The translations under genes and the position numbers were made by a program. Positions 1 to 64,000 of a stretch of 64,000 bases of DNA are shown piece after piece; position 1 is the first letter of the stretch, and the number at the start of each line of letters is the position of its first letter. Source of the stretch: Nodularia sp. LEGE 06071 (GTDB taxonomy: Bacteria; Cyanobacteriota; Cyanobacteriia; Cyanobacteriales; Nostocaceae); assembly GCF_015207755.1 (NCBI RefSeq), contig NZ_JADEWH010000008.1, forward strand, positions 124,001-188,000. Reading direction: 5' to 3'. The notes beneath the pieces were generated by a model that was given only the letters and a program-made list of their open reading frames with translations, was not told the origin of the DNA and made no database searches.

Positions 1-1379
1 CCTTACTTGAAAAAAAGTACAATGCAGAAACTCGTAACATCGAGATTGACGCAGATAGCATTGATGAAATTCAGCAACGTCCCATTGACTGGACGCGTCA
101 AGCACCCCTAGTACAGTATTTAGCAGCGCGGAAAAGTCACAAATTCCCACCTGTGCTAGTAGTAATTAATCAACCTTGGGTGGATAATCCCAAAGCGGCT
201 GAGTGGGATAGTCAGGGAATAGCCTTAAAATCTACTACTGATTTCACCGCTTTAGATAAAGATGGTAAAGTTGGTCTGCTGAATATTTCTGAAGATAATG
301 TGACAATTTATGCCTTGGATGGTCAGCATCGACTCATGAGTGTACAAGGGTTGATGGAGTTAATCAAAACTCGCAAATTGCAGCGCTATAAAAAAGATAA
401 AACTGCTGACGATAACTTTATTACCTTAGATGATTTGAGAGATCAGTACCAAGTAGACCTTGATTACTTGCAAAGCTTACCCAAAGAAAAAATTGGGATT
501 GAATTTATCTGTGCGGTTGCGGCTGGGGAAACTCGCACCGAAGCTAGGCGAAGGGTAAGGTCTATCTTTGTTCATGTTAACTTAATGGCTGCACCATTGA
601 CTAAAGGTCAGTTAGCACAGCTAAATGAGGATGATGGGTTTTCCATTGTGGCGAGAAAAATTGCAGTTACTCATCCGCTTTTGGAACAACGAAAAGAGCG
701 CAATCCTCGTGTTAATTGGAATAGTGGGACAGTGGCATCTAATTCTACTGTTTTAACCACCCTGCAAGCTCTTCATGATATGTGTGAGCGATATTTGGGG
801 CAAAAGTTCCCTCACTGGAAACCTTTGGAAAAAGGCTTAATTCCCATGCGTCCAGAGGATGAAGAACTTGAGGAAGGAATTGCGGAATTTAGTCAGCTAT
901 TTGATAATTTAGCCAGCCTTCCCAGTTATAAGCTGTTGGATGAAGAAGACACGCCAGCTTTGCGACGCTTTAGTTTTGAAAAGGATGGGGGGGAAGGAAA
1001 TCTGCTTTTTCGTCCTGTTGCACAAGTGGCTTTAGCGCAAGCTTTGGGAATCTTGGTTTTTCAAAAAGGTTTTACACTAGTAAATGTTTTTAAGAAGTTG
1101 CGAAAATTCGACCAGCAAGGCGGTTTGAGTGGTATGGAATATCCACAGTCTTTATGGTATGGCGTTTTGTATGACCCCAATAAAAAGCGAGTGCAGGTTT
1201 CTGGACGCGAATTAGCAGCCAAGTTACTAATTTATATCCTGGGTGGAGTTCAGGATCAAATGGAACGTGCTGAACTGCGTAAGGCTTTGGCTGATGCGAG
1301 AACGACAGAAAATAAAACCATCGGTTTTGATGGTAATTTTGTTGAACCCAAGCAAGTAGGACTTCCACCAGTGCTGTAA
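1..1379 (+). CDS. DGQHR-domain protein, DndB-like (5' end outside window)
   Basis: The reading frame is open from the first bases of the window, so the true start lies upstream and at least 459 codons are visible. An internal GTG at 153 is not a credible start because protein-like sequence continues before it. The family signature DGQHR is present (YALDGQHRLMSV, about 50 residues after that GTG). Proteins with this motif are often found with DNA phosphorothioation (Dnd) loci, where the related DndB acts as regulator of modification. The two genes on the opposite strand just downstream are also Dnd-associated, which supports that role. Its stop codon directly abuts the stop of the converging HNH gene with no base between. 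Exact subfamily (true DndB or another DGQHR protein) is not settled. Confidence 0.8.
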   Translation, partial: LLEKKYNAETRNIEIDADSIDEIQQRPIDWTRQAPLVQYLAARKSHKFPPVLVVINQPWVDNPKAAEWDSQGIALKSTTDFTALDKDGKVGLLNISEDNVTIYALDGQHRLMSVQGLMELIKTRKLQRYKKDKTADDNFITLDDLRDQYQVDLDYLQSLPKEKIGIEFICAVAAGETRTEARRRVRSIFVHVNLMAAPLTKGQLAQLNEDDGFSIVARKIAVTHPLLEQRKERNPRVNWNSGTVASNSTVLTTLQALHDMCERYLGQKFPHWKPLEKGLIPMRPEDEELEEGIAEFSQLFDNLASLPSYKLLDEEDTPALRRFSFEKDGGEGNLLFRPVAQVALAQALGILVFQKGFTLVNVFKKLRKFDQQGGLSGMEYPQSLWYGVLYDPNKKRVQVSGRELAAKLLIYILGGVQDQMERAELRKALADARTTENKTIGFDGNFVEPKQVGLPPVL

Positions 1380-2321
1380 TTAGGCTTGAAATATATTTTG
1401 GCGATGCCATTGAAGTGCTTCCAGTTCTGGAAAGTATTGTTCTGTATTTGGTAGAAGTATTTTTTCCCCATGAAAATCTTTCATAGGTTTAGCGTAGGGA
1501 GAAACTTCTGCCAAATCTTCGCTCACAATGATTTTGTATTGGTCATCTATGGTAAACCAACCCCGGTCAAATGCCCAATGATGATTTTTACACAATGCTA
1601 TTCCGTTATGGATTCTGTTGTCATAGAATTGGGAAAATGGTTTAATATGTGCGCCGTCAACAATATTTTGATTTAGTGCTTTAGTTACTTTCAGTCCACA
1701 AAAAGCACACCTAGAATCATAAACATATACAATAGCTTTCCTGAAAAAAGCATTTCTAATCGCTGCTCGCTTTAACTGCCATCTTGGCTCATAATCTGCA
1801 TTATCAGATTGAAATAATTTTTCTATTTCTACAGTTTGGTCATCAAAAGTCTCATTGATTTTCAAAATAACTTCTATATCACTTTCATTCTCAGAAAAGA
1901 AGGCTACCACGAGTGCATCAATTAAATATTTTCGGGAAGTTTCATCTTGGAGGAAGTTAAATAATTCAATATCTAAATAGGCATATTCAATAGCTTCTTT
2001 CAATTTTTTAGTCGTTTTTGGACGCAACCCATTAAAATTAGGTGTAAACGCTAAGTACCAAAATTCTTCATTTTTTAGATGGTAGAAAGGATAGTGTAAA
2101 CCACCTTTGTGATACGCAGATCCTATAACATTCCAGTAATTTGTAAATGTTTTAATTAATTCGTGTGAAATATAAATTTTATTATCGTTAATAATACCTC
2201 TGCTAATTAAATCAACTACAGATAAAAGTAATATAGGTTTGTATAAAGCATTACCAAGCTTCCGGCTAACGCTAACATTTAATTGGGAAAATTTTTGACG
2301 ATAATATTCTAAATTTTTCAT
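1380..2321 (-). CDS. HNH endonuclease, probably phosphorothioate-DNA-binding
   Basis: 313 residues. The C-terminal half is an HNH nuclease: a CxxC pair at C205/C208, then AHIKP with H225, then NGIALCKNHH with N239 and H247. The N-terminal 150 residues resemble the sulfur-binding domain of ScoMcrA-type enzymes, with LYKPILLL near residue 27 and YPFYHL at 77-82 followed by an FW pair. In that family the N-terminal domain recognises phosphorothioate-modified DNA and the HNH domain cuts near it. This is family knowledge; sulfur recognition here is inferred. The gene lies 26 bp downstream of a Dnd-associated gene on the same strand, so the two are probably co-transcribed. An alternative is a plain HNH enzyme of a restriction system. 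Confidence 0.78.
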   Translation of the reverse strand: MKNLEYYRQKFSQLNVSVSRKLGNALYKPILLLSVVDLISRGIINDNKIYISHELIKTFTNYWNVIGSAYHKGGLHYPFYHLKNEEFWYLAFTPNFNGLRPKTTKKLKEAIEYAYLDIELFNFLQDETSRKYLIDALVVAFFSENESDIEVILKINETFDDQTVEIEKLFQSDNADYEPRWQLKRAAIRNAFFRKAIVYVYDSRCAFCGLKVTKALNQNIVDGAHIKPFSQFYDNRIHNGIALCKNHHWAFDRGWFTIDDQYKIIVSEDLAEVSPYAKPMKDFHGEKILLPNTEQYFPELEALQWHRQNIFQA

Positions 2322-2347
2322 CTTAAAGTTTTATTTAAATAAATAAT

Positions 2348-2818
2348 TTAACTTAAAAATTTACTGAGATCAAATTCTTCGTCTGACTGTTCTTGAGCAT
2401 CTTTTTCGGAAATGAGAACCAATAAAAGACGTTCTGAATAATCAACGGCTCCTCGTAATTCATTTTGTAAAATTTCCAGCCCTCCGTTAGCATACTCTTC
2501 AAATATTTGGGTACGTTTGTCTTCATACTCTTCTTCTCTAGAAGACAGTATTTGTATATCTTTGGTTTCAGTTATTCCTAATAATTTGATAATGAGGTCA
2601 TGTCCTAGAGAAGCAAAATTTTCTTGTGGAATTGGCGAAGGTTCTCTTTTTGTAAATTCGCCTAGAAGAACACGCTTGTTATTTTTCACACCTAAAGCCG
2701 CCGCAAATACCATTACTTCCACATAAGTTTGAAAAGGCCCAGTTGTGTCTTTTGATGCTACTAACTGTTTCACCAACTCAGCCTTATCTTTAGCAACCCT
2801 GATTCTATTTGCAGCCAT
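2348..2818 (-). CDS. DNA phosphorothioation-associated protein 4
   Basis: 156 residues, small and soluble, with no membrane segment. The opening NRIRVAKDKAELVKQL, the segment GPFQTYVEVMVFAAALG (near 26-42) and FEEYANGGLEIL (near 106-117) match the Dnd-associated protein 4 family, known to travel with dnd genes. Its biochemical role is not established. It starts at ATG 2818 and is followed after 26 bp by the HNH gene, giving a likely two-gene operon. Its presence is the strongest single pointer to a phosphorothioation system at this end of the window. Confidence 0.78.
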   Translation of the reverse strand: MAANRIRVAKDKAELVKQLVASKDTTGPFQTYVEVMVFAAALGVKNNKRVLLGEFTKREPSPIPQENFASLGHDLIIKLLGITETKDIQILSSREEEYEDKRTQIFEEYANGGLEILQNELRGAVDYSERLLLVLISEKDAQEQSDEEFDLSKFLS

Positions 2819-2829
2819 GATAATGATAT

Positions 2830-2951
2830 CTATATTGTGACTATTTTAACCGAATATTAGATGCGATCGCCTATTTCCATTTCCTCTCCGTTTCCTCCGC
2901 GCCTCCGTGTTTTTCTCTCACCCACTTACTTAAACAAGGCAACCATACATT
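2830..2951. repeat. Direct repeat, left copy (pairs with 5428-5535)
   Basis: The two copies share a near-identical first 40 bases running into GCGATCGC, then a diverged middle, then the shared AACAAGGCAACCATACAT. In the right copy that last part is the coding end of the methyltransferase gene. Here only its last codons survive (reverse strand MYGCLV then stop). The amylosucrase gene lies between the copies. Confidence 0.75.
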
Positions 2952-2981
2952 ACTCATTTTTTAAGCATAAATCAGCACATA

Positions 2982-3014
2982 CCCAAGGAAGTAGGACTTC
3001 CACCAATCTTATAA
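2982..3014 (+). pseudogene. Fossil of a DGQHR gene 3' end
   Basis: These 33 bases match the last 33 coding bases of the upstream DGQHR gene (1347-1379). Read in frame they give PKEVGLPPIL then stop, against PKQVGLPPVL then stop in the complete gene. The differences keep or barely change the amino acids, which suggests a once-coding second copy of which only the end remains. It sits tail to tail with the methyltransferase remnant. Confidence 0.7.
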
Positions 3015-3257
3015 TGTACACAGTGCAAACACCAGGTGCTTTACGCAGAAATGAAAATTAATTCATCCGAAGCGATCGCATCTAGGATTTCTCCCTGCTT
3101 GTTGTAAATATTACTTCAAAATTACTGATATCTAGATCAGAGTTTTCAGACCATCTTGCAGGTTTGGACTTCTCTATCGGGTCACTTTTTGCCAAAGTGT
3201 ATTAGTATTCAGTTTAAACAACAAAATATAGCTGCTAGGTAATTTAAGATAAATAAG

Positions 3258-5213
3258 ATGTACGAACAAATTTCTCACTCACTGTTAAATTCAATACTAG
3301 ATGATTTAAAGCCGGAAATTCGTCGGCAAGATTTGCGGCATTTTTATACCCGCCTTGGGGCAAACTTTTACGCTATTCATTCGCTATTTTCTACGCTGTA
3401 CGGACATCGTGATGATTTTGAACTGCAAATGTTACGGCTAGTTGAAACAATGGCCAAAGGCTATATTGATCGCTCTCCAGAATTGGAGCGGTTAGATATT
3501 CAACGTGAGCAAGACCACAATTGGTTTTTGTCGCAAAAATGGGTAGGGATGGCACTTTATTCCAACGGTTTTGCCGAAAACTTGGCAGATTTAGAAAACA
3601 AAATCGGCTATTTTCAAGAGCTAGGCATCAATATGGTACATATTATGCCGATTTTGATGTGTCCTAATGGTCAAAGTGATGGGGGGTATGCCATTAGTGA
3701 TTTTAGACAAATTGACGATCGCGTTGGTAGTTTAGAAGATATTCGCAAAATTGCTCAGGAGTTCAGAAAGCGTGATATTTTACTAATTCTGGACATTGTG
3801 CTTAACCATACTTCTGACGAACATGAATGGGCGCAAAAGGCGAAGATGGGCGATCGCAGTTTTCAAGATTACTATTATATCTTTGAAAACCGAGAAACCC
3901 CTGATATGTTTGAGCAAAGTATGCCAGAAGTTTTCCCAGAAACAGATCCGGGTAATTTTACTTGGGATGCTGAGATGGAAAAATGGGTGATGACGGTTTT
4001 CCATAATTACCAGTGGGATTTAAATTACAGTAATCCCAAAGTTTTTATTGAAATGCTCGACATTATTCTGTTTTGGGCAAATCAAGGTGTGGATATTCTC
4101 CGGCTGGATGCAGTTGCTTTTCTATGGAAAAAGATCGGTAGTTCTTGCCAAAACGAGCGCTATGCACATTTAATTTTGCAGTTAATGAAAGATTGTTGTC
4201 AAGTGACTGCGCCTGGTGTGTTATTTATCGCTGAGGCGATTGTTGCGCCTGTGGAAGTAATTAAGTATTTCGGCGAGGATGCGATCGCTGCTAAAGAATG
4301 TGAGATTGCTTATAATGCTACTTTAATGGCATTAATGTGGGATGGAATTGCCACTAAAAACACTAAGCTAATTTACCAAGGCATTAAAAGTTTGCCTAAT
4401 AAATTAGAACGAGCTACTTGGCTAAACTATGTGCGTTGTCATGATGACATTGGTTTGGGTTTTGACGATAGTGATATTTACTCAGCCGGTTATGAACCCA
4501 GAGCGCATAGAAAATTTTTAGTTGATTACTTAACCGGTCAGTTTGATGACTCCCCATCGAGGGGAATGGTGTTCATGCCTAATGAAGCTACGGGAGATGC
4601 GCGGATTTGTGGTTCACTAGCTTCTTTGGTGGGATTAGAATCGGCGCTGGAAACTGCTGATGAGGATTTGATTGCCCTGGCAATTAATAGAATTTTATTA
4701 ATGCACGCAATTATTCTATCTTTTGGCGGCATCCCTCTAATTTATAATGGCGATGCGATCGCTGTACTTAATGATTACAGCTATATTGATGACCTCAGCA
4801 AAAGTAATGACAATCGCTGGGTACACCGCCCTAAAATTAATTGGGAAAAAGCCGACTTACGCAAAAAACAAGGCACACTGGAACACACAGTATTTAATGC
4901 TACTAAAAAATTGATTGCCATCCGTAAAGAAATTTCTGCATTTGCTGATTTCAATAACCGCGAATTGGTACACCTAGAGAATGAACACTTGCTATGTTTT
5001 GTTCGTTTCAATCATCAACGTCCATCAGAAAAAGTGCTAGTCATCGCTAACTTTGATGCAAATCCGCAAGACTTGTCTTTGGAGTCACTTAGAACTATGG
5101 GCTTCAATATTTATAGTAATTTTGTTGATTTATATAGTGGTACGAAACCAGAGCAATGTGATAGTCGTATTACTTTACAAGGATATCAATTTTATTGGCT
5201 CACAGAGACATAA
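3258..5213 (+). CDS. Amylosucrase (GH13), sucrose to alpha-glucan
   Basis: 651 residues, close to the 636 of the Neisseria enzyme. Amylosucrase moves the glucosyl unit of sucrose onto an alpha-1,4-glucan and releases fructose. All active-site parts of the family are visible: SDGGYA near 140 (the aspartate of the salt bridge at the pocket floor), NHTSDEHEWAQ near 183, the nucleophile in GVDILRLDAVAF (D284), the acid/base in FIAEAIV (E326), the transition-state aspartate in RCHDDIG (D396) and the arginine in NRWVHRP. The NHTS..EHEWAQ and QWDLNYSNP blocks separate it from sucrose phosphorylase. There is no signal peptide, so it is cytosolic. It starts at ATG 3258 with a weak ribosome site. It stands alone between direct repeats, unrelated to its Dnd neighbours. 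Confidence 0.92.
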   Translation: MYEQISHSLLNSILDDLKPEIRRQDLRHFYTRLGANFYAIHSLFSTLYGHRDDFELQMLRLVETMAKGYIDRSPELERLDIQREQDHNWFLSQKWVGMALYSNGFAENLADLENKIGYFQELGINMVHIMPILMCPNGQSDGGYAISDFRQIDDRVGSLEDIRKIAQEFRKRDILLILDIVLNHTSDEHEWAQKAKMGDRSFQDYYYIFENRETPDMFEQSMPEVFPETDPGNFTWDAEMEKWVMTVFHNYQWDLNYSNPKVFIEMLDIILFWANQGVDILRLDAVAFLWKKIGSSCQNERYAHLILQLMKDCCQVTAPGVLFIAEAIVAPVEVIKYFGEDAIAAKECEIAYNATLMALMWDGIATKNTKLIYQGIKSLPNKLERATWLNYVRCHDDIGLGFDDSDIYSAGYEPRAHRKFLVDYLTGQFDDSPSRGMVFMPNEATGDARICGSLASLVGLESALETADEDLIALAINRILLMHAIILSFGGIPLIYNGDAIAVLNDYSYIDDLSKSNDNRWVHRPKINWEKADLRKKQGTLEHTVFNATKKLIAIRKEISAFADFNNRELVHLENEHLLCFVRFNHQRPSEKVLVIANFDANPQDLSLESLRTMGFNIYSNFVDLYSGTKPEQCDSRITLQGYQFYWLTET

Positions 5214-5427
5214 AAAGCGGCAATATCTCCTTGGTTATCGCATCAGGATTGGTTTGCCTTAGTCAGGTCGCGTCGCTCCAATTCAAAATTCAAGACAATT
5301 AGTAGGAGATTGAACTCGCCACTAATTTTTCGCGTAGCGTCCCGTAGGGAAGACCGTCCTTACGGGTTAGCCAGTCACCTACAGTGGGAAACCTTCTTGC
5401 AGTGCTGGCTCACCCAATATTATTTAA

Positions 5428-5535
5428 CTATATTGTTACCATTTTAACCAAATATTAGATGCGATCGCCTTTCTCTTTCCTTGTCCTCTGTGGTTTTTTT
5501 CTCACCCTCTACTTGTAAACAAGGCAACCATACAT
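5428..5535. repeat. Direct repeat, right copy (pairs with 2830-2951)
   Basis: Contains the same HIP1-bearing start as the left copy and runs into the last codons of the methyltransferase gene at 5509. The bases before it (5214-5427) hold no gene. They contain a common Nostoc-type palindromic patch around 5331-5365 (cgtagcgtcccgtagggaag). Confidence 0.75.
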
Positions 5536-6261
5536 AAAAACTGGTTCAGTAATTTCCCTGTGCTGTATGGGTAATTCAGCTTGCCATGCCGAAACAGGCA
5601 AAATCCCATGTTCACTTAATTGCCAACGTCCCAGTAGCGGTTTAATCGTTGCCGGATTCCGCATATATAAATGTGCATCTAACGAATCCATTAGTTCTAT
5701 CAATTGAGGATATTGCAACCCAGCCTCACCATCAAAATCTAAAGCCAGAAAACTACCAGCAGGTACCCAGTCATAAAGTTTATCCAGCATCTCAGTTAAA
5801 ATATCGTCAGGAATAAAAGCGGAAACACCGACAAAAACTATCCCTAAACGCTGCAAACTTCCCAAAGTTTCAGTCACCACAGATTGATCAAGAGAATTCA
5901 GGTTTTTTGCATCACAGAATGTATAGTTAGCATTAGGGCTATTGGCTAGTAATTCTTGACCTAGTTGAATATTAGCTGCGTCAATGTCCGTGTACAACAC
6001 CTTGGCTTGCGGCACAGCTTCATGGACATTATCACAAGTTGGTAAACCTGAACCAAAGACAACAAACTGGTCAATTCCCTGCGATTCAATATAACGTGAT
6101 GCACGCCCAATATAATCTCTGAGTGTGCGAAAAACTTTTGGGAACTGGGGATAGACCTGTTCAAAGACTTTGGCGGCTTCCACATCAACAAGAAAATGAT
6201 GAGAACCACCCAGCCAATAATCTAGAATTCTGCCTGTGTTGGGAATTGATGGTGTTTCCAT
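5509..6261 (-). CDS. SAM-dependent methyltransferase, PF04672 (DUF574) type
   Basis: 250 residues. Family hallmarks are LDYWLGGSHHF (13-23), a glycine-rich SAM site FGSGLPTCDNVHE (70-82) where most members have GTGLPT..NVHE, and YTDID after it. The family is very common in actinobacteria and its substrates are mostly unknown. It starts at ATG 6261 and is a lone gene between the amylosucrase and the IS remnant. The 3' end is duplicated as a fossil at 2940-2951, so this locus has been rearranged. A specific methyl acceptor cannot be named. Confidence 0.82.
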   Translation of the reverse strand: METPSIPNTGRILDYWLGGSHHFLVDVEAAKVFEQVYPQFPKVFRTLRDYIGRASRYIESQGIDQFVVFGSGLPTCDNVHEAVPQAKVLYTDIDAANIQLGQELLANSPNANYTFCDAKNLNSLDQSVVTETLGSLQRLGIVFVGVSAFIPDDILTEMLDKLYDWVPAGSFLALDFDGEAGLQYPQLIELMDSLDAHLYMRNPATIKPLLGRWQLSEHGILPVSAWQAELPIQHREITEPVFMYGCLVYK

Positions 6262-6318
6262 TGTGATGATGACTTTGTAAGAAGGTTTACATCTCCACTC
6301 ATACTACAAATTGCACAT

Positions 6319-6500
6319 CCTCTTGACATACTCCCCCGAATTCTATTCGAGGGATTCTAGGCTCAAACAGCAATTGCAGGCATAGCCCGGCTTACATCAC
6401 CTAACCCGACGACAGTCGATGCCCCGACTGCACAAATTACTCTGGAGGCGTTCTCATCTCTCCCGTTCACTGACGAACAGGAAGGACAGCGCCATTCCCT
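6319..6500 (-). ncRNA. IS200/IS605 right end and likely omega-RNA scaffold
   Basis: Just after the tnpB stop, read on the minus strand, a hairpin (6333-6353; CCCTCGAAT paired with ATTCGGGGG) is followed by GAGTATGTCAA, the usual form of an IS200/IS605 right end. In this family the 3' part of tnpB plus the right end gives the guide RNA for TnpB, with the guide taken from the DNA just beyond the element. The right border is inferred from the motif and the 5' limit of the RNA is a guess. Confidence 0.5.
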
Positions 6501-7490
6501 AACAGACAAATCAAGACTTTCTAAAACGTGTCCACAGTGGGAACAAGTCTTACTACTGGGATACCATCGGTCGATGAACACAACCAATTTATTCTTCTTT
6601 TTAGCAACCCATTCGAGGATTTGTATAAACTCACCGAAAGCCAAGTCTGATATTTTTCTACCCCAAAGTCGCTGCATTCCTTTGAGGTTTAAAGTCTCAA
6701 AACAGAGAAGATCAAACTTATTAGTTAAATCATCTGCTAACTTCCAAAACCAGTCGCGTCTACGATGAGAAATATCCTCATGCTTACGTACTAAATTCTT
6801 TCTAGCTCGTTCACGATTAGATGAGCCTTTAAGCTTTTTAGAATGATGTTTACTGGCTTTTATGATAGCACTTAAAGACTGCTTAAAAAATTGGGGAGAC
6901 TCAATGGTTGTACCGTCAGAGCAAGTGAGGAATGTTTTCAAACCAAAATCAAAACCAGCGATTTTAACCGTCTTAATTTCAACTTCTGGCTTACTGCCTT
7001 CATCAACAACCACAACCATAAACAAATCACCCAACGGTGTACGCTTTATAGTTAATGTTTTGACTGTTCCCTCAATTTCTCTAGACTTCCAGAATTGATA
7101 AACACGACTACCAACTTTTACCCTGTTACCACCCAAAAACTTATAACCAGCTTGCTTAAGGGTAAATGATTTATATTTTTTGACCTTCTTGAATCCCGGT
7201 GGTCTAACTCCTTTTTTATTATGTTTAAAAAATAATTGGTAAGCTTTCTCAATGCGTTGACAGATATCTTGAACTGCTTGAGATCCTACTGTTTGCCAAA
7301 AAGAATTGCGTTTTCTTAATTTGGCAATATGAGATTGAAGTTTTGCACAGCTTAAATGCTTGCCCCACATCCGGTAGTAACGTTTATGCAAGGCAATGCA
7401 ATGATTATAGATTACCCCACTCGCGTTAATCATACGCTTAAGGAATCTGTTTCTTTTATGCTGGTACAGTTTAAACTTCAATGTTTTCAT
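6363..7490 (-). CDS. tnpB: TnpB, IS605-type RNA-guided endonuclease
   Basis: 375 residues, full length for the family. The RuvC-like triad is complete: D181 in AGFDFGLKTF, E265 in CFETLNLKG, D345 in NGRDENAS. The zinc ribbon is present as CSHC (316-319) and CPSC (335-338). The N-terminal helical part with YNHCIALHKRYYR is typical. TnpB proteins are programmable nucleases that use an RNA from the element's right end, and the hairpin just downstream fits this. The start at ATG 7490 gives MKTLKFKLYQHK, a usual opening. Because its tnpA partner is truncated, an unbroken nuclease frame here may reflect recent decay or retention of TnpB. Confidence 0.92.
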   Translation of the reverse strand: MKTLKFKLYQHKRNRFLKRMINASGVIYNHCIALHKRYYRMWGKHLSCAKLQSHIAKLRKRNSFWQTVGSQAVQDICQRIEKAYQLFFKHNKKGVRPPGFKKVKKYKSFTLKQAGYKFLGGNRVKVGSRVYQFWKSREIEGTVKTLTIKRTPLGDLFMVVVVDEGSKPEVEIKTVKIAGFDFGLKTFLTCSDGTTIESPQFFKQSLSAIIKASKHHSKKLKGSSNRERARKNLVRKHEDISHRRRDWFWKLADDLTNKFDLLCFETLNLKGMQRLWGRKISDLAFGEFIQILEWVAKKKNKLVVFIDRWYPSSKTCSHCGHVLESLDLSVREWRCPSCSSVNGRDENASRVICAVGASTVVGLGDVSRAMPAIAV

Positions 7491-7583
7491 GCGGTCATGC
7501 TACCATTAATTATGTAGATAATTAACACTCGTCTACACTTCGGCAAGTGTTACAGTGAGCTTGTCAAACTGCTCTGTTACCAC

Positions 7584-7976
7584 ATGAAAACTGTATATAA
7601 TCACTACAATCATGCAATTAGATTGGCTACTGTTCATCTGGTCTGGATACCATGTAGGCGTAAGAGGGTTTTCACTAATAATGAAAAATTAAAGCTGCGA
7701 TGTATTGAAATACTTCAGTCTGTTGCTAATGATAAAAAATGGGTTATCAAAGCCCTAGAAATTGCCCCTGATCATATTCATTTATTGGTTGAGTATGACC
7801 CTCATCATTCAATCTCTCAAGTAGTGAAAGCGTTTAAAGGTCGGTCGACTCGCAATCATAACCCCACCTCAAAAACAACCACCCCTCTCAACTCTACCTC
7901 TTCCCTCCGCGCCTCTGCGCCTCTGCGTGAAACACTCACCCCTGTGTCCTCACAGTCAAAACCTGCGGTGGAGTAG
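7584..7976 (+). pseudogene. tnpA: Truncated IS200-type transposase TnpA
   Basis: The first 90 or so codons are a Y1 (HUH) transposase: LATVHLVWIPCRRKRVF, then the HUH motif in DHIHLLVEYDP, then HHSISQVVKAFKGRSTR. Family similarity stops near 7855, before the helix with the catalytic tyrosine. The rest of the frame is low-complexity chance translation that runs into the 3' end of the SLH gene on the other strand. It should be inactive. Confidence 0.85.
7909..7930. repeat. Inverted repeat copy 1 (pairs with 9839-9860)
   Basis: A 22-bp stretch of GCGCCTCT/GCGTGA type. Its reverse complement recurs at 9839-9860 with two differences. The pair flanks the SLH-domain gene almost exactly. The motif belongs to a short repeat type common in Nostoc-like genomes, so flanking may be chance. 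Confidence 0.55.
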
Positions 7977-9831
7977 CATCAGGAGGATACAAAAAATCCA
8001 CCTGAACTTGTCGCCTCTCTCCCCCTTGCATTTCCAACCTCAGCAAAGGTTCACCAGTTTGTCCCCGTCGTTGTACCAAATGCACATAGCGCGTTCTTTC
8101 CACGCCATTATCATCTGGATAACGCACCCTCACCGTTCCCCGAAAAAATACCTGTTCCACCCGTGGCTGTAAAAACAGTAACCTATCACTACCCCCTTCA
8201 TCCTTCACAGGCGTTTGAATAGATACAGTTACAGTCCGGGTTTGATTGCTAGAATTACGTAAAGGCAAACTGAGATTGTATTCTATGCCATAATTACTGT
8301 GAGCAAAATAAGCCGTATCTACATAGCGTTTCAACATCGGCGCACTCTGAATTTGCCCAGTACTGAGAGTAACTAAATGTATAGTCGCCAAAGGATAAGA
8401 AAACGCCTGTCCTCGCTGGGGTATCGTCAAATCAGGCACAGTAGAATTATCTGTAATTTGGGCTAGCCATTGCGTCCCTTGGGATACACCAGCCACCCGA
8501 CTAAATACTGTGGGTTCTCTGGGAGGATCGAGAGGTGTAGGAATAGCATCGCGCTTTCCTGCTAAACTGCCAGTATCCAGAAGTCTTTGCCACTGGGCTA
8601 AACTGGGCGGAGTATTACTACTCTGAGATAATTTTGCCATATAAAGCGGGCGATCGCTCTCCAATCTAATCATCGTACTGCGACCACTAGAAGATGGCGA
8701 TCGCACAGGAATTTCTAAATTGGCTAATATTTGGCTTTTCCCTGGTTCTATTACCAATCTTTCCGGGAAATTAGCTTGTCTGACACCCCGCAAGACATCA
8801 TTCATGGTGCGACTACCAGGGCCAGCGTAAACTGTACCTTGGGGATTATCTACCATATCCGGCAGAGTAATAAACGGTGATTCTCTGGTAAGATAACTAG
8901 CAGCTTGTAATACTTGCAATGTTACCGGTTGATTTCCAGGATTATGGACAATAATACCTTGGTAAACCGTGCGGCTTTGGGCTGATGTTTCTGCCCTGAC
9001 GATATGATGGGCGAAGACATCAAATCTGCCTTGAAAAGAATAGTTTAAATGTGCTTCTGGTGCTTGTTTGCCTTCTGGGGGAAAAGTTGATAGCAAAATG
9101 CCGTCAGTTGTCACCAATTCCGGGCTATTACTGTTAAAAGTGGGAATAAGATTGAGTTGTCCTGGTAAAAGGCGCACCTCTTGAGGATCTACTTCTATTC
9201 CCGCAATATATTCTGGGGGAACACTGTAGATATTTAACGCCCGACACATTAAAGCTGCAACTTCCCCTCTGGTAGCACTTTGCAGTGGTTTTAGCTGTTT
9301 AATGTTAGGATAATTAACAATAATACTATTAATTGCCCCTTGAGCGATCGCATTTTGGGCATAGTTAGGAATTTGCGCCGCATCATCAAAGTACTGTTGT
9401 AATGTTTGCGCTGGATTAGATACAGAGTTATAATTTTTCGCACCAGCTAGCACACCGATAATTTGCACCCTGGGAATTGCTTGATTTGGTTGAAAAATTC
9501 CCCCTGGATAACCAGCAAAAAACCCTTTTTGATAAGCCCTCGCAATGGCTTGATTTGCCCAATAGTTAGTAGGTACATCTTTAAATGTAATGGCTGGGCG
9601 CTGTATTGGTGCGTCGGGGAAAGCATTTAACATTAATACAGCTGCTTCCGCGCGGGTGACGGTTGCATTGGGGCGAAAACTTCCGTCGGGGTATCCTGTA
9701 ATTAGTTTGCGTTCTCCTAATTGTTGAAGACAATCTTTTCCCCAGTGGTTTTGGGTGTCAAAGAAAGCGAGGGTGCGGGTGTGGGATAAGGTTAGGAGAA
9801 AGGTGAGTGTTGCTAGGGTATATTTATTCAT
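7936..9831 (-). CDS. SLH-domain surface protein with DUF3370 region
   Basis: About 631 residues from ATG 9831. A TTG 15 bases further out is less likely because the signal peptide (MNKYTLATLTFLLTLSH, cleavage near residue 22) begins at this ATG. Three SLH modules follow: NHWGKDCLQQLGERKLITGYPDG, then TNYWANQAIARAYQKGFF, then a weaker one ending at TRGEVAALMCRALN. SLH modules anchor proteins to the cell wall. From about residue 210 the protein matches cyanobacterial DUF3370, a probable beta-rich secreted domain of unknown function. It is exported, monocistronic, and overlaps only the nonsense tail of the truncated transposase. Confidence 0.85.
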   Translation of the reverse strand: MNKYTLATLTFLLTLSHTRTLAFFDTQNHWGKDCLQQLGERKLITGYPDGSFRPNATVTRAEAAVLMLNAFPDAPIQRPAITFKDVPTNYWANQAIARAYQKGFFAGYPGGIFQPNQAIPRVQIIGVLAGAKNYNSVSNPAQTLQQYFDDAAQIPNYAQNAIAQGAINSIIVNYPNIKQLKPLQSATRGEVAALMCRALNIYSVPPEYIAGIEVDPQEVRLLPGQLNLIPTFNSNSPELVTTDGILLSTFPPEGKQAPEAHLNYSFQGRFDVFAHHIVRAETSAQSRTVYQGIIVHNPGNQPVTLQVLQAASYLTRESPFITLPDMVDNPQGTVYAGPGSRTMNDVLRGVRQANFPERLVIEPGKSQILANLEIPVRSPSSSGRSTMIRLESDRPLYMAKLSQSSNTPPSLAQWQRLLDTGSLAGKRDAIPTPLDPPREPTVFSRVAGVSQGTQWLAQITDNSTVPDLTIPQRGQAFSYPLATIHLVTLSTGQIQSAPMLKRYVDTAYFAHSNYGIEYNLSLPLRNSSNQTRTVTVSIQTPVKDEGGSDRLLFLQPRVEQVFFRGTVRVRYPDDNGVERTRYVHLVQRRGQTGEPLLRLEMQGGERRQVQVDFLYPPDATPPQVLTVRTQG

Positions 9832-9914
9832 GATTGTCTCACGCAAAGGCGCAAAGGCGCAAAGAAGAAAGCCAGCAAAGGAAGTATAGCCTGTCGGTAA
9901 TTACGAACTACGAA

Positions 9915-11987
9915 TTACGAATTACGAATTATTTCTATGATTTCGGTATATTCAAATTCGTTGGGACTTTGCTTGACTAAGGGGTATCTTTGTCCTGCTA
10001 ATTGGATATGATTTTGTTCACAATCTGGTTTTGAGGAATAATAGGTAAGTACGTATTCTCTACCTATTCTTTCTGTCATTTCTTTTTCTACTTCACCTCG
10101 CCATTGAGTTTTACTGGCTAAGACAATTAATTGGTTAGCTAATTTGGGAATTGTTCCTGCTATATGTCGCCGCGACATTTCATCTAAGCTGCCAAAGGGG
10201 GAATCCATAACAATAGGAAATGTGCTACTATCGGGAAGCATCATCATTTTGCGCTTTTGACTCCACTCTCTGACTTTATCGATGATGCTGGCAATGAAGG
10301 ATAAGCTGAGAATTTGATTTTCTCCTGTAGAAGCTGCAACTGGTGCTTCTATTCCCGCCGTATGTTCTACTAAGGTTAATTCATATTTTTCGCTAATTTT
10401 GGGAATATATGGTTTGACTGAAAGCTGGTTAAATATCTCTTGGACTCGTTTTTCTAGTTGCAGACGAAATTGTTTTTCTTGGCGATTTTTAACTTCGGTT
10501 AACCGTTCAATTGCATCTTGAGTAGCGTTAATGCGTCGCTGTGCTAAGATTTGCCTTTCTTCATTCAGTTTCTGCTTAGATATTTGTTTACCTAAAGCAT
10601 CAATTTCTGTTTTTAATTGAATAATTTTCTGCTGGTTTGCACCTTGTTCTCGATTTAATTCATCAATTTTACTGGAAATCTCATCTAAGCGTTTTTGTAA
10701 GCTGCTAATTTCTTCATTCGCATCTTTTCGCAGTTTGTCTTGAAGGTTATCTAATTCACCCTCAACTTGGAATATGGTTGCTCTTAATTGCTTAATTCTG
10801 GCTTGTTCTCTATCAACTTCTTCCCAAAAAGCCGCAGCTTGTTTATCAATTTCATCTACTTGTACACCCATGCGAATAGCGGTTTCTTCCACGGCTGAAG
10901 AACCAGCTTTATCTAGCCAAGTTCGGACATTTTCATGATTATCAGTACCTGCGCTTAAGTCTGCACCACAAATACAGCGTTGAGTTTTTAATAATTCATT
11001 GACAAATTCTCGCGAAATTCCAGAGGTTAACTCACCTCGCTGTTTTAAGTCATCAATAATTTTCCGAAATTGTGATGTTGTCTCTCCCAGTAATACTGTA
11101 TAACCCCGTGAGGAAATTATTTTTTTCAGGGCTTCTTTATTTTTTTTGAATGCTTCCTGGTTTTCGGCTTTCTGCAATTCTAAACTTTGCCACCTGTCTT
11201 CTATTTCTTTAGCCGCAACCAGTTCCAACAAGTGGTTACTTGTCTCTTTTTTAAAGGTTTGTTGATATTCTAACTCTTGTTTAATTTCTGTTTGGCGGTT
11301 GGTGAGGCGTTCACTTTCTTGTTCTATCTTCTCTTGGTCTTTTAGCAGTTTCTTAGTTTCTGCATCACCAATGGCTTTTAACTCATTTTCTAAAGTTTTT
11401 TTCGCTTCTCCTAAATGTCGAATAGAACGGTTAATTACTTCCACACCCAAGAAAATCTTAGTCGCTTCCGCAATTTCAGCTTTTTTATCAGAACGCACTA
11501 TTTCTTCTATGCGTTCACCGTCAAAGAAAAAATATTGATGTAAACTTGCAGGTAAAATTTGATTAATAATATCATCTGGTTGTTGTTGTGGTATCTTCCA
11601 ATCACCATCTTCTTCACCTACCCACATCCGTAATTCTGTTTTACCAGCTTCAAAGTCACTGTCATTTTTATAAACCCGACAAGAACGTTTAACTTTGTAG
11701 CGTTTACCTTCGTGTTCCCAGCCTACTTCTACCCAACATTCTACCGGTTGTCCTTTTTGGGCTTCAGCTATTGAACGTTTATTAACTAGCTGTTCGGCGG
11801 AGGCGAAAGCTGCACTAAATTTCTCATATAATACCCAAGTGAAGGCATTGAGTAAACTGGTTTTTCCAGAACCGTTATTACCATGAATAATTGTGGTGTT
11901 CAGGGTATCTCCTACCGCGAGGAGTATTTCTGGAGTTGTACCATAAAAGGAGCGAAAGTTGCACAGCTTGATTGAAGTCAGCTTCAT
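9915..11987 (-). CDS. dndD: DNA sulfur modification protein DndD (SMC-like ATPase)
   Basis: 690 residues, near the 660 of characterised DndD. Walker A is GNNGSGKTS (36-44). Two long coiled coils (about 180-290 and 385-500) flank a CxC-G turn (CICGAD near 337) like a Rad50 zinc hook. The signature region ASTGENQILSLSF and Walker B FPIVMDSPFGSLDE (ends near D595) close the ATPase head. DndD works with DndC and DndE to put sulfur into the DNA backbone; its ATPase activity is thought to remodel DNA. The start at 11987 overlaps the stop of the small upstream frame by 4 bases, so translation is coupled. dndC and dndE are not nearby. A Rad50-like repair ATPase is an alternative, less likely given the other Dnd genes. 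Confidence 0.83.
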   Translation of the reverse strand: MKLTSIKLCNFRSFYGTTPEILLAVGDTLNTTIIHGNNGSGKTSLLNAFTWVLYEKFSAAFASAEQLVNKRSIAEAQKGQPVECWVEVGWEHEGKRYKVKRSCRVYKNDSDFEAGKTELRMWVGEEDGDWKIPQQQPDDIINQILPASLHQYFFFDGERIEEIVRSDKKAEIAEATKIFLGVEVINRSIRHLGEAKKTLENELKAIGDAETKKLLKDQEKIEQESERLTNRQTEIKQELEYQQTFKKETSNHLLELVAAKEIEDRWQSLELQKAENQEAFKKNKEALKKIISSRGYTVLLGETTSQFRKIIDDLKQRGELTSGISREFVNELLKTQRCICGADLSAGTDNHENVRTWLDKAGSSAVEETAIRMGVQVDEIDKQAAAFWEEVDREQARIKQLRATIFQVEGELDNLQDKLRKDANEEISSLQKRLDEISSKIDELNREQGANQQKIIQLKTEIDALGKQISKQKLNEERQILAQRRINATQDAIERLTEVKNRQEKQFRLQLEKRVQEIFNQLSVKPYIPKISEKYELTLVEHTAGIEAPVAASTGENQILSLSFIASIIDKVREWSQKRKMMMLPDSSTFPIVMDSPFGSLDEMSRRHIAGTIPKLANQLIVLASKTQWRGEVEKEMTERIGREYVLTYYSSKPDCEQNHIQLAGQRYPLVKQSPNEFEYTEIIEIIRNS

Positions 11988-12157
11988 TGCACTTCTTCCT
12001 TAACAATATCTAATATCTCTTCGTTAATATGGCTATTGATTTTTTTATCTAGTCTGCCTTTTTCCAATTTCCAAACTCGCTCAATAATCTGTCGCACTTC
12101 TGGCGACGCACTAGAAATTGGTTCCTGCACATCTTCAATATTTGTGTCTGGGAGCAT
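11984..12157 (-). CDS. Small hypothetical protein coupled to dndD
   Basis: 57 residues from ATG 12157; an upstream TTG at 12172 is possible. It is charged and mostly helical by eye (EVRQIIERVWKLEKGRLDKK), with no signal or membrane segment. Its stop overlaps the dndD start (ATGA), which is typical of an operon and suggests a related job. The frame stays open for about 13 codons before the ATG (KYKENLLKSRQ) and closes at a TAG at 12197. It could therefore be the tail of a longer gene broken by a stop. I do not recognise the family. Confidence 0.55.
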   Translation of the reverse strand: MLPDTNIEDVQEPISSASPEVRQIIERVWKLEKGRLDKKINSHINEEILDIVKEEVQ

Positions 12158-12545
12158 TTGGCGGCTTTTCAATAGGTTTTCTTTATATTTTAGCTGCTAG
12201 AAGTCCTGCATTTGCATCCGTGAAGCTACTATTACTCTTGCTTTTAGGTATGGCGAGAATTTTTGTAACTTATTGGGCAAAAAAGAATGCTTGATTTTGA
12301 GTATTGGGCGTGGTAAATTAAAGATGGATTTACATTATAATTGGGTGTAAGCTAAATTTTAAAATCAAGTTATATCCAATTATAATTAACTTTAATATTA
12401 TTTTCACACACTATCTGCAATTTACTACAAAGTCAAAAAAATTTTTTCAGGTTTTTTTTGTATCTGGGTTTGAAGAGGAACGAACCGCAGAGGCACAGAG
12501 AACACAGAGTTATGAGAGTTGGAGGTTTTTTTTACAAGTCCGGAA
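12158..12545. other. Gene-free stretch upstream of the dndD operon
   Basis: No convincing gene. It should hold the promoter for the small ORF and dndD and the end of the helicase transcript. The main structure is the inverted repeat at 12335-12385. Around 12482-12515 is a purine-rich patch of a kind often seen between Nostoc genes (cgcagaggcacagagaac). Confidence 0.6.
12335..12385. repeat. AT-rich inverted repeat in the dndD leader
   Basis: Arms TTATAATTGGGTGTAA (12335-12350) and TTATATCCAATTATAA (12370-12385) pair over 14 of 16 positions around a 19-base loop. It may be an operator, a terminator for the upstream helicase, or a MITE remnant. No poly-T tract follows on the minus strand, so a simple terminator is less likely. 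Confidence 0.5.
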
Positions 12546-14021
12546 TTAAATATCTAATAATCCGTAACGTTTTTGTAAGTTGAGTAGTTTCATTCTGGCT
12601 TCGCCGGCGTTATCGGCTAAGTCGGCAAATTCTACAAAGCGGCGTAGTTCTTTTTTTAATAGGTTGCGTTCTATTTCTATGGTTTCTCTATCTAAGTCTG
12701 GTGGTAAGACTATCATATCGAATATGGTGGCGCGTTCTTTATTAATGTGAGGACGTAATACTCTCCCCCGACGCTGAATGAATTGGCGCGGGTTTCCTGA
12801 ACTTGATAAAATTACGGCTGTTTGAATGGCTGGTATATCAACTCCTTCGTCTAAGCAGCGTATTGCTACTAAACCCTGTAATTCTCCACTTTCAAATTGA
12901 CAGCGTAAGGTTTCCCGTTCTTTTAAGGAAGTGTGGGCGGTGTATGTGCTGACTCTATATCCTAAGTCTACACCGAGAATTTTGGCTACGGCTTTGAGTT
13001 GACGCAAGGATGAACGTTGTCCGGTTTCTTGGGAACCATCGCTACAATAAAATAGTGTGTGGGTGCTTTCTCGCCGAGTCTCCATTAATTCTCGCAAAGC
13101 GGTTAATTTATTTTCTGCTGTGCCAATTAGTCTGGCGCGTTGCATTAATAATGGTTTTAAGTCTTCGTTGTCTTCAAAGTTTCTGGCTTGGCCATTTTCT
13201 CGTTCTCTATATAATAGCGATCGCCCGATTTTTTTGGTTAACTTTAAATAAGCCATACTTTCGGTTTCGGTCAGTTCTACAAGTATGGGATAATACAAAT
13301 AATGTACTAAAGCCCCTTGAGCGATCGCATCCTTCAAGTTAAACTCTGGTTGTAGCACTGAACCAAAATAATCAAATAATGATTGCGTCCCATAATCATC
13401 AAAATATCTTTCTGGTGTCGCCGATAAAGCCAGCCGCAACCCTACCCGACGAGGTAAATTTTCTTCTAACTTTGGTGCGCCTAAATTATGCGCTTCATCA
13501 CCGATAATTAAAGTTTTCGGGGGAAAATACTTAAGTTGAGACTGAAAACCATCACCAATTAATGTGGAATTGGTAGTAATTACCGTGACAAAGTTTTGCG
13601 AACCGGAACGCAGATTATACAGTTGCGTAGATAGTTGACTTTGCCAAGTGCGTAAATTCTCGAAAGCTAAGATAGGCTGTAAGTTAAACTTCTCACATTC
13701 TCGCGCCCATTGGGTGACCAGATGACGATAAGGACACACCACTAATAACACTTGTAAGTTAATCTGCTGGTATAATTCACAAGCGATCGCTAAAGCTGTA
13801 ATAGTCTTACCACTACCAGTAGCCATTTTTAGCGTCCCTCTGCCATTGTTAGCAAACCAGCTAGTAATAGCCTGACGTTGATACTGCCGTAATTGCAGAG
13901 ATACAGGCAAAATTGGGCATCCTGGTAATGGCTGACGAGTTTGATAACTTCCCTGACGTTCCCTCAAAAATGGAACTTTCAGCCTGAAAGTAGATTGTTC
14001 CTGTACTAAATAATTAATCAT
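12546..14021 (-). CDS. DEAH helicase, Dnd-system restriction protein type
   Basis: 491 residues. Superfamily 2 helicase motifs are clear: the Q-like LRQYQRQAI (44-52), Walker A MATGSGKT (66-73), DEAH at 175-178, LALSATPERY (198-207), and the late motifs LVAIRCLDEGVDIPA and QFIQRRGRVLRP. Size and layout fit the helicase family that co-occurs with dnd genes and is named Dnd restriction enzyme in family models. In such systems it would help cut DNA lacking phosphorothioate marks. No nuclease domain is recognisable, so the cutting partner is unclear. It starts at ATG 14021, between lexA and the dndD operon, all on the minus strand. A general XPB/RAD25-like repair helicase is the alternative. Confidence 0.75.
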   Translation of the reverse strand: MINYLVQEQSTFRLKVPFLRERQGSYQTRQPLPGCPILPVSLQLRQYQRQAITSWFANNGRGTLKMATGSGKTITALAIACELYQQINLQVLLVVCPYRHLVTQWARECEKFNLQPILAFENLRTWQSQLSTQLYNLRSGSQNFVTVITTNSTLIGDGFQSQLKYFPPKTLIIGDEAHNLGAPKLEENLPRRVGLRLALSATPERYFDDYGTQSLFDYFGSVLQPEFNLKDAIAQGALVHYLYYPILVELTETESMAYLKLTKKIGRSLLYRERENGQARNFEDNEDLKPLLMQRARLIGTAENKLTALRELMETRRESTHTLFYCSDGSQETGQRSSLRQLKAVAKILGVDLGYRVSTYTAHTSLKERETLRCQFESGELQGLVAIRCLDEGVDIPAIQTAVILSSSGNPRQFIQRRGRVLRPHINKERATIFDMIVLPPDLDRETIEIERNLLKKELRRFVEFADLADNAGEARMKLLNLQKRYGLLDI

Positions 14022-14050
14022 TAGTCATTAGTCATTAGTCATTGGTTATT
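14018..14050. repeat. Short heptamer repeat (TCATTAG)
   Basis: Four or more tandem copies of TCATTAG/TCATTGG just upstream of the helicase start. The same heptamers occur at 48734-48783 and 52719-52760. These are Nostocales-type short tandem repeats. Confidence 0.8.
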
Positions 14051-14103
14051 GGGAAATCACCATCTTTTCCCCCACTCCCCACTCCTCACTCCCTACTACC
14101 CAA

Positions 14104-14706
14104 TTAATAACCGCGCCAAACCCCAACCAGAGAACCCTGCACCTGCACTTGTGTAGCGAGTACCTCAATGGGTTTATATTTAGAATTGGCAGGCTTGAGA
14201 GTGACGCGATCGCCTTGGCGATAAAAACGTTTTAAAGTAGTACCGTATCCATCAACTCTAGCAGCAACGATGGTGCCATTTTTTAATTGATCTGGTTCTA
14301 GCACTGGATGCAGAAATACCAAATCGCCATCAGCAATTAAATCTTCAATCATGCTATCCCCAGCTACCCGTAAACCGTAGCTTTCGGGAGGTAAAGAAAT
14401 ATTAGAAAAGTCTAAATGATCTATAGCATCAGTAAAAGGTTCAATTAAACCACCAGCCGCAATTGTGCCTAAAATGGGGATACCTTGTTTAACAGGATGC
14501 AAAATCCGAATCGTTCGCGCCTTCCCTTCATTCCAGTCTATATAACCTTTGGTGCGTAAATGCTCTAAACGACTTTGAATCGGTGCAGGTGATTTCAGCT
14601 TCATTGCTTCCATCATTTGCCGAATGGAAGGAGAATACTGGTGAATTTTGATATAATCTACCAACCAATCGTATAATTCTTGTTGAGCTTCTGTGAGACG
14701 TTCCAT
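14104..14706 (-). CDS. lexA: LexA repressor
   Basis: 200 residues from ATG 14706, opening MERLTEAQQELYDWL as LexA usually does; a TTG 24 bases further out is less likely. The N-terminal winged helix-turn-helix (SPSIRQMMEAMKLKSPAPIQ) binds DNA. The C-terminal part is the self-cleavage domain: scissile Ala84-Gly85 in GTIAAGGL, nucleophile S118 in AGDSM and base K159 in TTLKRF. All three are intact, so RecA-triggered cleavage should be possible. In several cyanobacteria LexA controls redox and carbon genes rather than a classical SOS set. A perfect cyanobacterial LexA box lies upstream, so it probably represses itself. Confidence 0.95.
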   Translation of the reverse strand: MERLTEAQQELYDWLVDYIKIHQYSPSIRQMMEAMKLKSPAPIQSRLEHLRTKGYIDWNEGKARTIRILHPVKQGIPILGTIAAGGLIEPFTDAIDHLDFSNISLPPESYGLRVAGDSMIEDLIADGDLVFLHPVLEPDQLKNGTIVAARVDGYGTTLKRFYRQGDRVTLKPANSKYKPIEVLATQVQVQGSLVGVWRGY

Positions 14707-14738
14707 AAATTTATTGGGAATTAAATACAAATGTCTTT

Positions 14739-14752
14739 AGAACATTAGTACT
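14739..14752 (-). promoter_or_regulatory. LexA box upstream of lexA
   Basis: Read on the minus strand the site is AGTACTAATGTTCT, an exact fit to the cyanobacterial LexA box RGTACNNNDGTWCB. It ends 32 bases before the lexA ATG, a position suited to autorepression. Confidence 0.85.
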
Positions 14753-14837
14753 ACAAAAAATCCCAAATCACAAGATGAAAGTAAAAATATGAAAGGCAAA
14801 AGAAAGATAAATCTCTTTGCTTTTGCCCGATAAATTT

Positions 14838-15758
14838 TTATTCTGCGCCTAGAACACTAGCAAGTAAAGCTTTTTGGGCGTGTAATCGATTTTCGGCTTG
14901 TTCCCAAACTCGCGACTGAGAACCTTCTAAAACTGCTTCGGTAATTTCTTCACCACGATGGGCTGGTAAGCAGTGTAAAACAATTGCCTCTGGGTCAGCA
15001 AGACTTAATAAATGTTCCGAAATTTGGTAAGGTTGGAAAATTGGCAAGCGATTATCAGCTTCGGTTTCTTGCCCCATACTTGCCCAAACATCAGTGTAAA
15101 GCACAGCAGACCCCTTGGCGGCTAATTCTGGGTCATGAGTCAGCATAACTTCAGTTTGATCAGATGCGATGCTTCGTGCTTGTTCTACAATCCTCAAATC
15201 AGGTTCATATCCTTTAGGGGTGGCAATTCTCACATTCATTCCAGCCAAAGCGCAACCCAGCATGAGAGAATTAGCGACATTATTGCCATCGCCGACATAG
15301 GTCAAAGTTAAGCCAGATAAATTACCAAAACATTCTTGAATAGTCAATAAATCAGCTAATACCTGACAAGGATGTTCTAAATCGGTCAGCGCATTAATGA
15401 CAGGAATCTTGGCATAACTAGCAAAAGTTTCCAAATCTTGCTGTGCAAAGGTGCGAATTGCCAAAACATCTAAATATCGATCTAATACCCGTGCGGTATC
15501 CTGCAAAGGTTCCCCGCGACTAACTTGAGTCACGTTAGGGTTAAGATCAATTACCTGTCCGCCCAAGTGGTACATTGCTACAGTAAAACTGACTCGTGTG
15601 CGAGTTGAAGCTTTAGAGAATAACAAACCCAACACCTTATTGCAATGCAACTTCAACTTCTGTGACTTGAGTTGGGTTGCTAGTTGCAGAAGTTCTTGAA
15701 GTTCCTGGGGACTGAAGTCCGCTAGGCTTAATAAATCTCGTCCTATCAACGCTACCAT
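14838..15758 (-). CDS. argF: Ornithine carbamoyltransferase
   Basis: Converts ornithine and carbamoyl phosphate to citrulline in arginine synthesis. With the ATG at 15758 the protein has 306 residues, the normal length; the longer frame from TTG 15815 adds 19 residues not typical of the family. The carbamoyl-phosphate loop STRTR is at 51-55, followed by HPCQVLAD, and the ornithine-side motif HCLPAHRGEE lies near the C-terminus. argB is in the same window about 29 kb away, so the pathway is dispersed as usual in cyanobacteria. It lies upstream of lexA on the same strand, about 85 bp from the LexA box, and is probably separately transcribed. Confidence 0.95.
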   Translation of the reverse strand: MVALIGRDLLSLADFSPQELQELLQLATQLKSQKLKLHCNKVLGLLFSKASTRTRVSFTVAMYHLGGQVIDLNPNVTQVSRGEPLQDTARVLDRYLDVLAIRTFAQQDLETFASYAKIPVINALTDLEHPCQVLADLLTIQECFGNLSGLTLTYVGDGNNVANSLMLGCALAGMNVRIATPKGYEPDLRIVEQARSIASDQTEVMLTHDPELAAKGSAVLYTDVWASMGQETEADNRLPIFQPYQISEHLLSLADPEAIVLHCLPAHRGEEITEAVLEGSQSRVWEQAENRLHAQKALLASVLGAE

Positions 15759-16085
15759 GCTTCCGATTTGTAAAGAACAATCATCGATTTCTGTTCCTTG
15801 ACCTAGCTGGGTCAAAAAAAGTACAATTTTAAACCTGTACCCAATATTTTGGCATCCAGCCCAGTATTTGAGTTAGTTTTTGCTATGCATATTAATTTAG
15901 CAACTTTACCAGTAATTCAAATTACTAATTTTTTTAGGGTTGACTGCGCTTTGACCACACCCTCCACTAGAGGTTCCCCGGTCAGGAGAGCAATAAAAAT
16001 TTTTTTTGCTCTTGACTATAGACAATCAAATTATATATGCTAAAATAGGAAGTCGGTTAACGCGTTGAAAGCAATAACCATGCTC
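15759..16085. other. Gene-free stretch between argF and tRNA-Thr
   Basis: No gene is supported. It contains the argF promoter side, an inverted repeat with an AT core at 15987-16012 (AGAGCAA ... TTGCTCT), and the tRNA promoter region (for example tatatatgctaaaat near 16033-16045). Confidence 0.55.
15987..16012. repeat. Inverted repeat with AT-rich core
   Basis: AGAGCAA at 15987-15993 pairs with TTGCTCT at 16006-16012 around an A/T core that can also pair. Transcribed from either side it would form a hairpin. Whether it terminates transcription is unknown. Confidence 0.4.
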
Positions 16086-16157
16086 GCCAGCATAGCACAG
16101 TGGTAGTGCATCCGACTTGTAATCGGAAGGTCGTCGGTTCAAATCCGACTGCTGGCT
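16086..16157 (+). tRNA. trnT: tRNA-Thr (anticodon UGU)
   Basis: 72 bases forming a full cloverleaf. The acceptor stem GCCAGCA pairs with TGCTGGC. The anticodon stem TCCGA/TCGGA encloses the loop CTTGTAA with anticodon TGT. The T arm is GTCGG..TTCAAAT..CCGAC. CCA is not encoded. A broken restriction island begins right after it, so it may have served as an attachment site, although I see no repeat of its 3' end downstream. Confidence 0.95.
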
Positions 16158-16238
16158 TTTGACAAATAATTTGGCAAACGACAACACGTCCAACTCCGGG
16201 AGGTGTGTTGAAACTTTATCTTATAGTATCTACATTAA

Positions 16239-16505
16239 AACATTCTCATTGCTACAGCAGTTTCAATGAGTAGTGGGTTTCCAAACATTAATCGGGAAGA
16301 GCTTAGTGAGTATCAAGTGGCTTTGCCTGCCTATGGTGAGCAAAAAAGTATTTCCGCTATTATTAACACTCACGATATCCGCAAAGAAGAAGCTTACCTC
16401 GAAGAACTCAAACTCCAGAAAAAAGGGCTAATGCACGAGTTATTAACTGGAAAAGTACGAATCAATCAGGTTAAAAATAATATAGCCATATCTACAACTG
16501 CATAA
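16239..16505 (+). pseudogene. hsdS: Type I restriction HsdS, C-terminal fragment
   Basis: The frame reads SSGFPNINREELSEYQVALP, then a helical tail ending LQKKGLMHELLTGKVRI, the standard end of a type I specificity subunit. The target-recognition domains are missing: an in-frame stop at 16236-16238 lies just before and no upstream part is seen before the tRNA. An ATG at 16266 opens the visible piece. It ends 4 bases before darT, consistent with an original hsdS-darT-darG-hsdR order. Confidence 0.78.
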
Positions 16506-16509
16506 TCTA

Positions 16510-17145
16510 ATGCCCACCCCCATCTACCACATCACCCATATGAATAACTTAAACTCAATTCTAAAGTCAGGTGGATTGATGGCAAACAGTAGGCTAAAGC
16601 AAGAAACAATTAAATACCTTGATATTGCTCATGGTCACATCCAAGATAGACGATCAATGACTCGTGTTCCTTGTGGTGCTGGTGGAACTTTACATGATTA
16701 CGTACCATTCTATTTTGCTCCACGCTCTCCCATGCTTTACGCCAATTATAGAAAGAGCGTAGATAAATATAGCGGTGGACAAACACCAATTCTTCATTTA
16801 GTTTCCAGTGCAGAAGCTGTTGACACTGGGGGACTATCTTTCGTAGGTGCAGATGGACACGCAGCTATGGCATATACAGGTTTTTTCGATCAGCTTGTGT
16901 ATTTATATGCAGATAACGTGATTGATTGGGAGATTATGGAAGCTAAATACTGGGCTGATACCGAAGAAGACGGAGACAGAACACGTAGACGACAAGCGGA
17001 GTTTTTAGTACATCAGTTTTTTCCCTGGGGACTCATTCAAGAAATTGGAGTTATTAACTCCACAATTCAAACCCAAGTTAAAGAAATATTACAAAATTTT
17101 AACATTCAGACCCCTATTAGGGTTTACTCTGAATGGTACTATTAA
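16510..17145 (+). CDS. darT: DarT-like DNA ADP-ribosyltransferase toxin (DUF4433)
   Basis: 211 residues, full family length. DarT attaches ADP-ribose to thymidine in single-stranded DNA and blocks replication; some DarT systems defend against phage. The opening YHITHMNNLNSILKSGG and the NAD-site arginines near R47/R48 fit the family. The catalytic glutamate is E164 in RRRQAEFLVH, matching E160 of the Thermus enzyme. The partner antitoxin DarG follows after 52 bases. The frame has no damage, so the toxin is probably functional or held in check. It starts at ATG 16510, 4 bases after the HsdS fragment. Confidence 0.88.
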   Translation: MPTPIYHITHMNNLNSILKSGGLMANSRLKQETIKYLDIAHGHIQDRRSMTRVPCGAGGTLHDYVPFYFAPRSPMLYANYRKSVDKYSGGQTPILHLVSSAEAVDTGGLSFVGADGHAAMAYTGFFDQLVYLYADNVIDWEIMEAKYWADTEEDGDRTRRRQAEFLVHQFFPWGLIQEIGVINSTIQTQVKEILQNFNIQTPIRVYSEWYY

Positions 17146-17197
17146 AAGTTTTGAGATAGACTCACGAGTATACTACATATACAACCAGTTAAGGGAG

Positions 17198-18280
17198 ATG
17201 ATGGAATTTAAGCAAGGCAACCTACTAGAAGAAAATGCCGAAGCCCTAGTTAACACCGTTAATAATGTCGGTGTAATGGGTAAAGGTATTGCCTTGCAAT
17301 TTAAGCAAGCCTATCCTGAAAACTTCCGCCAATACGAAAAAGCCTGTAGTGCTGGAGAAGTGCAACCAGGAAAGATGTTTACTATCTCAACAGGTAGCCT
17401 ATTTAATCCCAGATATATCATTAATTTCCCCACTAAACGCCACTGGAAAAGCAAATCCAAAATAGAAGACATTAAAAATGGATTGGTGGCTTTAGTTGCA
17501 GAGGTACAAAAATTAGGTATTACTTCAATTGCTATTCCCCCGTTAGGATGTGGCAACGGTGGCTTAAATTGGCGAGAAGTTAAGCCTCTAATAGAATCAA
17601 CTTTTGCCCAACTGCCAAATGTGCAAGTAATTATATTTGAGCCATCAGGCGCACCAGCAGCCGAAAAAATGCAGGTTGCCACCAAAAAGCCCAACATGAC
17701 CCGTGGACGTGCCTTAATCATTCGCCTACTGGAAGTTTATGGTATCCCTGGCTATGAGTTAACTAAGCTAGAAATCCAAAAACTGGCCTATTTTCTTCAA
17801 GAAGCGGGGGAATTGCTCAAGTTACCCTATCAAAAGCATTTATATGGCCCCTACGCAGATAATCTTAACCAAGTTCTAAAACATATAGAAGGTCATTACA
17901 TTCGTGGTTATGGCGATGGTACTGGGAGAGCCGGTATTTATGTATTACCAGAAGGTAGAGAAGCAGCAGACACTTTTTTAGCAACAGAACCGGAAGCAAA
18001 AGAGCGTTTAGAGCAAGTTAGCAAACTGATTTATGGCTTTGAAACGCCCTACGGCATGGAATTGTTAGCAACAGTTCACTGGGTGGCTACCAAACACCCC
18101 AACCCAGCGAAAAATAGTGAAGAAGCGATCTCTCTGGTACATGAATGGAGCGATCGAAAGCACAAGCTATTTAAACCAGAACATATCCGCAAAGCTTGGC
18201 AGCGTTTAGAAGAACAAAACTGGCTAACGATGAATTTAACTAATATGATGGAATCAAATATAACTCCTATTCAGCTTTGA
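17198..18280 (+). CDS. darG: DarG-like macrodomain antitoxin
   Basis: 360 residues from ATG 17198; a second ATG at 17201 is equally possible, with AAGGGAG just upstream. A longer frame reaches back into darT but its extra residues are not family-like. The N-terminal macrodomain (to about residue 155) has the ligand loop NTVNNVGVMGKGIALQF and later PPLGCGNGGL; it removes ADP-ribose from DNA. The C-terminal domain begins around TRGRALIIRLLEVYG and resembles the DarG part that binds and masks DarT. With darT it forms a toxin-antitoxin operon. The stop overlaps the next start (TGATG). Confidence 0.88.
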   Translation: MMEFKQGNLLEENAEALVNTVNNVGVMGKGIALQFKQAYPENFRQYEKACSAGEVQPGKMFTISTGSLFNPRYIINFPTKRHWKSKSKIEDIKNGLVALVAEVQKLGITSIAIPPLGCGNGGLNWREVKPLIESTFAQLPNVQVIIFEPSGAPAAEKMQVATKKPNMTRGRALIIRLLEVYGIPGYELTKLEIQKLAYFLQEAGELLKLPYQKHLYGPYADNLNQVLKHIEGHYIRGYGDGTGRAGIYVLPEGREAADTFLATEPEAKERLEQVSKLIYGFETPYGMELLATVHWVATKHPNPAKNSEEAISLVHEWSDRKHKLFKPEHIRKAWQRLEEQNWLTMNLTNMMESNITPIQL

Positions 18281-18471
18281 TGTTCAACGAGTACAGCCAG
18301 GTTGAACTCCCTCTAATCAAGCAACTCCAACTCTACAGATTAAATAGGGTGCAACAATTAACCCTGCTTCCCATCGTTGATAACGAGTTTGGTCGCCCAG
18401 ACGAGCATCAATACTCTCTATTGCGGCAAAAGTGGGTGAAGAAGCAATGCGTGGCATTTCCTAGCGTGTGA
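18280..18471 (+). pseudogene. hsdR: Type I restriction HsdR, N-terminal fragment
   Basis: The frame opens MFNEYSQVELPLIKQLQL, the usual start of a cyanobacterial HsdR (motor and nuclease) subunit, and its ATG overlaps the darG stop. After about 18 residues the sequence no longer resembles HsdR, and it stops at codon 64 where a full protein has around 1,000. A deletion has joined the head to unrelated DNA (a tail reading GRPDEHQYSLLRQKW, not recognised). Confidence 0.65.
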
Positions 18472-18631
18472 ATTATTTTCTCAGAGATTGAATGAAGCGA
18501 TCGCTTGACTTTCCTAAAATCATTCAATTGGGGGAAGACTAATTAAGGTTGCTAAATCAACGGGTTAAAAAATCAACCTGATTTAAATATAGTTTTACTG
18601 AGATTTAAAGAGAATCGACACGGAAATATAT

Positions 18632-18840
18632 ACCGAAATTGAAATTGATCCAAGTTCTGAGAATGTAGGGCAAAGATTCGCAATTTTGACATCTGTCCCC
18701 AATGGAATCCGTTGGTTAGGGAAGCGGAGGGTGAAATCCAGAAAGGACAAAAATTAACCGTTTTTATTCAGCCTTCAGAGAGTGGAGGAATGAAGTTTAA
18801 ACCTACTATCTTAGAAGCCGAGCCAAATAGGAACTATTGC
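18632..18840 (+). pseudogene. SRPBCC-family protein remnant, frameshifted and truncated
   Basis: The first part reads TEIEIDPSSENVGQRFAIL. A second part in another frame reads PQWNPLVREAEGEIQKGQKL and continues to KFKPTILEAEPNR. Together they resemble the N-terminal half of an SRPBCC (START-like) protein with a frameshift near 18690 and no C-terminal half. The second frame runs open into the MFS gene, which makes that ORF look 43 codons too long. Confidence 0.7.
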
Positions 18841-20130
18841 ATGGCTAATACAGATGGAAACCCAAAGCAGCCACTATTACCAGCGCTGAGGTCACGAAAC
18901 TATCGTCTGTTTTTTGCCGGACAAGGCATTTCCTTGATTGGGTCATGGATGACACATATTGCCACGATTTGGCTAGTGTATTATTTGACAAATTCCCCAT
19001 TGATGTTGGGACTTGTGGGATTCTCTAGTCAAATTCCTAGCTTTTTTCTAGCACCATTTGGGGGAGTTTTTGTAGATCGTTTTTCGCGGTATCGGACATT
19101 AATTGGCACACAAATATTTTCGATGATTCAGTCCTTAGCCTTAGCGGTGCTGGCGCTAACTGGGACGATTCAGGTATGGCATATCATCGGCTTAAGCTTG
19201 TTTCAAGGATTAATTAACTCAGTCGATTCACCCGCACGACAAGCATTTGCGCCCGAATTAGTGGAACGCAGAGAAGATTTAGCCAATGCGATCGCGATGA
19301 ATTCCACTATGATTAATGGAGCGCAATTAATTGGCCCAGCCATTGGCGGTTTACTCATAGCTAGTGTTGGCGCTGCTTATTGTTTCTTAATTGATGGATT
19401 GAGCTATATTGCCGTCATCGCCGCATTATTGGCAATGAATATTAAACCCAGGCAAATTGCACTGACAATCGGTAATCCCTTCCAAAAAGTTGCAGAAGGA
19501 TTTGTTTATGCTTTTAGCTTTCCAGCAATTCGCGCCATATTATTATTATCAGCTTTAGTCAGCTTCATGGGACTGCAATATACCATTCTGCTGACAATTT
19601 TTGCAGAAGATATCCTCAAAGGTAGTGCCGAAACATTGGGATTTTTAATGGTAGCTTCGGGAGTGGGCGCTTCAACAGGTGGTATTTATCTAGCTACACG
19701 CAGAACAATACTAGGAATTGGCAGATTAATTGCCTTCGCACCTGCAATTTTAGGAATTGCTTTAATTGCCTTTTCCTACTCTCGGTTTTTACCACTTTCT
19801 TTATTTATTATGCTGTTTGTGGGCTTGGGAACAATTCTGCAAGTTGCTGCTAGTAATACATTTCTCCAAACAATTGTCGAAGATGATAAACGTGGGCGAT
19901 TGATGAGCTTATACACAATGTCATTTTTAGGAATATTACCTTTAGGAAATCTACTGGGCGGCTTCTTAGCAAATCGCATTGGCGCGCCCAATACATTAAT
20001 TATTGATGGCATAGTTTGTCTTTTAGGGTCTATATTGTTTTACAGAAAACTCCCACTATTAACACAAGCTATCAGTACATTCTATGAGCAAAAAAGCATG
20101 GGATTAGTTAAAACCCTTTCCAGGAGGTAA
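18841..20130 (+). CDS. MFS transporter, drug/siderophore exporter type
   Basis: 429 residues from ATG 18841 (MANTDGNPKQPLLPALRSRN). An upstream in-frame start at 18712 lies in the SRPBCC remnant and is rejected. About twelve hydrophobic segments are visible. After the first is the motif-A-like PFGGVFVDRFSRYR, and near DSPARQAFAPELV is a block typical of the EntS-like MFS_3 group. Such proteins export small molecules through the inner membrane using the proton gradient. The substrate cannot be told. It stands alone at the right edge of the rearranged area. Confidence 0.85.
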   Translation: MANTDGNPKQPLLPALRSRNYRLFFAGQGISLIGSWMTHIATIWLVYYLTNSPLMLGLVGFSSQIPSFFLAPFGGVFVDRFSRYRTLIGTQIFSMIQSLALAVLALTGTIQVWHIIGLSLFQGLINSVDSPARQAFAPELVERREDLANAIAMNSTMINGAQLIGPAIGGLLIASVGAAYCFLIDGLSYIAVIAALLAMNIKPRQIALTIGNPFQKVAEGFVYAFSFPAIRAILLLSALVSFMGLQYTILLTIFAEDILKGSAETLGFLMVASGVGASTGGIYLATRRTILGIGRLIAFAPAILGIALIAFSYSRFLPLSLFIMLFVGLGTILQVAASNTFLQTIVEDDKRGRLMSLYTMSFLGILPLGNLLGGFLANRIGAPNTLIIDGIVCLLGSILFYRKLPLLTQAISTFYEQKSMGLVKTLSRR

Positions 20131-20189
20131 ATATTTTATCGGTGTACTTGCAAAAACTTTGGAAGTACAACTCCCTGAATAACGAATTT

Positions 20190-20879
20190 TTATGAAATAT
20201 CAGGTTCATCTAAAGTTTTTAACTTCTGCAAAATTTGTTCAATCTGAAAAACTCTTTGATTTCTACTTTGTGATTTAAAGATATCTAAAGCTTTTTCTAA
20301 CGCAGCTATGCCCTGATTTTTTTGATTTGTTTGTAAAAGTGCCACTGCTGAATTAGCTAGAGCATCACCATATTTAGGATTAATTTCTAAAGCTTTCTGA
20401 TAAGCTGTAATAGCTTCTTCCCAACGACTTTGACTAGCATAAACCAGACCAATACCGTTGTAAGCTAGTGCATGGTTGGAATTAAGGCGAATGGCTTCTT
20501 GGTAAGCGTTAATAGCCTCTTCTGCCTTATCCTGTCGAAACAACAAATTTCCTAATTCAAAGTGTCCAAAGGCGTATTTGGGGAATTTCTTAATTAATTG
20601 GCGTAAGTTTGCTTCTGCACCTGAGAAATCGCCCTGACTGGATAAAGCATTAGCTTGTTGGATCAGCTGCGATCGCTCTTCTTCCTGTGACCCGCCAAAT
20701 TGTGCTAGTTTTTCGACTGTATTGTTTACACCTTCGGGTGAGTTGAACTGATTAGTCAAATTATCCGTTGAATTTAAAGCGACTTTTCCAGGATGCGCTA
20801 ACACTAATGGTGATATAGCAATTGTAGTGATGATACTCAGCGTTATGTAGCTCAGAGTGGGAACAAATGCTGATTTCAT
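20190..20879 (-). CDS. Secreted TPR protein
   Basis: 229 residues. It has a signal peptide (hydrophobic 8-27, cleavage near LAHPG). From about residue 75 at least three TPR units follow: YAFGHFELGNLLFRQDKAEEAINAYQ, then HALAYNGIGLVYASQSRWEEA, then YGDALANSAVALLQTNQKNQ. It probably acts in the periplasm as a protein-protein interaction module. The partner is unknown. Its start lies 191 bp from the upstream... acs stop region, with a repeat (20965-21030) between, so co-transcription with acs is uncertain. Confidence 0.75.
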   Translation of the reverse strand: MKSAFVPTLSYITLSIITTIAISPLVLAHPGKVALNSTDNLTNQFNSPEGVNNTVEKLAQFGGSQEEERSQLIQQANALSSQGDFSGAEANLRQLIKKFPKYAFGHFELGNLLFRQDKAEEAINAYQEAIRLNSNHALAYNGIGLVYASQSRWEEAITAYQKALEINPKYGDALANSAVALLQTNQKNQGIAALEKALDIFKSQSRNQRVFQIEQILQKLKTLDEPDIS

Positions 20880-20964
20880 TTGGCTATTTACCTCAATGAT
20901 GTTCTGATACCTATGATAAATTCAAAATGACTAGGCATGGGTTAGGGGAGAAGAATCACCACCG

Positions 20965-21030
20965 ATGAACCTCACCCCCAACCCCTCTCCTTGCTTTCGC
21001 GTAGCGTCTCCCTTTGGGAGAAGGAGAAGG
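20965..21030. repeat. Pyrimidine-rich/palindromic intergenic repeat
   Basis: CTCACCCCCAACCCCTCTCC, then a CGCGTAGCGTCTCCC patch and GGGAGAAGGAGAAGGG, can fold back on itself. Relatives are at 24832-25020 and 44358-44398. This is a dispersed cyanobacterial intergenic repeat. Confidence 0.6.
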
Positions 21031-21071
21031 GAGATTTAGATGGAGGGTGAAAAAATCGATTTGCAGATTAT

Positions 21072-23042
21072 TTAAGCACCTTCGCGCAATTTATCTAAAA
21101 CACTACGATCTTCTAAAGTCGAAGTATCACCAGATATCTCTTGACCGGATGCGAGATTCCGCAACAAGCGCCGCATAATTTTACCCGATCGCGTTTTGGG
21201 CAAAGCATCCGTAAAGCGAATTTCTCCTGGACGGGCGATCGCACCAATTTCTTGGACAACGTGCTGCTTGAGTTCTTTACTCAGTTCCTCACTGGCCTGA
21301 TATGTCCCCTCTAAAGTCACAAAAGCCACAACTTCCTCACCCTTGAGGTCATCTGGTTTACCCACTACCGCCGCTTCCGCCACGGCTGGATGGGAAACTA
21401 AAGCTGATTCAACTTCCATTGTTCCCAAACGGTGTCCTGAGACATTCAAGACATCATCGACACGACCCATTACCCAGAAATAGCCATCTTCATCTTGTCT
21501 CGCCCCATCACCAGCAAAGTAGATATAGTTACCATCTTTGGGGGGGATATGTTCCCAATAAGTGCGGCGAAAACGTTCTGGGTCATTGTAGACTGTCCGC
21601 ATCATCCCCGGCCAAGGATAACGCACTGCTAAATAACCGCCTTCGTTGTTGGGTACGGTGTTACCTTCTAAATCAATGATATCTGCAATAATACCAGGAA
21701 AGGGCAGAGTGGCTGAACCTGGTTTGGTGGGAATGGCTCCGGGTAGTGGTGTAATCATAATACCGCCGGTTTCTGTTTGCCACCAAGTATCCACAATGGG
21801 ACAGCGTTCACCACCAATGATTTTGTGATACCACATCCAAGCTTCTGGGTTAATTGGTTCGCCGACTGTTCCTAACAACCGCAAGGAAGATAAATTGCGG
21901 CTTTTGGGATGGTGTTCACCCATCTTGATAAATGCCCGAATTGCTGTAGGTGCTGTATAAAAGATATTTACACCATATTTCTCAATTACATCCCAGAAGC
22001 AGCCAGGATTAGAAGCACGGGGCGCACCTTCGTACATTAAAGTCGTTGCACCGTTGGAAAGCGGCCCGTAAACTATGTAGCTGTGTCCAGTAATCCAACC
22101 GACATCGGCAGTACACCAGTATACATCTGTATCTTGCAGGTCAAAGATCCATTTGGTGGTGATATGGCTATATAAGTTATAACCACCAGTGGTATGCACA
22201 ACACCTTTTGGTTTGCCGGTGCTACCAGAAGTGTAGAGGACAAACAGCATATCTTCGCTGTCCATCGGTTCCGCCGGACAATCGGCTGATACATCTTTTT
22301 GTAAATCATGCCACCAATGGTCACGCCCTGGTTCCATGTGTGTTTCTTGACAGGTGCGTTTGACTACTAGCACATCTGTAATGGAGGGGACAGCATGATC
22401 TGCTAAGGCTTTATCTACTTCTACCTTGAGAGGAACGATCGCATCTTTACGCCAACCACCATCAGCAGTAATCACTATTTTAGCTTCTGCATCATTGAGG
22501 CGATCGCGCAAAGCTTCGGAACTAAAACCACCAAAGACGACGCTATGAGGTGCGCCAATTCTCGCACAGGCTAACATGGCGATCGCCGCTTCCGGAATCA
22601 TCGGCATATATATACCGATGCGATCGCCTTTTTTCGCCCCCAATTGCTTCAGCACATTAGCAAACTGGCACACTTCCCGATGTAATTGGGCATAAGTTAG
22701 TGTCCGGGAATCTCCTGGTTCCCCTTCCCAAATCAACGCCGCCTTATTTTTGCGCCAAGTAGTCAAGTGTCGATCCAGACAATTATAAGAAATGTTAATT
22801 TTACCACCGACAAACCATTTAGCAAAAGGTGGTTGCCAATCTAGTACCGTGTCCCATTTTTGAAACCAATCTAATTCAGTTTCGGCTAATTTCGCCCAAA
22901 ATTCCTGCGGATTAGCTTTAGCTTGAGCATAGAGTTTTTGATAGTCCGCCAAACTTTTGATTTGGGCATTTTGAGCAAATTCGCTTGTAGGAGGGAATGA
23001 GCGCTTCTCTTGTAGGATTGATTCTATCGTTGGCTGAGACAT
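21072..23042 (-). CDS. acs: Acetyl-CoA synthetase
   Basis: 656 residues from ATG 23042 ([14 protein letters not shown]); a GTG 9 bases further out is less likely. It makes acetyl-CoA from acetate, ATP and CoA through acetyl-AMP. The ANL-family ATP loop [18 protein letters not shown], the [11 protein letters not shown] adenine site, the hinge region [16 protein letters not shown] and the regulatory lysine in [11 protein letters not shown] are all present. The lysine allows control by acetylation in other bacteria. It is full length and unremarkable. Confidence 0.96.
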
Positions 23043-23557
23043 AGTGATCACCGTGAGCAGTATTGTGCCTGAAAACTATTGTTAGGGGATTTGTACCAAG
23101 CAGATTTCGATTTAGCTGGGCAGGAATTACTTAAATTACTCAGTTTACAAGATAGTATAGTCAGCCTGAAAGCCTACCCCAGGACTAGAGGCGCTTTTAT
23201 ATGGGATTTAGGCTTTGAATTTGGCAAATTTGTGGGTAATACTGACAATAAGTGGGAAAAAAGCTCCTCTACGCCCAACGTGTCTTGTACAGCTACCTAG
23301 CAGAAACCTGATTGACCGAAGAACACCTTTAACAAACAAAAAACGCGGAGGTCACAAGACTGTTATACTGAGTTTCAGCGCTGTTTAGCTGTACTAGTGT
23401 GACAATTAGCTCAAAATTATTTCATGCGACTCAAGTAACAGTTATATTTATGTAATTCTTTGAGAGTGGCGTTCACAATGAAAAGATTAATTTTCTTTGT
23501 TACCAGAGACATTTACCAGCTCAGTTAGTTATAAATTATTCAACAAAGCGTTAGTTA
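23043..23557. other. Gene-poor stretch, one doubtful small frame
   Basis: A plus-strand frame from TTG 23079 to 23300 (73 codons) reads with normal amino-acid texture (GAFIWDLGFEFGKFVGNT) but has no ATG, no clear ribosome site and no family I recognise. It may be a gene remnant. The rest (23301-23557) shows nothing beyond AT-rich sequence and a short frame at 23478. Confidence 0.4.
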
Positions 23558-24268
23558 TTGAAAGTAGGGCATCGTTTGCAAGCACAAGAGATTAAGGATC
23601 AGTTAAAATCCCTCATCGAGCAAGCCTCCTCGATAGACCCTAACTTGGCCAAAAAATTAGATGAAATTAATCGTTGGGTAAAAAATACTAGGCCTGGTTC
23701 TCTGACTGCGAAACCATTTGTCCTCGCCTTTCTCCTAGAAGTAATTACAGATTCTACCATTTGGCTGATGATTAAATCATCACCTTCGGCAGCAGAACAA
23801 AAAGCTAAGTTCGAGCAGATGACCCCAAATGAGAAATACTGGTATAGCTATCTTTTTCCCAGATGGATAAATGCAAATGACTCCAAATTTTACATTTGGA
23901 AACAAAAACTCATGGCAGGGGAGTTTAATCAGGAAGATGATGATATCATTAGAGCTATAGCCCAAGATATTGTGCAACGTGAAGGTAGTGTGTGGAAGCG
24001 TTATATTGCCGACTTGTCTATGGCAACAGATTTGATTGTTAGTAGTCGTCAGCACAAACCACTATGTATTCAAGTTACCAGCGTATCCGAAGAGTTTAAT
24101 CATCAAAAGTATCATTTTTGGCAAAATACACTGCATTCCTGGGAAATTGAGAGAGGAATATTTTTAAGTTACAATCCCAAGGATGCCAATTTCATTAAGC
24201 AGTTAGTCAATATAGCACTGCACAACAGTGACTACCTTTCTGGTGGCAAGTACTTGAAATTTGACTGA
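23558..24268 (+). CDS. Hypothetical protein, possible degenerate PD-(D/E)XK fold
   Basis: 236 residues from a TTG start; a stop lies two codons before, and there is no earlier in-frame start. The N-terminal half is helical (EIKDQLKSLIEQAS, ITDSTIWLMIKSS). The C-terminal part reads ATDLIVSSRQHKPLCIQVTS and ERGIFLSYNP, where a D and a Q-x-T a dozen residues apart recall nuclease-like folds with an altered active site. That is only a visual impression. It is followed by another unknown gene and the ATPase/TPR pair. A weak start and no known family keep confidence modest. Confidence 0.6.
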   Translation: MKVGHRLQAQEIKDQLKSLIEQASSIDPNLAKKLDEINRWVKNTRPGSLTAKPFVLAFLLEVITDSTIWLMIKSSPSAAEQKAKFEQMTPNEKYWYSYLFPRWINANDSKFYIWKQKLMAGEFNQEDDDIIRAIAQDIVQREGSVWKRYIADLSMATDLIVSSRQHKPLCIQVTSVSEEFNHQKYHFWQNTLHSWEIERGIFLSYNPKDANFIKQLVNIALHNSDYLSGGKYLKFD

Positions 24269-24339
24269 TGCTCTCAACAGTTCAATAATTCCAGTTTTGT
24301 GTTTGTCCCCTACATACTCATCAGATCATCACAGCTTTT

Positions 24340-24786
24340 ATGGCTAACAGACAAGAAACTCAAAGCTACGAAACTTCTGTGGAAGAATTTGCTAAAACTT
24401 TAACAACAGCCCGCAGAATGCAGCATGACTGGCTAACTTACGGGGTAGATTTTGTTCATTTCTATGTTGAGGATGCAGATAGTAATTGGTTAGAGACTTG
24501 GGGAGACGACGAAATTTTAGGTAATAAATTATTAGATGCTATTAAAGAGTTTTTAGTTAGCAGTGATGATGTAGCTATCAGAATCAGGCAAAATTTAGGA
24601 GAGCGTTCTCTTTTTGATTTAGCCGTAAATTTAGAAGTATGTTGGAGAATTGGCGAAAAAAATGACAGATTATGTCTGGTGAGAAATCTGTTAGCTGGTG
24701 AGGACAAGAATGTTGATTTAAACAATGGGGAGTTATTAAATTTAGCAGAGAGTCTGTTGAGAAAATTGGCAGAGTTTTCTGAGTAA
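24340..24786 (+). CDS. Hypothetical acidic protein
   Basis: 148 residues from ATG 24340, acidic and helical, without signal or membrane segment. It opens MANRQETQSYETSVEEFAKTL and holds a W-rich patch (DSNWLETWGDDEILG). No family is recognised. It lies 71 bp after the previous unknown gene on the same strand and 376 bp before the ATPase, with a MITE in between. A link to either side is possible but not shown. Confidence 0.6.
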   Translation: MANRQETQSYETSVEEFAKTLTTARRMQHDWLTYGVDFVHFYVEDADSNWLETWGDDEILGNKLLDAIKEFLVSSDDVAIRIRQNLGERSLFDLAVNLEVCWRIGEKNDRLCLVRNLLAGEDKNVDLNNGELLNLAESLLRKLAEFSE

Positions 24787-24831
24787 GAATTAGAACGGCG
24801 TAAATCATTAGAGGTTTGTAGCTCATGAAAC

Positions 24832-25020
24832 CTCACCCCAACCCTCTCCTTACTAAGGAGCTACCGTGTACACACAAGTCTTGCCTGTCTGCGTTTGAGC
24901 CTGTTTAGCCCCCTAAATCCCCCAAGTTTGGGGGACTTTGAAAATTCTTGTTCCCCCAGAATTGGGGGTTAGGGGGCGATTCGATCACTTGTGTGTACAC
25001 CGTAGTTACTAAGGAGAGGG
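24832..25020. repeat. Dispersed intergenic repeat interrupted by a MITE
   Basis: Flanks read CTCACCCCAACCCTCTCC, then TTACTAAGGAG, and after the insertion TTACTAAGGAG with AGGGAG. Removing 24861-25016 restores the uninterrupted repeat found at 44358-44398. The rest of this intergenic stretch (to 25162) shows only an AT-rich leader of the ATPase gene. Confidence 0.8.
24861..25005. mobile_element. 145-bp MITE with 19-bp inverted ends and 11-bp target duplication
   Basis: The left end CTACCGTGTACACACAAGT (24861-24879) and the reverse complement of the right end (24987-25005) differ at one base. Both sides carry TTACTAAGGAG (24850-24860 and 25006-25016). Inside is another palindrome of GCCCCCTAAATCCCCCAA type. 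It has no coding capacity, so a transposase would act in trans. Confidence 0.85.
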
Positions 25021-25162
25021 AGCAGGAGTAGGAATCTTATTTGGGTGCTTCACTGAACTGTACTACTCTATATGAGTTCTACAATAAATTTATTAACTTA
25101 CTATTTTAAGGACATTGGCAGCCATGATATGAATAGATAGCAATTTTAGAAGCTGTATCTCC

Positions 25163-26446
25163 ATGTCTAAAGATTTGTTAAAGTCCTTTCAAGAAGCCTA
25201 CCGCAACTTAGAATTGCTTCCTTTGTCTCAGGAAAAAGACTTAAGAGATTTCCGGGTTGATTATGGCGGGGATACTATTGATGAATTAGAACAGTTAGTG
25301 GAAGATAGCCCTAGCAGTGATGGCAAAATAATTTTTACGGGACATCGTGGCTGTGGTAAGTCAACTTTGCTGGCAGAATTTAGCCGCAACATTCACGATA
25401 GATATTTTGTGGTGTTTTTCTCTATTGCCGAAACTATCGAAATGTCTGATGTGAATCACATCAATATCCTGTTTGCTATTGGTCTTAATTTAATGCTGGA
25501 GGCAGAAGCACGTCAAGTCAATATTCCCCAATCTACAAAAGATGCGTTAGAAAAATGGTTTACTACTCGCACCCGCACTGAAGAAAATAGCATCCAAGCT
25601 GAAGCAAGTAACGAAAACAGTATATTAAAATTAATTAGCACTAAATTAAAAGTAGATTCGACAATTCGCTACGAAATAAAACAGGAATTTGAGCGCAAAA
25701 TATCTGAATTAGTTGCCCAGCTAAATATTATTGCTGCATCGATTCAAGCAGCATATAAAAAAGATGTATTAGTAATTATCGATGATTTAGATAAACTTGA
25801 CTTGAGTGTTGTTAATCATATTTATAAAGATAACATTAAAGCTCTGTGTTTACCAGGGTTTCGGATTATCTACACAATTCCGATTGCAGCACTGCGAGAA
25901 ACTGCACTCAAGCCAATTATTGAAAATGAAACAAATGACCAAGTTGTGGTTATGCCTGTTTTAAAGTTATTTGCTAAAGGTGATAGTCGCCAGCCAGATG
26001 CCCAACCACGTCAAGAAACATTTGATATTCTCTGTGAAATTCTGCAAAAACGTATTCCCTCAGATTTGATTGAAGCGGAAATAGCCAAAAATATCGCTAT
26101 AAATAGCGGTGGTGTACTGCGGGAATTAATTCGGATTGCTAACGAATGTTGCCGAATTTGTTTGCGGTTAATTCGTCGCCAACCAGACGAAACTGTTGTG
26201 ATTAATGTAGATATTTTAGACCAAGCAATTAATAAAATTCGCAACGATTTTTCTTTGCCACTGGGCAGTGCAGAATATAAAATATTGCAAAATACTTATC
26301 AAAACTTTAAACCTGAAGATCCCAAAGAACAAGAATTTCTCGATTTATTACATGGTTTGTACGTTCTGGAATATCGCAATAGTAAAAACTGGTATGACGT
26401 ACATCCCATAGTAGTGGAATTGTTGCGCGATGAGGGTTTGATATGA
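25163..26446 (+). CDS. P-loop ATPase, first gene of an ATPase/TPR pair
   Basis: 427 residues from ATG 25163. Walker A is GHRGCGKST (60-68) and Walker B is VLVIIDDLDKLD. An EAIA-like helical end and a C-terminal block (YVLEYRNSKNWYDVHPIVVELL) suggest a winged-helix lid. This fits AAA/STAND-type ATPases that act as switches in signalling or defence. Its stop overlaps the start of the TPR gene (ATGA), so the two are coupled. No nuclease or protease domain is visible. Function unknown; an immune sensor is one inference, and a housekeeping regulator is equally open. Confidence 0.75.
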   Translation: MSKDLLKSFQEAYRNLELLPLSQEKDLRDFRVDYGGDTIDELEQLVEDSPSSDGKIIFTGHRGCGKSTLLAEFSRNIHDRYFVVFFSIAETIEMSDVNHINILFAIGLNLMLEAEARQVNIPQSTKDALEKWFTTRTRTEENSIQAEASNENSILKLISTKLKVDSTIRYEIKQEFERKISELVAQLNIIAASIQAAYKKDVLVIIDDLDKLDLSVVNHIYKDNIKALCLPGFRIIYTIPIAALRETALKPIIENETNDQVVVMPVLKLFAKGDSRQPDAQPRQETFDILCEILQKRIPSDLIEAEIAKNIAINSGGVLRELIRIANECCRICLRLIRRQPDETVVINVDILDQAINKIRNDFSLPLGSAEYKILQNTYQNFKPEDPKEQEFLDLLHGLYVLEYRNSKNWYDVHPIVVELLRDEGLI

Positions 26447-27987
26447 TGACAAATCCAGCATCAAATAATTTAGATGAGCAAAATCAAGACGCTTACGATG
26501 ATTTAATAGTTTCCATTGAAGCTGGTGTGGGAAGTTTGAATTTATTAATTGCAGTTTGCGATTATGAAAATTATCGTCAAGAAATTATTTTTCGTTATCA
26601 AGCAGAATTACAACCAGATATCCGTTGCTATCATGTCACCTTAGCGCGAAATGAACCCAGTTTGAAAGCTGCAATTCAGCAATTAGTTGAAAGCGAAGAA
26701 TATTTACAGCAACATCAACCCGCAGTGATTACAGTTACGGGTGTAGAACAACTTTATTTTTTGAGGCTAGGCGAGTCACAATCTGAACAAGAAAAGTTTT
26801 TTGGTTATTTGCAATGGACAAGGGAAGCACTAAGAGAGTTTCCTTTTACAATTGTCCTGTGGGTAACGAATCAGGTTTTAGTTAACTTAATTAAAAAAGC
26901 CCCGGATTTTTGGAGTTGGCGAAATGGTGTATTTTATTTTATCTGCAAGCCTAAAAATATTGTTCATGTTCAAGACTTTGAACAAATTAGGAATATTTTA
27001 GAAAATGGTGAATTATCAAATTTAAATGATGGTAAATATTCGGGATTACCAATAGCTGATTTAGAAAGGTTAGTTGAGCAGTTAGAACAGCAAGATAATC
27101 ACAAAAACCCAAAATTACTAATTAGTCTATATTCGCAGCTAGGAAGCATTTATCAAAGACGACTAGAGAAAGGTGAAGCACCAGATTATCAACAAGAAGA
27201 GAATCTAGCAATTAAATATTATTCGCAAGCAATTAATTTGCAAACCGAATTGGGTTTAGAAACTGACTTAGCCACCAGCCTCAACAACTTGGCATTACTC
27301 TACGAATCCCAAGGACGCTACGACCAAGCCGAACCCCTGTATCTCCAAGCTTTAGAACTCAGAAAACGCCTGCTGGGAGACAATCATCCCCTTGTCGCCT
27401 CCAGCCTCAACAACTTGGCATTACTCTACAAATCCCAAGGACGCTACGACCAAGCCGAACCCCTTTATCTCCAAGCTTTAGAACTCAGAAAACGCCTGCT
27501 GGGAGACAATCATCCCGATGTCGCCACCAGCCTCAACAACTTGGCATCACTCTACAAATCCCAAGGAAGGTACGACCAAGCCGAACCCCTGTTTCTCCAA
27601 GCTTTAGAACTCAATAAACGCCTGCTGGGAGACAATCATCCCGATGTCGCCACTAGCCTCATTGGCTTGGCATTACTCTACGATTCCAAAGGACGCTACG
27701 ACCAAGCCGAAACCCTGTATCTCCAATCTTTAGAACTGAGTAAACGCCTGCTGGGAGACAATCATCCCTCAGTCGCCACTAGCCTCCTTGGCTTGGCATA
27801 TCTCTACGATTCCCAAGGACGCTACGACCAAGCAGAACCCCTGTATCTCCAATCTTTAAAAATTTGTCAACAGGTGTTTGGGGATGACCATCAAAATACG
27901 GTGACTGTTCGTAAACATTTAGCAAAATTTCGGGCTAATTTGAGTGATAGTCCTCAATCTGAAAACTTTGATAGCAATCATATTTGA
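26443..27987 (+). CDS. TPR protein with N-terminal ATPase-like domain
   Basis: 514 residues. The first 180 form a conserved-looking domain (IVSIEAGVGSLNLLIAVCD, AVITVTGVEQLYFLRLG, FTIVLWVTNQVLVNL, FWSWRNGVF) that resembles a P-loop fold without a Walker A. Then come five kinesin-light-chain type TPR units of 42 residues (SLNNLALLYESQGRYDQAEP ... LLGDNHP). Such repeats bind peptides. The two proteins may form one complex, since they overlap by 4 bases. The start could be ATG 26443 or 26446. A strong terminator follows. Confidence 0.82.
   Translation: MMTNPASNNLDEQNQDAYDDLIVSIEAGVGSLNLLIAVCDYENYRQEIIFRYQAELQPDIRCYHVTLARNEPSLKAAIQQLVESEEYLQQHQPAVITVTGVEQLYFLRLGESQSEQEKFFGYLQWTREALREFPFTIVLWVTNQVLVNLIKKAPDFWSWRNGVFYFICKPKNIVHVQDFEQIRNILENGELSNLNDGKYSGLPIADLERLVEQLEQQDNHKNPKLLISLYSQLGSIYQRRLEKGEAPDYQQEENLAIKYYSQAINLQTELGLETDLATSLNNLALLYESQGRYDQAEPLYLQALELRKRLLGDNHPLVASSLNNLALLYKSQGRYDQAEPLYLQALELRKRLLGDNHPDVATSLNNLASLYKSQGRYDQAEPLFLQALELNKRLLGDNHPDVATSLIGLALLYDSKGRYDQAETLYLQSLELSKRLLGDNHPSVATSLLGLAYLYDSQGRYDQAEPLYLQSLKICQQVFGDDHQNTVTVRKHLAKFRANLSDSPQSENFDSNHI
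27271..27900 (+). repeat. Five 126-bp near-identical tandem units within the TPR gene
   Basis: Each unit encodes one 42-residue TPR. Units 1-3 are almost identical at DNA level, including silent positions (for example CTACGACCAAGCCGAACCCC recurs); units 4-5 drift slightly. This indicates recent duplication or gene conversion, and copy number probably varies between strains. Confidence 0.9.
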
Positions 27988-28009
27988 TTTGAAAACACCG
28001 CGAGGCTCA

Positions 28010-28052
28010 GATCCCCGACTTCTTCAAGAAGTCGGGGATCTTTTTCTTTTTA
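28010..28052 (+). terminator. Rho-independent terminator after the TPR gene
   Basis: A perfect 14-15 bp stem: GATCCCCGACTTCTT pairs with AAGAAGTCGGGGATC around a short loop, followed at once by TTTTTCTTTTT. It lies 22 bases after the TPR stop. Confidence 0.9.
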
Positions 28053-28242
28053 CTTTTTACACCGCAAAGGAAATATTAAAACTTTTGGTGTATTGAATAA
28101 CACCCCAAAATCTCTAACCGTAACGCGATCGCCTGGATATCCTCCCCATGAGAATGCAGCACCAACACGTTAAGCTGGATAAGAGTAGCATTTTGTTGCA
28201 CTTTTCAGATAAATTTTATTTTTCCTGCTTGAGAAACCCGGA

Positions 28243-28965
28243 ATGCTAGACCACATTTTTGATTACCTTAACTTTCATTTCAGCGTTGAAGCCCCGATAG
28301 TGCTGCTAATCCTGGTTCTATTAGAGGCTGTGCTATCTGCTGATAATGCGATCGCCCTCGCTGCGATCGCCCAAGGATTAGAAGACAAGGAACTCGAACG
28401 CAAAGCCCTCAACTTTGGTTTAGTCGTTGCCTATGTGCTGCGAATTAGCCTGATTCTTACTGCCACTTGGATACAAAAATACTGGCAATTTGAATTATTA
28501 GGTGCTGCCTATTTGCTGTGGTTGGTATTTCAACACTTTACCTCAGAGGAAGCAGACGACCATCATCACGGCCCCCGTTTTAACTCTTTGTGGCAAGCCA
28601 TCCCTGTAATTGCCTTTACAGATTTAGCTTTTTCCTTGGATAGTGTGACAACTGCGATCGCGGTTTCTCAAGAAAAGTGGCTAGTGCTGACTGGTGCAAC
28701 AATTGGCATCATCACCCTGCGATTTATGACAGGATTGTTTATCCGTTGGTTAGACGAATTTAAAAACCTCGAAGATGCCGGCTATATCACCGTGGCGTTT
28801 GTCGGTTTGCGCCTGTTAATGAGAGTGATCAACGATAACTTAGTCCCACCAGAATGGGCAGTAATTTCGGCGATCGCACTAGTTCTCGTCTGGGGATTTT
28901 CTCAGCGTACTGTTATTGAAGAAGTACCCGAATTAGAACCCGAAAAGAGTGAAGTGTCGAAATAA
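28243..28965 (+). CDS. TerC-family integral membrane protein
   Basis: 240 residues with about seven membrane segments. The TerC signature EAVLSADNAIALAA lies in the first half and its partner FTDLAFSLDSVTTAIA in the second; their aspartates are thought to bind a metal. TerC relatives are linked to tellurite resistance, manganese export and, in plants and cyanobacteria, to thylakoid membrane biogenesis. A loop holds DDHHHGPRF. It starts at ATG 28243, about 190 bp after the terminator; no riboswitch is recognised in the leader. Confidence 0.88.
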   Translation: MLDHIFDYLNFHFSVEAPIVLLILVLLEAVLSADNAIALAAIAQGLEDKELERKALNFGLVVAYVLRISLILTATWIQKYWQFELLGAAYLLWLVFQHFTSEEADDHHHGPRFNSLWQAIPVIAFTDLAFSLDSVTTAIAVSQEKWLVLTGATIGIITLRFMTGLFIRWLDEFKNLEDAGYITVAFVGLRLLMRVINDNLVPPEWAVISAIALVLVWGFSQRTVIEEVPELEPEKSEVSK

Positions 28966-29080
28966 TGCAGATGCGGGAGAAAGATTTTGTTCATAGCCCG
29001 AAGTCTTCCCCCCTGCACCCTACACCCATTCGGCTACGCTCACGGCAAGCCTGCCCCCTTGCCTCTTCCCACTCCCTAAA

Positions 29081-29530
29081 TTACTCTTGCAACCAAGGTG
29101 TTAAATGTGGTTGCCAACTGACTAATTCTTCCTCTTTAAACCACAAAGCTATTTCTCTCTGTGCAGTTTCCAAAGCATCAGACCCGTGGATCAGATTCCG
29201 ACCAATATTAATGCCAAAATCGCCCCGAATTGTGCCAGGTTCTGCTGCTAAGGGGTTAGTAGCGCCAATAATTTTTCTCGCAGAAGCCACAACGCCGTCA
29301 CCTTCCCAAACCATCGCGACAACAGGGCCAGAGGTGATAAATTCGACCAAACTGGCAAAAAATGGTCTTTCCTTGTGAACATCATAATGCTGTTCCGCCA
29401 ATTCGCGGCTGACTTTCATGAATTTCAGACCAACGAGGGTAAAACCTTTAGTTTCATAGCGACGGATGATTTCCGCTACCAGTCCACGCTGTACACCATC
29501 AGGCTTAATTGCTAAAAATGTGCGTTCCAA
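29081..29530 (-). CDS. ndk: Nucleoside diphosphate kinase
   Basis: 149 residues, standard size. It balances nucleoside triphosphate pools through a phosphohistidine, H115 in NLIHGSD. The opening [16 protein letters not shown] and [11 protein letters not shown] are classic. It is convergent with the terC-like gene and divergent from speA. Confidence 0.97.
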
Positions 29531-29764
29531 AGCTATCTCCCAAAACTTAATACGTTTTTTATCTAGTCATAGTTATTGTCATTGCCTTGCGTCTTTTGTT
29601 CATGTAATCAAGATTTCACACTCAGGACTAATGACCAAGGACTCAGGAGTAATGACTAATGACCAATCAGAGTCTATCTCAGAAATTATCTCTAAGTGCA
29701 TATCCGTTGCAACTTGAATGCGTTAAATTGTTAATTCGTGGGTCAAAAACAGAGGTCACGAAAA

Positions 29765-31783
29765 ATGGGTGCTGAATCAACTGCTACATCTGAAGAGGTA
29801 GTCATGCCTTCCAATGGACATAAATCGGAAGTGAAAAGTCACAAGCAAAAAAAGCTACTACCACCTAGTATTACTACTACAGCAGCTTTGCCTGGGTCTT
29901 GGAAAATTGAGGACAGCGAATCCTTATACCGAATAGAAGGTTGGGGAGAGCCGTATTTTTCCATTAATGCTGCCGGTCATATTACAGTTTCTCCCAAAGG
30001 CGATCGCGGTGGTTCTCTAGACTTGTTTGAATTAGTCAACGCCTTGAAGCAGCGTAACTTAGGGCTGCCGATGTTAATTCGCTTCTCCGATATTTTGGAA
30101 GACCGGATTGAGCGGTTGAATGCTTGTTTTAATAAAGCGATCGCCCGCTATAACTACCCAGGTGTGTATCGTGGCGTGTTTCCTGTCAAATGCAACCAAG
30201 AACGCCATTTAATTGAAGATTTAGTCAAATTTGGCAAACCTCATCAATTTGGCTTGGAAGCCGGTTCTAAACCGGAATTAATGATTGCTTTAGCCTTGTT
30301 GGATACACCAGGCGCATTGCTGATTTGCAACGGCTACAAAGACCGGGAATACATCGAAACGGCAATGTTAGCCCAAAGACTAGGACAAACCTCAATTATC
30401 GTTATAGAACAGGTTGAGGAAGTCGATTTGGTGATTGCGGCACACCGTCAGTTAGGGATTAAGCCGATTGTCGGAGTTCGCGCCAAATTAAGTACCCAAG
30501 GTATGGGACGCTGGGGAACATCCACAGGCGATCGCGCTAAGTTTGGTCTGACAATTCCCGAAATTATGGGAGCTGTTGACAAACTACGGGAAGCTAATTT
30601 GCTGGATTGTTTGCAGTTAATGCACTTTCACATTGGCTCCCAAATCTCTGCCATCAATGTGATTAAAGATGCCATCCAAGAAGCCAGCCGGATCTACGTA
30701 GAGTTAGCCATGTTGGGGGCAGACATGAAGTACCTCGATGTGGGCGGTGGCTTGGGTGTAGATTACGACGGTTCCCAAACCAACTTCTACGCCTCCAAAA
30801 ACTACAATATGCAGAACTATGCTAACGACATCGTGGCAGAGTTAAAAGATACCTGTGCAGAGCGGCAGATTCCCGTACCAACGCTGATTAGCGAAAGTGG
30901 CAGAGCGATCGCCTCCCATCAGTCGGTACTAATTTTTGATGTTCTCAGCACTAGCGATGTGCCACTAGATTTACCAGAACCCCCAGAAGAAGAAGAATCC
31001 CCTGTAATCAAATACTTGTGGGAAACTTACCAATCCATCAACCAAGAGAATTATCAGGAGTTCTACCACGACGCAGCCCAATTTAAAGAAGAAGCCATCA
31101 GCCGATTCAACTTAGGAATCCTGCGCCTCCAAGAACGAGCTAAAGCCGAGCGACTCTACTGGGCTTGCTGTCAAAAAATCCTGAACATCACTAGACAGCA
31201 GGAATACGTACCTGATGAATTGGAAGACCTAGAAAAAATTATGGCTTCCATTTACTACATCAATCTTTCGGTGTTTCAATCAGCACCAGATTGTTGGGCA
31301 ATAGACCAACTATTCCCCATCATGCCAATACACCGCCTAGATGAAGAACCCATACGACGAGGAATTTTGGCAGACCTCACCTGTGATAGTGATGGCAAAA
31401 TTGACCGCTTTATTGACCTACGCGATGTCAAATCGGTTTTAGAACTGCACACCTTTAAGCCAGAAGAACCCTACTATCTGGGGATGTTCCTGAATGGAGC
31501 CTATCAAGAAATCATGGGCAATTTGCACAACTTATTTGGTAACACCAACGCAGTTCATATCCAGTTAACACCCAAAGGCTACCAAATTCAACACATCGTC
31601 AAAGGTGACACCATGAGCGAAGTTGTCAGCTATGTGCAGTATGACTCTGAAGACATGGTAGAAAGTATCCGTCAGCGTTGTGAGAAAGCCTTAGAAGAAA
31701 AACACATCACCCTAGCTGAATCTCAGCGATTGCTACAAACCTACGAGCAGAGTCTAGGAAGATATACGTATCTGAATAGCTAG
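29765..31783 (+). CDS. speA: Biosynthetic arginine decarboxylase
   Basis: 672 residues from ATG 29765, chosen because AGAGG lies 9 bases before it; a GTG at 29738 would add 9 residues. It makes agmatine from arginine, the first step to polyamines. The PLP lysine lies in GVFPVKCNQ (K142), the glycine loop in VGGGLGVDYDGS, and SESGRAIASHQ follows. It is a long two-domain enzyme of the SpeA type. Together with argB and argF it marks active arginine use, a nitrogen-storage theme in such cyanobacteria. A tandem repeat begins at its stop codon. Confidence 0.96.
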   Translation: MGAESTATSEEVVMPSNGHKSEVKSHKQKKLLPPSITTTAALPGSWKIEDSESLYRIEGWGEPYFSINAAGHITVSPKGDRGGSLDLFELVNALKQRNLGLPMLIRFSDILEDRIERLNACFNKAIARYNYPGVYRGVFPVKCNQERHLIEDLVKFGKPHQFGLEAGSKPELMIALALLDTPGALLICNGYKDREYIETAMLAQRLGQTSIIVIEQVEEVDLVIAAHRQLGIKPIVGVRAKLSTQGMGRWGTSTGDRAKFGLTIPEIMGAVDKLREANLLDCLQLMHFHIGSQISAINVIKDAIQEASRIYVELAMLGADMKYLDVGGGLGVDYDGSQTNFYASKNYNMQNYANDIVAELKDTCAERQIPVPTLISESGRAIASHQSVLIFDVLSTSDVPLDLPEPPEEEESPVIKYLWETYQSINQENYQEFYHDAAQFKEEAISRFNLGILRLQERAKAERLYWACCQKILNITRQQEYVPDELEDLEKIMASIYYINLSVFQSAPDCWAIDQLFPIMPIHRLDEEPIRRGILADLTCDSDGKIDRFIDLRDVKSVLELHTFKPEEPYYLGMFLNGAYQEIMGNLHNLFGNTNAVHIQLTPKGYQIQHIVKGDTMSEVVSYVQYDSEDMVESIRQRCEKALEEKHITLAESQRLLQTYEQSLGRYTYLNS

Positions 31784-31900
31784 GGGAAGAAGCAGGGGAG
31801 CAGGGTGCAGGGTGCAGGGGAGCAGGGTGCAGGGGAGCAGGGTGCAGGGGGCAGGGGGGAAGAAGCCGGGGAGCAGGGTGCAGGGTGCAGGGGGGAAGAA
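31783..31900. repeat. Purine-rich tandem repeats after speA
   Basis: Units of GGGTGCA and GGGGAGCA alternate, and a larger unit starting GGGGAAGAAGC recurs about 73 bases later. It is a variable minisatellite of the Nostocales type. Both strands have long chance ORFs here that should be ignored. Confidence 0.88.
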
Positions 31901-32046
31901 AATTCTCCATCTAAATACCCAATACCCAGTCCCCATTCCCTAGTACAGCACGGCGTAAATAGACAGATCATTCAAAATCAATAAAAAGCCTATAAAATAA
32001 GTTTTTTGACTTTTGACTTCCGCCCTGCGGTACTACTCCCTACTCC

Positions 32047-33216
32047 CTAAGTTACATTCGTTCCCAACAAGTCCTCAATCGCTTGCCGCTCAAAAGGTGT
32101 TTCCGATGGCGGAGTCTGACGCGCATCAGTAATCAGCCAATCTAAAGCAGCAGCTTGAACATCTATGGCATCACCTGTTTTATCCACGCAATAACGTCCA
32201 AAGACTAACTTATCAACCAGTCTGACTCCTGGGCCTAATCGCGACCATTCAAAAATTACACTGTTTTCTACTGTTGCACCATTGCATATCCAGCAATTCG
32301 GGCCAATCATTGCCGGGCCAACAATCTTAGCCCCGTCTTCAATCCTGGTCATACCACCAATGTACACTGGGCCTGTGATATCCACTTTGTCCCAATTCAC
32401 TGCCACATTTAAGCCAGTGTAGATACCAGGAGCGACTTCATTACCGGGAATTTGGACATTTTTAATTTCGCCTCGTAGTACACCATTAATTGCCCGCCAG
32501 TAGTCTGGTACTTTACCAATATCGACCCATTCAAAGTCCATCGCAATGGCGTAGAAGGGCGCACCAACTTCCACCAATTTGGGAAATAACTGGCCACCAA
32601 TGTCATATTCCACCCCGGAAGGGATGTACTCAAACACCTCTGGCTCAAAAATATAAATACCAGTGTTGATGTTGGTGCTAATAGCTTCCTCTTGCGAGGG
32701 TTTTTCTTGGAAATCTATGACGCGACTATCTTCGTCGGTGACTACTACACCATAACTGGAAACCTCTTCCAGTGGAACAGATTTCGTAATGATGGTGGCA
32801 ATTGACCCTTTAGATTTATGCCACTTCACAGCCGCAGACAAATCTAGGTCAATGAGAGCATCACCACACAACACCACAAAGGTATCATCAAAGAATGGTG
32901 AGAAGTCTTGGATACGCCGCATTCCACCAGCTGAACCAATGGCTTCTCCTACCAGTTTGCCGTCATCATCAATTTTACCTTCAAAAGAATAAGCAATTTC
33001 TACGCCAAACCGTTGACCGTCACGAAAATAGTTTTCAATTTCCTCCGCCAAATGGCTAACATTGACCATAATCTGGTTAAATCCATGTTGGCGCAAAAGT
33101 TCCAGGAGAAATTCCATCACTGGCTTTTGCAGGATAGGAATCATCGGTTTGGGAATTGTATAGGTAATGGGACGCACACGAGTACCCTTACCCGCCGCGA
33201 GAATCATGGCTTTCAT
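32047..33216 (-). CDS. NDP-sugar pyrophosphorylase (mannose-1-phosphate guanylyltransferase-like)
   Basis: 389 residues. The N-terminal nucleotidyltransferase domain has LAAGKGTRVRPIT (7-19), IPKPMIPI, the metal aspartate in LCGDALIDLD, and FQEKPS. From about residue 250 a left-handed beta-helix follows (IYTGLNVAVN, GPVYIGGMTRIEDGAKI, IGPNCWICNGATVENS). It transfers a nucleotide to a sugar phosphate for polysaccharide or glycoprotein synthesis. Glucose versus mannose cannot be told by eye. It starts at ATG 33216. Confidence 0.85.
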   Translation of the reverse strand: MKAMILAAGKGTRVRPITYTIPKPMIPILQKPVMEFLLELLRQHGFNQIMVNVSHLAEEIENYFRDGQRFGVEIAYSFEGKIDDDGKLVGEAIGSAGGMRRIQDFSPFFDDTFVVLCGDALIDLDLSAAVKWHKSKGSIATIITKSVPLEEVSSYGVVVTDEDSRVIDFQEKPSQEEAISTNINTGIYIFEPEVFEYIPSGVEYDIGGQLFPKLVEVGAPFYAIAMDFEWVDIGKVPDYWRAINGVLRGEIKNVQIPGNEVAPGIYTGLNVAVNWDKVDITGPVYIGGMTRIEDGAKIVGPAMIGPNCWICNGATVENSVIFEWSRLGPGVRLVDKLVFGRYCVDKTGDAIDVQAAALDWLITDARQTPPSETPFERQAIEDLLGTNVT

Positions 33217-33750
33217 AAAATTTTATTCCTCAAACACAAGCCAGTTTACCGAAAAATTGGGTTTAAAGCCCCGTTGTTCTACGACGGCTTTTAATTCATT
33301 AGTGTACCAATATGCTGCTATACTCATAATAGTGGAAAGGTAATCAACCACTTAAAAAACCTAGCTGTCGAAAGACAAAGCACTGAACCTTCTCCCAAAG
33401 GGAGAGGCTTCGCCAAGATAATTAAATCTACGCGGTTCTATTGCATTTTTCTAGTTTCCTCCTAGCAGTAGGTAAAAGATTTATAGGGGCTAGACTTGTG
33501 TTGAGCGAAGTCGAAACACGACTCAGAATTTTGAAACAAATGTTTCAAACTAAACAGGACTTGCACTAATGCAAATAGGGTAGGGCATACCCGAATTAAC
33601 GCTAAAGCCCTATGCCTAGCGGCAGGCTTACGCCAACGGGCATGGCTGCGCGTCGGGGGAGAATCCCACCTCTGGTCTAGATGACGCAAGGACTCTAGGT
33701 TAAGTGGTTTCGTTGAACCAAGAATCCCCGTGGATTTATCGCGGGGAGTG
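33217..33750. other. Gene-free stretch of palindromic patches and IS-end remnant
   Basis: No gene is supported. Seen are a CTTCTCCCAAAGGGAGAGG palindrome near 33390, a GTGTTGAGCGAAGTCGAAACAC patch near 33499, the palindrome TTGAAACAAATGTTTCAA near 33533, and on the right a sequence ending in an IS200/IS605-like hairpin and GAGTGTCAA. The right part is probably what remains of an IS. Confidence 0.55.
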
Positions 33751-33755
33751 TCAAT
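33709..33755 (+). mobile_element. Fossil right end of an IS200/IS605-type element
   Basis: AAGAATCCCCG, then a hairpin of CCCCG (33726-33730) with CGGGG (33742-33746), then GAGTGTCAA: the same architecture as the intact right end at 6319-6361. No tnpB frame is left upstream. The border TCA is also the stop codon (on minus) of scpA. Confidence 0.5.
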
Positions 33756-34551
33756 TAGCTATATCTGTCAGTAACCGAATTTTAATTTCCTGGTAAAACT
33801 CGTCTTGTAATAACTCGACTTTGGATTGAGATGAGAGCAGTAGTAGCGCCCAGAAAACACTAACTGTGTGGCTATTTTCTGACTCATGGGGAGAATTCTT
33901 GGGGTGTGGTTGCTTTGTTTGAGTCCACAAATCCACGAGTTGTTCTAGATTTAAACAATTTTGTTCTCTAAATAGCTCTCTTGCGGAACAATGCAACACT
34001 TGCTCTAGTTCCCCAGCTACTTCTGTCAGATTTTCCTGGTGAGCTAACTCTAACGCCTGTCGCATATTTTGGGCGCTGGGTTGACGCTTGGGGCGAACAG
34101 ATTTGCTGGATTTTTGCACAAGTTTGAGCTGGTTGGCCATAATCTGCAATTGCTTAACTAACTCTTGCAGAGTCACACGGCGCTTTGGTGGTGGCATTGC
34201 TGAGGGACGGCGGCGCAGGTGTCGCTCTAATTGCAGACGATGAGCATGATGTAATAAGCCATCTTCACTGGCTGAGAGAGCATCATCTGCTAAATTTTGA
34301 TCTGCCTCGTCTACTGTAGATAGTTGCATCAAAGTGTTAGCTTTGAATAATACCAGCATTGATGCTGACAAAAATGCTTGTCCCGATTGCGATAAGTCGG
34401 ACTCATAGCCTTTAGCTGTGGCCTCCGGTGCCATTAGTTCTAGGTAACGGTCAATAACCTCAATTACCTGCACATCCCAAGGATCAATGTCGCCTTGTTC
34501 TGCTTGATCAATCAGATGTGTGATTGTTGCTAATAACTCGGAAGCATCCAT
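33751..34551 (-). CDS. scpA: Segregation and condensation protein A
   Basis: 266 residues. It is the kleisin partner of SMC in chromosome condensation. The N-terminal SMC-binding part carries DPWDVQVIEVIDRYLEL and FLSASMLVLFKANTL, and the C-terminal winged helix carries VSVFWALLLLSSQSKVELLQDEFYQEIKI. The last codons (LLTDIAN) end where the IS-end fossil begins, so the stop TGA may have been supplied or trimmed by that insertion. It starts at ATG 34551. Confidence 0.9.
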   Translation of the reverse strand: MDASELLATITHLIDQAEQGDIDPWDVQVIEVIDRYLELMAPEATAKGYESDLSQSGQAFLSASMLVLFKANTLMQLSTVDEADQNLADDALSASEDGLLHHAHRLQLERHLRRRPSAMPPPKRRVTLQELVKQLQIMANQLKLVQKSSKSVRPKRQPSAQNMRQALELAHQENLTEVAGELEQVLHCSARELFREQNCLNLEQLVDLWTQTKQPHPKNSPHESENSHTVSVFWALLLLSSQSKVELLQDEFYQEIKIRLLTDIAN

Positions 34552-34958
34552 AAAACTTGCTAAAAAACTTGAATGAAGATTTTCTGGATATATACAAAAT
34601 CAGTGAGTGGGAGCGATCGCTAAATCACCCCTGTGATCAGTAAACCACAAACTTGGAGAAATGAATGTCATAGTCAGGATTCTAGCTCTGGGAAACAAGA
34701 TGCAAGGGAGCAGGGGGAAAGAGGATTTGGCGATTTTTGCACAGATGCGGGAATTTTAACTACTTAGGCGGAAATGATGGTCTGCTGACTCACATTTAAC
34801 GGCAATGTCCACTGGAATTGGCTGATCAGAAACTTTTTGGTTTACTGATATTTTTTCACTGTATTAAATGTCTTAACTCTCCTTGTATCTTTTAGCCAAA
34901 TTATCAGACAATACAAACATCTGTTTTAAAGAAGTCCGCAATTAATTACTAGACTAAG
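34552..34958. other. Divergent promoter region, no gene seen
   Basis: 407 bases between scpA and the DsbA-like gene. One HIP1 site near 34613 and a GGGAGCAGGGGG patch near 34707 are the only structures noted. Confidence 0.55.
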
Positions 34959-35753
34959 ATGAATTATGTTGATTTGCGTTCCCGGCGGCTACGGTTTGTA
35001 TGGTTAGCCGGATTTTTATTTTTTTGCTTGACATTCCTCATTTTTCCTACACCTGTGCAAGCAGACACCAGTCATGTAATTAATCCCCAATTAGAAACTG
35101 AAGTTTTGCAAATTATTCGCAATCATCCAGAAGTAATTAAAGAAGCTTTAAAGGCTGAAGAACAGCGACAAGAACAGCAGCAGCAACAAGCTCAACAGGA
35201 CTTCAAGCAGGAAATTAAGAAAAATCCTCTCAGTTTTATCGGTGAATCTCCTGTCATGGGAGCAAAAGAAAAAAAGATTGTGTTGATAGAGTTTTCAGAT
35301 TTTCAATGTCCTTACTGTGGTAGGGTTCAGCAGACATTAAATCAGTTTATGCTTGATCATCAAGATGAAGTGGCACTCGTTTATAAACATTATCCTTTAA
35401 GTGGGATTCATCCTCAAGCTATTCCTGCGGCTAAAGCTGCATTGGCAGCCGGAAAACAAGGAAAGTTTTGGCAATATCACGATGCTTTATTTAATAACCA
35501 AGACAAATTGAGTGAAGAATTATATGTTGCGATCGCTAAATATCTTAACCTAGATTTGACAAAATTCAATCAACAACGAAATGAAGCGGAAGTCAGTGAG
35601 TTGATTGAGAAAGATCAACTGCTAGCAGAGAAATTGGGAATTAGCGGTACTCCATTCTTTTTCATTAATGGGGAAACTTTTTCTGGTGCTGTACCGTTAG
35701 CAAAAATAGAAAGTCTGCTGGCTCGTGTTAAAGCCAATGTTCAGGTAGACTAA
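34959..35753 (+). CDS. DsbA-like thiol-disulfide oxidoreductase
   Basis: 264 residues. An N-terminal hydrophobic segment (14-32) then VQADTS suggests export to the periplasm or lumen. After a glutamine-rich helix (69-80) comes a thioredoxin fold with CPYC at 117-120 and the cis-proline in GISGTPFFFING. It resembles the DsbA/DsbG group that makes or shuffles disulfides. Redox direction cannot be told. It starts at ATG 34959 and converges on pnp. Confidence 0.87.
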   Translation: MNYVDLRSRRLRFVWLAGFLFFCLTFLIFPTPVQADTSHVINPQLETEVLQIIRNHPEVIKEALKAEEQRQEQQQQQAQQDFKQEIKKNPLSFIGESPVMGAKEKKIVLIEFSDFQCPYCGRVQQTLNQFMLDHQDEVALVYKHYPLSGIHPQAIPAAKAALAAGKQGKFWQYHDALFNNQDKLSEELYVAIAKYLNLDLTKFNQQRNEAEVSELIEKDQLLAEKLGISGTPFFFINGETFSGAVPLAKIESLLARVKANVQVD

Positions 35754-35803
35754 AGCCGCGACTTCAGTCTACGGCTCTTATTTCAAATTTCAGACGCATC
35801 GCG

Positions 35804-35827
35804 GATTTTAGATAAAAATCTAAAATC
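35804..35827. terminator. Hairpin between convergent dsbA-like gene and pnp
   Basis: A perfect 10-bp inverted repeat, GATTTTAGAT and ATCTAAAATC with an AAAA loop. It is AT-rich without a T tract, so termination is only plausible. Confidence 0.4.
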
Positions 35828-35837
35828 CCCAATCGAT

Positions 35838-37994
35838 TTATCGATTCACTGCCGCAGCTTCTCGCGCCGCAGTCGCCTGGTCTGGGTGGATACCCAAACG
35901 TGTGAGATTAATTCGTCCTTTATTGTCAATTTCGCGCACTTTGACAATCACTTCATCCCCAACAGCTACTTCATCTTCAACTTTACCAACGCGATAGTCA
36001 GCTAATTGAGATATGTGAATCATGCCTTCTTTTCCTGGCAGAAATTCTACAAATGCACCAATGGGGATAATCCGAGTCACACGCCCGACATAAACATCAC
36101 CTTCGTGTAGCTTACGAGTCATACCCTGAATGATGTTACGGGCTTTCTTAGCCCTACTTTCATCCACAGCAGAAATCGTCACGGTGCCATCGTCTTCGAT
36201 GTCAATCTTCGCACCAGTTTCTTCAGTGATGCCCTTGATGGTTTTACCTCCGGGTCCAATGACCAGACCAATCATGTCTGAATCAATCTTGATGGTCAAT
36301 AGACGGGGGGCATAGGGTGAGGTTTCAACTCTTGGTTCTTCGATAGTCTGGAGCATTTTATCCAGAATATGCAACCGGGCTGATTTCGCTTGGTGGACGG
36401 CTTGGGCGATAACGTCTAATGACAGACCAGATATTTTCATATCCATTTGCAAGGCGGTAATCCCGGTATCTGTGCCGGCGACTTTAAAGTCCATATCGCC
36501 TAAGAAGTCTTCAATCCCTTGAATATCAGTCAGGACTCGCACTTCGTCACCTTCTTTAATCAAACCCATTGCTGCACCGCTGACGGGTTTGAGAATGGGG
36601 ACACCAGCATCCATCAAGGCTAGAGTGGAACCGCACACCGAACCCATAGAAGTGGAACCGTTGGAAGAAAGCACTTCCGAGACTACACGAATCACGTAGG
36701 GGAATGCTTCTTTTGAAGGTAGCACAGGGATGAGCGCTCTTTCGGCTAAAGCACCATGACCAATTTCGCGCCTTCCTGGGAAACGCATCGGTTTAGTTTC
36801 TCCAACCGAGAAGGGAGGGAAGTTGTAATGATGCAGGTAACGTTTGGATTGGTCTGTTTGCAGGTCATCGTTGAGGTTTTGGGCATCTCCAGGAGTACCA
36901 AGGGTACAAGCGGATAATACTTGGGTTAAACCCCGATTAAATAAACCACTGCCGTGGACTCGCTTGGGTAAGACACCAACTTGACAAGAAACTGGACGCA
37001 CTTCATCGAGTTTGCGACCATCAACGCGCACGTTGTCGTCAACAATTTGACGGCGCATGAAGTGTTTAGTGATGTCTTTAAAGGTGTTACCGAGTGCTTT
37101 GTTGTTTGCCGTTGCAGCCAGTCGAACTTCGTTTTCTTCTGGTAATTCGGCGATCGCACTCGCAACTTGCTCCTTTACAATATCCAAAGCGTTATCCCGT
37201 TGGGCTTTGGTGTATTCAAATTGAGACAGAATTTTCTTAATTTCATCGCTGACGCGATCGCGGATATAATTGCTCAGAGTTGGGTCTTCCTCTGGTGGTG
37301 CTTCTTGCACAATTTTCAGACCCATTTCCGCTAACAAATCTTGCTGCGCTTTAATTAAATCTCTGACTGCTTCGTAACCAAAATCAATCGCTTCAATAAT
37401 ATCTTGCTCTGGCAATTGATTGGCTCCCGCCTCCACCATGATCACACCGTGGGGTGAACCAGCCACAATCAGATCCAAGTCTCCGTTTTCAGTTTCTGCA
37501 TAGGTGGGGTTAATAATGAAATCATCACCCACTAAGCCCACCCGCACTGCCGCCATTGGCCCGTTAAACGGAATTTGTGCCATCAGGGTAGCAATAGAAG
37601 CACCAGTCACTGCTAGGACATCAGGTGGTACCAACTCGTCCATCGACAGCGTAAAGGCGATAATTTGCAGATCATCACGCAACCATGAAGGAAACAAAGG
37701 TCTCATGGGGCGGTCTATCAGACGGCTAGTCAGAATTGTTTTTTCTGGTGGACGACCTTCTCTCCGCATGATTCCTCCGGGAATCCTACCTGCGGCATAC
37801 AATCTTTCTTCATAATCCACCGTCAGGGGAAGAAAATCAATTCCTTCTCTGCCCTTGGAACGCGTAGCCGTCACTAAAACAGATGTATCCCCTGATTCTA
37901 TTAAAACCGACCCACCAGCTTGGGGAGCCAGTAAGCCTACTTTCAGTCTAATATCCCTACCATCGAAGGATATTGACTTATCAACTTCTGCCAT
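35838..37994 (-). CDS. pnp: Polynucleotide phosphorylase
   Basis: 718 residues. It is the phosphorolytic 3'-5' exonuclease and tailing enzyme of RNA decay. Two RNase PH cores are seen (the first with [22 protein letters not shown], the second from [20 protein letters not shown] with [18 protein letters not shown]-like active loop). A KH domain follows ([20 protein letters not shown]) and an S1 domain ([20 protein letters not shown]). Full length; starts at ATG 37994. Confidence 0.97.
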
Positions 37995-38095
37995 TCAGTT
38001 TTTTTTCCTTCTCTTTCGCTTTTCTCTTTCTGTGGCAATCCTAACATTTATGCTCTCAGACTGACTTCTGGTACACAGAAAGATAAATAAGTCGT

Positions 38096-38641
38096 TTAAT
38101 CCAAAGCGCGATAGAAAATCAACGCCTCTACTAACTGCCCATCAGCTAGCTTCACTGCACGCGGAATATTTCCAATAATATCAAATCCCAAGGATTGCCA
38201 AAGTTTAACTGAAGGTATATTGGTTTCAAAGACCAAATTGAACATCACCGCTTCGTAGCCCAGGTTTGCTGCTATTACTAGCATCGCCTCCCCCATAAAC
38301 CTTCCAATACCCTGACCGCGTAACCCAGGTTGTACAATAAAACCAGCGTTGCAAATATGGCTACACATACCAGGGAAGTTTGGCTTGATATAAAATGCCC
38401 CTAGCACCTCTTTTGGCTTGTGTATACCATCTTGAGCAGATGTCCTCACCACGAAGGCATCCTGACTCAACCAGTAAGCTGCAAATGCCGCCTGCGACAG
38501 AGGTTTATTTTGGGGGTAAGTTTTACCTTCATTAATTACGACATTTAGTAATGACCTCACCGCCTCCTGTTCTTGGGGTTGCATATAATCTAGTTCCACT
38601 GCTAACTCATTTTTTAAAACTTGATCAAGAGGCAACTTCAT
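38096..38641 (-). CDS. GNAT-family N-acetyltransferase
   Basis: 181 residues from ATG 38641; the TTG 9 bases further out is less likely. The acetyl-CoA loop is VQPGLRGQGIGRFMGEAML (RGQGIG at 108-113), followed by the C-terminal NIPSVKLWQSLGFDIIG typical of GNAT folds. The substrate is unknown. It is monocistronic. Confidence 0.85.
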   Translation of the reverse strand: MKLPLDQVLKNELAVELDYMQPQEQEAVRSLLNVVINEGKTYPQNKPLSQAAFAAYWLSQDAFVVRTSAQDGIHKPKEVLGAFYIKPNFPGMCSHICNAGFIVQPGLRGQGIGRFMGEAMLVIAANLGYEAVMFNLVFETNIPSVKLWQSLGFDIIGNIPRAVKLADGQLVEALIFYRALD

Positions 38642-38927
38642 GAGTAACAAATTTCATGCTGTGTGATTTATATTTTGCAAATATACTATACTACAAGATT
38701 TTGCAAATAAATCTGGTATTTACCAAGATAATTATCTCCAGATGTAGACAGATAAATTCATACTTTATCTAAATTATTTTTTGCCAATATTTGATGAGAT
38801 GATGTAATTATTGACAAGTTTTTTACAGGTGGCAAATAATGGAAAATATGGCTAGAATAAAAAAATTGGGATAAGTCAAAATGTGAAAATAGATATTTTA
38901 ATTAGTATAACAGAAGTTAGATATTTT

Positions 38928-39018
38928 AGGACTTACGCAGACTCTAAATTGTCTTGGCGTTCTTGGCGACTTGGCGGTTGGATAAATCAAGATTTTTGGT
39001 AATTTTTGCGTAAGTCCT
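38928..39018. mobile_element. 91-bp MITE-like element, copy 1
   Basis: Perfect 12-bp inverted ends AGGACTTACGCA and TGCGTAAGTCCT. The interior has CTTGGCG repeats. The rest of this gene-free stretch (38642-39061) is AT-rich and otherwise empty. A second element with nearly the same ends and size is at 59943-60032. Confidence 0.72.
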
Positions 39019-39061
39019 GTATTTAATACTTTAGTTTAATCAAATTTTGAGTAGTTAGCAG

Positions 39062-42000
39062 ATGGCAATTTTACACGGTAATTGGTTACTAAAAAATGAA
39101 AATAGTTGTTTATTCATTTGGGGTGAAACTTGGCGTTCATCACGAGTAAACTTTGAGTCTATTGCATCCCAAGAGATACCACCACATCCATTGGCAATGA
39201 CACCAGTTGATTTGAGTGAATGGTTGATTTCTCAAAACATCAAAATTGCTAGCTTAATGCCGCAAACCCAAGTTGCTGTAACTGCCACTGGGCGAACTCG
39301 TAAAAGTACAAATTCTACTAAACTCAACTTACCAACGCACTCTCAAATCATTGCTTTACCAACTCATATCTCAGAAAATAATCAGCAAGAAATCGAATTT
39401 ATTTCCCCTCTACATTCTGCAATTTTGGCATCTGAAATCAACTTACCTCAATATCTCCAACCTTGGCGAGTCGAGGGTTTTTGTCTCAACCCCACTGAAG
39501 CAATAAAATTTCTCGCTGCTGTTCCCTTGAATGCTGCTAAAGACGAGAATACTTTGTTCGGTGGAGACTTACGTTTTTGGTCACAAATTGCCCGTTGGAG
39601 TTTAGATTTAATCTCCCGATGTAAGTGTTTGCCCACTATCCAACGACAAGCTGATAGTTCAATTGTGGCTAGGTGGCAAGTCCTTTTAGACAGTGCTGTG
39701 GACGGAACTCGCTTAGAAAAATTTTCTGCAAAGATGCCATTAGCTTGTCGTACTTATGAAAAAAGTGCGGAGTTAGAAGAAAAATATTTAGCAGTAGATT
39801 TACCAAATGAACCGCAGGAATTATTATTAGGATTTCTCAACAATACGATAGATGCCCAAGTGCGGGGAATGCTGGCTTCTCAACCTCTACTAGAAACTAG
39901 GATGATGGCATCTTTACCATCTGCGGTGCGACAGTGGTTGCAAGGTTTAACGAGTGCATCTAACACCGTGAATGCAGATGCAATGGAAGTAGAAAGATTA
40001 GAAGCGGCGCTGAAATCTTGGACGATGCCGTTGCAATACCAACTAGCAGGAAAAGCGTTGTTTCGTGCTTGTTTTCAACTGCTTCCGCCTGCATCTGGCG
40101 CAACAGATTGGATGTTGGCATATTCTCTGCAAGCGGCTGATGATCCCGATTTCTTGGTGGATGCGGCAACTATTTGGCATCACCCAGTTGAACAATTAGC
40201 TACTCAAAATCGTACCATTGATCAACCCCAAGAAACTTTATTACGGGGGTTGGGGTTAGCTTCACGATTATATCCCGTTCTTGTACCTAGTTTAGAAATA
40301 GAATATCCCCAATCTTGTCGCCTCAACCCATTACAAGCTTATGAATTTATTAAGTCTGTGGCTTGGCGATTTGAAGATAGTGGTTTGGGGGTAATTTTGC
40401 CTCCGAGTTTAGCGAATCGCGAAGGATGGGCGAATCGTTTGGGTTTGAAAATCAGTGCGGAAACCCAAAAGAAAAAACAGGGACGGTTGGGTTTACAAAG
40501 TTTACTCAATTTTCAATGGCAATTGGCAATTGGTGGACAAACGATTTCTAAAACTGAATTTAATAAACTTGTAGCTTTAAATAGCCCACTGGTAGAAATT
40601 AACGGCGAGTGGGTGGAACTGCGACCCCAGGATATTAAAACCGCGCAGACGTTTTTTGCTTCTCGTAAAGACGAAATGACGCTTTCTTTAGAAGATGCTT
40701 TACGTCTGAGTTCGGGAGATACCCAAGCGATTGAAAAGTTACCTGTGGTCAGTTTTGAAGCATCTGGAACATTGCAAGAGTTAATTGGGGCGTTAACCAA
40801 TAATCAGGCGATCGCACCTCTACCGACACCTGCAAATTTTCAAGGACAATTACGACCTTATCAGGAAAGAGGGGCGGCTTGGCTAGCTTTCTTAGAACGT
40901 TGGGGTTTGGGTGCTTGTCTGGCTGATGATATGGGACTGGGGAAAACAATTCAGCTAATCGCCTTTTTACTCCATCTCAAGGAACAGGATGCACTGGAAA
41001 ATCCCACGTTACTTGTTTGTCCGACTTCTATTTTAGGTAACTGGGAACGGGAAATTAAAAAATTTGCCCCTAGTCTCAAAGTTTTGCAGCACCACGGCGA
41101 TAAACGTCTCAAAGGTAAGGCGTTTCTAGAAGCAGTCAAAAAACAAGATGTGATTATTACCAGTTATTCACTCATCCACCGGGATGTTAAATCTTTGCAG
41201 AGTGTTGATTGGCAGATGATTGTATTAGATGAAGCCCAGAATGTGAAAAATCCTGAAGCTAAACAATCTCAGGCTGTGAGGGAATTAAAAACTACATTTC
41301 GGATAGCTTTAACAGGGACACCAGTAGAAAATAAATTGCAGGAATTATGGTCTATTTTGGATTTCCTGAATCCTGGGTATTTGGGAAATCGCCAATTTTT
41401 TCAAAGACGGTTTGCTATGCCAATTGAAAAGTATGGTGACACCGCATCTTTAAATCAATTGCGGGGTTTAGTTCAACCATTTATTCTGCGTCGTCTGAAA
41501 ACAGATCGTGATATTATTCAAGATTTGCCAGAGAAGCAAGAAATGACGGTTTTTTGTGGTCTTGCGGCTGAACAAGCTGCACTTTATCAACAAGTAGTGG
41601 AAGCATCTTTAGCAGAGATTGAATCTGCGGAGGGTTTGCAACGTCGAGGCATGATTTTAGGTTTACTAGTTAAACTTAAACAAATTTGTAATCACCCAGC
41701 CCAATATTTGAAATTAGCCACATTACAAGAACATAGTTCTGCCAAACTACAGCGGCTAGATGAAATGTTAAATGTGGCTTTGGAGGAAGGCGATAGGGCT
41801 TTGATTTTTACCCAATTTGCTGAATGGGGTAAGTTATTAAAAGCTCATTTGCAGGAAAAATTAGGGCAAGAAATTTTGTTTTTATATGGTGGTAGCACTA
41901 AAAAACAACGAGAGGAAATGATTGACCGTTTCCAACACGATCCCCAAGGACCTCCGATTATGATTCTTTCTTTAAAAGCGGGTGGAGTAGGTTTGAATTT

Positions 42001-42292
42001 AACTAGGGCTAATCATGTATTTCACTTTGACAGATGGTGGAATCCCGCAGTGGAAAATCAAGCCACAGATAGAGTATTTCGCATTGGTCAAACTCGCAAT
42101 GTCCAAGTGCATAAATTTGTCTGCACTGGCACTTTAGAGGAGAAAATTCATGACATGATTGAAAGTAAAAAACAATTAGCGGAACAGGTAGTTAATACTG
42201 GTGAAGAGTGGCTGACTGAAATGAATACCGATCAATTGCGTGATTTACTCATACTTGATCGCAGTGCCATAATTGAGGAGGATGAAGTTTAA
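39062..42292 (+). CDS. SNF2-family helicase (HepA/RapA-like)
   Basis: 1,076 residues. The long N-terminal part (to about 590) has no motif I can name. Then comes a SNF2 core: YQERGAAWLAFL, Walker A DDMGLGKT, LVCPTSILGNWERE, LDEAQNVKN (DEAQ box), ALTGTPVENKL, LRRLKTDRDI, LKAGGVGLNLTRAN and FDRWWNPAVENQATDRVFRIGQ. Such enzymes move along DNA and displace proteins. A SWIM-zinc-finger gene follows after an inserted nuclease remnant, a recurring SNF2-SWIM pairing in bacteria. Starts at ATG 39062. Confidence 0.9.
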   Translation: MAILHGNWLLKNENSCLFIWGETWRSSRVNFESIASQEIPPHPLAMTPVDLSEWLISQNIKIASLMPQTQVAVTATGRTRKSTNSTKLNLPTHSQIIALPTHISENNQQEIEFISPLHSAILASEINLPQYLQPWRVEGFCLNPTEAIKFLAAVPLNAAKDENTLFGGDLRFWSQIARWSLDLISRCKCLPTIQRQADSSIVARWQVLLDSAVDGTRLEKFSAKMPLACRTYEKSAELEEKYLAVDLPNEPQELLLGFLNNTIDAQVRGMLASQPLLETRMMASLPSAVRQWLQGLTSASNTVNADAMEVERLEAALKSWTMPLQYQLAGKALFRACFQLLPPASGATDWMLAYSLQAADDPDFLVDAATIWHHPVEQLATQNRTIDQPQETLLRGLGLASRLYPVLVPSLEIEYPQSCRLNPLQAYEFIKSVAWRFEDSGLGVILPPSLANREGWANRLGLKISAETQKKKQGRLGLQSLLNFQWQLAIGGQTISKTEFNKLVALNSPLVEINGEWVELRPQDIKTAQTFFASRKDEMTLSLEDALRLSSGDTQAIEKLPVVSFEASGTLQELIGALTNNQAIAPLPTPANFQGQLRPYQERGAAWLAFLERWGLGACLADDMGLGKTIQLIAFLLHLKEQDALENPTLLVCPTSILGNWEREIKKFAPSLKVLQHHGDKRLKGKAFLEAVKKQDVIITSYSLIHRDVKSLQSVDWQMIVLDEAQNVKNPEAKQSQAVRELKTTFRIALTGTPVENKLQELWSILDFLNPGYLGNRQFFQRRFAMPIEKYGDTASLNQLRGLVQPFILRRLKTDRDIIQDLPEKQEMTVFCGLAAEQAALYQQVVEASLAEIESAEGLQRRGMILGLLVKLKQICNHPAQYLKLATLQEHSSAKLQRLDEMLNVALEEGDRALIFTQFAEWGKLLKAHLQEKLGQEILFLYGGSTKKQREEMIDRFQHDPQGPPIMILSLKAGGVGLNLTRANHVFHFDRWWNPAVENQATDRVFRIGQTRNVQVHKFVCTGTLEEKIHDMIESKKQLAEQVVNTGEEWLTEMNTDQLRDLLILDRSAIIEEDEV

Positions 42293-42443
42293 AGAACAAT
42301 AAAGTAGTATAAGTAACCCACCCCCAACCCCCTCCCCGCCAGCGATGAGGGGGCTATGATATACCTTATATAATTAGTAAAAGCTATATGAAAATAGCAT
42401 CGCCATTAAAGCTTTTTTCCAATTTTTGTACTTGGATAACAAG

Positions 42444-43378
42444 ATGACAAACAAGATAGACCATGACCGCTTATTCAAAGAACTAATATCAAATTTTTTT
42501 ATAGAATTTATAGAATTATTCTTTCCTCAAGTTCTCGAATATATAGACACCACATCAATTACATTTTTAGACAAAGAAATATTTACGGATGTCACCGCAG
42601 GAGACAAATATGAAACTGACCTAATAGTTAAAGTGAAATTTCTAGGTCAACCTTCTTACTTTGTGATTCATATTGAAGCAGAATCAGGTGCAAGACCGAA
42701 ATTTAATCAAAGAATGTTCCGTTATTTTGCGAGATTAGATGAAAAATTGGACTTGCCAATATATCCGATAGTTATATTTTCCTACGACTCACCGAAAACC
42801 GTAGCCGTGAATAACTATCAAATCAACTTTGCTGATTTTGAAGTGCTAAAATTTAATTATCAAGTAGTACAACTGAATCAACTCAACTGGCGAGATTTTT
42901 TAGTTCGTCCAAATCCAGTTGCATCGGCTTTGATGTCAAAAATGAATATAGCACCAGAGGATAGGCCAAAAGTCAAAGCGGAATGTTTAAGGTTGTTAGT
43001 TACCTTAAAATTAAATCCAGCCAAATGCAATTGATATCAGGGTTCATTGACACATATTTGAGATTGAATAAAATAGAAGAAGAGGAATTTCAAGTAGAAA
43101 TAGGTACATTAATCAAAGAAGAGAAGGAGGAAGTTATGCAAATTGTCACCAGTTGGATGGAAAAAGGAATTGAGACAGGAATTGAAACAGGAATTGAAAG
43201 AGAAAAAAAATTAATTATCCGTCAAATCAATAAAAAAATTGGACAAATTGATAGAGAATTAGAAACCGAAATTAGGAGTTTAAATATAGATGTTATTGAA
43301 GCTTTAGGAGAGGCAATATTTGATTTAAATACTGTAGAAGATTTGCAAAATTGGTTAAATAATGTACAACAAGTTTAG
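42444..43378 (+). pseudogene. Rpn/PD-(D/E)XK nuclease (transposase-like) broken by a frameshift
   Basis: The first frame (from ATG 42444 to 43034) reads DHDRLFKELISNFFIEFIELF, YETDLIVKVKF and VIHIEAESG, the core of cyanobacterial Rpn-type nucleases. It should run on as LNPAKMQLISGFIDTYLRLN but does so only in the next frame: one A appears missing near 43021-43026. The second frame continues to 43378 with the usual GIETGIETGIERE repeat. The protein is therefore split in two, unless a sequencing error or slippage on the A run restores it. Confidence 0.8.
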
Positions 43379-43480
43379 AGTAGGTATATATGGCTTGCCA
43401 TAAGCCTTTTGTTATAGATTTCAATCATTTTATAACTAGCATTTAGCTTGTATACTTGATACCAAGTTTTACATTTATTT

Positions 43481-44317
43481 ATGAATAACGATACCTTACA
43501 AGCAAGTAGAGAATGGTGGTCACAAAAGTGGCTAGAGTTACTGGATTCTTATCGGTTTAAAAAGCGTTTGGAACGGGCAAGAAATTATTCTCGTCAGGGA
43601 AATGTTCTGAGTATTGAGTTTAAAGGCGCAAAGGTTTTAGCTAGAGTCCAAGGTAGTGAATCTGATCCTTATAAGGTTTCTCTTTCTATTGACCATTTTA
43701 GTGAGGAGGAATGGGGTTATGTAATTGAAACTATGTCCCAAAGAGCCATTTTTGCAGCGAAGCTGTTAGCTGGGGAAATGCCGCAAAATATTGAGGAAGT
43801 GTTTACAGCCAATGGTTTGTCTTTGTTTCCGTTTACGCTTTCTGATGTTCACAGTAAATGCTCTTGTCCTGATAAGGCAAATCCTTGTAAACATATTGGT
43901 GCTGTATACTATCAGTTAGGCGATCGCTTCAGTGAAGACCCGTTTGTGCTGTTTCAATTACGCGGACGCACTAAAGAGCAAATTATCAGCGATTTACGTC
44001 AATTACGCGGTGCTAAGGTGGAAGTGACAGCACCTGAAACACCGGAGATTAAACACCCCACAACTCAGCCGCAACCCTCTGTTAACCTTAATGATTTCTG
44101 GCAATATCATGAACCCCTAGAGTCTTCTTTAGTAGTGATTACGCCGTCGGGTAGCGAAACGGTATTAGATGTATTGGGCGCGATTCCTTTAGCGAAAACA
44201 GAAGAAAGTACCGTAAGTTCCACTGCTGGCGATGTGGTAACGAAATATTTAGAGACTGTTTATCAACAGGTAAGTCAGCAAGCAATGTTAGCAGCGATGA
44301 ATATGGGAGGAGGTTGA
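43481..44317 (+). CDS. SWIM zinc-finger protein
   Basis: 278 residues. The SWIM finger CxCx6CxH is complete: C127, C129, C136, H138 (CSCPDKANPCKH). The N-terminal part (WWSQKWLELLDSYRFKKRLERARNYSRQG) is the conserved start of bacterial SWIM proteins paired with SNF2 helicases. SWIM fingers bind DNA or protein. The likely partner is the helicase upstream. The C-terminal third is less conserved. Confidence 0.88.
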   Translation: MNNDTLQASREWWSQKWLELLDSYRFKKRLERARNYSRQGNVLSIEFKGAKVLARVQGSESDPYKVSLSIDHFSEEEWGYVIETMSQRAIFAAKLLAGEMPQNIEEVFTANGLSLFPFTLSDVHSKCSCPDKANPCKHIGAVYYQLGDRFSEDPFVLFQLRGRTKEQIISDLRQLRGAKVEVTAPETPEIKHPTTQPQPSVNLNDFWQYHEPLESSLVVITPSGSETVLDVLGAIPLAKTEESTVSSTAGDVVTKYLETVYQQVSQQAMLAAMNMGGG

Positions 44318-44357
44318 TGGGATTGGGAGCATCTGGATTTTGTGGAAATTCCTAGAA

Positions 44358-44398
44358 AACCTCACCCCAACCCTCTCCTTACTAAGGAGAGGGAGCCG
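44358..44398. repeat. Dispersed intergenic repeat, uninterrupted copy
   Basis: Reads CTCACCCCAACCCTCTCC, then TTACTAAGGAGAGGGAG. It folds as GGAGAGG against CCTCTCC. It is the intact form of the repeat broken by the MITE at 24861. Confidence 0.8.
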
Positions 44399-44542
44399 GA
44401 AACTTTTATAATGCTGTAATGGAAAACTTTCCTCGCAGCAAAGGAAGCCTCAGAGAAGAACCAGGAATTCGGAAAGATTGTTGCAGGTTCCAAATTCTTC
44501 TAAACTGACTAAATAAGTTTTAAATCTCAATAGCCCTCTGTG

Positions 44543-45433
44543 ATGGATAACGATTCGGAATACATCCGGGAAACGGAAGCTACTCGTGTACGTGTACTCA
44601 GCGAAGCCCTACCTTACATTCAACAATTTGTTGGTCGGACTGTTGTTGTGAAATATGGTGGTGCAGCCATGAAAGATAGCACCCTGAAAGACAAAGTAAT
44701 GCGGGATATTGTCTTTTTATCCTGCGTTGGCTTACGTCCTATTCTTGTACATGGTGGTGGCCCAGAAATTAATAGTTGGTTAAATAAACTGGGCATTGAA
44801 GCACAATTTAAAAATGGTTTGCGGGTCACAGATGCTCCCACTATGGATGTAGTGGAGATGGTTTTAGTCGGTCGAGTTAATAAGGAAATTGTTTCTCTGA
44901 TTAGCCGGGCTGGGGGCTTGGCGGTGGGACTTTGTGGGAAGGATGGTAACTTGATTACAGCTCGTCCCCAGGATCAAGAAGGTATCGGTTTTGTGGGGGA
45001 AGTTAGTGGTGTCAATATCAAAATTTTGGAAACTCTCTCTAGTAATGGCTATATTCCGGTGGTGTCTAGCGTAGCTACAGACGAGAAGGGTCAAGCTTAC
45101 AACATTAACGCTGATACAGTGGCTGGGGAAATCGCCGCCGCTTTGGGTGCTGAAAAGTTAATTTTACTGACTGACACGCCAGGTATTCTCAAGGATTACA
45201 AAGATCCATCTAGCTTGATTCCGAAGGTAGATATTAGCCAAGCCCGCGAACTGATTGCCAATGGTATTGTTAGCGGTGGGATGATTCCGAAGGTGAATTG
45301 TTGTGTGCGATCGCTTGCTCAAGGCGTAAGTGCGGCACACATCATTGATGGTCGCATTCCCCACGCCCTACTTCTAGAAGTCTTTACTGATGGTGGTATT
45401 GGCACGATGATCCTTGGTTCTCAGTTTAGCTAA
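44543..45433 (+). CDS. argB: Acetylglutamate kinase
   Basis: 296 residues from ATG 44543, one codon inside a GTG start. It is the second step of arginine synthesis and, in cyanobacteria, the target of PII control and arginine feedback. The nucleotide loop VVKYGGAAM, the substrate loop [10 protein letters not shown] and the later [15 protein letters not shown] are present. The N-terminal helix ([21 protein letters not shown]) is the arginine-sensitive hexamer type. Monocistronic. Confidence 0.96.
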
Positions 45434-45453
45434 AACCTCGATTAATCTGACTT

Positions 45454-45924
45454 TTACCAGGGATAGTTAAAAATCACCTGCGATCGCCCTGTGGATCTGA
45501 CACGGTGACGATTCATTCTCACTCGCGTTCGCTCTCTAAATGGTGTAGGTCTAAAATACTGGGAATTATGATTAATAATCCCTGGATTCACTAAAATTGA
45601 GTTACGAATTACGGGATTAATTAAAGTGGGATTAATTAAAGTGGGATTACTACCGAAATTTGGCATGGGACTAACCACAGGATAGGAGTGATAGTCGCGA
45701 TCGCTGCGCCGGGGAATTAACCCTGTCGCTGGGTCTACAGGCATGGGGGTAGAAATCGGACTACCATAAATAAAAGAACCAACAGCAGGCGGCTGATTAA
45801 TTCTCACAGTGTTATTAATGATGATGACGCTGCCGGCAGCAGCTGGGGTAATTGTAGCGCTAATTACAGAGCAAATTATCCCCACTCCCAGCCAATTCAG
45901 TTGTAAATGCTTGATTTTTAGCAT
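45454..45924 (-). CDS. Secreted hypothetical protein
   Basis: 156 residues from ATG 45924, preferred because AGGTGAG lies 8 bases before it; an ATG at 45942 would add 6 residues. The signal peptide spans LNWLGVGIICSVISATITPAAAG. The mature part is rich in N, P and I, with a short repeat PTLINPTLINP and a basic end (RERTRVRMNRHRVRSTGR). No family is recognised. It converges on argB with only 20 bases between. Confidence 0.7.
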   Translation of the reverse strand: MLKIKHLQLNWLGVGIICSVISATITPAAAGSVIIINNTVRINQPPAVGSFIYGSPISTPMPVDPATGLIPRRSDRDYHSYPVVSPMPNFGSNPTLINPTLINPVIRNSILVNPGIINHNSQYFRPTPFRERTRVRMNRHRVRSTGRSQVIFNYPW

Positions 45925-46095
45925 ATTTTTGCTCACCTGCATTTGATAATCTGAATTTTTATGAAGAAAATAACCGCAGTTTACTTGGTTAAAATTTTCA
46001 AGTTTATCAACTTCAATTTTGTCAGCTTTTCATCAGAAAAACACAGAATTGCTGACACAGACAAATTTAAAGCAGTGCTGATTGGTGTATAAAAC

Positions 46096-46614
46096 GTGAG
46101 TACAGAAAGTTTAGAAATTGCCAGAAGTCTTTATCAGGCTGGAAAACTTAACTTTGAAAATGGGAAATATCGAGAAGCTGTGGAAAGTCTGGAAAAAGCC
46201 AGCGCCCTGCTATCTCGAAATTCTCGCCTTGGGGGCGAAGTTGAAATGTGGCTGGTAACAGCTTATGAAGCATCGGGACGGACTGAAGAAGCGATCGCCC
46301 TTTGTCAACAACTCCAACGCCATCCTTTCCCAGAAACTAGCAAACAAGCAAAGCAGTTACTTTACATTTTAAAAGCCCCAAAACTCCAACGCCCCAGTGA
46401 ATGGATGACGGAAATCCCTGATTTAGGCACATTGTCTGATAATGATGCCAAGATTCGAGCATCTGGAAATTCCGCGAAATCTTCTCGTCAAGCACCTGCT
46501 GAACCAGAGTTAATTGACCTCAGTCAGGTGAAGAACCAAGATAATCGCTTTATTTGGGTAGCACTAATTGTTATTGTGTTAACACTCTCGTACTTGGCTG
46601 GGTTGAGTTTTTAG
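46096..46614 (+). CDS. TPR protein with C-terminal membrane anchor
   Basis: 172 residues from GTG 46096. TPR-like helices occupy residues 5-90 (IARSLYQAGKLNFENGKYREA, VEMWLVTAYEASGRTEEAIALCQQL), then a disordered linker and one C-terminal membrane helix (FIWVALIVIVLTLSYLAGL). The DUF3153 gene starts 18 bases later, so the two form an operon. Together they look like a membrane-associated pair of unknown role conserved in cyanobacteria. Confidence 0.78.
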   Translation: MSTESLEIARSLYQAGKLNFENGKYREAVESLEKASALLSRNSRLGGEVEMWLVTAYEASGRTEEAIALCQQLQRHPFPETSKQAKQLLYILKAPKLQRPSEWMTEIPDLGTLSDNDAKIRASGNSAKSSRQAPAEPELIDLSQVKNQDNRFIWVALIVIVLTLSYLAGLSF

Positions 46615-46632
46615 TTTTTGGGAGATATATGG

Positions 46633-47532
46633 ATGAATTATTCTATTTTCAGAAAGATTTTAGTGAGATTCACCAAAGCACTGAGTTTTGTGTTGATCAA
46701 AATGGCATCATTCATTAAGCAGCTCAGTCAGAATCTCATTCATCGCATCTTTCCGCTCAAAAATCCTATTTTGTGGCTGGTACTGTTATCATCACTGCTG
46801 CTAACTGGTTGTGTCGAGTACGATGCCGGAGTGACCTTTAATAACTCAAATCGTGGCGAAATAGTACAGCATATTAAATTGGGAGAAAGACTCACCAGCT
46901 TTAGTGGCGATTATGTCTATGAATGGTTACATAGCATAGAACGTCGCACCCGTCAACTAGAAGGTACAACCCAAAGGATTTCTCCAGAAGAAATTATTGT
47001 GAAAATACCCTTCAGTAATGGTCAAGAGTTGCAAGAGAAATTCAACAATTTTCTTAACTCTCGGACGAATCAAAAAGCTGACGCTGTGCAGAAAGCATCT
47101 GAATCAGAACTACCGAAAATTGAATCTAATTTACTTATAAATCAGAATAATTTTGTGCTGCTAGTGAGGAATCGATTAATTTATGATTTAGACTTGCGAT
47201 CGCTCTCCTTAATTGCCAGTAGAGGTAACGTGTTATCTGATACGGGGTCAATTCTCGACCTAGAATTTAGCTTAAAAACCCCTTGGGGAGCCAGAAATAT
47301 TCAACAAAATGAAACTGCGATCAATCCTCAAAAGCAAGGTAAGCAATTAGTATGGCAGCTTCAGCCCGGTCAACTCAACCACATAGAAGTAGTTTTCTGG
47401 TTACCTAGTCCCCTCGGTATTGGTGGTTTGTTAATTATCCTCTTCATCTGGGGAGGAATTTACCTGAGATATCATTTTATGCCAGATCCCAGGGTTCAAT
47501 TTGCACCTGATGCCAAAGCAGCAACGGAGTAG
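46633..47532 (+). CDS. DUF3153 membrane protein with lipobox-like start
   Basis: 299 residues from ATG 46633, chosen because GGGAGA lies 8 bases before it. It has a hydrophobic segment ending LLLTGCVEYD, a lipobox-like cysteine, then a DUF3153 core (GVTFNNSNRGEIVQHIKLG, LRSLSLIASRGNVL) and a C-terminal membrane helix (GIGGLLIILFIWGGIYL). The N-terminal stretch before the lipobox is unusually long for a signal. Function unknown; probably exposed on the periplasmic or lumen side. Confidence 0.8.
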   Translation: MNYSIFRKILVRFTKALSFVLIKMASFIKQLSQNLIHRIFPLKNPILWLVLLSSLLLTGCVEYDAGVTFNNSNRGEIVQHIKLGERLTSFSGDYVYEWLHSIERRTRQLEGTTQRISPEEIIVKIPFSNGQELQEKFNNFLNSRTNQKADAVQKASESELPKIESNLLINQNNFVLLVRNRLIYDLDLRSLSLIASRGNVLSDTGSILDLEFSLKTPWGARNIQQNETAINPQKQGKQLVWQLQPGQLNHIEVVFWLPSPLGIGGLLIILFIWGGIYLRYHFMPDPRVQFAPDAKAATE

Positions 47533-47608
47533 GAAGCAGGTAGTGGCGTGGCAAGCCTAAATTAGTGCATAAGCATAAATATTGTGGGGTGGGCTTCTAG
47601 CCCGCCCA

Positions 47609-47652
47609 GAACAGGCAAGACTTGTACTGAGCTTGTCGAAGTATGCCTGTTC
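47609..47652. repeat. Inverted repeat in the pdxH 3' region
   Basis: GAACAGGCA (47609-47617) and TGCCTGTTC (47644-47652) form perfect arms around ACTTGTACTGAGCTTGTCGA, a dispersed Nostoc-type unit. A TGGGCTTCTAGCCCGCCC palindrome precedes it. Confidence 0.55.
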
Positions 47653-47740
47653 CACAAGAGAAACATAACGCACCCTACAAAAAGGGTTGGGAGTCATTTT
47701 TAATCATTTGGATGTACACGCTCAATTCCAGTTCCCAGTC

Positions 47741-48385
47741 TCAAGGTGATAGTCGTTCAATTTTCCAATTGTTATTGTTCGCGCGAGTATACAGCAAGCG
47801 GTCATGCAGACGACTGGAACGACCTTGCCAAAACTCAATTTCTCTGGGGATAATTCTGTATCCTCCCCAATGAGGTGGTCGAGGAACCTCCTGATTTTCA
47901 TATTTGCGCTGGAAATCCTGCAATTGTTGTTCTAAAACTTCCCTCCCAACAATTACTTCACTTTGATTAGAAGCCCACGCACCCAAACGACTATTGGGCG
48001 GTCGCATCTCAAAATAGCTATCAGACTGTTCTGAAGAAATTTTTTCAACTTTCCCGACAATTCTGACTTGGCGTTCTAATTCCGCCCACCAAAAAACTAA
48101 AGCTGCTTGGGGATTTGCTGCTAGTTCTTGCGCTTTTTGACTGTTGTAGTTGGTGAACAAAACAAAGCCCCGTTCATCAAAATCCTTCAGCAGCACCATT
48201 CTTGCCGAAGGCTGACCATCTGGTGTAGCCGTGGCTAGAGTCATAGCATTCGGTTCAGGAAGTTGGGCTGCTAGTGCTTGTTCAAACCATTTTTTAAATT
48301 GAATCAAAGGATTTGGGTTAATCTCGGTTTCACTCAAACCTTCCAAGGTGTAATCTTTGCGAAGGTCAGCTACGGTCTTGTCCAT
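47741..48385 (-). CDS. pdxH: Pyridoxamine 5'-phosphate oxidase
   Basis: 214 residues from ATG 48385 ([17 protein letters not shown]). The frame stays open to 48631 but the extra part is antisense to the DUF3146 gene and is rejected. It makes pyridoxal phosphate with FMN. Motifs are [33 protein letters not shown] and the end [16 protein letters not shown]. Full length. Confidence 0.94.
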
Positions 48386-48457
48386 GTCAGTTTGTATATT
48401 TAAGATAAGTTTGGTAAATAAAAGAAGTAGCCTATTTATTTGGCTTTTATCCCACAC

Positions 48458-48736
48458 ATGACACAAAGCATTGTGAGTGCGAAACGTCTTCCAGAAACTA
48501 CCGCCCATGTCAGAATTATCCGTCAATCGTGGCAACTCGGCTTTCTTGAGGGTGAAGTAAGTGCGGGTAGCTTCGAGTGGCATTTCCAATGGCATTTTCG
48601 CCGAGGAGAACTGTCTGTGAAGCCTTCCCAAGGTCGCGCCCTGATCAAAGAACCCCTCGGTCGCTTCTTAGAACAACAGGATTATCAGTTAGAGCCTGGA
48701 GGAGATTATGCTTTTACTATTAGGGCTGAACTTTAG
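48458..48736 (+). CDS. DUF3146 small cyanobacterial protein
   Basis: 92 residues from ATG 48458. The core [39 protein letters not shown] and [18 protein letters not shown] match the cyanobacterial DUF3146 family of unknown function. It is divergent from pdxH with a 72-base gap. A small in-place duplication, WHFQWHF, is present. Confidence 0.85.
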
Positions 48737-48783
48737 TCATTGGTCATTTGTCATTGGTCATTTGTCATTGGTCATTGGTCACT
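48734..48783. repeat. Heptamer repeats TCATTGG/TCATTTG
   Basis: About seven tandem heptamers beginning in the stop codon of the DUF3146 gene and reaching into the last codons of yqgF on the other strand. Confidence 0.85.
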
Positions 48784-49222
48784 CAACAGTCGTAGTGAGG
48801 CGATTTAAGTATCTTTCAATCAAGAGGAGAGCAACTATGTCATCTATGGGTCGTGGTGGCTGTCTCATGCCCTGTGGTAAGAGTTTTGTTAGCCCTTTGG
48901 GTGGGTACATCTGCCAGTAGCGATCGCGTGCTTCTAAGGTACTGTAGCGCTCATCTACTAAAATGATCCTCAGTTGCTCTACCAATGCCTCTCGCAGTTG
49001 CTGTTTCCACTGTTTCGAGGTGGTTTGGTCACCCATGACTAGCAAGGATATGGGAAACTGTTGACGCAGTGTCTCAATGGTGGCGATCGCCTTTTGTGCA
49101 GTCACAACTTGGTGATAGTACAATTGCCGATCTAGTCCCATGACTGCTAAACCACATTTATCTTTACCGGGATCGAAGCCTAAAATGACTGGTTGTGTTG
49201 GTGAAAATTCACTAAAAGTCAT
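48779..49222 (-). CDS. YqgF/RuvX-like RNase H-fold nuclease
   Basis: 147 residues from ATG 49222. The RNase H-like motif ILGFDPGKDKCGLAV (D17) and VDERYSTLEARDRYW are those of pre-16S rRNA-processing nucleases. A C-terminal RPIDDIVALLLIERYL holds a further acidic pair. The C-terminus ends inside heptamer repeats (NRLTTTVE), which may have altered its last residues. It lies 74 bases downstream of the DUF3084 gene on the same strand. Confidence 0.85.
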   Translation of the reverse strand: MTFSEFSPTQPVILGFDPGKDKCGLAVMGLDRQLYYHQVVTAQKAIATIETLRQQFPISLLVMGDQTTSKQWKQQLREALVEQLRIILVDERYSTLEARDRYWQMYPPKGLTKLLPQGMRQPPRPIDDIVALLLIERYLNRLTTTVE

Positions 49223-49296
49223 AAAAAATACACTTAAATTCTCGCAAGAGTTTTATTTAATTATTCTTAATATCCGACTGGATTTTATTTATATTT

Positions 49297-50703
49297 TTAG
49301 GTGCTAAAAACAACTACACCGTTGAAAATTGCCAAAAGCTTGATTCTTAAAGGTCCTGCGGTATAAATGTCCTCCCTGGCGATCGCTTTGATTTCTAACG
49401 GATGATCATACTGTCTTAGTTGTAAGAAAAAGCGTAAATGAGTACCTTCTCTTAACATACCCTCGACAATTCCGGCATTACGCGCCCGAAATTCCGAAGC
49501 CGAAATCAGCAAATCGAGTCTTTGCGATAGCTGATAGGATGTCATCGTTTTGGGATCAGCAGTCGTTGTAGCTAGTACCTCGCCTTCGGAAAAGACTAGT
49601 TGATTTCGGGCTGCATCCGCAAAAAATTCTATTTGGTTTTCTCCCCTCACGTAATTACCAGCAGAAAAGATTCGGACAACGTACTCTCGACCATCCTGAA
49701 TCTGCTGGCTCAGTTGCTCTACTCTTTCCTGGGTAACGCGCAGCAGGGTTTTATTTGTGGGAATTTCTCCAGGTTCAGTTAATTGAATGTTGGCATTCTG
49801 GTTAGCGGCTTGCAAAAGTTGTATGACCGCTTGACGAGCTGCACTGGCTTGATTAACGCGAACCACGTTCGCCGCTAAAACTTGATTCCGAACCAGTGCC
49901 AGTTTACCTAGACGGAGGTCACGGTATGATTGATAATATTTTTCCAGCCTTGCGACTTCTTGTTCTAAATAATTCTGTTGTTTTTCCAATTCTTTGAGGC
50001 GAGATTCCCTGGTGGCAATTACTTGTTCTCGCGAAGCAATTTCTTGATTGCGTTGTTTAATCAATCCATCAAGTTGGGCAATTTTGCGATCGCGCTGGTT
50101 AATAGCTGTTTTCGCTTCGTCAATAGCTGTTTTAGCTTCCGCATACAATCGTTCCCTTTCTGCCCTCAGTTCTTCAATAGCCCCCTGCAATGTCTCTCTT
50201 TGATCATAAACGCTTTGCAGTTCAGTTAAGGCTTGTTGATACTGACTGACGACTTCACCTAGCTGTCCTTGAGTACGTTGAAGTTGAGTTTGTGTTGCCA
50301 GTTGTTTAGCATTGGCGGCTTGCAAGGATTTATTAATTACCTGTAAGTCTTGCTGTGCTTGAGTTTTTTCACTTCTTGCTGTGCTTAACTCAGACTCAAC
50401 CTGACTTTTGGCAGTTTCCGCAATTTTGAGTTGTTCCCGCTGCTCTCTGAGGTCTCTTTGAATATCTTCTAGCTCAAACACCCCTTGGCGCAATCCTTCA
50501 TCAGCAGCAAATAAGATGCCTAATGTTGATGCTGAAATTAATCCGCCAGTAAAGATAGTTACCAATACAGCGGTTTTTTTGGGGCGGAGGTTAAACAGTG
50601 AGAGGCGTGCTTTGCCAACTCGTGTGCCAATGCGATCGCCCACGGTGGCAATTACGCCCCCCAAAATTAAAATTGCTACGATCAGGATGTACCCGGTGGT
50701 CAT
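49297..50703 (-). CDS. DUF3084 coiled-coil membrane protein
   Basis: 468 residues. The N-terminus has two membrane helices (YILIVAILILGGVIATVGD and VLVTIFTGGLISASTLGI) around the conserved RIGTRVGKARLSLFNLRPKKT. Residues 75-250 are coiled coil. The C-terminal domain (VRIFSAGNYVRGENQIEF, SEFRARNAGIVEGML) defines DUF3084. Conserved in cyanobacteria; function unknown, probably envelope-related. Confidence 0.85.
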   Translation of the reverse strand: MTTGYILIVAILILGGVIATVGDRIGTRVGKARLSLFNLRPKKTAVLVTIFTGGLISASTLGILFAADEGLRQGVFELEDIQRDLREQREQLKIAETAKSQVESELSTARSEKTQAQQDLQVINKSLQAANAKQLATQTQLQRTQGQLGEVVSQYQQALTELQSVYDQRETLQGAIEELRAERERLYAEAKTAIDEAKTAINQRDRKIAQLDGLIKQRNQEIASREQVIATRESRLKELEKQQNYLEQEVARLEKYYQSYRDLRLGKLALVRNQVLAANVVRVNQASAARQAVIQLLQAANQNANIQLTEPGEIPTNKTLLRVTQERVEQLSQQIQDGREYVVRIFSAGNYVRGENQIEFFADAARNQLVFSEGEVLATTTADPKTMTSYQLSQRLDLLISASEFRARNAGIVEGMLREGTHLRFFLQLRQYDHPLEIKAIAREDIYTAGPLRIKLLAIFNGVVVFST

Positions 50704-50894
50704 CTTCAGCTACCGTTCACGTAGTGTGCCGGAGGCATAATGCTTCCAGATACAGCCTACTACTTTCATTGATTATCTTGTGGAGAGTGGAATATTGGCA
50801 ATAGCTGAAACTACTCAAGATTTTAGATTTACCTCCAGCTATGGTGGTCATCTGCAAAAACACAACACGCGCCACTCCACCTCCCCAATTGCTT

Positions 50895-51566
50895 TTAAGT
50901 GAACTGCCTACTTAAGGTAACAGGTTTATGCACAGTAATCTTCTTTTTATGGATAGAAATCATCTCTTTCTCACGCAAATCTCCCAATAACCTGGTCACC
51001 GTTACCCTAGTAGAACCAATTGCTTCTGCGATCGCCTGATGAGATAGCTTCAGATCAATCGTAATCCCATCTGCACAAGGAACCCCAAAATCACGACAAA
51101 GAATTAACAAAAAACTCACCAATCTCGAACCCATATCACGGTGAGCCAAGGTTTCAATCATCATCTCTGTTTGTAAAATCCGCGAAGATAGGCCTCGCAG
51201 CATCAACATCGATAATTCGGGATTTTCCTTAAACGCTTGCTCCACCTGTTCAATTGGCGCAGACAGTAACTCTACAGACGTAAATGCCACCGCATGATAG
51301 AATCTATCTGACTTATTTCCTGTCAGTAATGACAACACACCAAAAACACTATTTTCCCGCAGCAGTGCTACCGTTATTTCCTCTCCTGCCTCGTACACCC
51401 TGGAAAGTTTCACAGCACCCTTCAAAAGAAAATAAACTCGTTCAGCAGGATCGCCGGGAAAAAATATTGTTTTATTGCGTTCAAACGTTTCTACAACTGG
51501 AGGAAATGCTCCGGTCGCCATCTGACGAAATACATTTGCTAGGGCTTTATCTTGTGTCACAATCAT
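50895..51566 (-). CDS. ntcA: Global nitrogen regulator NtcA
   Basis: 223 residues from ATG 51566 ([15 protein letters not shown]), exactly the Anabaena size; a longer frame adds 6 residues upstream. It is a CRP-family activator and repressor that senses 2-oxoglutarate and controls nitrogen assimilation and heterocyst development. The effector domain ([22 protein letters not shown]) and the helix-turn-helix [20 protein letters not shown] are intact. It is divergent from fabI. A candidate NtcA half-matching site lies upstream. Confidence 0.97.
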
Positions 51567-51694
51567 CTCCCTTCCCCTACCCAATGCCGGAAAAACAAAA
51601 ACTGATTACCTAAGAATACACCTGAAAAATCAATAAAGCACCGTCAACCTTTCTGTGCATTCCTATACTCAAACGCATAACTTCATAGTTATTT

Positions 51695-51708
51695 GTTCAT
51701 AATGATAC
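51695..51708 (-). promoter_or_regulatory. Candidate NtcA-like site upstream of ntcA
   Basis: Read on minus: GTATCATTATGAAC, that is GTA-N8-AAC against the consensus GTA-N8-TAC. It is 129 bases before the ntcA ATG. One mismatch in a short motif makes this weak. The remaining part of the 375-base divergent region (51567-51941) shows no gene. Confidence 0.3.
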
Positions 51709-51941
51709 ATAATTTCTCATGTTTTTAGCGAGTAGTTGTTATAAGTACTGGCACAGTTGTGGTCATCAGGTTTTTTCGCAAAAAATTCACGATATCTTGA
51801 GAATATCTTCAGGATTGTCTGGAGAAACTTTTCAGAAAATAGTCTCCCTGATGATCATTTTCGCAAATTATGTGCAGAACCAAGACAAACTCGCCTCAGA
51901 TTCTAGTATGCTCCTAATGATTGATCTTATTCACAATTTCT

Positions 51942-52718
51942 ATGCTGAATCTGACTGGAAAAAACGCCTTAGTTACAGGGATTGCCAACAACCGCTCCAT
52001 TGCCTGGGGGATTGCTCAACAACTGCACAAAGCCGGAGCTAACTTGGGTATTACCTACCTACCAGATGAGCGCGGCAAAATGGAAAAAAAAGTAGCGGAA
52101 TTGGTAGAGCCTCTTAACCCCAGCTTATTTGTTCCCTGTAATGTCCAAGACGACGCACAGATTGAATCTACCTTTGAAGCTATCCGAGATAAATGGGGAA
52201 AATTGGACATCCTCATCCACTGTTTAGCCTTCGCTAACAGAGACGATTTGACTGGTGGTTTTAGCGAAACCTCACGTTCTGGTTTCAAAACCGCTTTAGA
52301 AATCAGTACCTACTCGCTGGTGCAGTTAAGCGGTGCGGCCAAACCGCTAATGACAGAAGGCGGTAGCATCATCACCCTGACATATTTGGGCGGCGTGAGG
52401 GCAGTTCCTAACTACAACGTCATGGGAGTAGCTAAAGCCGGATTAGAAGCTAGTGTCCGTTATTTGGCGGCTGAACTGGGACCACAAAACATTCGGGTAA
52501 ATGCCATTTCCGCCGGGCCGATACGCACATTAGCCTCTTCGGCAGTAGGCGGAATTTTAGATATGATTCACCATGTAGAAGAAGTAGCGCCCCTGCGACG
52601 CACTGTCACCCAGCAAGAAGTAGGTAATACTGCTGCTTTCTTGTCTAGCGATTTAGCCAGTGGCATTACCGGGCAAGTTTTGTATGTAGATGCAGGATAT
52701 GAAATCATGGGAATGTAA
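51942..52718 (+). CDS. fabI: Enoyl-ACP reductase (FabI)
   Basis: 258 residues from ATG 51942 (MLNLTGKNALVTGIANN); upstream in-frame starts give non-family sequence. It performs the last reduction of fatty-acid elongation with NADH. The nucleotide site GIANNRSIAWGIAQ, the catalytic pair of tyrosines and lysine in TYLGGVRAVPNYNVMGVAKA, and the SAGPIRTLAS loop are present. Confidence 0.96.
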   Translation: MLNLTGKNALVTGIANNRSIAWGIAQQLHKAGANLGITYLPDERGKMEKKVAELVEPLNPSLFVPCNVQDDAQIESTFEAIRDKWGKLDILIHCLAFANRDDLTGGFSETSRSGFKTALEISTYSLVQLSGAAKPLMTEGGSIITLTYLGGVRAVPNYNVMGVAKAGLEASVRYLAAELGPQNIRVNAISAGPIRTLASSAVGGILDMIHHVEEVAPLRRTVTQQEVGNTAAFLSSDLASGITGQVLYVDAGYEIMGM

Positions 52719-52853
52719 TCATTGGTCATTGGTCATTGGTCATTAGTCATTAGTCATTAGGAAGTTACAATCCTTACCCCCTGCTCCCTACTCCCCACTC
52801 CCTACTCCCTACTCCCTACTCCCCACTCCCTGCTCCCCACTCCCCAATCCCCA
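52719..52853. repeat. Two blocks of heptamer repeats before hisB
   Basis: The first block (52719-52760) is TCATTGG/TCATTAG; the second (52776-52853) is CCCTACT/CCCCACT/CCCTGCT. The second block ends 3 bases before the hisB ATG, so the usual ribosome-binding position is occupied by repeat sequence. Confidence 0.9.
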
Positions 52854-52856
52854 GCT

Positions 52857-53480
52857 ATGCAAACAAGCGATCGCCTCAATTCAAGTTACACTGCTCGCGT
52901 TGCCTCTGTTCATCGCACCACTGGCGAAACTGATATCAAAGTTACTGTCAACTTGGATGGTACAGGTATCTGCACAGCAGCCACCGGGATTCCGTTTTTG
53001 GATCATATGTTGCATCAAATTTCCTCCCACGGGCTGATTGACTTAAATGTCCAAGCCCAAGGGGACTGGGAAATTGATGACCACCACACGAATGAAGATG
53101 TGGGTATCACTTTAGGACAAGCTTTTAGTCAAGCTCTCGGTAACAGGAAAGGTATCGTTCGTTTCGGTAATTTTCTCGCACCTTTAGATGAAGCTTTAGT
53201 GCAAGTGGCGCTGGATTTTTCTGGAAGACCTCATCTGAGCTATGGTTTGTCAATTCCTACCCAGCGCGTGGGAACCTATGACACTCAGCTAGTACGCGAA
53301 TTCTTTGTCGCATTGGTCAACCATAGCCAAATGACACTGCATATTCGGCAATTGGATGGAATTAACTCCCATCATATTATTGAGGCGACATTTAAAGCTT
53401 TTGCTAGGGCTACCCGCATGGCTGTGGAAATTGATTCCCGTCGTGCTGGTACAATTCCCAGTTCTAAGGGTATTCTATAG
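52857..53480 (+). CDS. hisB: Imidazoleglycerol-phosphate dehydratase
   Basis: 207 residues, the single-function type. It carries out the sixth step of histidine synthesis. The metal-binding motifs [24 protein letters not shown] and the mirrored [16 protein letters not shown] are present. The start at ATG 52857 ([20 protein letters not shown]) follows directly on the heptamer repeats with no Shine-Dalgarno sequence. Confidence 0.96.
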
Positions 53481-53551
53481 GATAGTGAGGCTAAAGGAAC
53501 CACTTAGCTACTCAATTTGTGATAATTGAAAAACTTGGTGGTAATTGTGAC

Positions 53552-54532
53552 ATGAAGTCTGGTGTAGACATCCCCGATAATCAACTGAATACTATTGATA
53601 ACCCGCCAGTAGTCCTAACTGCTGATTTGCGAAAAGTCTATCGCACGGGTTTTTGGATGAATCAAAAAGTTGTATCTCTCAAAAGCTGTTCTGTTAAGGT
53701 CTACAAAGGGGAAACCTTTGGTTTATTAGGGCCAAATGGGGCTGGGAAAACTACCCTTTTAAAACTGTTGTTGGGAATTATCCGCCCCAGTTCGGGAAAG
53801 GGTTTATTATTGGGACAGCCATTAGGCGATCGCCATACCAAGCAACTGATTGGCTACCTCCCAGAAAATCCCTATTTATATGACTATCTGACTGGCTGGG
53901 AATTTCTCCAGCTAGCTGCGGGGTTATTTCAGATTCCCCAAAAGTTGCAACGTCAACGCATTCCCCAACTGCTGGAATTAGTCGGTTTATCCCTAGTCGA
54001 TGCGCGGAAAAAGCCGATGCGTCGCTATTCTAAAGGGATGTTACAGCGTGTTGGTATGGCACAAGCACTAATTAATGATCCGGAATTGATCTTTCTCGAC
54101 GAACCCATGTCTGGTTTAGATCCTGTGGGACGTTACCAAATGCGGGAAATTATCCTATCGCTGAAAGCCGCAGGTAAAACTATTTTCTTCAATAGTCATG
54201 TGCTGAGTGAAGTGGAAAAAATTTGCGATCGCATCGCTATCCTCTCTCAAGGTGAAGTCATTTGTTCTGGTTCTTTAGAGGAACTATTAGGCAGTGATCA
54301 AACATACTACATCAAAGGTCGCGGTGGAGACTCCGAGGTTCTGAAACAGTGGATACCTAATCTCGCTTTTGAGGGTGATGGTTCTTGGCAAGGGACATTA
54401 CAAGAAGATTACTATGATTTTCTTGCTAGTCTCCGTTTGATGAAGGGGCAAATAATTACTATGAACTTATCTCGTCATTCTCTCGAAGAATTTTTTATCC
54501 AACAGTTACAACAACATAAATCCGTTCATTAG
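53552..54532 (+). CDS. ABC transporter ATP-binding protein
   Basis: 326 residues from ATG 53552; a GTG at 53519 would add 11. ATPase motifs are Walker A GPNGAGKTT, the signature in RYSKGMLQRVGMAQAL (SKGM in place of SGGQ), Walker B LIFLDEPMSGLDP and the switch histidine in FFNSHVLSEVE. It belongs to the CcmA/Nat/drug-export-like group. No permease gene adjoins it in the window, so the partner and cargo are unknown. It ends close to the converging regulator gene. Confidence 0.9.
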   Translation: MKSGVDIPDNQLNTIDNPPVVLTADLRKVYRTGFWMNQKVVSLKSCSVKVYKGETFGLLGPNGAGKTTLLKLLLGIIRPSSGKGLLLGQPLGDRHTKQLIGYLPENPYLYDYLTGWEFLQLAAGLFQIPQKLQRQRIPQLLELVGLSLVDARKKPMRRYSKGMLQRVGMAQALINDPELIFLDEPMSGLDPVGRYQMREIILSLKAAGKTIFFNSHVLSEVEKICDRIAILSQGEVICSGSLEELLGSDQTYYIKGRGGDSEVLKQWIPNLAFEGDGSWQGTLQEDYYDFLASLRLMKGQIITMNLSRHSLEEFFIQQLQQHKSVH

Positions 54533-54555
54533 AATGGTCAACTTGCCAGACTTGC

Positions 54556-54574
54556 TTGGGGTTGGTAACCCCAA
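54556..54574. terminator. Short hairpin between convergent genes
   Basis: A perfect 8-bp stem TTGGGGTT/AACCCCAA with a 3-base loop lies between the ABC gene and the GAF-LuxR gene. No T tract follows, so it is at best a weak bidirectional terminator. Confidence 0.4.
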
Positions 54575-54589
54575 CTCCAATTAAGTAAT

Positions 54590-55264
54590 CTAATTAACAG
54601 AGATCAAATGTAGTTTTGCTACCATCTCAGTCCGAGCTGAAACGCCAAGCTTCCGAAACATCCGTTTCAGGGCTTGCTTGACAGAATTTTGCGTTATCCA
54701 AAGTTGTCCACCAATTTGTGCATTTGTTAACCCCTGTGCTACCAATTCCGCAATTTCTAGCTCACGGGCGGTTAAAGGACTGACTAACAGCGAATTGGAT
54801 ATTTTTGCTTCTTTGGCTCGCAGAGTGGCAAGTTTGGCTGATAAATGAATGCATAAAGCGCTTAAATCTGCGATGTCATCGGCATTAAAAGCTTCAGTTC
54901 CTTGGTTACGGGCTAAATTTAAAGTTCCAACCAGACGACCATCACAAACAATCGGCCCAGTCATTACGTGTTCATGGTCTTGACGCGAACAAAAATGTTT
55001 CCAATCTCCTGGTGATAATATTAATTGTTCATGGGCGGGAGCGTGCCGTTCCACCACATAGCGCCCGACTGGGTTATTCTCCATACAGACTGCGGGAATA
55101 GTCTGAACATTAATTTCCGAACTTGGCTGTTCATCGATCAGATAGATACCGCAATGTTGTACGCCAAAATACTCACCAATTTTATCCATGAGAGCCAGTC
55201 TGAGTTGCTGCTCGTTGTTGACATTAGCGATCGCTTGAAATACAACGTAAAGAGAATTAGGCAT
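54590..55264 (-). CDS. GAF-LuxR transcriptional regulator
   Basis: 224 residues from ATG 55264; a GTG 12 bases further out is possible. A GAF-type sensor domain (15-150, with VGTLNLARNQG) is followed by a LuxR helix-turn-helix: LTARELEIAELVAQGLTNAQ, QNSVKQALKRMFRKLGV. No phosphoacceptor receiver domain is present, so it would respond to a small ligand or redox/light cue. The cue is unknown. It is divergent from the DUF3386 gene, a possible target by position only. Confidence 0.85.
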   Translation of the reverse strand: MPNSLYVVFQAIANVNNEQQLRLALMDKIGEYFGVQHCGIYLIDEQPSSEINVQTIPAVCMENNPVGRYVVERHAPAHEQLILSPGDWKHFCSRQDHEHVMTGPIVCDGRLVGTLNLARNQGTEAFNADDIADLSALCIHLSAKLATLRAKEAKISNSLLVSPLTARELEIAELVAQGLTNAQIGGQLWITQNSVKQALKRMFRKLGVSARTEMVAKLHLISVN

Positions 55265-55366
55265 AAGTGTACCCACTTGGGGACTATGCGAAGCTTCATA
55301 TTTACTTCTATGCTAATACTAGCCAAGATAAAACGCTAATATAGCTAGTCACGCTAGGAGAAGCAT

Positions 55367-56008
55367 ATGACAATTACAAAACTTTCGGCTCAGGAACTTT
55401 TCCGAGCTGCTTATGAAAATCGCTACACTTGGGATAGCACTTTTCCCGGTTATACCGCAGATATTACTTATAAATACGACGAGCAAGTATTTACAGGTAA
55501 AGTAATCATTGACGGTAACCTGAAAGCCGAAGTCTTGGAAGTAGAAGATGAAGCTGCCAAAAAAGCCATCCACGGTCAAGCTTGGGAAATTGCGATTCAC
55601 CGTGTCCGTCGTAGCTTTGAAGATACCCACAGCGCCAATCAATTCAGCTATGGTAACACTGACGAAACCGGCGCAACTGAAATTTTAGTTGGTGGTAAAG
55701 GTGAAGGCGATAAATATAAAGTTCGCAATAATGAAGTTTGCCACGTTCACCGTTTAATCCACGGTACTTTTGTGACTATTGACACTTTCAGCAGTCATGA
55801 TACCGGAGCCGGTTACTTGTCTCACACCTATGACTCTGTATACCATGACCCCAAAACAGGTGAACAAAAGGGTGGTAGAAGTGAGTTTACCGATGAATAT
55901 GAAAAAGTTGGTGAATATTTCATTTTAAATCGTCGTGAGATTCGCACTGAAACAGCCGGAAAAGTTTCTACTCAAGAGTTTGTGTTCTCGAACCTGAAAC
56001 TGTTGTAA
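55367..56008 (+). CDS. DUF3386 protein
   Basis: 213 residues from ATG 55367, preceded by AGGAGAAGC. The sequence (ELFRAAYENRYTWDSTFPGYTAD, FTDEYEKVGEYFILNRREIRTE) matches cyanobacterial and plant-type DUF3386, a probable beta-sheet fold of unknown function. Soluble, no signal. Confidence 0.85.
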   Translation: MTITKLSAQELFRAAYENRYTWDSTFPGYTADITYKYDEQVFTGKVIIDGNLKAEVLEVEDEAAKKAIHGQAWEIAIHRVRRSFEDTHSANQFSYGNTDETGATEILVGGKGEGDKYKVRNNEVCHVHRLIHGTFVTIDTFSSHDTGAGYLSHTYDSVYHDPKTGEQKGGRSEFTDEYEKVGEYFILNRREIRTETAGKVSTQEFVFSNLKLL

Positions 56009-56322
56009 TCTGTTGCTGCTTCAGATTGATTTTTAAATAGCAAAAACAAGCGATCGCCTGCGGCGGGCTAGTCCTACGCACAAAGTACAGGACAGGCGAT
56101 CGCTAAACCAGCACGCCAATTTTCGGCAAATAGAACTACAATTACACCTGAAATCAAGAGCAAATTACCCAAAATATAAACGGTAATTCACCGGGTATTG
56201 AGAATTTATGAAAGGATAAGTCTAGTTACCAGCTGAGACATATCCGACAAAAAATGTAGAGACTTTCCATGGAACGTCTCTACAAGGGTTCTGGATGCAA
56301 GATCCGAGTTAAAGTGGGGTTA
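56009..56322. other. Intergenic stretch with two palindromes
   Basis: 56049-56104 has arms AGCGATCGCCTG and CAGGCGATCGCT, each holding a HIP1 octamer. 56255-56284 is the hairpin TGTAGAGAC...GTCTCTACA with a CCATGG centre, a small dispersed palindrome of cyanobacteria. No gene is seen. Confidence 0.7.
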
Positions 56323-58614
56323 TTATGCCATTAATTCAGCAGTCTTTTGCTTATCGAACTTCAGCATCAACACACCCAAAGGTGGCAAACATAAATCCAG
56401 CGAATAAGGACGACTGTGCAATGACCAGTTATCTGTCCATTTACCGCCTAAGTTGCCCATATTACTGCCACCGTAGGGACGAGCATCACTATTAAACAAC
56501 TCGGTATAAAATCCTTGTTGTGGTACACCAATGCGGTAGTGAGAATGGGGTTGGGGTGTGAAGTTGCAAACCACGATCACGAAATCATCAGAATCCTTGT
56601 CATAACGGACAAAGGAAACTACGCTATGACGGTTATCGCTACAATCAATCCACTCAAAGCCATCCTGGGCAAAATCCTGGGTATATAAAGCCGGTTCAGA
56701 ACGGTAAAGATGGTTCATGTCCTGGAAAAACTGCTTTAATTGTTGGTGGTCTTCATACTGTAATAATTGCCACTCCAAATCTGCCCAGACATTCCACTCA
56801 CTCCATTGCCCAAATTCCATGCTCATAAACATGGTTTTCTTGCCTGGGTGAGCGAACATATAGCTAAATAAACAACGCACATTTGCTAACTTCTGCCATG
56901 TATCACCAGGCATTTTGCCGATCATGTTGCTCTTGCCATGTACCACTTCATCATGGGACAAAGCCAGCATGAAGTTTTCACTGTGGTTATACCACATACT
57001 AAAGGTAATATTATTTTGATGGAACTGGCGGAACCACGGGTCCATGCTGAAGTAATCTAGCATATCGTGCATCCAGCCCATATTCCACTTTAAGTTAAAG
57101 CCTAATCCGCCTGTGTAGGTAGGCCAAGATACCATCGGCCAAGAAGTGGATTCTTCCGCAATTGAGAGGATACCAGGAAAATAACTGAAAAGAACGTGAT
57201 TTACCTGACGCAAAAATTCTGCTGCTTCTAAGTTTTCTCTGCCACCATATTGGTTAGTTAACCATTCTCCTGGTTCACGGCAATAGTCAAGGTAAAGCAT
57301 CGAGGCGACAGCATCAACCCGAATTCCATCAATATGATATTTGTCAAACCAGAACAGGGCATTGGCTACCAGGAAATTCCTGACTTCGTGACGATTGTAG
57401 TTGAAGACTAAAGTACCCCATTCCTTGTGTTCGCCTTTGCGGGGATCGGAGTGTTCATAAAGGTGACTACCATCAAAGAAGGCTAAACCATGACCATCTT
57501 TGGGAAAGTGACCGGGAACCCAATCAACAATTACGCCAATTTCGTTTTCGTGACATTTGTCCACAAAATACATGAAATCTTCAGCGCTCCCAAACCGGGA
57601 GGTAGGGGCATAATATCCGGTTACTTGGTAACCCCAAGAACCATCAAAGGGATGTTCGGCAATGGGTAGCAGTTCTAAATGGGTGTATCCCATTTCTTTG
57701 ACATAGGGAATCAGTCGGTCTGCTAGTTCTCTGTAGCTCAGGAAGCGTGCGCCTGGTTTGAGTTCGGAAACCACAACTACAGGTTCTGTCTCACCATTGG
57801 GTAATTTTGCTGGTTCTGAACTAGAAGCGTGTAACCAAGAACCTAAATGCACTTCGTAAACTGAGACGGGTTGAGTGAGAGGGTCGGTGTGACGACGCTT
57901 TTCCATCCAGTCTTCATCATTCCAAGTGTAAGCACTTAAATCAGTGACAATGGATGCTGTTTTCGGTCGGGCTTCTTGCTGGAAACCGTAAGGATCGGAT
58001 TTTTCGTAAATATGTCCTTCAAAATTTTTAATTTCATATTTGTAATGCTCTCCCACCCCGATTTCCGGAATGAATAATTCCCAAACCCCGGTGGGGCCTT
58101 TCCGCATCTGGTGTTTACGTCCGTCCCAGAGGTTGAAATCTCCTAGCAAGGAAACGTTACGAGCATTGGGGGCCCAAACGGCAAAATAAACACCTTTGAC
58201 ACCCTTGATTTCTGTGGGGTGCGCTCCCATTTTCTCGTATATCCGGTGATGATTGCCTTCGGAAAACAAATGCAAATCAAAGTCTGTCAAATTTGGAGAA
58301 CGAAAGGCGTAGGGGTCATAAGTGACACGCTCATGTTCGCCTTCTTTGATTCGTAGTTGGTAGTTTGTCAGTTCTGCTACTTCAATTGTGCATTCAAAAA
58401 AATGCGGATCATGTACTGTCTGCATCGGGTATTCCTGACGTTGCTCAGGCAGAACTACCCATGCGGCACTGGCATTTGGTAGGTAGGCTCGCACAGCCCA
58501 GACTTTTTTGCCATTTTGTTCTATGCAATGAGAACCTAGTATTTCAAAGGGATCGTGATGCTGATTCCCTACTATACGGTTAACCTGTTCTGGGACAATT
58601 GTGGTCATGGACAT
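56323..58614 (-). CDS. glgB: 1,4-alpha-glucan branching enzyme
   Basis: 763 residues from ATG 58614. It introduces alpha-1,6 branches in glycogen. The N-terminal CBM48-type domains (FEILGSH, VKGVYFAVWAPNARNVSLLGDFN) precede the GH13 barrel with ELLPIAEHPFDGSWGYQVTG, the nucleophile in IDGIRVDAVASMLY, the acid in SIAEESTSWP and ALSHDEVVHGK. Full length. Amylosucrase in the same window makes linear glucan that this enzyme could branch. Confidence 0.97.
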   Translation of the reverse strand: MSMTTIVPEQVNRIVGNQHHDPFEILGSHCIEQNGKKVWAVRAYLPNASAAWVVLPEQRQEYPMQTVHDPHFFECTIEVAELTNYQLRIKEGEHERVTYDPYAFRSPNLTDFDLHLFSEGNHHRIYEKMGAHPTEIKGVKGVYFAVWAPNARNVSLLGDFNLWDGRKHQMRKGPTGVWELFIPEIGVGEHYKYEIKNFEGHIYEKSDPYGFQQEARPKTASIVTDLSAYTWNDEDWMEKRRHTDPLTQPVSVYEVHLGSWLHASSSEPAKLPNGETEPVVVVSELKPGARFLSYRELADRLIPYVKEMGYTHLELLPIAEHPFDGSWGYQVTGYYAPTSRFGSAEDFMYFVDKCHENEIGVIVDWVPGHFPKDGHGLAFFDGSHLYEHSDPRKGEHKEWGTLVFNYNRHEVRNFLVANALFWFDKYHIDGIRVDAVASMLYLDYCREPGEWLTNQYGGRENLEAAEFLRQVNHVLFSYFPGILSIAEESTSWPMVSWPTYTGGLGFNLKWNMGWMHDMLDYFSMDPWFRQFHQNNITFSMWYNHSENFMLALSHDEVVHGKSNMIGKMPGDTWQKLANVRCLFSYMFAHPGKKTMFMSMEFGQWSEWNVWADLEWQLLQYEDHQQLKQFFQDMNHLYRSEPALYTQDFAQDGFEWIDCSDNRHSVVSFVRYDKDSDDFVIVVCNFTPQPHSHYRIGVPQQGFYTELFNSDARPYGGSNMGNLGGKWTDNWSLHSRPYSLDLCLPPLGVLMLKFDKQKTAELMA

Positions 58615-58838
58615 GAAGCTACCTACATCTAAATAAAGTAATTGAATGATATACTGTCGCCGCTGACCTGATTGAGTACAGCGTGGTTTTGCTCAGAAAA
58701 AACTAAGTTTATGGTTCTAAATATACTCTTTACATTTATTTGTAATTTCTTCGCCACCGTTATCGTACATCACAATGAGGCATCAATTTTTTCAGGATGA
58801 TCGGGTGATGGGTAACTAAGCATACAAGAGTGCGTTTG

Positions 58839-59168
58839 TCAAATATCTAAAAACGGAAAAATTTGTAGTAAGGCTTTACGTAACTGTATGAGGTAAATAG
58901 TTTGCCGCAAATCGGCACTCAGTTTGGGTGGAGGACTGACTTGTAGCTGTTCTTGTAGTTCTGCGTATTCGGCAGCATTGAGGGGTTTGCCATCAACAGG
59001 CGATCGCGCGTCTATAATAATTTCTGTCCGCAGTATTTCTTCGGGTATATCTTCAGGCGGTGGTAATGCTACTACAGGTGTACCCCAATAGCTGGTTAAC
59101 CACACCAGAATGCTAGTGCTGACTATCAAAACCCCAAAGACTATTTTTTTTCTCCCTATCCCCGTCAT
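58839..59168 (-). CDS. Hypothetical protein with N-terminal membrane segment
   Basis: 109 residues from ATG 59168; a GTG start 12 bases earlier would overlap the GST gene. One hydrophobic segment (IVFGVLIVSTSILVWLTSYW) is followed by a soluble part (PPPEDIPEEILRTEIIIDAR, DLRQTIYLIQLRKALLQIFP). It begins 1 base after the GST stop, so it is co-transcribed with it. No family is recognised. Confidence 0.7.
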   Translation of the reverse strand: MTGIGRKKIVFGVLIVSTSILVWLTSYWGTPVVALPPPEDIPEEILRTEIIIDARSPVDGKPLNAAEYAELQEQLQVSPPPKLSADLRQTIYLIQLRKALLQIFPFLDI

Positions 59169-59169
59169 C

Positions 59170-59847
59170 TCAACCCTCACTCAGCCCCGGCGGTAATGGT
59201 TCATAACACAGTTGATGGACTTGCACAATGCGTTCAAATAACCAGGGATATCCTTGACGATACTGGGGAATGAGTGCTAGAGGACTCAGCAGGGCAGCGG
59301 CGGCAATATCTGCGACACTTAGCTGATTTCCTACCAAGTAATCATTTTTTTGCCAGCGGATAGATAACTCTGACAACGCAGTCACAAGTCTATTTTTAGC
59401 TAATTCTACACTAGCTTTGTTGATGCCATATTGTTGGCGCACGACTGAGATGACTGTTTGGCTCAGTAATGAAGGGTCAATCTGCTTGCCAACGCCAGCG
59501 CGAAACTGATAATATACAAACCTTGTGGCTGTACCGATGCTTTCATCCAACCAATCCTCTAGCATCAAAGCTTCTGTTTGCTGTTCATTGTCAGGTAAGA
59601 ATAAAGATGGTTCTGTTTGGTAAGTTTCCAGAAACTTGAAAATTTCAGTAGAATCAGCGATCGCATTTGGTTGACCTTCCATTTGTGGTAACAAAACCGG
59701 CAAAGTCTTCAAACCAGTTAGCGGCTTAACTCGCAGGATATGCAACCCAGGAGTCAGATTTTCAGTTTTATAATTAATTTGCTTATAGCCTAGCCCTAGT
59801 CGGGCTTTGCGACAATAATGAGATGTACTAAATTGCAGTAGCAACAT
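59170..59847 (-). CDS. Glutathione S-transferase family protein
   Basis: 225 residues. The N-terminal thioredoxin-like half has FSTSHYCRKARLGLGYKQI, GLKTLPVLLP and the conserved IADSTEIFKFLE; the C-terminal half is the helical GST domain with NDYLVGNQLSVADIAAAALL. The SHYC motif could make it a cysteine-type transferase. The substrate is unknown. Starts at ATG 59847. Confidence 0.88.
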   Translation of the reverse strand: MLLLQFSTSHYCRKARLGLGYKQINYKTENLTPGLHILRVKPLTGLKTLPVLLPQMEGQPNAIADSTEIFKFLETYQTEPSLFLPDNEQQTEALMLEDWLDESIGTATRFVYYQFRAGVGKQIDPSLLSQTVISVVRQQYGINKASVELAKNRLVTALSELSIRWQKNDYLVGNQLSVADIAAAALLSPLALIPQYRQGYPWLFERIVQVHQLCYEPLPPGLSEG

Positions 59848-59942
59848 AAAACTACTTTCTCTGAAAATAACGAATAAATTTTATCTGCTTAACTGCTAAA
59901 TCTTTAAAGGAAGTATTTTTAATTAACAATAATCCCAAGAAT

Positions 59943-60032
59943 AGGACTGACGCAAGATGATGAAATAACAAACCACGGTAGCCGCAGAGAACACCGTGGA
60001 ATGAGAGTTTCAGATAGTTCCTGCGTAAGTCC
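59943..60032. mobile_element. 90-bp MITE-like element, copy 2
   Basis: Ends AGGACTGACGCA and TGCGTAAGTCC match those at 38928-39018 with one mismatch. Its interior differs and holds its own palindrome (CCACGGT...ACCGTGG). The surrounding gene-free stretch 59848-60218 shows nothing else. Confidence 0.65.
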
Positions 60033-60218
60033 AAAACAGGACACTTGGTTGCAGATGAAACCATGTTTACCAGTATCCTTGACCTGCCGCCTTAAATAAA
60101 GGTGTTACTCCACTGAACCAAAAGATACTGTATACTCGCCCAAAATTAAATTAACTGAATTTTTGTAGTAAATTACACCATTCGTAAGTTTTTTGGGCGC
60201 GATTTTTACTGGGAAAAT

Positions 60219-60398
60219 TTATGGAGTATTGCCGGGTGTAGGGGCAGGAACAGGGGCAGGGGTAGCACCGTCAGTCGGCTCACCAGGAGCCGGAGTAGCA
60301 GGTGGAGCCGCACCAGGCTCAGGAGTAGGTTCACAGGCTCCCAGAACGGTAGCCAGACCTAACATTAAAACAAAACCAAACATTTTTCTTTTCATCAT
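60219..60398 (-). CDS. Small proline-rich lipoprotein
   Basis: 59 residues from ATG 60398; the second ATG at 60395 is better spaced from GAGGAG. The signal ends in the lipobox LGAC (MFGFVLMLGLATVLGACEP). The mature part is only P, A, G, T and E (PAPVPAPTPGNTP), an extended spacer. The repetitive G/C-rich coding DNA resembles the GGGGCAGG minisatellites. Function unknown. Confidence 0.72.
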   Translation of the reverse strand: MMKRKMFGFVLMLGLATVLGACEPTPEPGAAPPATPAPGEPTDGATPAPVPAPTPGNTP

Positions 60399-60882
60399 AA
60401 ACTCCTCTTTCACCAAATAATGGCGCTCCAAAAAAAAGTCGCCTGTTGAATAAGATAACCTATTTGTTGCGAATTTTTTAAATGCCTGGTGCCGAGATTT
60501 AGAAAAGCAACACTTTAGGTTGATTTTTTTGAGTTTAGTTATTATGCAGTAGACTGATCAATCTCCTTGGTTAAGGACTACAGTAACCAGAGAGCCGAAT
60601 GTCTATGAATAAATTTGCTAGATAACCAAGACATCACATTCTAAATTATTTCTTTTCCGAGGGTCTTGCCGCTTACTGCCTCCTGTTGCCATACTTTAAA
60701 GGTAATATTGTTGCTTACTGATTATAAGTATTACAATACCCAGCTAATGCCATCATTAGTGTAGTTACCTATCAGAACACTTAAAAGGGTGTTTGGTGTA
60801 CTGATGACACAGAACACGATTCTCACCTGAGCCAAAACAGGCAAACAAACTCAAACACAGTATTCTCAATCTAAAAATATTT
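60399..60882. other. Gene-free stretch before the ftsL-like gene
   Basis: 484 bases, AT-rich, no gene or repeat recognised. A frame on the minus strand (60765-61124) is antisense to the FtsL-like gene and is not supported. Confidence 0.5.
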
Positions 60883-61572
60883 ATGGCTGTTGTTCGTAAA
60901 TCAGCTGTTTCTACCACAGGTACTTGGTTCCGGCGAAATTCTCCCCCATCTGTAGGGAAGCGGCGCTCCATGCGTCTAGAATCAACCGTTGGGAGTACAT
61001 CTACACTTGCAGATGAAACTTTGCCAGTATCCTCAAAAAGACAACGGCGTGCTTCAAAAAAGTTATCAATTTCTACCACCAATGGATTGCTAGAGGTATC
61101 TAAACAACCAGTCTCCCATCTCAAAACTCAGTCAAATACAACAACGCCGAAAAATCTCAAGTCAGGCGGAGGCAGTTTGCCTGTGATGCCTACTTCTGGA
61201 GCCGCACCGTTTTGGTTACTACGTTTGTACACCTCACATCGTTATTCCTCCGTTGTGACGTTTTTATTGGTGCTAGCAACTCTATTTGTTTATGGTTGGA
61301 CAGTGTATTCTCAAGAACTGTGGGGTCAGGGATATAACAGGCTGCAAAACCTGCAACTTCATGAACGGCAGTTAACCACAACCAACGCCACCCTCAAAAA
61401 CAAAATGGCTGAGGAAGCAGAACAAGAAGCAGCTGGGCTAGTGTCACCAACACCAGCAAGGACAATTTTTTTACCCTCAGCATCTCCATCTGATAGTTCT
61501 GATGCCAAACCCCTGAGTACACAACCAAATCTGGAAACTCAGCAAAACTCGCCCTCGCCACTAGGATATTAG
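60883..61572 (+). CDS. FtsL-like single-pass membrane protein
   Basis: 229 residues from ATG 60883. A long basic, serine/threonine-rich cytoplasmic part (1-118) precedes one membrane helix (YSSVVTFLLVLATLFVYGW) and a short coiled coil (GYNRLQNLQLHERQLTTTNA). This topology and its place 95 bases before ftsI fit the divisome protein FtsL, which is poorly conserved in sequence. The call rests on topology and neighbourhood. Confidence 0.7.
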   Translation: MAVVRKSAVSTTGTWFRRNSPPSVGKRRSMRLESTVGSTSTLADETLPVSSKRQRRASKKLSISTTNGLLEVSKQPVSHLKTQSNTTTPKNLKSGGGSLPVMPTSGAAPFWLLRLYTSHRYSSVVTFLLVLATLFVYGWTVYSQELWGQGYNRLQNLQLHERQLTTTNATLKNKMAEEAEQEAAGLVSPTPARTIFLPSASPSDSSDAKPLSTQPNLETQQNSPSPLGY

Positions 61573-61667
61573 AGCAGTGATCAGTTATCCCAGCCGGATT
61601 TCCACCGAAGTCCGATTTCTGGCGGTAACTGCTTACTGCTCACTGATTTTTAATACTGAGCAGGTAA

Positions 61668-63512
61668 ATGCAGAAGTCACCGAGTAAATTAAAATTTAGA
61701 AATTTTCGGAATCCAGCATTTAGAAGGCGAGAGCAGCCTTCTCTGTTAGGGTTTATGCAGAGGTTTAAGTTTACCTCTAATACTTCAGACCAGATAGGAA
61801 ATACTAAATCCCGACTATTCGTGATCTGGGGGCTATTAATGGCCGCCGGGTTGGGGCTAGCAATAAATTTGTATCAGTTGCAGATTGTCCAGGGATCAAA
61901 GTTAACGCAAAGGGCGCGCAACCAGCAAATGGTGAAATTACGACCTTTCGTTCCCCGTCGCCTAGTGGTAGATCGCAGTAACAATGTCTTAGCAGTTGAC
62001 CGCCCTGTCTATACCTTGTATGCCCATCCCAAGCTGTTTAATCAGTCTAATCAACAAATGGCAGAACGGCTGGCTCCCATACTGGACAAAACCCCCGCTG
62101 AGTTAGTGAAAACTTTTCAAAGCCGAAATAGTGGAATTACAGTGGCTTCGGCTCTCCCGGAAGTCAGCGCGGAGCGCGTGAAATCATTGCGCTTAAATGG
62201 CTTGGAATTGATTCAACAATACTCCCGATATTACCCGCAAAAGAATGTGGTTGCAGACGTAGTAGGCTACGTAAATATGGACCGTCAAGGTCAGGCGGGT
62301 GTGGAATACAGTCAAGAAAAGTTATTAGAACGTTCGGTGCAGACAGTGCAGCTGAGTCGGGCGGGTAATGGGAGACTGCTGCCAAATCATGCACCGGAAG
62401 GATTTCTCAATTTTGACGACCTGCGGCTGCAACTAACTATTGATAGCCGTTTGCAAAGGGTCGCCCGGACAGCTCTCCAAGCACAGATGGAGAAGTTTCA
62501 GGCTAAACGTGGGGCGGTGATTGTGATGGATGCCTCAAATGGTTCTTTATTAGCTCTGACTTCTTATCCTACCTATAACCCCAATGAATACTCCAAAGCT
62601 GATATTTCTTTGTTTAAAAACTGGACAGTGGCTGATCTTTATGAGCCGGGATCGACTTTCAAGCCGTTGAATGTGGCGATCGCTTTAGAAAATGGTGCCA
62701 TTAAAGCAGATGATGTGTTTAATGATCCCGGTTCTATTCAGATAGGTAAACACACCATCAGAAATGCCGGACTTAATAGTCATGGAAACATCAACATTGC
62801 GAAAATACTGCAAACTTCTAGCAATATTGGCATGGTGCGAATCATTCAACGGATGAAGCCTTCGCTCTATTACAACTGGCTGGAACGCTTAGGACTAGGG
62901 CAAACCATTGAGACAGATTTACCCTTTGAAGTTCGGGGACAGATCAAAGGTCAAAAAGAGTTTCTCGGTTCGCCCATTGAAGCAGCAACTACATCCTTTG
63001 GGCAAGGCTTCTCTGTGACACCGTTACAGTTGGTGCAAATGCATGGCGCTTTAGCCAATGGTGGTAAATTAGTCACACCCCATGTAGTACAAGGTTTAGT
63101 GGATACCAAAGGGCAGATGCATTATCCACCCAATCTGCCCACACCACGCCAAATTTTCTCAGCCGCCACAGCCCAAACCGTTGTGGAAATGATGGAAACT
63201 GTTGTATTAGAAGGTACTGGCAATGCGGCACAAATTCCGGGTTATCGCATTGCTGGTAAAACAGGCACATCTCAAAAAGCTAGTCCTAATGGGGGTTATA
63301 TTCCCGGTGCTAGAATTACCAGTTTCGTGAGTATCTTGCCAGTAGAATCTCCCCGCTATGTGGTTTTTGCCGTAGCAGATGAGCCAAAAGGGGCAAATGC
63401 TTACGGTTCTACCGTAGCCGCACCAATTGTCAAAGCCGTAATGGAAGCGTTGATTCCCATTGAAGGGATTCCGCCAAGTCAGCAAATTAAGTCAGACTCT
63501 CAATCAAAATAG
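61668..63512 (+). CDS. ftsI: Penicillin-binding protein 2/FtsI transpeptidase
   Basis: 614 residues. It cross-links septal peptidoglycan. A cytoplasmic stretch and a membrane helix (LFVIWGLLMAAGLGLAINLY) are followed by the PBP dimerisation domain (RLVVDRSNNVLAVD) and the transpeptidase: SxxK in PGSTFKP (S329, K332), SSN in QTSSNIGM, and KTG in AGKTGTSQKAS. Class B monofunctional enzyme. The frame is full length, ATG 61668. Confidence 0.94.
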   Translation: MQKSPSKLKFRNFRNPAFRRREQPSLLGFMQRFKFTSNTSDQIGNTKSRLFVIWGLLMAAGLGLAINLYQLQIVQGSKLTQRARNQQMVKLRPFVPRRLVVDRSNNVLAVDRPVYTLYAHPKLFNQSNQQMAERLAPILDKTPAELVKTFQSRNSGITVASALPEVSAERVKSLRLNGLELIQQYSRYYPQKNVVADVVGYVNMDRQGQAGVEYSQEKLLERSVQTVQLSRAGNGRLLPNHAPEGFLNFDDLRLQLTIDSRLQRVARTALQAQMEKFQAKRGAVIVMDASNGSLLALTSYPTYNPNEYSKADISLFKNWTVADLYEPGSTFKPLNVAIALENGAIKADDVFNDPGSIQIGKHTIRNAGLNSHGNINIAKILQTSSNIGMVRIIQRMKPSLYYNWLERLGLGQTIETDLPFEVRGQIKGQKEFLGSPIEAATTSFGQGFSVTPLQLVQMHGALANGGKLVTPHVVQGLVDTKGQMHYPPNLPTPRQIFSAATAQTVVEMMETVVLEGTGNAAQIPGYRIAGKTGTSQKASPNGGYIPGARITSFVSILPVESPRYVVFAVADEPKGANAYGSTVAAPIVKAVMEALIPIEGIPPSQQIKSDSQSK

Positions 63513-63615
63513 TCAATAGATTCGGGATTGCCAAAATTTAAATTATTGATCCCTAGAATGGTTGAAAATAAATTCTGATAGCATCTGACAAATCCTGTTG
63601 TTCCCGATACTTGAT

Positions 63616-64000
63616 ATGGACAAATCGCCCCCCAAGCAGCTGCTCGAAAGTATTTATCAGCAACTACTGCCTAGCTTACAAATTGAAAGTGTCAATCCCC
63701 ATAATCCCATCAAGGTTAACTATCTTCCTCAACCCTGGGAGCTGCTGGGCGCAGGAAATTATGCCGTAGTAGTCTATCACCCTGACTACCCTGACTCTGT
63801 AGTCAAGATTTATGCCCCAGGAAGGCCAGGCTATGAAGAGGAAGTAGAAGTCTACCGTCGTCTAGGTTCTCATCGGGCGTTCTCTGAGTGTTTCTATGCC
63901 AAAGATAACTTTTTAGTCTTGAAACGGCTTTATGGAACGACCCTCTACGATTGTATGCACTTGGGTTTACCTATTCCCAAGCAAGTAATCCGGGATATTG
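63616..64000 (+). CDS. Protein kinase-like protein (3' end outside window)
   Basis: The frame runs open from ATG 63616 to the window end, 128 codons. It has a kinase-like N-lobe: glycine loop LLGAGNYAVVV, lysine in SVVKIYAPG (K64), acidic helix EEEVEVYRRLG and the hinge LVLKRLYGTTLYD. This looks like a Ser/Thr or aminoglycoside-type kinase; the catalytic loop lies beyond the window. No membrane segment yet. Confidence 0.7.
   Translation, partial: MDKSPPKQLLESIYQQLLPSLQIESVNPHNPIKVNYLPQPWELLGAGNYAVVVYHPDYPDSVVKIYAPGRPGYEEEVEVYRRLGSHRAFSECFYAKDNFLVLKRLYGTTLYDCMHLGLPIPKQVIRDI

What the first reader, a model, noticed from the sequence alone, without database searches (positions are those of the whole stretch)
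1..14021. Scattered phosphorothioation (Dnd) defence locus interleaved with unrelated genes
Seen: a DGQHR gene, an HNH nuclease, Dnd-associated protein 4, a DndD-type ATPase and a Dnd-type helicase within 14 kb, separated by amylosucrase, a methyltransferase, an IS remnant and an SLH gene. Known: dnd genes normally form one tight cluster and modification needs dndC and a sulfur donor. Inference: either the cluster was split by insertions, or this is a partial set with dndC/E upstream of the window.
Basis: partly seen in the sequence, partly recalled or inferred. Interest (0 to 1): 0.75.

Follow-up and report, generated by a model that had tools for sequence, protein, structure and literature searches.

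The report
Disarmed, scattered phosphorothioation defence in cyanobacteria
The genes are one complete DNA-sulfur-marking locus of a Nostoc-like cyanobacterium, split by an insertion, and its defence half is a nuclease-free version that most relatives in its order keep even where its genes lie at separate places on the chromosome.

Summary
The five Dnd-type genes are real. dndC, dndD, dndE and a Dnd methyltransferase lie directly upstream of the window. All form one roughly 20-kb locus in an order shared with relatives, split here by 7.1 kb of other genes (2819-9914; about 1 kb in near relatives). The downstream pair is a Pbe-type module: a CxC ABC-ATPase, a PbeA-type helicase and an unlisted 62-aa PbeB-like ORF between them. 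The helicase lacks PbeA's N-terminal PLD nuclease, as do all 51 short forms extracted, which form one clade. In the order, 60 of 75 genomes keep helicase, ATPase, AP4, dndC, dndD and dndE; 7 keep none, 8 are mixed. Helicase and ATPase distances track rpoB (r about 0.91). In 11 of 26 long-contig genomes holding all six, they sit at 4-6 sites. Published work calls phosphorothioate restriction absent from Cyanobacteria (PMC8569181, passages). Best reading: a PT-dependent, non-cleaving Pbe-like system, disarmed once, then inherited vertically. Function is untested.

The parts
1..1379 (+). dndB / DGQHR protein, C-terminal 458 of 532 residues (the gene starts 220 bp before the window)
   Evidence: TIGR03187, 194 bits; 47 of 80 genomes examined have a match
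1380..2321 (-). SBD-HNH endonuclease: N-terminal sulfur-binding domain, C-terminal HNH; a patchy component
   Evidence: SBDHga 8h0l E 1e-19 over residues 5-141, HNH/TagI chains at the C-terminus; matches at E<=1e-10 in 37 of 80 genomes, some weak or with stops; E<1e-50 in 22 of the 60 six-gene genomes
2348..2818 (-). Dnd-associated protein 4 (AP4, TIGR04062); fourth member of the Pbe-type module by position; possible PbeD counterpart (unproven)
   Evidence: 211.7 bits, cut-off 74.25; 66 of 80 genomes; no profile similarity to DndE; structure model too poor to use; no Pfam or PADLOC match
2819..9914 (.). 7.1-kb interruption between AP4 and the ATPase gene: alpha-amylase-family gene, Methyltransf_19, TnpB/TnpA of IS200/IS605, SLH-DUF3370 gene
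   Evidence: gap of 0.8-1.3 kb at the same place in G125, G101 and G068; an SLH-DUF3370 gene also sits here in G074, with a partial hit in G129
9915..11987 (-). PbeC-type CxC ABC-ATPase (Rad50-like ends, Cys-x-Cys in the coiled-coil region)
   Evidence: 66 of 244 genomes in the phylum sample
11984..12172 (-). PbeB-like ORF, 62 aa, stop codon overlapping the pbeC start (ATGA)
   Evidence: profile hit in 47 of 48 genomes whose pbeC region was read, 38 of which built the profile; no match in PADLOC or NCBIfam, none above cut-off in Pfam
12546..14021 (-). PbeA-type SF2 helicase without the N-terminal PLD nuclease (TIGR04095)
   Evidence: (PbeA model positions 241-681 of 682 only)
14104..14730 (-). 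lexA, upstream and co-directional neighbour of the helicase in this family; an anchor, not shown to be part of the system (named from its sequence by eye)
   Evidence: a match to it within 106-605 bp of the helicase, same strand, in 17 of 18 same-family genomes examined (the 18th, G030, is at a contig end; spacings); none in 9 genomes outside the family with at least 2 kb read on that side (a tenth, G129, had only 0.4 kb)

Best explanation
This is one ancestral DndBCDE plus Pbe-type locus, split in this lineage by a 7.1-kb interruption. DndC, DndD and DndE, with sulfur probably supplied by a housekeeping cysteine desulfurase, put phosphorothioate on the host's DNA (inferred from family membership). 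The second module is a PbeA-type translocase, a PbeB-like small protein, a CxC ABC-ATPase and AP4. It most likely scans DNA and, where PT marks are missing, blocks its replication or establishment without cutting it, as reported for archaeal PbeABCD (inferred). The nuclease domain of its helicase was lost once, at or before the base of the order (the simplest reading of one gene tree). The system does not behave like a mobile defence island: the core genes are single-copy in nearly all genomes, their distances follow rpoB, and they are retained where unlinked (shown in the genomes examined). Confidence in anatomy and evolution is about 0.85; in the non-cleaving block as the function about 0.4.
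For: Complete modification set next door. Conserved order helicase - ATPase - AP4 - (HNH) - dndB - dndC - dndD - dndE (- methyltransferase) in relatives; the same order without dndB in G193, which belongs to another order. CxC in 48 of 48 ATPases against 0 of 25 DndD. PbeB-like ORF in 47 of 48 genomes (38 of them built the profile), staying with the helicase in G002, G066 and G205, where the ATPase gene is elsewhere. Of 55 helicase ORFs extracted, 51 are short; the N-terminus of the long G193 and G170 forms matches only loci holding long forms, and those two give PLD matches. Short forms are one clade with long G193 as sister. Six-gene pattern in the order: all in 60, none in 7, mixed in 8 of 75. 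Distances track rpoB: helicase 0.91, ATPase 0.91, DndD 0.87, AP4 0.78, DndC 0.72, with 0 of 2000 permutations as high. Archaeal Pbe blocks virus without cleavage, its pbeA is only partly required, and loss of dndCDEA there gave no apparent growth defect (PMC6459918, passages).
Against: No function was tested. The helicase survives without dndC, dndD, dndE, ATPase or AP4 in G051, which a strict partnership would not predict. G070 and G159 have no dndC match while keeping helicase and ATPase (drafts; the G159 helicase is shortened). G080 and G209 have dndC, dndD and dndE with no Pbe genes. AP4 shows no similarity to DndE, so the PbeD role is only positional. The authors of PMC10853773 argue that cleavage is part of Pbe action (passages), so loss of the nuclease might mean loss of defence. 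The short-form clade has support of 0.81 only, from one gene. Homology of the 62-aa ORF to archaeal PbeB was not tested. DndFGH was not searched for.
Confidence: 0.6

Rival explanations
1. Domesticated chromosome-maintenance system. After losing its nuclease the Pbe-type complex became a housekeeping machine that uses PT marks to guide repair, replication restart or oxidative-damage handling, and no longer defends against phage.
For: Near-core inheritance tracking rpoB, with genes at 4-6 sites in 11 of 26 genomes; no nuclease in the helicase, and a good HNH match in only 22 of 60 six-gene genomes; helicase beside lexA in 17 of 18 same-family genomes and kept there alone in G051; Rad50-like ATPase ends. 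Jian 2021 proposed an antioxidant origin, not excluding epigenetic regulation, for cyanobacterial dnd (PMC8569181, passages).
Against: The Pbe trio is missing at three places on the rpoB tree, so it is dispensable; no phenotype known; lexA adjacency was seen in one family only.
Confidence: 0.35
2. Ordinary restriction: the SBD-HNH protein is the working nuclease of the system, and the helicase and ATPase assist it.
For: Open SBD-HNH gene inside the locus; the authors of PMC10853773 describe PT-binding HNH proteins beside Dnd modification genes (passages).
Against: Only 22 of 60 six-gene genomes have an HNH match at E<1e-50, at least two of them (G030, G167) with a stop inside. A PT-binding nuclease would threaten PT-marked host DNA (inference). 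Other nucleases elsewhere in the genomes were not surveyed.
Confidence: 0.15
3. Decaying remnant of a defence island, held together by chance.
For: Interruption in the locus; HNH with stops in several relatives; shortened helicases in G054 and G159, an in-frame TGA in the ATPase gene of G109 and G119, shortened ATPases in G145 and G151.
Against: The core ORFs of the window are open, and 60 of 75 genomes keep all six genes although they are unlinked in many.
Confidence: 0.05

Closest known systems
DndCDEA-PbeABCD of haloarchaea (Xiong et al. 2019, PMC6459918; passages read)
   Same: DndC/DndD/DndE modification set; SF2 helicase with ResIII and Helicase_C; small protein between helicase and ATPase; ABC-ATPase of the PbeC kind
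   Different: Helicase has no PLD/HKD nuclease domain; AP4 is not recognisably the DndE-type PbeD; near-core in one order, distances track rpoB, genes often unlinked
Cyanobacteriales dnd systems (Jian et al. 2021, PMC8569181; abstract, passages and section 7 read)
   Same: Vertical inheritance in the order, 'various configurations' of dnd genes
   Different: Its restriction proteins in the passages seen are DndF, DndG and DndH, and it states that PT restriction is absent in Cyanobacteria; here a co-inherited Pbe-type module is found. That the genomes here are of that same order is inferred from named relatives
CxC ABC-ATPase/DndE-anchored systems (PMC10853773; passages read)
   Same: CxC ATPase, SF2 helicase and small-protein architecture; PT-binding HNH beside dnd
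   Different: There the helicase is mostly fused to an HKD DNase. Its main text has 0 uses of 'cyanobacter' or 'Nostoc'; supplements not read
SBD-HNH PT-dependent endonucleases
   Same: Sulfur-binding domain plus HNH (8h0l, TagI-like)
   Different: Scores below the NF045808 cut-off; encoded inside a PT-making locus, which PMC10853773 also reports for PT-binding HNH proteins

Membership tests
Dnd phosphorothioation (modification) | DndC sulfurtransferase | tested here: met
   TIGR03183 697.8 bits, cut-off 290.4; one match in the genome
Dnd phosphorothioation (modification) | DndD and DndE | tested here: met
   TIGR03185 716.6 bits (cut-off 245.85); TIGR03184 136.5 bits (cut-off 71.85)
Dnd phosphorothioation (modification) | Cysteine desulfurase DndA or IscS substitute | tested here: inconclusive
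   12 PF00266 matches in the genome, none on the contig of this locus and none assigned to DndA or IscS
Dnd phosphorothioation (modification) | Phosphorothioate in genomic DNA | not testable with these tools
   needs LC-MS/MS
PbeABCD | PbeA = PLD/HKD nuclease fused to SF2 helicase | tested here: not met
   Only PbeA model positions 241-681 of 682 match; no PLD domain in the protein; no convincing match to the G193/G170 N-terminus in the window or the 20 kb upstream
PbeABCD | PbeB small protein between pbeA and pbeC | tested here: met
   62-aa ORF at 11984-12172, conserved in 47 of 48 genomes; met by place and size only, homology to archaeal PbeB not tested
PbeABCD | PbeC = CxC ABC-ATPase | tested here: met
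   PADLOC PbeC 1164 bits; CxC motif
PbeABCD | PbeD = DndE cognate | tested here: inconclusive
   AP4 in the right neighbourhood; hhalign probability to DndE 1.1%; model pLDDT 50.3
PbeABCD | PT-dependent antiviral activity without DNA cleavage | not testable with these tools
   needs phage and plasmid assays
DndFGH | dndF, dndG, dndH present | not tested
   no genome search was run for them
SBD-HNH endonuclease | sulfur-binding domain plus HNH domain | tested here: met
   cleavage of PT DNA not testable here

The most novel reading that the evidence does not exclude
A whole order of cyanobacteria runs on a domesticated phosphorothioate system. A Pbe-type defence complex lost its nuclease once, became a vertically inherited core function of the chromosome (repair, replication or marking), and its genes then dispersed over the chromosome yet are kept or lost together. 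It would be a PT 'reader' that is not a restriction system.
Probability: 0.4. Interest if true: 0.8.

Novelty: new variant of a known kind. Interest (0 to 1): 0.6.

Why it matters
Phosphorothioate systems are described as sporadic (PMC8569181, abstract) and, outside Cyanobacteria, strongly shaped by horizontal transfer (its section 7); the cyanobacterial ones are said to lack a restriction partner. Here a partner exists, is present in most genomes sampled from the order, carries no nuclease in its helicase, and is kept without linkage. That makes an open question directly testable: what PT does in a lineage that has kept it by vertical descent, and whether a PT 'reader' can work without cutting. 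It also gives a natural before-and-after pair for losing the nuclease (G193/G170 against the order) and natural losers of the whole set as controls.

Tried and rejected
Idea that the genes are truly scattered in this genome: rejected, all lie within about 20 kb in conserved order.

Idea that the ATPase is a second DndD: rejected by score below the DndD cut-off and by the CxC motif.

Idea that AP4 is DndE-like PbeD: not supported by profile comparison (probability 1.1%); the AlphaFold model was too poor (mean pLDDT 50.3), so no fold search was run on it.

A motif search for HKD in the helicase N-termini was uninformative: it also missed the long forms. The claim that the nuclease is absent rests on length, on tblastn with the G193 and G170 N-termini (which hit only the loci of G193, G170, G116's and G070's long second copies, G094 and G081) and on the Pfam scan.

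Idea that the missing nuclease domain is encoded next door: nothing convincing in the window or the 20 kb upstream. The genome has other PLD-domain ORFs (8 matches), not examined further.

Idea that the HNH is an obligatory part: rejected as general, 22 of 60 six-gene genomes have it at E<1e-50.

Literature: searches listed no paper whose title or start of abstract describes a Pbe module in cyanobacteria. Four of the listed papers were opened for passages (PMC8569181, PMC10853773, PMC6459918, PMC11662687) and a fifth, PMC11705971, the only hit, proved to be about archaeal proviruses. The others were seen as listings only; the library lacks most subscription papers, and supplements could not be read.

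The 244 genomes are a sample of the phylum. AP4, HNH, dndD, dndE and dndB were sought only in 80 chosen genomes. Sequences for trees and distances were fetched for part of them. The 26-genome linkage table was chosen as genomes with all six genes on one contig over 2 Mb, so it cannot itself show retention; retention is. It groups genes up to 30 kb apart (G231's helicase lies just under that). Fisher values ignore relatedness. The rpoB tree places G193 and G170 inside the order, against their taxonomy label, and places family f2 apart from the other dispersed families, whereas the helicase tree places f2 near them: single-gene trees are rough here.
Full report
What is there. The window is G000:C8:124001-188000 of a 5.58-Mb draft genome. 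A PAPS-reductase-family hit ends 530 bp before the window start. Reading that side gives, in contig coordinates: a Dnd-related methyltransferase (117435-118892, minus; TIGR04096 712.3 bits), dndE (119019-119405, minus; 136.5 bits), a four-helix-bundle gene on the other strand (119497-119868), dndD (119897-121885, minus; 716.6 bits), dndC (121996-123597, minus; 697.8 bits) and the start of dndB (plus), which runs into the window. Then follow, inside the window, the SBD-HNH gene, AP4, a 7.1-kb stretch of other genes, the ATPase, a 62-aa ORF, the helicase and lexA.

One locus, not scattered pieces. In same-family genomes where the set is together the order is argF - lexA - helicase - ATPase - AP4 - (HNH) - dndB - dndC - dndD - dndE (- methyltransferase), with variable gaps. 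The AP4-ATPase gap is about 0.8 to 1.3 kb in G125, G101 and G068, against 7.1 kb here, so the amylase, methyltransferase, IS and SLH genes interrupt the locus. An SLH-DUF3370 gene at the same place in G074 and a partial hit in G129 suggest that part of the interruption is older or recurrent.

A Pbe-type module. The ATPase falls below the DndD cut-off (167 against 245.85 bits) and scores 1164 bits to a PADLOC PbeC model. It carries a CxC in the coiled-coil region; so do all 48 such ATPases examined, against 0 of 25 DndD. That signature defines the CxC ABC-ATPases that include PbeC (PMC10853773, passages). Between helicase and ATPase lies a 62-aa ORF whose stop overlaps the ATPase start. A profile built from 38 such ORFs hits in 47 of 48 genomes whose ATPase region was read; G145 is the exception. 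In G002, G066 and G205, where helicase and ATPase genes are apart, it sits behind the helicase instead. By position and size it matches PbeB (66 aa in the archaeal system, PMC6459918, passages). It has no PADLOC or NCBIfam match and only a sub-threshold Pfam one.

No nuclease in the helicase. The window helicase matches only positions 241-681 of a 682-residue PbeA model and has no PLD match. Of 55 helicase ORFs extracted (one per genome), 51 are short (377-537 aa, all from the order; G054 and G159 are shortened at the other end) and four are long: G193, G170, G081 and G094. In the wider search the 65 first copies of the order have open frames of 383-550 aa. The N-termini of the G193 and G170 proteins give PLDc_2 matches (5.9e-05, below Pfam's score cut-off, and 7.1e-08, above it), and by tblastn they match only loci of long forms. 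In a tree of 57 helicases (the 55 plus two long second copies from G070 and G116) all short forms form one clade (support 0.81), with the long G193 protein as sister and G170 next. The simplest reading is one loss of the nuclease domain. G116 and G070 carry, besides the short form, a separate long form of another clade, so armed and disarmed versions can coexist.

Distribution. In a sample of 244 genomes of the phylum the helicase is found in 69, dndC in 66 and the ATPase in 66 (one of these, G060, a fragment with a stop). Within the order the counts are helicase 65, dndC 65, ATPase 63, AP4 64, dndD 65 and dndE 65 of 75. Sixty of 75 have all six; seven have none; eight are mixed: G051 (helicase only), G097 (no ATPase match, 280-contig draft), G008 (no dndE match), G070 and G159 (no dndC match; G159 also no dndD; drafts), G058 (dndC fragment only), and G080 and G209 (dndC, dndD and dndE without Pbe genes, near an HNH match). 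Outside the order, 4 of 169 genomes have the helicase. dndB (47 of 80) and HNH (37 of 80 at any strength; E<1e-50 in 22 of the 60 six-gene genomes) are not part of the conserved core.

Unlinked yet kept. In 26 genomes with all six genes on one contig over 2 Mb, the genes form one group (gaps up to 30 kb) in 8, two in 6, three in 1, four in 3, five in 3 and six in 5. Genomes with 4-6 groups belong to families f2, f5, f7 and f8. Splits with different break points also occur inside the window's own family (dndE alone in G091; helicase alone in G042, G243, G064 and G103; helicase plus ATPase in G191; three groups in G174), so unlinking has happened more than once. Whether f2 and the f5/f7/f8 families dispersed separately is open, because the rpoB and helicase trees disagree on f2. 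The Pbe trio is missing altogether at three places on the rpoB tree: family f9; a subclade of f5 (G014, G076, G080, G093, G133); and G147/G183. For G147/G183 the sister G143 has helicase, ATPase and AP4 at three separate sites, so joint loss there needed several events. General genome reduction could also cause this.

Vertical inheritance. Protein distances correlate with rpoB distances within the order, in the genomes whose sequences were fetched: helicase 0.908 (44 genomes), ATPase 0.912 (43), DndD 0.871 (23), AP4 0.782 (29), DndC 0.718 (44), with 0 of 2000 permutations reaching the observed value in each case. The lower DndC value leaves room for some transfer.

How it probably works. From established knowledge of the families: DndC, DndD and DndE make phosphorothioate DNA, using a cysteine desulfurase; 12 PF00266 matches elsewhere in this genome include possible donors. 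Archaeal PbeABCD inhibits virus without degrading its DNA, needs pbeB, pbeC and pbeD absolutely and pbeA partly, PT-modified virus escapes, and loss of dndCDEA caused no apparent growth defect (PMC6459918, passages). A nuclease-less PbeA fits that non-cleaving mode. Others hold that cleavage is part of Pbe action (PMC10853773, passages), in which case the disarmed form may have a different job. I favour a PT-dependent non-cleaving block of unmarked DNA, with a chromosome-maintenance role a close rival. Nothing here measures either.

Relation to published work. Jian et al. 2021 report dnd as enriched and vertically inherited in Cyanobacteriales with varied configurations, and state that PT restriction systems are absent there; the restriction proteins named in the passages seen are DndF, DndG and DndH (PMC8569181, abstract, passages and section 7). 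They also place dnd clusters only in Cyanobacteriales; here G193, of another order by its label, has the set too. The data here agree with vertical inheritance and revise the absence: a Pbe-type partner is co-inherited. Searches listed no paper that describes this; most listed papers were not opened and the library is incomplete.

Verdict. The locus is a known kind of system in a new variant: a Pbe-type module with a nuclease-less helicase, near-core in a cyanobacterial order and often dispersed.

Noticed in passing
window 16510-17145 and 17045-18280 (+): DarT-DarG type pair (PADLOC 239.7 and 465.9 bits) just beyond lexA and argF.
   Followed up: partly
L004:2497-2868 (+), contig C8:119497-119868: A 23S-rRNA-intervening-sequence-type four-helix-bundle gene (PF05635) lies on the opposite strand between dndD and dndE.
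   Followed up: no
window 14021-14104 and relatives: Helicase downstream of lexA on the same strand in 17 of 18 same-family genomes examined (106-605 bp apart), and kept there in G051 after loss of the rest.
   Followed up: partly
L082 (G116) and L165 (G070): Second, nuclease-bearing PbeA-type helicases of another clade coexist with the short form in these two genomes; in G116 it sits with dndC, an HNH gene and a distant PbeC-like gene.
   Followed up: partly
G109 and G119 ATPase genes (L153, L138): The search reports one in-frame TGA in the ATPase gene of both sampled genomes of this genus.
   Followed up: no
window 6363-7976: IS200/IS605-type TnpB (375 aa) beside a short TnpA ORF matching only the first 89 of 126 model positions.
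   Followed up: no
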